Made by a program: the position numbers and the translations under genes. The notes below the pieces were generated by a model, which was not told where the DNA came from, did not search any database, and was given only the letters and a program-made list of their open reading frames with translations. DNA of 24,043 nt from a virus, in the IMG/VR virus record IMGVR_UViG_3300031658_000126, positions 1 through 24,043 of that record. One strand, written 5' to 3'. Of the stretch, positions 1 through 24,043 are shown in pieces; position 1 is the stretch's first letter; the number at the start of each line of letters is the position of its first letter.

Positions 1-2
1 GT

Positions 3-1028
3 CCAGACATCGCTGAAATTGAAATGACGCTATTTGAGAATTGCCATCTCAACTGTTCTTTCTGTCACCATGACAAGAAGTCCACTGTAGGCTTGTCACG
101 TGCTGAGATCTTCTCTAAGATTGCCTTAGTTGAAGAGCACGTTATCAAGATGAAGAACCGTGCCGATCTAATCCAAATCAACATGCTTGGTGGAGAGTTG
201 TTTCAAGACCGAATATCTGAGTGGGCATATCCTGTCTACTACGACTTCATGGTTGAGGTCAAGAAGATCTATGAAGAGCACAACCAGAAGATCAAAGTGG
301 TTTGGGTAACATCCTTTCAGTTTAGTAAACGTGAGAGAGTTCAAAAACTACTTGACGATCTAAATGATATAGGCATCCCATCGTTCATCATCTGTTCTTA
401 TGACTTTGATGGCAGACCCACCAAGGGTCCATATGCCAAGAACATAGAATACTTTGCTGATTATATCACATCAATCAACATGGTAGCAACCACTCTCTCC
501 ATTGAGAAGTTCATGGCAGATGATGATGAGTACTTCCATTACCTCTATGACAAGTTTGACAACTTCTACTTCGATGATTACATCCCTGATCGTGGTTACG
601 ACTATATGATTCCATCTGATAGCAAGTATCTGGAGTTCCTAAAATTTGTTTATCACAACTATCCTGACATCAACCCTATCAAGGATCTGATCTATCAGGA
701 GAGCAATCACATGCACTGCTTGGCTCTTAACAAGGTCACGATCTTTCCTGACAACTCCACATCCAACTGTAGATGGGATAGGTACGATCAACGAGACTTC
801 AACACCGAGTACAAGCCCAAAGACAATGCTGGTATGATGCAAGCCTATATGGATGAGAATGGTTGTCTATCGTGCAAGTGGTACAACAAGTGTGGCTTTA
901 GATGTTACACCCAATGGGATTGGAAGAACCGTGAACGTGATTTACCTGACTGTATTATGAGGATGTGGTTCAACTACATCGACAAGACACCTCAGAACAC
1001 AATCACTGGATTTAACTATGTGGGATAG
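3..1028 (+). CDS. Radical SAM protein with C-terminal Cys-rich domain, 5' end outside window
   Basis: The frame is open from the first base. An ATG lies at 24, but only six residues would then precede the first cluster cysteine, and the upstream residues (PDIAEIE) read like the normal first strand of a radical SAM fold, so the true start is probably outside the window. Numbered from that ATG, C7, C11 and C14 form the CX3CX2C motif that binds the [4Fe-4S] cluster used to cleave SAM, and LGGELF (55-60) fits the GGE motif. Near the C-terminus, cysteines in CLSCKWYNKCGFRC and a later DC suggest a SPASM/twitch-like auxiliary cluster. The substrate is unknown. It has GGE rather than GPTD, so it is a different subfamily from the five leftward enzymes. 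It converges on the leftward block with a 13-base tail-to-tail overlap. Confidence 0.88.
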   Translation, partial: PDIAEIEMTLFENCHLNCSFCHHDKKSTVGLSRAEIFSKIALVEEHVIKMKNRADLIQINMLGGELFQDRISEWAYPVYYDFMVEVKKIYEEHNQKIKVVWVTSFQFSKRERVQKLLDDLNDIGIPSFIICSYDFDGRPTKGPYAKNIEYFADYITSINMVATTLSIEKFMADDDEYFHYLYDKFDNFYFDDYIPDRGYDYMIPSDSKYLEFLKFVYHNYPDINPIKDLIYQESNHMHCLALNKVTIFPDNSTSNCRWDRYDQRDFNTEYKPKDNAGMMQAYMDENGCLSCKWYNKCGFRCYTQWDWKNRERDLPDCIMRMWFNYIDKTPQNTITGFNYVG

Positions 1029-2032
1029 GGGAATAGGCATTCGGTGATACTGTGGTGCTCCATATATGATTGAACCCCCTTGTCGATACACTTCATCATA
1101 TGAGCACATCCCACACAGCTATCTGTGTTCTCAGTGTAGGCTAATTGCGACATAAAGTTGTCGCCTTTAGCACTTATCCATGATTCGATATCATACTCAT
1201 CTTGGACCTTGAACTTCTCTGTACCGATCTTAACGATATCATAGACGAATGGTGTCCAAAAGAAGTTGCCATTACAGTACGTGTAGTTGAGTTCCAAGGA
1301 TCCACCCTGAGCCTGATCGATGATAGTAGAGGGAAAAGCATCATCCACCCAATCTCCCAATCTCTTCCACTTGTCTATCAGATGCTTCTGTACCTTGAAC
1401 TTGGGTGCACGAAGGAATGATGGGTTGAGTGTTAGGATCGTGTCAAATTCATCATCAGCAATGTCCGAGAACTCCACAACCCTAGAGATGGTCTCATCAT
1501 TATTATCCATGTTCATCACAAGATAGTAGTTGAGATCATCATCGAATAGGTTTAGGTTTTCGATCATATCCTTGTATCCATGGGGGAACTTTTTGGGGTT
1601 GATGGCTACGTTGGCATCGTACATGAACCCATCTGCCTTGGGGATACTGTTCAACTCATCAATCACCTCCATGTTGATGTTCTCAAGGGTGGTCACAAAC
1701 TGGATAGTGGTGACCTTACTCAAGGCATCTCTAAACTGAGGATCCTTAAGAAGATCTAGTACGTTGTTGCTACCAAAGATGTCAGTGGGTCCGATGTTGA
1801 TTGTGGATACCCTATACCCACTATTGTTGAACAAGTCAATAGCATTGTTGAGCCTATCAAAGGATCCGACGTTTGACCCCATTTTGTTAACAAAGCAACC
1901 CACACATTTGAACTCACATCCTGATAGCACCTCACAGTTGAAGATGATCTTTATCTCATGTCCCTCGTTAAAGGATAGATCAAAGTCTGCATCAGCCTGA
2001 GCTTCTTTCTTATTGTTAGTAACTATTCCCAT
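1016..2032 (-). CDS. Radical SAM/SPASM-like enzyme, GPTD family (paralogue 5, last gene of the leftward block)
   Basis: 338 aa. The frame opens at 2065, but the ATG at 2032 has a good ribosome site (GAGG, about 6 bases upstream) and leaves only a 17-base overlap with the previous gene, so I chose it. C39, C43 and C46 (GCEFKCVGCF) form the SAM-cluster motif, and IGPTD (80-84) takes the place of GGE. The C-terminus has C-x2-C-x5-C-x16-C (SCVGCAHMMKC ... EC), the layout of a SPASM-type auxiliary cluster. It shares LNPSFLR and TPFVYD blocks with its four paralogues. SPASM enzymes usually modify peptides or proteins, and a virion-associated peptide substrate is inferred from the late block. Family membership is firm; the reaction and substrate are unknown. 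Confidence 0.9.
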   Translation of the reverse strand: MGIVTNNKKEAQADADFDLSFNEGHEIKIIFNCEVLSGCEFKCVGCFVNKMGSNVGSFDRLNNAIDLFNNSGYRVSTINIGPTDIFGSNNVLDLLKDPQFRDALSKVTTIQFVTTLENINMEVIDELNSIPKADGFMYDANVAINPKKFPHGYKDMIENLNLFDDDLNYYLVMNMDNNDETISRVVEFSDIADDEFDTILTLNPSFLRAPKFKVQKHLIDKWKRLGDWVDDAFPSTIIDQAQGGSLELNYTYCNGNFFWTPFVYDIVKIGTEKFKVQDEYDIESWISAKGDNFMSQLAYTENTDSCVGCAHMMKCIDKGVQSYMEHHSITECLFPYPT

Positions 2033-3149
2033 GGTAATCCTCGTTATCGAATAGAGCAATAACATCTTTGTTTAATATACATTCTGATCTTCCTTTAAAC
2101 ATCGTATCCATGACTTTGGGTATCAATCTGTTGGAGCACACGTTGAGGTACTTACACGTACCACATTCTTTATTAGAACTATTTAATATCTGATCCGTAA
2201 CGACCTGATGTTTGTAATTTAAGATACCTTCTACCGTATGTGTCGTGATCTCGAAGTCATCTTTATAGATCTGAGCATTCTCATAGATGAATGGTGACGC
2301 ATATAGTTTGCCGTTGTGGATGTTCACCACCGCATAGTGAAATGCTTTGTGAGACAGATCCCCCTGTAAGAAGTGAAACTTGTTCTTAAAACGATTAACA
2401 TCACTAGACAGGTTTGTCAACATATCATTCCATGCAAATAGTTTGTCACCATGCTTGGTGGAATGATTAAAGGATCTGACAACAGAGGGTAAGATTTCAA
2501 TGACCGTGTCGTAGGTTTCACGTATGTAGTCGATAGCTTCGTATAGCCTGTCTTCGATACCATCTACAATGTTAGTTGCCATAGAGATCTCAAAGTCCAA
2601 CGAACTCTCTTTGAAGTTCATCACTCTGTTTCTCAGTGCCTTCCTGTATCTTTTATCATCTAATACACGCACAAGATCTAAAGCAATCTGCACATCCCAA
2701 GACTCAACAACCTTACCAAGAGGAGACTTTTCGATAGCCTTGATCTTACCTAGAATATCATCTTCCGATAGAGACCCCATGATAGAACAGTTATGTTGAA
2801 TGTTTCTATTACCTTCTGGTATCATAGAGATAGCATCAGATAATCTGGTATTGTGTATGATTTCTTCTAGGTTTTCTGCACCATAGAAGTCTGTAGGTCC
2901 GATAACAATATCGTCTAACACGACATCAGTTCTACCATGTAATTCGTATGCCAGATTGTGAAACATCTTAATTGACTTGGGATTCCAATTACCTCTACGT
3001 TTAACGAAACACCCAGGACACATATAAGAGCACCCTTCAAGTAATTCCAAAGTAACTTGGATCTTGTACTGCGTCATTGAGGATACTGAAGTAAACTCTT
3101 CTCCCACACCACCGTGCTTAACAATGTCTTTCCAACTATTATTTAACAT
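2016..3149 (-). CDS. Radical SAM/SPASM-like enzyme, GPTD family (paralogue 4)
   Basis: 377 aa. The ATG at 3149 lies inside the end of the previous gene (11-base overlap) with AAGGA upstream. The SAM-cluster motif is C40, C44, C47 in GCSYMCPGCFVKRRGN, and IGPTD follows at 83-87. The auxiliary-cluster signature is C-x2-C-x5-C-x18-C (ECGTCKYLNVC ... EC). The family blocks LPSVVRS and ASPFIYENA lie between. The CPGCFV-RRGN stretch is almost the same as in the next paralogue upstream, so these two look like a more recent duplication. It probably reduces SAM to a 5'-deoxyadenosyl radical to modify a peptide. The target is not known, and nothing suggests it is broken. Confidence 0.9.
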   Translation of the reverse strand: MLNNSWKDIVKHGGVGEEFTSVSSMTQYKIQVTLELLEGCSYMCPGCFVKRRGNWNPKSIKMFHNLAYELHGRTDVVLDDIVIGPTDFYGAENLEEIIHNTRLSDAISMIPEGNRNIQHNCSIMGSLSEDDILGKIKAIEKSPLGKVVESWDVQIALDLVRVLDDKRYRKALRNRVMNFKESSLDFEISMATNIVDGIEDRLYEAIDYIRETYDTVIEILPSVVRSFNHSTKHGDKLFAWNDMLTNLSSDVNRFKNKFHFLQGDLSHKAFHYAVVNIHNGKLYASPFIYENAQIYKDDFEITTHTVEGILNYKHQVVTDQILNSSNKECGTCKYLNVCSNRLIPKVMDTMFKGRSECILNKDVIALFDNEDYHGNSY

Positions 3150-4302
3150 AGGAGATGTCCTTAATTCGTTCTAGTTCTGGATCGTCATCTGTTGTAACAA
3201 GGAACCTCTTACGGTAACCCTTCTTATCGTTTTCAACAGAATAGTCATCCCACTGATACATCTTCTGAGCAGGTGCATTATAGTTATGTATATGTTCCAT
3301 CATATTCTGCTTAGGAGCAATACAACGATCAACCCCAAGGTAATCTCTGAGTAGGATAATCTTTCTATTATAACACGACATCATCAAGGGACAGGTTTCA
3401 CACTCTGTGCCCTTGACCCTTTCCAACTGAGATTGTACAATAGGAAGCACATCGTCAAAGTTATCCACTTTAAACATCTCATGGTACAATGCCATGTTTT
3501 CGTACATAAACGGCGAAATGAACCATTCGCCCCTTTTATAGTTTAGTACGGTATAGTTCATGCCACCGTGTGAGTGGTCTACCATTATGTTATTTAATTC
3601 TGTTTCTTTATAAGCACTTAGCTCGTTAAAGAAGTCATTAAACTTGTCTAATGTATCTAATATTAGTTTAGGCTTGTGAGAACGTGAAACAGACGGTACA
3701 AAGTCTAATATCGTTTTAAAGCGTTCTACTGCACTTTTATGCAGTTTAACGTAGTCTAGGCCATAATCACGTATATTGACCACAAACGTATATGTCACTT
3801 CATGTTCTAGGTTTTTATCAATGTACTCTAACATCTTGTGAATATGCTGTACATACTCCTCATCAAAGAACTTGTTAACATTCGTTGCGATACCAATTTC
3901 AATCTCAGTATCTATGTTAATATTATTTGTTATGAAAGCAACCCATCGTGGAAGATCCCCATCAATCAGTGTGCTAACAAATGCAAGAATGGGTGAGTTC
4001 TCATTAATGATATCGACTAGAGATGGCATGACCTCATAGAAGTTTTCAGACGCAAGAAAGTCTGTAGGTCCGATAAGGATCTCGTCAACTAAGATGCCTC
4101 TGTCAGTTATGTCTCGTATGAAGTTTTTGGCTTTATGGATCTGATGTTCATCACTAGCATTACCTCTGCGATGCACAAAACATCCTGGACATTTGTGATG
4201 ACAACCATCTAGGATATCAAGCTGAAGTTTAACTGCTGAGACTGGTTTAGTTTGCGTCTCTGTGGTTAGCTCGTAATATAAGTTGTTCTTAATTAGCGGC
4301 AT
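3139..4302 (-). CDS. Radical SAM/SPASM-like enzyme, GPTD family (paralogue 3)
   Basis: 387 aa. The start ATG at 4302 overlaps the previous gene by 14 bases, and its ribosome site is weak (AAAGAA), so translational coupling is likely. C34, C38 and C41 (GCHHKCPGCFVHRRGN) make the radical SAM cluster site, and IGPTD lies at 77-81. The C-terminal signature is ECETCPLMMSC followed after 16 residues by C, as in its paralogues. Family blocks VPSVSRS and ISPFMYENMA are present. About 45 residues follow the last cluster cysteine; this charged tail (YQWDDYSVENDKKGYRKR region) is absent from the other four and could bind a partner. Enzyme class is well supported; substrate is unknown. Confidence 0.9.
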   Translation of the reverse strand: MPLIKNNLYYELTTETQTKPVSAVKLQLDILDGCHHKCPGCFVHRRGNASDEHQIHKAKNFIRDITDRGILVDEILIGPTDFLASENFYEVMPSLVDIINENSPILAFVSTLIDGDLPRWVAFITNNINIDTEIEIGIATNVNKFFDEEYVQHIHKMLEYIDKNLEHEVTYTFVVNIRDYGLDYVKLHKSAVERFKTILDFVPSVSRSHKPKLILDTLDKFNDFFNELSAYKETELNNIMVDHSHGGMNYTVLNYKRGEWFISPFMYENMALYHEMFKVDNFDDVLPIVQSQLERVKGTECETCPLMMSCYNRKIILLRDYLGVDRCIAPKQNMMEHIHNYNAPAQKMYQWDDYSVENDKKGYRKRFLVTTDDDPELERIKDISYVK

Positions 4303-5314
4303 GCATATATTCTTTCAAGGCAACACAAGTGTTCAACTTCCTTGACTTCATATACACGTGTATGTTTCTTTCTGCGCAACTCATTAGGTATTCGCATGTT
4401 TTACAATCGTCTACTGTCTTTGCATACTCTAGGTTAGTGCCCAACCATTCCTGATCCATTGTAGTTTGAAACTCAGGTGTTCTCTGAATGATTGCGTCAT
4501 ATAAAAATGGATTGATGTATAATTTGCCGTTGTAGAAACTATAGTTCTGACAGCCATATCCATTAAACCTAGCATCAAAGAATGTGTATAAGTTCCTCCA
4601 CTCATCATTTATCTTCTGCTTACGCAGATCTGCCCTAAACATATCAAGAAACTTATTGACCTTACCACGTGCATTCTTGTCTGTCAAGAAAGAAGGTGCG
4701 ATGACTATGGGTGCGTTAAAGTCTTCCTTGACTTTGGCACACAGATCATTATATCCTATTCTTTCAAACAAATCGGGAGTGTAGTTAACTCTGAACTGAA
4801 CAGATCCAATAGTAAACATCTTTATGTTTTCAAGGAAGTTGGGATCAAGGTCATCATCAAGATACGCCTCAACATCTAACACAATCTTAAAGTCGATATC
4901 GGGAATTCTATTGATGTTACGATAGATCTGCCAAATCATATCAAGTTTAGGCTTGACAACCTTTGGGTCTTGTAATAGTGTAGATGTAAATCCAACACCA
5001 CTTATAGCATACAGGTCTGTCATCGATGGGTGTGTCATCACCTCATCAAAGTTCTGAGCATCAAAGATGTCAGTTGGACCTATAGTAATTTCATCTGGAT
5101 AGAACTGTCCCTTACACAACTCATCGTATAGAGTAGCCATGTGATCAGGTGATGTCAAGTTCTTTCTTGGGATAAAGCATCCGGGACACATCTGATCACA
5201 ACCATGGAGAATATCCAAGTTGATCTCTGTGCGTAGGAAATCGGTATTAACAGGGCTTATGCCATGAATGTAACGATAGTACCCTGCTTCTGTTGCATTA
5301 AGTTTCGTTATCAT
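4289..5314 (-). CDS. Radical SAM/SPASM-like enzyme, GPTD family (paralogue 2)
   Basis: 341 aa from the ATG at 5314. A TTG two codons upstream is possible, but ATG (MITKLN) is preferred. No strong ribosome site is visible, and the start lies inside the end of the previous gene (17-base overlap), so coupling is likely. The cluster motif is C39, C43, C46 in GCDQMCPGCFIPRKN; IGPTD is at 78-82; the auxiliary motif is DCKTCEYLMSC followed after 16 residues by C. INPFLYDA and APSFLTD match the family blocks. It is the first of four radical SAM genes in unbroken succession. A peptide- or protein-modifying role is inferred from the SPASM-like C-terminus and the position. Confidence 0.9.
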   Translation of the reverse strand: MITKLNATEAGYYRYIHGISPVNTDFLRTEINLDILHGCDQMCPGCFIPRKNLTSPDHMATLYDELCKGQFYPDEITIGPTDIFDAQNFDEVMTHPSMTDLYAISGVGFTSTLLQDPKVVKPKLDMIWQIYRNINRIPDIDFKIVLDVEAYLDDDLDPNFLENIKMFTIGSVQFRVNYTPDLFERIGYNDLCAKVKEDFNAPIVIAPSFLTDKNARGKVNKFLDMFRADLRKQKINDEWRNLYTFFDARFNGYGCQNYSFYNGKLYINPFLYDAIIQRTPEFQTTMDQEWLGTNLEYAKTVDDCKTCEYLMSCAERNIHVYMKSRKLNTCVALKEYMHAAN

Positions 5315-6056
5315 TGGCAAGCAACATGAAATCTTCGGGGAAGAATGATACTATTTGATCCGTTATTTTAGATTCGCACATAACGTTGTATAGATCTCTA
5401 CCGAAGTATTTTGGTGAATCGTTATATATTTGTTTATTGTATTCTGTAGATAGCCCCCTCTTACTTACAATTAGTAGAAGTGCATCATAGCCAGTTGTAA
5501 GAAGCCTAGCAATATTAGGACCGCACATAGCTGGCTTATCCACTACTTTGGTATCATCAAGTAATTGTTTAAGATTAACTTCTAATTCTTTTTGATCATC
5601 TGTGAGACCATCATAAAGTTTTGATAATGCAAAGGGAACAGAAGATGCAACTGTATCTATGAGGCTCTCCACCAATGCTGAATTCTCTTCAATAAACTTA
5701 AAGATTAACTTTGGTGGGAATATGTATAGCAACTGACTTTCTTGTTCACTAATATCGTGTTTATAATAAAACTTAATAATAAGAACAACAATTCTAGCTA
5801 GTAACGGACAATCTACCATAAAGTCCGAATTGATGTAAGCCTTAATTAGATCCTCATCAATAGAAGAGAATGTTGTCTTAAAGTTGGTATTAGCCAAATA
5901 AATGATAATATGTTGGGCTGATAGTTTCTCTTTACTTTTAGCATAGTCAACCCAAAGGACATACTCTTCGAGTTCATTCTTATCTTTATATATCTGTACT
6001 AGGTGCTGTGGAGATAGGGGTAGCTCATAGCACGTACTTTCGTCTGGAATTGTCAT
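5298..6056 (-). CDS. Unrecognised protein between radical SAM genes (252 aa)
   Basis: I do not recognise this protein. The frame opens at 6134, but that would place the start well inside the previous gene. The ATG at 6056 has AAGGAA about nine bases upstream, overlapping the previous gene's stop, so I start it there (MTIPDEST). The product appears soluble and largely helical, with charged and Leu/Ile-rich stretches (IARIVVLIIKFYYKHD region, residues about 85-100) and no signal peptide. Four scattered cysteines form no cluster motif. It sits between the GPTD-type radical SAM genes with a 17-base overlap to the next one. It could be a peptide-recognition partner, a chaperone or an unusual substrate. 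That is only guilt by position. Confidence 0.8.
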   Translation of the reverse strand: MTIPDESTCYELPLSPQHLVQIYKDKNELEEYVLWVDYAKSKEKLSAQHIIIYLANTNFKTTFSSIDEDLIKAYINSDFMVDCPLLARIVVLIIKFYYKHDISEQESQLLYIFPPKLIFKFIEENSALVESLIDTVASSVPFALSKLYDGLTDDQKELEVNLKQLLDDTKVVDKPAMCGPNIARLLTTGYDALLLIVSKRGLSTEYNKQIYNDSPKYFGRDLYNVMCESKITDQIVSFFPEDFMLLANDNET

Positions 6057-6069
6057 AATGTAATGTTCC

Positions 6070-7173
6070 TTACAATGGATACTTATGGATAAGATATGGA
6101 ATGCGGTTTTGTCTCTTAGAGAAGAACTGCACATCTGTATTTATCAGCTTCAAATCTGCGGTTAGATTGTCCATGTCAAAGTCATTCTGCAATACCTTGC
6201 GCACGATAGGAAACACATTCTTAAACTCTGTATATAGATCCATATATTCCCAACCGTCTGCATCACTATCTGCTTTATCTTGGTGTGCGGCAATGAATGC
6301 AGTATCTGCTTTGACTAGGTTCCATAGCTCTTCTAGTTTATAGAATGCGGCAGTATAGTTACCTGCATTTGCTTTAGTAATATAACAGTCCCTAACCCAC
6401 TCTGTCTTATTTGTGGCATATTGTGCATTACGTGCTGTGTTGGCATTCATCCAATCAATCACCGAAAGGATATATGCCAAGTAGTGTCGTCTTGATGTAA
6501 AGTGTTCCATCACATCTTGAGCCATTGTAGACTGATGTACTGTAAACTTTTCTTTAATAAGTGATTGTACAGAAGCGTTACTATGATAATCATTTAACCA
6601 GAATAAAAGATCATAACTAAAGTTCTTACCATTCTGATAGATCACTGTATAAGGAGTTACTGCGCCACCATCTGAGTCTGTGGAGAATAATGCATCTACA
6701 TGATTTGATACGTCATTAATAGTCTCGTCAGTAAGAACCATAGTGAGCATAGCATCCATAGAGAAAACTTTCTCAAGGAAGGCTCCAACCATACCTGTGA
6801 CGTTAGTGCTTGAATCGTAGAAGCCAGATGCAGTAATAAGTCCAGATGTATATCTTGCAAACACTTTAATCATATCTTCACAAGTAGAAAATAGAACAAT
6901 ACGTTTATCACTATTCTGAATGAAATCCACATCATCAACATCAGCGAAATCCATATAAGATATTAGATCATTGGCATTTGCTCTAAGCGTATTAGCAATA
7001 GACTCGTACTGAGCCGACAACAATTGTGCACCATTTGATGGATGCACAAGAACGATGTTACGTGGGGTTGCTGTGTGATAATACGAGTTTAACTCACCAA
7101 TTACTGTATCTAAGTTTTCAAGAGTTGAGATATACTTACTATTGTTTAAGTAGTATAGATTTTGACCTATCAT
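6070..7173 (-). CDS. Unrecognised protein within the radical SAM block (367 aa)
   Basis: I do not recognise this protein. It starts at the ATG at 7173, two bases after the upstream stop, with GGAG about eight bases before it. It is acidic and rich in Tyr, Asn and Asp, with no membrane segment, signal peptide or cysteine cluster. The N-terminal third has an alternating strand-like run (PRNIVLVHPSNGAQLL, about residues 38-53; KRIVLFSTCEDMIKVF, about 89-104) that could be an alpha/beta fold. The rest looks helical. It lies directly between the radical SAM gene next to the CHxS proteins and the remaining four enzymes. A virion protein, an enzyme partner or a host-interaction protein are all possible. 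A TATAAATA-like site lies about 200 bases upstream. Confidence 0.82.
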   Translation of the reverse strand: MIGQNLYYLNNSKYISTLENLDTVIGELNSYYHTATPRNIVLVHPSNGAQLLSAQYESIANTLRANANDLISYMDFADVDDVDFIQNSDKRIVLFSTCEDMIKVFARYTSGLITASGFYDSSTNVTGMVGAFLEKVFSMDAMLTMVLTDETINDVSNHVDALFSTDSDGGAVTPYTVIYQNGKNFSYDLLFWLNDYHSNASVQSLIKEKFTVHQSTMAQDVMEHFTSRRHYLAYILSVIDWMNANTARNAQYATNKTEWVRDCYITKANAGNYTAAFYKLEELWNLVKADTAFIAAHQDKADSDADGWEYMDLYTEFKNVFPIVRKVLQNDFDMDNLTADLKLINTDVQFFSKRQNRIPYLIHKYPL

Positions 7174-7175
7174 GG

Positions 7176-8354
7176 TTACGCTCCGTCTTTCATTTTATAT
7201 TGAGTTGCATCATCATTCCAAGTAAAGTCGAATGGATTATAATACTTCAATGTTTCTTTTGGTAATACACATCCATCTATGTTTAAGCTTTCTTGTGCTT
7301 CGAATACTAATCTGTTAGCACATGCGATAGCAAACTTACAATCTGAGCAGTCCTTTACCTTACTAGACCTATTTATACCTTTTGTAATCAATTCATTCTT
7401 ACGCTGTAAGATTTCTTCAAAAGATAATCCTGTTACATCTAGGTTCTTATTAGATAAGAAAAATGCCTGTTCATGCAACATAACATTCAAGTGTGTTGTA
7501 GGTCCGTTCTCTCCTGGTACAATAGTTATACCAACAAAGTTAATAGAGTTACAGTAAAGATTAGCCATTGACATAACGGATTCTTTACGGTTATCTTCAT
7601 CAATAACTGAGTCTAGGAACCTATTCCACGCAAACAAGTTGTTACGTTGAATAATCTGATTAGGTGCCCTAGCGAATGCAGGGTTCATTTCCATAATAGT
7701 GCCGAAGTCGTTTACAGAACGATCAATCAGCCTATTGTATTTCTCTTTGTCAATCTGCTTACCGACAACGTTAGAAGCCTGTAGTGTCCAAGACCAATCC
7801 ATCATCTTTGGAGTTTCGTTCTTAAAGAACTCTATCTTCTCCATAACTCTGTTATAGTAATCTTCATCATCCAACATCTCGTTAATACGACCAATCGGCA
7901 TAATGAATTCGATAACCATGTCACGTCTATACGCATCTAGGTCATCCAGAATAGCAAAGATCTCTCTGACTTTTTCCATTGACGCATTGTCAAACTTAGC
8001 AGGAGAGGCAATACGTGCATTAGTATGTTCTCTCATTATAGCTTGAACAGTTGGGTTTGTCAAGACTTCCTTTGTATTCTTAGCCGAAAATAGATCTGTA
8101 GGTCCGATAACAAACTCTCTTAGGTTACCACCCACACGTAATACGCCATCAGCAAGTTCCTTAGCACGATCAATGATTGCTTGATTTACTTCTGGATCGA
8201 TTGCTTTATCAACGAAACAGCCAAGGCAACCCTGTTCGCATCCAGAGAGAACTTCCATCTGAATAAGAACATCAAACTTTGTTGCATCAGATGGAGCCAG
8301 ACTTTCAGGTCCTGAGTATCTCATCTGCTTACAATATGATTGTTGCATTGTCAT
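7176..8354 (-). CDS. Radical SAM/SPASM-like enzyme, GPTD family (paralogue 1, next to the CHxS proteins)
   Basis: 392 aa. The frame opens at 8447, but that start would overlap the upstream gene by 92 bases. The ATG at 8354 lies one base after the upstream stop, with AAGAGGAAG upstream, so I chose it. C39, C43 and C46 (GCEQGCLGCFVDK) form the SAM-cluster motif, IGPTD lies at 83-87, and the C-terminal motif is DCSDCKFAIAC followed after 16 residues by C. It is the most divergent of the five: CLGC replaces CPGC, and the usual N/S-PF-x-YE/D block is altered to NVMLHEQAF. Its position directly after two small proteins with identical CHxS tails makes it the best candidate enzyme for modifying them. 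That link is inference. Confidence 0.92.
   Translation of the reverse strand: MTMQQSYCKQMRYSGPESLAPSDATKFDVLIQMEVLSGCEQGCLGCFVDKAIDPEVNQAIIDRAKELADGVLRVGGNLREFVIGPTDLFSAKNTKEVLTNPTVQAIMREHTNARIASPAKFDNASMEKVREIFAILDDLDAYRRDMVIEFIMPIGRINEMLDDEDYYNRVMEKIEFFKNETPKMMDWSWTLQASNVVGKQIDKEKYNRLIDRSVNDFGTIMEMNPAFARAPNQIIQRNNLFAWNRFLDSVIDEDNRKESVMSMANLYCNSINFVGITIVPGENGPTTHLNVMLHEQAFFLSNKNLDVTGLSFEEILQRKNELITKGINRSSKVKDCSDCKFAIACANRLVFEAQESLNIDGCVLPKETLKYYNPFDFTWNDDATQYKMKDGA
7370..7377 (-). promoter_or_regulatory. Possible internal T4-type late promoter
   Basis: TATAAATA on the minus strand inside a radical SAM gene, about 195 bases before the start at 7173. The flanking GGTATAAATAGG is close to the two promoters in the control region. 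It could boost the two unknown genes and four radical SAM genes downstream, but it may be chance. Confidence 0.35.
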
Positions 8355-8355
8355 T

Positions 8356-8742
8356 TTAACGTCTTCCTCTTGATGTATGACAGCTGGTGTGACAGCTTGA
8401 GTGGCATAATGTTGCGGAGATGGATTTGTTAGTAATCCTACCCTCAATGAGGTCTACGGTTCTTCTTACTCCGTCCTCTAATGTGTCTACAATGTCTTGC
8501 GAATAAGCTCTTGAGCCTGCGGCTATGCCACCATCAATATAGTTATCAAATAAAGAGTTAGCCGCTCCTGTATATTCAAACCTATGTGTCGTAGTATTAG
8601 TACCCGTTCCACCCATAGCACTGTTATTGTTATTCACATATGCTGTAGTTGTTATAGTAATAGTTTTGTCAAACGTTCTTAACTTACCACCTGCATAAGT
8701 TTGCATGTAGCTGTCTATACTATCTCTGGATAAATTGCCCAT
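8356..8742 (-). CDS. Small protein with C-terminal (Cys-His-x-Ser)3-RGRR tail, paralogue 2; candidate radical SAM substrate
   Basis: 128 aa. The ATG at 8742 overlaps the upstream stop in TAATG, so translation is coupled. Residues 1-112 share blocks with the preceding paralogue: LRTFDKT, TAYV, RFEYTGAANSL, GSRxYSQD, RTVDxIExRITN and SIS. The last 16 residues are C-H-S-S-C-H-T-S-C-H-T-S-R-G-R-R, with Cys at 113, 117 and 121, His at 114, 118 and 122, and Ser at 116, 120 and 124. Regular Cys/His/Ser periodicity at an exposed C-terminus, just upstream of a radical SAM gene, is what a RiPP-like precursor looks like, with the N-terminal domain as a large leader or virion anchor. A metal-binding tip on a tail protein is the main alternative. 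There is no signal peptide or membrane segment. Confidence 0.9.
   Translation of the reverse strand: MGNLSRDSIDSYMQTYAGGKLRTFDKTITITTTAYVNNNNSAMGGTGTNTTTHRFEYTGAANSLFDNYIDGGIAAGSRAYSQDIVDTLEDGVRRTVDLIEGRITNKSISATLCHSSCHTSCHTSRGRR
8366..8371 (-). promoter_or_regulatory. Ribosome binding site inside the CHxS tail codons (for the radical SAM gene starting at 8354)
   Basis: AAGAGG, continuing as AAG, on the minus strand about 8-11 bases before the ATG at 8354. It decides that start over the one at 8447. It uses the same Ser-Arg-Gly codons as the matching site in the upstream paralogue, so enzyme translation is tied to translation of the candidate substrate. Confidence 0.6.
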
Positions 8743-9128
8743 TACCTACGACCTCTTGATGTGTGACAACTAGTATGACAAGAGCTATGACATAGTAAAG
8801 CCGAAATAGATCTATTAGTGATACGAGACTCGATTTGGTCTACTGTTCTTTGCATAACACTATTAATAGAGTCAATAACATCTTGACTGTACATACGACT
8901 TCCTGTGTATATTCCAGCATCCAAATAGTTATTATAAAGTGAGTTAGCCGCACCTGTATATTCAAAGCGTTGGTCAAAGTTACCTGTAGCTGTAGGTCCT
9001 GCTAGAGTCTGTGACACCGTTTGTAATACATATGCAGTAACAGTAAACGTCATCGTTTTATCAAAGGTTCTTAATTGACTCCCAGCCTGAGACTGTAGAC
9101 TTGTGTTATTTTGAGCATAGGTCGGCAT
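8742..9128 (-). CDS. Small protein with C-terminal (Cys-His-x-Ser)3-RGRR tail, paralogue 1; candidate radical SAM substrate
   Basis: 128 aa, the same length as its downstream paralogue. It starts at the ATG at 9128; its 3' neighbour begins within its own stop (TAATG). The N-terminus (MPTYAQNNTSLQSQAGSQ) differs from the paralogue. The middle aligns through LRTFDKT, FEYTGAANSLYNNYLDAGI and YSQD, followed by a likely helix up to RITNRSISALL. Residues 113-128 are identical to the paralogue's tail, yet most codons there differ. It follows two collagen-like fibre genes, which suggests a tail or fibre-associated protein expressed late. Whether the tail is crosslinked, carries a metal or is left unmodified cannot be told from sequence. 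Confidence 0.9.
   Translation of the reverse strand: MPTYAQNNTSLQSQAGSQLRTFDKTMTFTVTAYVLQTVSQTLAGPTATGNFDQRFEYTGAANSLYNNYLDAGIYTGSRMYSQDVIDSINSVMQRTVDQIESRITNRSISALLCHSSCHTSCHTSRGRR
8752..8757 (-). promoter_or_regulatory. Ribosome binding site inside the CHxS tail codons (for the gene starting at 8742)
   Basis: AAGAGG on the minus strand, nine bases before the ATG at 8742. It lies within the Ser-Arg-Gly codons of the upstream gene's conserved tail, so one sequence serves as both coding sequence and ribosome site. Confidence 0.6.
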
Positions 9129-10202
9129 TTATACTTTAACCTCAACTAGCCCTTCACCATCCTCTAGTGCCACACCCACGAAGTTCAAGAAGTTCATGGG
9201 CATTGCGGCAGTCGTATCAGCTGGAAGTGCTTTACATTTACCATTATCATCTGCTACTATATAGTCACCTTTTTGGGCGGTGCCATTTATCTTACAAGGG
9301 ATACGTCCTTTAAGCGCAATGAAAGGCCATAGAGGATCCTCCATGTTATCTTCATTAACGTTCATTCGAACACCTGGACGTGTAGAGATAACACCAGCGA
9401 TAGGCATACCCTTTTTGTATAGAGTTACCTCTTTTTCGCCACCAACAGCCAACAGATCTCCATGCTCATATCCTTTATCGGCTAAGTATTTCTCCGCTAA
9501 ATCCGACCAGTTTGCAGACGTTGCTGTACCATTAAATGTACCATCATTAGCAATATATGATACATTGGTGGCATTTCTTCTAAACTGAACAATTCTATTT
9601 GAAGATTGGTCTGAAGTAATATACCATCTATTTGAGTGATATTGGATTTTACCTTTTGTGCCTGGGTCACCAGTCCAGTTAGATACAGAATTGGAGAACA
9701 AACCACCGTTGGTGATATCAAGCTCACCACCACCAAAAGCACCAACTTCGCCTTTTTGACCTTTAGAACCAGTTCCACCAGTTCCACCAGTACTACCTTT
9801 AGCTCCAGTAGCACCAACTTCGCCTTTTTGACCCTTTGCGCCAGTGACGCCAACTTCGCCTTTTTGACCCTTTTGACCCTTGGCTCCAGTAGCACCAATC
9901 TCGCCCTTTTGACCTTTGGCACCAGTTCCACCAGTTCCACCAACTTCGCCTTTTTGACCCTTTTGACCCTTGGCTCCAGTAGCACCCTTTTGTCCAACCT
10001 CACCCTTCTGGCCTTTTGCACCAGTGTTGCCAGTCTGTCCCTTTTGGCCCTTTTCGCCCTTTTGACCTTTTGCGCCAGTCGGAGCATCGGTAAAGGTAGT
10101 GGCTCTCCACACACCTTTTGCACTTTCAAATGTCCATGTGACATTGTTAGCGGTGTGGGTCGTGCCATTAGATGGCGATGATGGGAAATTAATTGCCGCC
10201 AT
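9129..10202 (-). CDS. Collagen-like phage tail fibre protein (357 aa)
   Basis: The ATG at 10202 follows the upstream stop by three bases, with AGGAGG upstream. Residues 1-42 carry the INFPSSPSNGTTH ... VTWTFES-KGVW block seen at the start of many phage fibre and virion proteins. Residues 43-156 are 38 unbroken Gly-X-Y triplets built from GQKGQKGE, GAK and GxT units, almost without proline. The C-terminal part has SANWSDLAEKYLADKGYE-GDL, GMPIAGVISTRPGVRMN and KGDYIVADDNGKC blocks, which resemble the C-terminal head of other phage fibres (from memory). A trimeric collagen-like rod ending in a compact tip is the likely shape. The next gene's ATG immediately follows this gene's upstream neighbour in the same tight style, consistent with one transcript. 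Receptor binding is plausible but unproven. Confidence 0.9.
   Translation of the reverse strand: MAAINFPSSPSNGTTHTANNVTWTFESAKGVWRATTFTDAPTGAKGQKGEKGQKGQTGNTGAKGQKGEVGQKGATGAKGQKGQKGEVGGTGGTGAKGQKGEIGATGAKGQKGQKGEVGVTGAKGQKGEVGATGAKGSTGGTGGTGSKGQKGEVGAFGGGELDITNGGLFSNSVSNWTGDPGTKGKIQYHSNRWYITSDQSSNRIVQFRRNATNVSYIANDGTFNGTATSANWSDLAEKYLADKGYEHGDLLAVGGEKEVTLYKKGMPIAGVISTRPGVRMNVNEDNMEDPLWPFIALKGRIPCKINGTAQKGDYIVADDNGKCKALPADTTAAMPMNFLNFVGVALEDGEGLVEVKV
9735..10076 (-). repeat. Collagen-like Gly-X-Y repeat tract in the 357-aa fibre
   Basis: Encodes 38 consecutive Gly-X-Y triplets. At DNA level the units are short degenerate tandem repeats, with longer identical stretches recurring (for example near 9856 and 9947), which could recombine with each other or with the tract at 10635-10991. 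Confidence 0.9.
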
Positions 10203-10205
10203 GGA

Positions 10206-11936
10206 TTATGCGCCTCCTGCGCCATATAGAGTCTTCAGTGCAGTTCCGCCTGAGTTGTAAATAACAAAGGATACGACAGATTTTAATTCATTTGAGCCAA
10301 CAGCATCATTTGCTAATTTAACTTGGGTTACGGAATTAGATGCCAAATGAATGGCATCTATAGAACCATTAGTATAATGTTCAGAATTTACTGCGTTATC
10401 AGCCAGTTTAGCTGAAGTTACGGCATCAGGAGCAAGTTTAGCTGTAGTTACGGCACCACTAGCAAGTTTAGCTGTAGAAATAGCACCATCAGAAACAACC
10501 GAATTATTAAATTGCACCCATTGACTAGATGTACCATCATCGTAGTAGATATATAGGGATCCTGTTTCATCGTCCCACCACAAGTCACCGTCTACTGCAC
10601 TACCTGGTGCCGTGGTGTTTGTAATGGCTTCGTTGCCTTCACCCTTTTGGCCTTGAGTACCAGTTCCGCCCTTTTGACCAACTTCACCCTTTTGACCCTT
10701 GTCTCCAGTTTGTCCTTTTTGGCCTTTAACACCAGACGCACCGTTACCATCAGCACCAATTTCACCCTTTTGGCCTTTTTGACCCGTGGTTCCAGTTTGG
10801 CCTTTTTGACCCTTGGCTCCGTTAGTTCCAGCTTCGCCTTTTTGACCCTTGTCTCCAGCACCACCAGTAGAACCCTTTACGCCAACTTCACCTTTTTGGC
10901 CTTTTGATCCGTTAGCTCCACCTTGGCCTTTTTGACCCTTGGTTCCATCACCACCTACACCACCAGTCTGTCCCTTTTGGCCTTTTTGACCTGCGAGACC
11001 TGCGTTGGTAATGGTGTGTTTTTCCCATGTGCCAGCGGACACATCGAATACAGGAATAATATCCGTTCCTACCGCATCAGTACCTGTTGCGAATGCTGTT
11101 AAAGCAGTACCAACATTAGCCGCATCTGTGACATCAGCATTAGATTCCACATTGTCTAGCTTACCACCGTCCGTCGAAACATCTCTTCCATCAACAGTAC
11201 CTGTTACAGTAATGTTTCTAATGCCAGAAATGTCACCGCTATCATCTTTCGAGATAACCGTACCAGATGTTGGCAAAGTAAGTGCAGTTGTTCCGCCTGT
11301 AGTAAGTGTCGTTGCATACGCACCTGATGTCGTAAACGAACCACCAAATGCTAAGTTGCCCAATGCACTTAATGTTCTATTGGCATTGCCAACATCGAAA
11401 GTTAGTGTTCTATCAGCACTTGCATTTACAGAACTGTTAGCGGCAAGTATTAGTTCATATGAAGCAACAGTAGTATCTCTAAGAGAGAATGTACTAATAT
11501 CTGTAATAGATCCGCCAATTGCACCGATACCAGTAATGCTTGGTGTTGTAAGCGTCTTGTTAGTAAAAGTTTCTGTACCAGTAAGTGTTGCAAAGGAATT
11601 GCCGCCACTGAGTGCGGCGTTCCACTGACCAATATTACCAGTCAGTGAGTTGTTTGTTAGGTTAATACTTTTGTTAGTAAAAGTTTGAGTGCCACTTAAT
11701 GTAGCCGCAACTGCCGAGTCTAATCTTAGTAAGACATCAGCATCGTTAGTTCCTGAGTTAAGTACAGTAATGCCAGCATCAGACCCTTTAGGGCTAATGG
11801 TGCCAACGAAGTCACCCATCGTGCCAGAGTCCATAGCAATGTTAGTGTCTCTGATAATAGCAGTAACTGCCGCAGAGTCAACAAGTGCCTGTAGACCTAG
11901 ACTGATGTTTAGATGATCACTTAGTTTAACAACCAT
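10206..11936 (-). CDS. Collagen-like phage tail fibre/virion protein (576 aa)
   Basis: It starts at the ATG at 11936 with AAGGGA upstream, 17 bases after the previous stop. The N-terminal part has LNSGTNDADVLLRLDSA and repeated GTxTFTNK-L/I motifs, typical of marine phage fibre or virion proteins (from memory). Residues about 316-434 are a collagen-like tract of 39 Gly-X-Y triplets with one short break (a GN pair after GAD). It is followed by VDGDLWWDDETGSLYIYYDD, a common phage virion block, then degenerate repeats of the form AVTTAKLA, and a hydrophobic C-terminus ending GAGGA. It is probably a trimeric rod protein of the tail. Its collagen units are very similar to those of the next gene, so the two may co-assemble or exchange segments. 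Confidence 0.9.
   Translation of the reverse strand: MVVKLSDHLNISLGLQALVDSAAVTAIIRDTNIAMDSGTMGDFVGTISPKGSDAGITVLNSGTNDADVLLRLDSAVAATLSGTQTFTNKSINLTNNSLTGNIGQWNAALSGGNSFATLTGTETFTNKTLTTPSITGIGAIGGSITDISTFSLRDTTVASYELILAANSSVNASADRTLTFDVGNANRTLSALGNLAFGGSFTTSGAYATTLTTGGTTALTLPTSGTVISKDDSGDISGIRNITVTGTVDGRDVSTDGGKLDNVESNADVTDAANVGTALTAFATGTDAVGTDIIPVFDVSAGTWEKHTITNAGLAGQKGQKGQTGGVGGDGTKGQKGQGGANGSKGQKGEVGVKGSTGGAGDKGQKGEAGTNGAKGQKGQTGTTGQKGQKGEIGADGNGASGVKGQKGQTGDKGQKGEVGQKGGTGTQGQKGEGNEAITNTTAPGSAVDGDLWWDDETGSLYIYYDDGTSSQWVQFNNSVVSDGAISTAKLASGAVTTAKLAPDAVTSAKLADNAVNSEHYTNGSIDAIHLASNSVTQVKLANDAVGSNELKSVVSFVIYNSGGTALKTLYGAGGA
10635..10991 (-). repeat. Collagen-like Gly-X-Y repeat tract in the 576-aa fibre
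   Basis: Encodes 39 Gly-X-Y triplets with one interruption (a two-residue GN unit). Units are GQKGQKGE, GDK, GST and similar, with almost no proline. The DNA is a degenerate tandem array that closely resembles the tract at 9735-10076. Confidence 0.9.
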
Positions 11937-11953
11937 TAGTTCTTATTCCCTTA

Positions 11954-14902
11954 TTAAGCCTGTGCTTCTGACCAGCGAAGCTGAATAGACGCTTTAACAT
12001 CACCCGATAGACAGAAAGCATTAATTGCTAGAATGTCAGGACCATCAGGGAATTTATAGTCTCCCCCAAGAGGAGCACCTGATAGTTCTTTCAAGTCTTC
12101 CAAGTCTAGTGTTGACACAACTGAATCTTGTCTACTTGTACCAGCAACGAATGAGAAAATACGTTCTCCTGGTAGCGCATAAGATCCACTAGTATATGTG
12201 ATACTACCTTTGTTTGCAACTTGAGCAAAGCTAGGCTGTCCACCCTCTGCCGTTCCTGATAAACCTTTCCATGTAGCATCTTGGAAGTTCTTAGGATTAA
12301 TGATCCCTTGAATATGAACCTCACCCGAAGAAGATGACCCACGACCACACACAACAGAACATTGCTTGAGGAGTAGCTGTGATCTATTGAGAAGATCCTT
12401 AGCCCCAAGTCTGCCCACTGATGAGTTAGACACAGAAGGTGCAAGTCTAAGTACAAACGATGTAATTGGAGTTGTCTGGATTTGGTCCGAACCAGTGTTA
12501 TGCGAGTTAGAGTAGTTAAAGATATAACCACGGTCAAAGTCAAAGTCTCCATCAATAACTAGGGCAGAACCCCAGTGAGATAGAGTTGGAGAACAAGTGT
12601 TTGAGATCTCAATAATGCCTGTCTTGTTAGCATGAGTAGCCGCCGAACCAGCAGTAAGGTTATTCGTTGTACCTTGCTGATATTGTGTTAGTGTTGCGGA
12701 TCTTGTACACCCTGTAAAGTTTCCAGGTCCTGTTGTTACTGATCTACCTGTATAGTTGATAATCTCGTTATCAATCATAATAGTACCATTATCATCAAAC
12801 TCGCCAAGTTCTAAAGCCCCAATGGTAGTGGTAGAGGCGTTGATCGTAGCAGTCAAGCTAGTGGTAGGCGAGTCATTCTCAATAGAATATCTCACTGGAA
12901 GGTTACCAGATCTCATAAATGCTTCGTTATTGATGTTGTTGTTCTTCATTCTATGAACCATAGTCCAATGACCATCAGGTCCTCTGATCATGAAGTCGAT
13001 GAATCCAGCACCATACCATGAGTATTGGAAACCAACCATCTGCATCTTATTAACATTTAGAGTGTGTAGTGATGGGTTGTGGACACCTGTTCCATTCATT
13101 CGATCCAAGTTCCAACGTGATTGTGGAACTTTGTGATCAGTAATCATATTCCCCTTAATACCCCCAGCAGTGATGCCACGATAATCGGGAGTAATATACA
13201 TAGTAGTATCAGAAGCGACTTGAGTAATAAAGTGGATCATACCACGAATAGCGATCCTGTCACCAGCTTTACACTGTTCTGTAAGTCTTGTGCTTAAACC
13301 TGTAACTTCACTGTTGTTGTTCGTCACACTAATCGTACCAGTGATCTGTTGGGTTGAAGTGCGCTTACAACAGTAAATTTGTTTACCATCAAACTCATAG
13401 AAAATTCCGTTAACATCATCAAACATACCTGCACGAACCGCAGATCCACGCCACTCAGTAACATACATTGTACATACACGTTTAAGAACTGGATCTGTAG
13501 CACCTAGTGTTTGAGTAGCCGCAACTCTATAGACATAGTCATCTACGATAGAGTCAACTACATAAGTTCCTTCATATCCAGACGTTTCAATACCCTCAAG
13601 ACGAATCTTAGCTCCTGGCTGTAGACCATGGTCAATTTCATCTGTACCGATAGTGATCAATGACCCTACTGTAGTACCAGCCGCAGAAATGCTTCTTACG
13701 TCATAGTTTGGTGCTAAGAGAGTACCTGTTGAGAACAAGAAGCCCTTACCAGACTGATAGCGGAAATAACGTTTACTAACACGAACAACCGAAGCCGCAT
13801 ATGTCGGTGTCTTAGTCTGTAGAATAACACCACCATCTGACGGTCTGTGTAGAATTGTAGCGTTAGAAAGAGCATACAGTGTAATGTTTGATGGGCTTGC
13901 AACAACTGCTCCAGTACGTGCAGTGTATGTTATTGAAGTAAGACTTGGGGTTGACTTGATAAAGAACGGACCAGAAGCCTCTTCTTTATTAGTACCACTT
14001 GCCGCAATAGCGTGAATATTTGTTCCTGGAATAAGTCCGTGTGGATTGGCAAAGTTTAGAGTTATAATACTTGGGTTTGCACCATTTGATGATGCCGAAG
14101 TGACTGGAATAGATGCACCTGCGTAAATACCACCAACTCTTGTTAATGCTTCTTCTGTGAATAACGATTGACCGTTTGATGTACCAACAATACCACGTGC
14201 ATAATATTTAAGCCTTGTACTGCTAACAATTGTTTCCACAATGAATGAACCATCACCACGAGAGAAACCAGCCACCGCAGAATTTAAGCCAGTTACATTA
14301 ACAACACTACCAACAGCAAGTTCGTGAGCGGATCCAAAGGTAATTGTAATTAACGAGTTCGAAGACGAACCTGTATTATAGTCTGTCGTAACTGCCGTTG
14401 TTGCAATATCAATACCTTCGTTCTGATACACAGAAGGATACCCCTTAACAGTACCATACCCAGCCCATTTAGTAGGCTGTAGTCCGTACTCAAAGTCGGC
14501 ATCAATCATTGATTCTGGAAGAGATACACGCATACGTTCAATAGCGTCTGTCCCAAATGCATATGGTCTTACGACCACATCACCCTGTGGATCTTCTACA
14601 AAGATTTGTAGCGCATCCGTTGTCGCCATACCCGCACTACTTTTGGCTAAAGTAATGGTTGTGTAGCCATTCTCTCTTTCCATGATGTGAGGCCAATGTC
14701 CAGAAGCCCCTGTGTTCTCTGAAGTGATCGTGGTTGTTGTTCCTGCATAGTCTGTGCTTGCGAAGTTGTAAAGAACTACGTTGTCCGTGACGTTTGTGAT
14801 AATTAGAATTTGATCTAAAGCGTATGTACCCGCAATTTCGACGGTGCCTGCACCACCATTGCCTGGAGTAAATACATAATCACGTATAAGTTGTTTTCCC
14901 AT
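11954..14902 (-). CDS. Large phage virion-like protein (982 aa)
   Basis: The largest gene in the window. Its ATG at 14902 has AGGA upstream and lies 11 bases after the previous stop. The sequence is beta-rich with Ser/Thr/Gly/Asn repeats and no membrane segment. An N-terminal block (YALDQILIITNVTDNVVLYNF, about residues 28-48, split by turns) and several duplicated modules such as NPSIITLNFANPHGLIPG and SLITITFGSAHELAVGS suggest tandem beta domains. Other blocks include YGLQPTKWAGYGTVKGYPS and VGFQYSWYGAGFIDFMIRG. I recall similar large structural proteins next to fibre genes in marine T4-like phages, but cannot assign a T4 gene number. A baseplate or fibre-hub role is a reasonable guess. A possible internal late promoter lies about 140 bases upstream. 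Confidence 0.88.
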   Translation of the reverse strand: MGKQLIRDYVFTPGNGGAGTVEIAGTYALDQILIITNVTDNVVLYNFASTDYAGTTTTITSENTGASGHWPHIMERENGYTTITLAKSSAGMATTDALQIFVEDPQGDVVVRPYAFGTDAIERMRVSLPESMIDADFEYGLQPTKWAGYGTVKGYPSVYQNEGIDIATTAVTTDYNTGSSSNSLITITFGSAHELAVGSVVNVTGLNSAVAGFSRGDGSFIVETIVSSTRLKYYARGIVGTSNGQSLFTEEALTRVGGIYAGASIPVTSASSNGANPSIITLNFANPHGLIPGTNIHAIAASGTNKEEASGPFFIKSTPSLTSITYTARTGAVVASPSNITLYALSNATILHRPSDGGVILQTKTPTYAASVVRVSKRYFRYQSGKGFLFSTGTLLAPNYDVRSISAAGTTVGSLITIGTDEIDHGLQPGAKIRLEGIETSGYEGTYVVDSIVDDYVYRVAATQTLGATDPVLKRVCTMYVTEWRGSAVRAGMFDDVNGIFYEFDGKQIYCCKRTSTQQITGTISVTNNNSEVTGLSTRLTEQCKAGDRIAIRGMIHFITQVASDTTMYITPDYRGITAGGIKGNMITDHKVPQSRWNLDRMNGTGVHNPSLHTLNVNKMQMVGFQYSWYGAGFIDFMIRGPDGHWTMVHRMKNNNINNEAFMRSGNLPVRYSIENDSPTTSLTATINASTTTIGALELGEFDDNGTIMIDNEIINYTGRSVTTGPGNFTGCTRSATLTQYQQGTTNNLTAGSAATHANKTGIIEISNTCSPTLSHWGSALVIDGDFDFDRGYIFNYSNSHNTGSDQIQTTPITSFVLRLAPSVSNSSVGRLGAKDLLNRSQLLLKQCSVVCGRGSSSSGEVHIQGIINPKNFQDATWKGLSGTAEGGQPSFAQVANKGSITYTSGSYALPGERIFSFVAGTSRQDSVVSTLDLEDLKELSGAPLGGDYKFPDGPDILAINAFCLSGDVKASIQLRWSEAQA

Positions 14903-14913
14903 TGTCTATCCTA

Positions 14914-17232
14914 TTATCCTAAAGCAATTGCATATGCTATGGCGTTACTGTTAAGCGTGTCTGAATCTGCGTTAACACCTGCGGCACCAGTAAGTCCCTG
15001 TTCGCCACGCTGTCCGATTGCCGCATATACGTTCCATGTGTTATTTATAAAGATAAAATCAACGGTGTTTTGTCCAAGATCTAATCTGAAATTGTCTGCT
15101 ACACCCTCAATAGTATTACCGTTCCTAGCAACATCTAAGTAGTTTGTTGCGTTCCAGTTAGCAATATCTATAAACCTAATAGTGTTCCCTGTTACGGGGT
15201 TAGAAGGAAGTGTTACCGTAAACGCACCACCTGATGTGTCAATTGCTAGTCTATCTCCAGCGACTGCGTTATAGTTAGCAGTCTTAACGCTGTAGTTGCT
15301 TTGGAATGCCGAGAAGTCGGAGTCAAATCCTAAGTAAGATCCACGAAGTGCACCGAAGTTCCACGTTCCTAGTTCAAAACTACTGTGACCTACATTGATT
15401 ACGTTATCTGGTACTGATGAATCTAATCCGTCTTGTATAAGATTTTCGAAAGCATAGAACTCGCCATTAGACGCATCCCTGATAAATCCAGCTCTTCTAA
15501 TAGTAGTTCCGCCGTCATCAGAGTATCTACCCACAAGACCAATATCAACGGCATCTCCAGTATTGGAGTCTGCAAGCTTGATCATTGCGTTGGTAACTCT
15601 AAGATCCGTTACCTGATTGTTAATCTGGTCACCACCAACAACAAGATTACCAGATACGTTTAGGTTACCTGAGATTGTAGATCCACCTGCGAATGTAACA
15701 ACTGAAGATGTACTAACATCCTGACCAATTGAGATTACGCCGTTTGATGAATTGAGTGTGACACCTGTGCCACCTGAGAAGTGTGCTCTAGCATCTGCCG
15801 CAACAGGACCTTGATAAGTGACAACACCTGTGGTATTGTTATAAGATAATGAACCATCTCCACCAGCGTCTGTTACTGATACAGATCTTTTAGCATCTGA
15901 GTCTGCACGTGCTGTTGTGTAGTATAGATTACCACCTTCGCTCAGATCTGATGTGCTTCTTGCATCAAATGCTGAGTCTATATCTGAGTCGGCTCTTGAT
16001 TTCAAGTAGTATTTGTTACTACCTTCGCTCAAATCACCTGTGTTGTGGTTTGATATATCCGTTACTTGACCAGTAAGGTTACCAATGAAATTACCTTGGG
16101 CTTGTATGTTACCAGATGCGATAATCTCAGAACCACGAAGATCTCCCGATACACCAACACCACCTGTAACAACCAAAGCACCACTAGTCTTATTAGTAGA
16201 AGCTTGATTTGATGGGATAAGTACACGACCTTCTGAGTCGATAGAGAACATATCCGTACCAGTAGATAGATCGTAGTTGGCACCTACATCCTTTTTGATC
16301 TTAAAGTTTGTAGCATTACCCTCAAAGCCAATAACAAAGTCATTAGCATTCTGTACACCAGTTACACCAATACCATGATTGAACTGATCGTTCTTACCAA
16401 GAGATATGATTGTGTCTCTTGACGAGTCGCCACCAAAGTGATATACAGTATGGTTTGAGTCGCCAAAGTTTGCACCAGTATTAAAGGAAATGCCACTGTA
16501 TGCATGAGTATGTACTGTAGATTGATCCCCTGCACTATCACGCAATACGATTGATTGTAGGACGGGTGCGGTTAATGTTTTGTTGGTGAGGGTTTGTGTA
16601 GCAGTCTTAGTGACATAAGCTTTAGCAAGTAGATCAAGTTGAGCACTATCCATAACAGCAATAACACGTGCATCTGCACGAGCATTTGTATAGTATAGGT
16701 TTGACCCTTCAGCAAGATTTGAAGTTGTTTTGATAGCAAGTCTTGTATCAAAGTCGCTGTCTACTCTTGCTTCTGTATAATACTTGTTAGAACCTTCGGT
16801 AAGATTTGCTGTTGTCTTTGTATCCAAACGTGTGTCAAAGTCAGCATCTTTATATGTTGTTACACTAAACTGGCCTGTACTGGTGTTGAAGGATAAGTCT
16901 CCCCCAGCCGATAAGTGAGCAACAACATCTGCTTTTAGAGGACCTTGGTATGTGATAACACCTGTGGATGAGTTGTAACCAAGAGACCCATCTCCACCAT
17001 TATCAGTCACCGAGACTGCACCTCTAGCACCCGGTACTAGGGCGGATGTGATCTTACTATTAATAAGAGCTTCTGTAACAGCCGAGTCAAGTACTCTATT
17101 AACCTCATTGTTAGAAGCTTTGTAGTACAAATACCCATCTGCGTAGTTTACGGCTAATTCGCCGTATTCTAAATCAGAACTATCGGGAGTTCTGCCACTG
17201 ACAGAACTCTTCTTATGTATAAGTTTGACCAT
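14914..17232 (-). CDS. Repeat-rich phage tail fibre protein (772 aa)
   Basis: The ATG at 17232 has AAGGG upstream. The N-terminus (KLIHKKSSVSGRTPDSSDL, then EYGELAVNYADGYLYYK) is a common phage fibre opening. Two copies of SVTDxGGDGSLxYN-TGVxTYQGP and several of EGSNxYYTxARxDSDFDTR follow, interleaved with a TNKTLTAPVLQS block. The middle has SGNLNVSGNLVVGGD and a stretch on TNAMIKLADSNTGDAVDIGL. The C-terminus contains GDRLAIDTSGGAFTVTLPSNP, FRLDLGQNTVDFIFINNTWN and a short GEQGLTGAAG collagen-like piece. It is probably a beta-structured trimeric tail fibre. It is the third gene class in this block built from internal duplications. Confidence 0.9.
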   Translation of the reverse strand: MVKLIHKKSSVSGRTPDSSDLEYGELAVNYADGYLYYKASNNEVNRVLDSAVTEALINSKITSALVPGARGAVSVTDNGGDGSLGYNSSTGVITYQGPLKADVVAHLSAGGDLSFNTSTGQFSVTTYKDADFDTRLDTKTTANLTEGSNKYYTEARVDSDFDTRLAIKTTSNLAEGSNLYYTNARADARVIAVMDSAQLDLLAKAYVTKTATQTLTNKTLTAPVLQSIVLRDSAGDQSTVHTHAYSGISFNTGANFGDSNHTVYHFGGDSSRDTIISLGKNDQFNHGIGVTGVQNANDFVIGFEGNATNFKIKKDVGANYDLSTGTDMFSIDSEGRVLIPSNQASTNKTSGALVVTGGVGVSGDLRGSEIIASGNIQAQGNFIGNLTGQVTDISNHNTGDLSEGSNKYYLKSRADSDIDSAFDARSTSDLSEGGNLYYTTARADSDAKRSVSVTDAGGDGSLSYNNTTGVVTYQGPVAADARAHFSGGTGVTLNSSNGVISIGQDVSTSSVVTFAGGSTISGNLNVSGNLVVGGDQINNQVTDLRVTNAMIKLADSNTGDAVDIGLVGRYSDDGGTTIRRAGFIRDASNGEFYAFENLIQDGLDSSVPDNVINVGHSSFELGTWNFGALRGSYLGFDSDFSAFQSNYSVKTANYNAVAGDRLAIDTSGGAFTVTLPSNPVTGNTIRFIDIANWNATNYLDVARNGNTIEGVADNFRLDLGQNTVDFIFINNTWNVYAAIGQRGEQGLTGAAGVNADSDTLNSNAIAYAIALG
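15042..15049 (-). promoter_or_regulatory. Possible internal T4-type late promoter
   Basis: TATAAATA on the minus strand, inside the end of the 772-aa fibre gene and about 140 bases before the start at 14902. It is an exact match to the T4 late core but could be chance, since the same bases encode the FIFINN stretch. Confidence 0.35.
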
Positions 17233-17299
17233 TATGACCCTTAAGAAAGCTTAAACCGAACTAAAAAGCCCAGCGAATTGTATTATATCATAGTACTAT
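17233..17299 (-). other. 67-base gap between structural genes with a palindrome and a TATAAT-like box
   Basis: The only gap of note inside the leftward block. A perfect 6-bp inverted repeat (GTACTA, two bases, TAGTAC; 17293-17306) spans the stop of the upstream gene, and TATAAT lies just after it on the minus strand. No clear -35 box and no terminator hairpin with a T-run were seen. It could be a weak promoter or a protein-binding site. Confidence 0.35.
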
Positions 17300-18844
17300 T
17301 TAGTACGTCCCACCATTGACTTCGTGAATAATAACGTCACCTGCGCCATCAACAGTAAAGTAATCTGTATTAAACTTAGCAACACCTAGATTAGATGAAC
17401 TTGCTATTTCTGCCGTAATAGTTAATGTCCCTGCGCCATCATTGTAAGTAAGGTCAATAGCCTCACCTGCAAGTAGCAAGTTATTCATTCTGTCATCTAT
17501 ACGTTCATCGAACCCAATGCCATCGATTTTAAAGTCATTACCCGTTAAAAGGTTTACATGTCTATTAAAATCCCAAGCCGCAGTAGCTGAGTTATATTTG
17601 ATAGATGCACCTGCGGTATCAACTTGGATACCAGCGCCAGTTGCCGCCGCACTATCGGCAGAGCCTTGAGCAACAATAACAAGTTTGTCTGTGATAGACA
17701 GGTCTGTTGAGTTGATTATTGTTTGCGTACCATCAACCTGTAGGTCACCACGAATGATAACTTTACCAGTGACTTCCATGTTATTACCTGGATCAATCCA
17801 CATGTAACCATTGGCAGAGTCAGTCGTTGATATAATATTACCATTCAAACGAACATTGTCAACATCTAATTGTGTAAGACCTGCGAGATCTGTAACTGTT
17901 GCACCTGGGTTTAAGTTAGTCGTACCAAGTACGGATGCCGCAACTGTGATAGCACCGTTGCTATTACCGAAGTCTGTAGCATCAAAAGATGCAATACCAA
18001 GGTTTGTATCAGTAGCAACTTCTGCACCAACTGTAACAATTCCACCAGAAGTAGTAATGTCAATGCCTTCCATACCTTTAAAGGCAAGGGTAGCAGATCC
18101 AAGAGCAACTGAACCAGAAGAAGCACTGTCACCAGTAATGTTTAGCGTTGTGGAAATAGCATTACTTCCAGCAGAAGTCAAACGACCTTGATCATCAACT
18201 GTGAATACTGGAATAGCTGTTGCAGTACCGTATGAGCCTGCTGTAACTGATGTGTCGTCTAGTCTAAGAGTTACTTGATTGTTAGTAACCGAAGATGTTA
18301 ATCCAGTTCCACCAGAGATAAGAAGTGTATCAGAAGCAAGATTGACTTCATCTGAGTCAGTGCCATCTGCTATTGTTAGGGAAGCCGCAGAGTTATAAGA
18401 ATCTACATAGCCCTTAGTCGCCGCATCAGCCGAATCAACCGGGGTAGCAACGTCTTCGATCTTATTGAAGTTAAGAACAACAGATCCTGTGCCATTCGGT
18501 TCTAGGAAGATGTCTCCATTAGTATCTGTAGCAGTGATGGTATTACCATCTATTGTCAGATTGTCAACAAGTAATTCGTTGATCTTTTTGTTTGCGTCTA
18601 CAAGCAATGCAGAGTTAGCAGTTAACGTACCTTTAGCATGATCTAATTGATCAGTAAAGAACTTACCACCAATAACCTCATGGTTTGCGGCATCTCCGCT
18701 TGTTTCTGTTCCATGCCCTAGATAGAGACGATCACCACCATTGGCACCGTTATCTGCTAAGGATGAGTAGGCTAGTTCGCCTGCGGCCAACGTGGCTGGA
18801 TTACCTGACGTGGCACTGCGCTTAATTCTAATTATTGATGCCAT
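17300..18844 (-). CDS. Phage virion/tail fibre-like protein (514 aa)
   Basis: The ATG at 18844 overlaps the upstream stop in TGATG, with GGAGG about ten bases before it. The opening MASIIRIKRSATSGNPATLA, followed by AGELAYSSLADNG-NGGDRLYLGHG, is a familiar phage fibre/virion N-terminus. The body carries repeated LNGNIISTTDSA / IDGNTITATDTNGDIFLEP units, GDLQVDGTQTIINS and a SIKYNSATAAWDFNRH block. It is rich in Asp, Gly, Ser, Thr and short beta strands, with no membrane segment. It ends in NGGTY, close to the NGGQY end of the 86-aa protein encoded just upstream. A tail or baseplate appendage protein is likely; a precise role is not assignable. Confidence 0.88.
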   Translation of the reverse strand: MASIIRIKRSATSGNPATLAAGELAYSSLADNGANGGDRLYLGHGTETSGDAANHEVIGGKFFTDQLDHAKGTLTANSALLVDANKKINELLVDNLTIDGNTITATDTNGDIFLEPNGTGSVVLNFNKIEDVATPVDSADAATKGYVDSYNSAASLTIADGTDSDEVNLASDTLLISGGTGLTSSVTNNQVTLRLDDTSVTAGSYGTATAIPVFTVDDQGRLTSAGSNAISTTLNITGDSASSGSVALGSATLAFKGMEGIDITTSGGIVTVGAEVATDTNLGIASFDATDFGNSNGAITVAASVLGTTNLNPGATVTDLAGLTQLDVDNVRLNGNIISTTDSANGYMWIDPGNNMEVTGKVIIRGDLQVDGTQTIINSTDLSITDKLVIVAQGSADSAAATGAGIQVDTAGASIKYNSATAAWDFNRHVNLLTGNDFKIDGIGFDERIDDRMNNLLLAGEAIDLTYNDGAGTLTITAEIASSSNLGVAKFNTDYFTVDGAGDVIIHEVNGGTY

Positions 18845-19104
18845 CAGTATTGGCCTCCGTTAAAGTTTGTATCTGTTAAATCGAGTTTGGCAACGAATTT
18901 ACCAACATCTTCATCATAAACTAAAACAGAACCTGTGACAGCCCCGGTGGTATCAACCCCACCTAAATTTGATACGTTAAAGGCACCAGAAGTAATCCTC
19001 TTTACAGGAGTACCTACGACAACTTTAGCAACCCTTACTCCGCTCGCACCAACTTTAATGGCTTTAGTAACCCTTGCTCCACTCACACCAACTTTAATAG
19101 CCAT
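18844..19104 (-). CDS. Small virion-associated-like protein with duplicated N-terminus (86 aa)
   Basis: The ATG at 19104 has AAGG upstream (overlapping the previous stop) and lies six bases after that stop. The first 27 residues are a tandem duplication, AIKVGVSGARVTK then AIKVGASGVRVAK. The rest contains TSGAFNVSNLGGVDTTGAV and a LVYDEDVGKFVAKLDLTDT block of the type seen in phage virion proteins, ending FNGGQY. There is no cysteine, signal peptide or membrane segment. Co-translation with the 514-aa protein (TGATG junction) and the shared NGGxY C-terminus suggest that the two belong to the same structure. I do not recognise a specific family. Confidence 0.82.
   Translation of the reverse strand: MAIKVGVSGARVTKAIKVGASGVRVAKVVVGTPVKRITSGAFNVSNLGGVDTTGAVTGSVLVYDEDVGKFVAKLDLTDTNFNGGQY
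19024..19101 (-). repeat. 39-bp tandem repeat, two copies, in the 86-aa gene
   Basis: Two in-frame 39-base units encode AIKVGVSGARVTK and AIKVGASGVRVAK. The copies have diverged at several positions, so the duplication is not brand new. Confidence 0.75.
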
Positions 19105-19110
19105 TATTTT

Positions 19111-19464
19111 CTACCTTGTTACTGATGGAGATACAACAATGCGTCCTTCAAGAACACGTTCTATAACGACATTGGAGTCGCTATCCACAAAGCTCATCTC
19201 CACATCATATACATATTTGCCTGCTCTTAGAGAATCTGTCTGTGTGTTCGTTAAAGACAGCGTAAGTATTCCATCCGAAGACGGTGTTGCTATAGCTGTA
19301 CTAAAGATTTGAGTATCTGCACTGTCGGAGTTAAAGTTCTTCTTCATCTTGGCGTTTATAGTGTGGTTAGCCAGATCCTTGGCACCGCCCGTAGGTTCAA
19401 TCAGGTGAAGCTGAATAGCGACATCAGCACCCTGATCAATAGTAAATGTTTCTTCTTGTGCCAT
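19111..19464 (-). CDS. Small beta-rich phage virion protein, first gene of the late block (117 aa)
   Basis: It starts at the ATG at 19464. No strong ribosome site is visible, and other ATGs just upstream are out of frame. The sequence FTIDQGADVAIQLHLIEPTGG, followed by KDLANHTINAKMKKNF, SSDGILTLSLTNTQTDSLRAGKY, a YDVEMSFVDSD block and ERVLEGRIVVSPSVTR, reads as an immunoglobulin-like or BppU-like beta sandwich of the kind found in phage baseplate and fibre attachment proteins (from memory; split here by commas). It lies 37 bases from one late promoter and about 98 from another, so it heads the structural transcript. Confidence 0.85.
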   Translation of the reverse strand: MAQEETFTIDQGADVAIQLHLIEPTGGAKDLANHTINAKMKKNFNSDSADTQIFSTAIATPSSDGILTLSLTNTQTDSLRAGKYVYDVEMSFVDSDSNVVIERVLEGRIVVSPSVTR

Positions 19465-19500
19465 GCATCATACCCATAAATTGCTATGTTTTGTTACTTC

Positions 19501-19508
19501 TATTTATA
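19501..19508 (-). promoter_or_regulatory. T4-type late promoter, proximal
   Basis: TATAAATA on the minus strand, an exact match to the T4 late consensus that is read by polymerase carrying gp55 on sliding-clamp-activated DNA. It sits 37 bases before the first gene of the leftward block. Confidence 0.75.
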
Positions 19509-19561
19509 CAGATTGTATCGTGATAGTTTCACTAACACTGCATAACTCATAACGTTTCTTC

Positions 19562-19569
19562 TATTTATA
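19562..19569 (-). promoter_or_regulatory. T4-type late promoter, distal
   Basis: A second exact TATAAATA on the minus strand, 61 bases upstream of the first and in the same context (GTATAAATAG). Tandem late promoters would raise expression of the structural and radical SAM genes. It lies next to the rightward -35 box. Confidence 0.7.
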
Positions 19570-19581
19570 CATTTTAGGGAC

Positions 19582-19610
19582 TTGACAAAAATGACGAATC
19601 TGGGTATAAT
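19582..19610 (+). promoter_or_regulatory. Strong sigma70 promoter for the rightward radical SAM/QueC-like operon
   Basis: TTGACA (19582-19587), a 17-base spacer and TATAAT (19605-19610) match the bacterial sigma70 consensus exactly. The leader to the ATG at 19690 is about 73 bases. It implies early or host-polymerase-driven expression, opposite in direction and probably in time to the late block. Phage genes with promoters this good are usually early. Confidence 0.88.
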
Positions 19611-19689
19611 AAAGGATCAGCTTCGAGAATAGGGGAGAGGGTATTAGCAACATACTATATACTGTATAAGTTTAGATATAGGACGTAAA

Positions 19690-21213
19690 ATGACTACCTT
19701 AAGTAAAGAAGAACATAAGGATACTGAAGTAGGCACTAACATGTCCAGAGGTGGACCTGGAGATAAGTCTCTACCCGGAGATTATGAAACAGATGCGTGG
19801 TTTGAGTTGGTGTCTGATGATACAAAAGAGGAATTAGATAATAACCCTATATCTATAACAGCACAGGCGAAGAATAAAGACCTTTGGTTTTGCTCTATTC
19901 CGTTTAGTCAAGTGTATTCGGAAATTGATGGGCAGTATCAAGCATGTTGTTTTGGTGCACCTTCTGGAGTCATGGTTGACCAGATGTCGTTGGTTGATTG
20001 GATGGAAACTAGCGACTACATGAATAACATCCGTAAAGAAATGTTAGATCCCAACTCAGACTTTAAATCAGTTGAAAAGACTTGTGTGCGATGTAGGAGT
20101 GATGAGAGAAGATACGGTAGATCTCGCAGAACTAATTGTATGAAAATACATACTAACGATCCACAGCATTGGGATGGCATTGAACGCACTGCTAGGTTTT
20201 TTAAGGAGACAGGTGAGTACATTATTGATGAAAGGATATTGGAAGTTCAATTAAAAGTCTTTGGTTCTGAATGCAACCTAGATTGTCATATGTGCTTCCA
20301 CGCCAATTCATCCATGCGTTGGGATATGGCTAAAAACAAAGAAGTGTGGAATGAAAAGATTTGGGGTGCAGGTCCAACCGATAAGTCAAGAATTGACCAT
20401 ATTAATAATTCGTTTAAGAATAGAGCATCTAAAGATATTCTTAAGCAGATCTGTGAACTTAGTCCTCATATAAGAAGCATTAAGATCATTGGTGGAGAAC
20501 CTTTGATTATGAAGAGACAGTATGAGTTGCTTGATATGCTTATAGAGAGTGGCGATTCAAAGGACATCTTTCTCAAATTTCAAACCAACTTTACAAAACT
20601 TCAAGCTGGAAAGCACAAGTTTGTTAATTATATTCCACACTTTGGTAACATTGCTATGGTAGCATCTGTTGATGGTATTGGCACAAACATTGAGTATATG
20701 CGAAGAAGAACTGATTGGAAAGAGCTAGAAGGCAACATCGACATTTGTAATAAATTCCCTAATGTTGTTGTTGACTTTAATTCTTTAATCTCTTTCTTAA
20801 GCGTAATGCGTTTTGATGAAGTTATTGACTACTGTAAAGACAACGATAAGATCCATCAGATCAATTGGGCTATGATTGAAAAGCCAAAACACTTGAGAGT
20901 AAACAACCTACCATTCGCAATCAAGAACGATCTTATGGATAAGTATAAAGACTTTCCTGATATTCAACACGCTTTGAGCATGCCACCAGAGAATGATGTG
21001 GATATACAAGACCTATTTGAATATCTATTGAAGCAAGATGAGTCATATGTAGGCACTAAGTGGGAACTGCACTTGTTTGATGTTTATCCCGAACTGAGAC
21101 CTTACTACGAACCAAGAGAGAGAACACCAGAGATGGAAGCTATGTTCAAACGTTGGGAAGCAGATGAGAAGGCGGCTAGTGAAGAATTGGTAAAGGGAAG
21201 TATAGATCCATGA
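19690..21213 (+). CDS. Twitch-type radical SAM protein, first of two paralogues (507 aa)
   Basis: The ATG at 19690 has AGGA upstream. After a hydrophilic N-terminus (residues 1-60), a SPASM/twitch-like half comes first: C68, C86-C87 and C132-x2-C135 (WFCSIPF, QACC, CVRC). The radical SAM half follows: C195, C199, C202 (CNLDCHMC), GGEPL at 268-272 and ASVDGIG. The C-terminus is charged. NCBI-style annotation calls such phage proteins 'twitch domain-containing radical SAM protein' (from memory). The auxiliary-type cysteines lie before the SAM cluster, unlike in the leftward enzymes. The stop overlaps the next ATG (ATGA), so the two are co-translated. Substrate is unknown. Confidence 0.92.
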   Translation: MTTLSKEEHKDTEVGTNMSRGGPGDKSLPGDYETDAWFELVSDDTKEELDNNPISITAQAKNKDLWFCSIPFSQVYSEIDGQYQACCFGAPSGVMVDQMSLVDWMETSDYMNNIRKEMLDPNSDFKSVEKTCVRCRSDERRYGRSRRTNCMKIHTNDPQHWDGIERTARFFKETGEYIIDERILEVQLKVFGSECNLDCHMCFHANSSMRWDMAKNKEVWNEKIWGAGPTDKSRIDHINNSFKNRASKDILKQICELSPHIRSIKIIGGEPLIMKRQYELLDMLIESGDSKDIFLKFQTNFTKLQAGKHKFVNYIPHFGNIAMVASVDGIGTNIEYMRRRTDWKELEGNIDICNKFPNVVVDFNSLISFLSVMRFDEVIDYCKDNDKIHQINWAMIEKPKHLRVNNLPFAIKNDLMDKYKDFPDIQHALSMPPENDVDIQDLFEYLLKQDESYVGTKWELHLFDVYPELRPYYEPRERTPEMEAMFKRWEADEKAASEELVKGSIDP

Positions 21214-22427
21214 TCATTGATAACGACACTTGGTGGTGTCCTAGATTCTTTGATCATATTTACACCCACACTAGTGGACAATATGCGCCTTGTTGTATAG
21301 GGCAAGAATCTCCAGAATCAAATGTAAGTAGCACAACCCCTCTTGAATGGTATAGAGGAAGTGAGATGAATACATTGCGAGACGCTTCTCTTAATCCTCA
21401 CGAAGAAAAAAGTAAAATGGTTCTTGACCGTTGGTGTCATAGGTGCATCAAACAAGAAAATGATTACGGATCTTCTTATAGAATGCGCCATATAGAACAA
21501 ATTGAACGTGAAGAGGCTACAAGGAATCTCCAACATCCTGCTAAAAGATCTACAACAGATTACATAAACACAGGAGAAGCCCCTTTACTAGAAGAACTTC
21601 TTCAAGTACAATTGCGAATGTTTGGTAACACGTGTAACCTAGATTGTTATATGTGTCAACCCCATGCGTCTTCCATAAGAGAACGTAGCGTTAAAGACTA
21701 TAATTATCATAAACACATTTCTTTTGATAATGGTCTTGATGTCAAACCGAAATACACTAGAGACATGTTAGACGGTTTTGATGATATAGCTATGGCAATA
21801 TCATGTGTGATACTTCAAGGCGGCGAACCGCTATATATCAAGAAACAATTCGAAATGTTAGATAGGTTGATAGAGCTTGGAGTCTCCGAAAATATCAGAA
21901 TAGAAATGAATAGTAACATGTCTGTATTGGGTGTGGGCAACTACAACATTATGGATTACGTTGATAAATTTAGAAACTTAGGTGTAAGTGCTTCAATTGA
22001 TGGTTATGGCTTATTTAACGATTATATCAGAAGACGCTCTAAATGGAATGATGTGGTTTCTAATATGGTTACAATGAATGCGAAAGATAATATACATGTG
22101 GATATATTCTCCACTCAGAGTATACTAAGTGTTTTGAGACACGACCAGTTGCTTGCTTGGGCTTCTGAGAATAGTTATGACGTAACAACATTCATCGTGG
22201 ACGACCCTCAAGAACTAAACCCAAGGCACCTACCAGATCCCATCAAAGAAGAGTTGATAGCTAAATATCCTAACGACCATGATTTGATCAAGTGCTTATC
22301 CCAAAAGGGAGATCCGAAATCATTCGTCAATGCGTTAGACTATATAATCCAAACAGACAAGGTATATGATACGGATGTTTTCGAAGTATATCCAGAATTA
22401 AAATCCTACTATGAGGAATTGAAATGA
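21210..22427 (+). CDS. Twitch-type radical SAM protein, second paralogue (405 aa)
   Basis: It begins in the ATGA overlap with the preceding paralogue and lacks that protein's 60-residue N-terminal extension and its C-terminal tail. The order is the same: C10 (WWCPRFFDHIY), C28-C29 and C76-x2-C79, then C142, C146, C149 (CNLDCYMC), GGEPL at 204-208 and ASIDGYGLFNDYIRRR. Both end in a conserved ...VYPEL-[RK]-[PS]YYE block. A pair of such enzymes suggests a complex or successive modifications on one target. The gene is coupled to the QueC-like gene by another ATGA overlap. Confidence 0.92.
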   Translation: MIIDNDTWWCPRFFDHIYTHTSGQYAPCCIGQESPESNVSSTTPLEWYRGSEMNTLRDASLNPHEEKSKMVLDRWCHRCIKQENDYGSSYRMRHIEQIEREEATRNLQHPAKRSTTDYINTGEAPLLEELLQVQLRMFGNTCNLDCYMCQPHASSIRERSVKDYNYHKHISFDNGLDVKPKYTRDMLDGFDDIAMAISCVILQGGEPLYIKKQFEMLDRLIELGVSENIRIEMNSNMSVLGVGNYNIMDYVDKFRNLGVSASIDGYGLFNDYIRRRSKWNDVVSNMVTMNAKDNIHVDIFSTQSILSVLRHDQLLAWASENSYDVTTFIVDDPQELNPRHLPDPIKEELIAKYPNDHDLIKCLSQKGDPKSFVNALDYIIQTDKVYDTDVFEVYPELKSYYEELK

Positions 22428-23161
22428 TATTCGAATATGGCAATCAAACACTTGATCTAAAGCCGCCAAAGCATGTACTCTTATCGGTATCAGGTGGTCT
22501 AGACTCTGCATGCCTTTTATATCTTCTATGCACACACTTTCCAGATGTTAGGATAACACCAGTAACTGGTCAAGACGTAACTGCCCCAATGGACTTCGAA
22601 TGTGCAATAGATGTTATTTCATTTTGCAGAGAGTTATTTCCAAATGCTAACATAGATGAGCATGAAACATATACATTTGATATTATGGATCCAGAGTGGA
22701 GAAAGTATGCCGCATCTAAACGTGAAGAAGAAATGGTTACAATGCCAGATGGGACAAGGGTAGATAGGTGTACTGGACTTTCTGGTCTAGTTAAAGTTCT
22801 TATGAAACGTGATGCTGAGATGAAGATGGTAGAAAAGTATCCAGAAGGCACCTTCCTCACTGGAATGACAGCCAACCCACCCATCGGTGAGATGAAGAAA
22901 TATGGCTTTTATGATGTTGCCGAAAGACGTAGAGACTCTAAAGATTTAGACCCTTGGTTTAATTATGGGAAAGTGTACCAACCTCTTGTCAATGTTGACA
23001 AAAAGTTTGTATCTGGCTTTTACTTTGAAAACAAATTAATGGACACGTTATACACATACACAAGCTCATGTGTTGGCAACTCGGATGAAACTGATGGGTA
23101 TACGGAAGGTTGTGGTGTGTGCTTCTGGTGTCATGAAAAGAAATGGGCATTTGAGCGTTGA
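22424..23161 (+). CDS. QueC-like PP-loop ATPase, first paralogue (245 aa)
   Basis: S23-G-G-L-D-S28 is the PP-loop that binds ATP and adenylates a substrate. C216-x13-C230-x2-C233-x2-C236 (CGVCFWC followed by HEKKWAFE) matches the C-terminal zinc site of QueC (7-cyano-7-deazaguanine synthase), and the length fits that family. QueC converts 7-carboxy-7-deazaguanine to preQ0. QueC-like proteins also occur in defence systems (QatC, CBASS Cap9). The internal TGMTANPP, GFYDVAERR and LMDTLYTYTSSCVG blocks recur in the next gene. No other queuosine gene (QueD, QueF, QueE) is in the window, so another acceptor is possible. The ATG overlaps the upstream stop (ATGA). Confidence 0.88.
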   Translation: MIFEYGNQTLDLKPPKHVLLSVSGGLDSACLLYLLCTHFPDVRITPVTGQDVTAPMDFECAIDVISFCRELFPNANIDEHETYTFDIMDPEWRKYAASKREEEMVTMPDGTRVDRCTGLSGLVKVLMKRDAEMKMVEKYPEGTFLTGMTANPPIGEMKKYGFYDVAERRRDSKDLDPWFNYGKVYQPLVNVDKKFVSGFYFENKLMDTLYTYTSSCVGNSDETDGYTEGCGVCFWCHEKKWAFER

Positions 23162-23884
23162 ATGAGAATTGCACATGCCAACCAGACGATAGAGTTTTTT
23201 ACGGATCTTCCTAAGATTCCTAAACACATCGCATTGTCTATATCTGGGGGTCTCGATTCGGCTTCCCTTTTATTCCTAATATGTAAACACTATCCACAAA
23301 TTAAAGTGTCTCCTATAATCGGGATAGATGCTTATGCCAAGTTTGATGCGGAGTGTGCATTTGACACTATTGAGTGGATGAAAGATAGATTTCCTGATCA
23401 TAACATACTAGAAAATCAATCATTTACCTTTGATCATACAGATCCATATTGGATGAAGAAAGCTCAAGATCTACACGATGTGGGTGTAGCGAAAACACTA
23501 ATGCCTCAAGGAACCTCTAAGAACCTACAAATGAGAGAAGGACTTGCACGTATTGAGGATGAAATAAAGTACGAATGTCTTGTTATGGGAACAACTGCAA
23601 ACCCCCCTGATGATTATATGAAGAAGCATGGGTTCTATGATAAAGCCGAACCTATCAGAAATGAACCGCATAATAGAAAGACCTTTGTAAGAGGTCTATA
23701 TACCCCATACATAAATGTAAACAAGAGATTTGTGGCTGGTGTGTACAAAGATAACGGTTTAATGGATGAGCTATATCCATACACAAGTTCGTGTGTGGGG
23801 ATGCCAAACGAGACAGACTATGGAACCGTTGCTTGTGGAACTTGCTTCTGGTGTCATGAAAAGAAATGGGGATTTGAGTGTTAA
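23162..23884 (+). CDS. QueC-like PP-loop ATPase, second paralogue (240 aa)
   Basis: The ATG directly follows the previous stop. S28-G-G-L-D-S33 is the PP-loop, and C211-x13-C225-x2-C228-x2-C231 (CGTCFWCHEKKWGFE) is the QueC-type zinc site. It aligns along its length with the preceding protein (DAECAFDTI, FTFDHTDPYW, TANPPDDYMKK, GFYDKAEP, NVNKRFVAGVY, TSSCVG), so it is a tandem duplicate that has diverged in the central segment. Both copies keep their key residues, so neither looks decayed. It may form a heterodimer with the first copy or use a different acceptor. The next gene starts within its end. Confidence 0.88.
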   Translation: MRIAHANQTIEFFTDLPKIPKHIALSISGGLDSASLLFLICKHYPQIKVSPIIGIDAYAKFDAECAFDTIEWMKDRFPDHNILENQSFTFDHTDPYWMKKAQDLHDVGVAKTLMPQGTSKNLQMREGLARIEDEIKYECLVMGTTANPPDDYMKKHGFYDKAEPIRNEPHNRKTFVRGLYTPYINVNKRFVAGVYKDNGLMDELYPYTSSCVGMPNETDYGTVACGTCFWCHEKKWGFEC

Positions 23885-24043
23885 ACATTGTCGCAACTGG
23901 TAAACCATCGGATGGCCTATTCTTCTACAGTTGTGAACATTACTTCAAGCTTGCATCTCTAGGAATTGATGTGCAATTGATTGTGTTTACTCACAGACAT
24001 CATACCGAAGATGACTATACAAACAATATAGCACAGAAGTATA
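23878..24043 (+). CDS. Start of an unidentified gene, 3' end outside window
   Basis: GTG at 23878 opens a frame that overlaps the QueC-like gene by seven bases and runs to the window edge (55 codons). The start reads VLNIVATGKPSDGLFFYSC, then EHYFKLASLGIDVQLIVFTHR. A first beta strand, a glycine-containing loop and LGIDVQLIVFTH would fit the N-terminal half of a GT-B glycosyltransferase, but this is only a shape-based guess. There is no ATG near the start, and the ribosome site (GGGG region) is modest. Position and overlap suggest that it belongs to the rightward operon. Confidence 0.5.
   Translation, partial: MLNIVATGKPSDGLFFYSCEHYFKLASLGIDVQLIVFTHRHHTEDDYTNNIAQKY

Follow-up and report, generated by a model that had tools for sequence, protein, structure and literature searches.

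We found that the QueC-like proteins and the twitch radical-SAM enzymes encoded together in a viral genome fragment very probably constitute a coupled enzyme pair that works outside preQ0 synthesis. The pair is real, conserved and apparently undescribed; literature searches on radical-SAM/QueC-like pairing returned no description of it, in line with the preliminary description of this DNA, which had called such a pathway undescribed. The window analysed here is the whole stretch of 24,043 nucleotides, positions 1 to 24,043 of IMG/VR record IMGVR_UViG_3300031658_000126. The open reading frames and junctions of the five genes at its end were confirmed (Table 1), the junctions in gene order being two ATGA overlaps of 4 bases each, one abutting junction (0 bases) and one overlap of 7 bases, as had first been read from the letters. 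The tail-fibre and structural genes lie upstream of the operon and are transcribed divergently from it. The fifth gene, c10, is conserved across related modules (60% mean column identity in alignment A7), and its product gave no Pfam or PHROG match and no significant PDB match. Because homologues with the same partners occur in dozens of viral contigs and are under selective constraint, the operon is not a chance arrangement.

Table 1. Features of the operon start and of the neighbouring structural genes, in window positions
Feature	Position	Strand	Basis or remark
Tail-fibre and virion structural genes	9129..19464	-	PHROGs tail fibre, collagen-like, virion structural
Twitch radical-SAM enzyme 1 (rSAM1), 507 aa	19690..21213	+	NF033640, 270 bits
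CxxxCxxC of rSAM1, residues 195-202	20272..20295		
Twitch radical-SAM enzyme 2, 405 aa, rSAM1 paralogue	21210..22427	+	NF033640, 252 bits; PF04055, 36 bits
QC1, QueC-like PP-loop protein, 245 aa	22424..23161	+	PF06508, 22.0 bits, at cut-off
SGGLDS of QC1, residues 23-28	22490..22507		
Zinc-ribbon Cys of QC1, residues 216-236	23069..23131		
QC2, QueC-like PP-loop protein, 240 aa	23162..23884	+	PF06508, 19.8 bits, just below cut-off
SGGLDS of QC2, residues 28-33	23243..23260		
c10, start of gene, GTG start codon	23878..24043	+	Truncated at window end; full-length 282 aa in L002

The operon turned out to be larger than had been claimed. A near-identical IMG/VR contig, 3300031602_000071 (L002), which shows one mismatch to the window in 7,569 bases, extends beyond the window end, and in this contig the five genes are the first of 14 co-directional genes, neighbours among which overlap by 4-55 bases at 12 of the 13 junctions and abut at the other. 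Genes 1-5 of L002 encode the two twitch radical-SAM enzymes, the two QueC-like proteins and c10. After c10 comes a DegT aminotransferase (274 bits), and the remaining genes encode a split radical-SAM pair (the radical SAM c3 and its small Cys-containing partner c6), a further radical SAM (c5), an SGNH-like protein (c15, so named from a weak GDSL match in a relative), a NodU-type carbamoyltransferase (227 bits for its C-terminus), a GT-like/methyltransferase-like fused protein (c12::c7) and two GT8 glycosyltransferases. The run of 14 genes looks like a pathway for making and attaching a sugar beside tail-fibre genes.

Both radical-SAM proteins score well above the 170-bit cut-off of NF033640 (NCBIfam 'twitch domain-containing radical SAM') and count as full members of that family. 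The twitch domain was originally defined on BtrN, whose substrate is an aminocyclitol. The CxxxCxxC motif is present in 42/42 relatives, and Cys 68, 86, 132 and 135 in the N-terminal part of rSAM1, which are invariant in alignment A2, probably form an auxiliary cluster. A profile search of the PDB with the same alignment gave no match. The earlier view that these enzymes are not QueE-like was borne out: the NCBIfam QueE model gave 12 bits against a cut-off of 300, and rSAM1 matched a QueE-like PHROG with an E value of 0.0028 only.

The scores of both PP-loop proteins are borderline with respect to the PF06508 cut-off of 22 bits, so that the term 'QueC-like' is apt and 'QueC' is not; with the NCBIfam QueC equivalog model, 15 bits were obtained against a cut-off of 150. 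QC1 and QC2 share 45% identity. SGGxDS was found in every one of 52 family members, and the zinc-ribbon Cys that lies 6-20 residues before CxxCxxC was found in 49 of them, at a spacing of mostly 13 residues versus 8 in canonical QueC. The family also has a signature of its own, consisting of GxTxNPP (exact in 28/52), AExx[RKN] (38/52), one invariant Lys, and CxxCFWCxEKxWxF at the C-terminus. None of the 52 members carried YxQxHxxE, VPxRN or YPDC of canonical QueC, the CDG-binding motifs Y/FxQ(x)5E and YxDC of Cap9, or CGxCxxRR of QatC, as these motifs are defined in PMC13329287; SGGxDSxY and CxxC(x)6CxC of WbpG-type enzymes were each likewise found in 0/52. QC2 has an 85% identical copy in L007/L008 (dN 0.08, dS 0.25 and dN/dS about 0.33 against L007), and the low pN/pS of 0.25-0.36 indicates that the QueC-like family is under constraint.

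A twitch radical-SAM gene is adjacent or fused to the QueC-like gene in 33 of 50 non-redundant loci and lies at most five genes away in 38 of them. When the search was started from the radical-SAM proteins instead, the partner was adjacent or fused in 16 of 35 cases and within five genes in 24. In other viruses the two enzymes occur as a single QueC::radical-SAM protein of 708-778 aa, represented by nine distinct sequences; as several of these were recovered in more than one assembly, we ruled out assembly errors as their source. Well-supported branches of the tree force at least three changes between the fused and split states. The fusion model had a pLDDT of 92.3 and a pTM of 0.71, in view of which the relative placing of the two halves was not interpreted. 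In G426, the twitch radical SAM is fused to the carbamoyltransferase, giving a protein of 957 aa. Fusion is the strongest evidence that the QueC-like and radical-SAM enzymes share a substrate; it agrees with the earlier expectation that the products act together, and points to undescribed two-step chemistry.

Relatives of the QueC-like proteins appeared to be largely viral. Since the two collection scans were built on short conserved peptides, more distant relatives could escape them; IMG/VR gave 103 viral matches, 84,980 bacterial and archaeal species genomes gave one (L082), and 50,697 phage records gave none with three different queries. When 398 genomes from the phylum of L082 were scanned with a profile, L082 was recovered again, the other matches being short, weak PP-loop ones. 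This sole cellular match lies on a MAG contig (C29) where nearly all of its neighbours belong to families of the viral module, which makes a mis-binned or integrated virus likelier, and we therefore rejected a bacterial origin or host contamination. Judged by these sequence matches, the QueC-like family occurs almost only in viruses.

The QueC fold of the PP-loop protein raises the alternative of a preQ0/7-deazaguanine pathway that modifies DNA or tRNA, and we searched 22 contigs (38-160 kb) for its genes; these records may be fragments, so that absence is suggestive and no proof. QueD and TGT (PF01702) were each found in 0/22, DpdA being covered through the TGT model only. FolE was found in one contig (G009), where it adjoins a QueE-like gene, and strong QueE-like matches were present in G009 and two further, more distant relatives (G011, G021), with a fragment in G007, which is what speaks for such a pathway. 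Within the operon, neither QueE nor QueD is encoded. G001, a 160-kb sibling of the window virus (its tail genes share 92-98% identity with those of the window), gave no match to QueD, FolE or TGT, and the QueE model picked up nothing in it beyond weak radical-SAM matches. The reported absence of QueD thus holds for the window, G001 and all 22 contigs, and the complete preQ0 pathway with DpdA that the preliminary description had named as the counter-case was not found in the window or in G001. In E. coli QueC, changing Tyr or Arg to Ala in each of YxQxHxxE, VPxRN and YPDC inactivates the enzyme (PMC13329287), and these are motifs that all 52 family members lack. Ordinary preQ0 synthesis was therefore rejected for the window virus, and a deazaguanine role of the pair in general seems to us very improbable.

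At least three of the other families of the module were present in 37 of the 50 loci. The slot between c14 and c12, both GT-like, is occupied by radical SAM-QueC, with or without c9, in 11 loci and is empty in three; in the cultured Pelagibacter phage Mosig (EXVC030M), it holds a nitroreductase in an otherwise matching module next to VrlC and tail fibres, where family content and order are the same. Two close relatives of the window (G001/G005) and another two contigs (G002/G012) have no twitch radical SAM anywhere in the contig, and a nitroreductase-like gene, c2, precedes their QueC-like genes instead. The pair is distant from glycan genes in G423, G425, G426 and G429, where the carbamoyltransferase is still there, while three contigs without the QueC-like gene lack the carbamoyltransferase too. 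In L014, L045, L055 and L073, the core (QueC, c9 and twitch radical SAM) sits amid T4 head and tail genes in fragments with no glycan genes, and in L014 and L045 it lies immediately downstream of the tail-tube gene. An identification of c9 as an isochorismatase was set aside as weak, its best relevant PDB match (E 0.1) ranking below chance matches to ubiquitin. Pelagimyophage host-recognition islands contain GT8 genes and radical-SAM cassettes (PMC7029224), and 12 radical-SAM genes have been described in one T4-like genome (PMC5332604). The present operon has tail fibres beside it and, in L002, GT8 genes, as do such islands. Going by gene order, the radical-SAM/QueC-like pair is a swappable cassette within a type of phage island that is already known.

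We propose that these five genes form the 5' portion of an operon of 14, through which a T4-like marine phage would make and attach a decorated glycan or glycan-like unit. The decorations would be amino, carbamoyl and probably methyl groups, and the destination would be the tail fibres or virion, or else the host surface. The twitch radical SAM and the QueC-like protein would act as a two-enzyme cassette on one substrate: the QueC-like enzyme, with ATP bound at SGGxDS, may activate a carboxylate, or a similar carbonyl, by adenylation and then pass it to an amine or ammonia, and its radical-SAM partner may oxidise or rearrange the same molecule by a radical mechanism. The reaction types of both enzymes are inferred from the chemistry of their families. 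The neighbouring DegT, carbamoyltransferase, GT8 and methyltransferase genes suggest an amino- or carbamoyl-sugar product, and it is these genes and the tail-fibre context that favour a glycan over DNA modification; the word 'glycan' comes from the neighbour genes and not from the pair itself. The preliminary description had placed DNA, protein and glycan modification side by side; the gene context now puts glycan ahead of DNA, with protein as the main rival. The likeliest role of the pair is to produce or modify one component of a glycan that the phage encodes, a reading whose odds we judge to be about even, given the four loci whose cores have no glycan genes in the fragment, an operon in which no nucleotide-sugar synthesis genes were identified, and the lack of a fold assignment for c10 and some of the GT-like genes. 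Stated more broadly, a branch of the QueC superfamily specific to viruses, paired with or fused to a twitch radical SAM, may catalyse a two-step modification (a radical step and an ATP-dependent amide or ligase step) that phages swap into and out of their host-recognition islands and that varies a surface glycan or virion protein, a scheme that has roughly equal chances of being right or wrong.

The structure comparison bears on the rival of protein modification, in which the QueC-like enzyme, as Cap9 does in type IV CBASS, would join a small acid to a protein of the virion or host and the radical SAM would alter the peptide or the conjugate. The AF2 model of QC1 (pLDDT 95.4) was closest among solved structures to Cap9 (Z 13.6 over 165 residues), followed by the TilS-type MesJ (13.2), QueC (12.4), LarE (11.9) and QatC (11.5), and the radical-SAM half was similar to the folds of SkfB, CteB and BlsE. 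Because Cap9 and the TilS-type protein are tied, this comparison was not used to assign a function, and by the model the fold of QC1 is that of a PP-loop ligase or amidotransferase, with no finer class. The position of the core behind the tail-tube gene in two loci and the tail-fibre genes that the operon faces also fit a protein target, but the motifs of Cap9 and QatC are missing from the family and no small substrate protein is conserved alongside the pair. The loci without glycan genes keep protein modification as the main rival, albeit a rather unlikely one.

A small-molecule natural product or counter-defence metabolite, such as a modified nucleotide, was also considered. The radical-SAM proteins have viperin-like matches, the partners of the pair include nitroreductase-like and weakly isochorismatase-like proteins, and a carbamoyltransferase is present. 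However, the viperin-like matches are weak (26 and 17 bits) and span the core only, and the island is rich in glycosyltransferases and adjoins tail fibres, so that we consider a free metabolite of this kind decidedly improbable.

In anti-phage defence, QueC-type enzymes were recently found to attach nucleobases to proteins. In the present case that scaffold is on the phage side, in an almost virus-only family that has lost the known substrate residues and has had a radical SAM fused on. Should the pair produce a sugar or protein group with a new modification, abundant ocean viruses would encode new enzyme chemistry and have with it a probable way of changing recognition by host receptors, competing phages or defences.

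Canonical QueC (PF06508) has in common with the phage proteins SGGxDS, the C-terminal CxxCxxC zinc ribbon and, in the profile alignment, the Lys of the PxxxxxK segment, but it differs in its substrate motifs, and the phage operon is without queD or queE. Cap9, the QueC-like protein of type IV CBASS (background on Cap9 and QatC in PMC13279940 and PMC11996544), is similar in size and has the same PP-loop fold and zinc ribbon, yet the phage proteins lack its substrate motifs, have a radical SAM as partner and occur in viruses. QatC of the qatABCD defence system shares the fold and, like the phage family, has lost the canonical CDG motifs, but at about 400 aa it is longer, being extended at both the N- and the C-terminus, and carries CGxCxxRR, whereas the phage proteins are about 245 aa and have neither the extensions nor the motif. 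The close tie to QatC and Cap9 suggested at the outset thus did not hold beyond the fold. The WbpG-type N-sugar amidotransferases (PF06508 cluster 5) are likewise PP-loop enzymes in a glycan pathway; they differ in their motifs, and the phage proteins are smaller. Other NF033640 proteins differ from the present radical-SAM members of that family, which are paired or fused with a PP-loop protein and in one case fused to a carbamoyltransferase. The pelagimyophage cluster shares the families of the module, and Mosig, with nitroreductase genes and without the radical-SAM/QueC cassette, offers a cultured natural comparison: the same module without the pair.

In the window, a pair of paralogous 128-aa proteins lies directly upstream of five radical-SAM-type genes and two genes of unknown kind, and this gene order was conserved in 13 other viral contigs. 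Across these contigs the C-terminal CH[STNV]SCH[ST]SCH[ST]SRGRR was nearly invariant, and the remainder of the protein was divergent (40-92% identity). The 128-aa proteins look like a phage-encoded precursor or core peptide, for which the adjoining radical-SAM proteins would be dedicated maturases.

Coordinates of the features in the window and in the compared viral loci
Feature	Location	Strand	Details
Two paralogous 128-aa proteins	window 8356-9128	-	C-terminal end CHSSCHTSCHTSRGRR
Five paralogous radical-SAM-type genes, two genes of unknown kind	window 1016-8447	-	CxxxCxGCF in the radical-SAM-type genes
Twitch radical SAM::carbamoyltransferase fusion	L215 6932-9805		957 aa
QueC-like and c3-type radical-SAM domains in one protein	L009 12264-13640; also L011, L012		458 aa
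Second Mosig block	L219 (Mosig 51151-82644)	opposite transcription	TauD-like, Asp/Arg hydroxylase, peroxiredoxin, FMN reductase, aminotransferase, desaturase genes

The radical-SAM domain of the 458-aa proteins is distinct from the twitch type.

In T4-like contigs L150-L167, a twitch radical SAM, nitroreductase-like c2, c9 (weakly isochorismatase-like) and a second radical SAM are flanked by 208-aa and 142-aa genes, with no QueC-like gene near this set. In L014 and L045, QueC-c9-radical SAM follows the tail-tube gene and seems to occupy a comparable position.

QueE-like genes occur close to an RNase H-like gene in three relatives, L086 (G009 8000-24000), L087 and L088, with FolE and a c9-family hydrolase gene also near QueE in L086; no QueD was seen. 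L064 and L079 have families resembling those of the second block of Pelagibacter phage Mosig close to their QueC-like genes.
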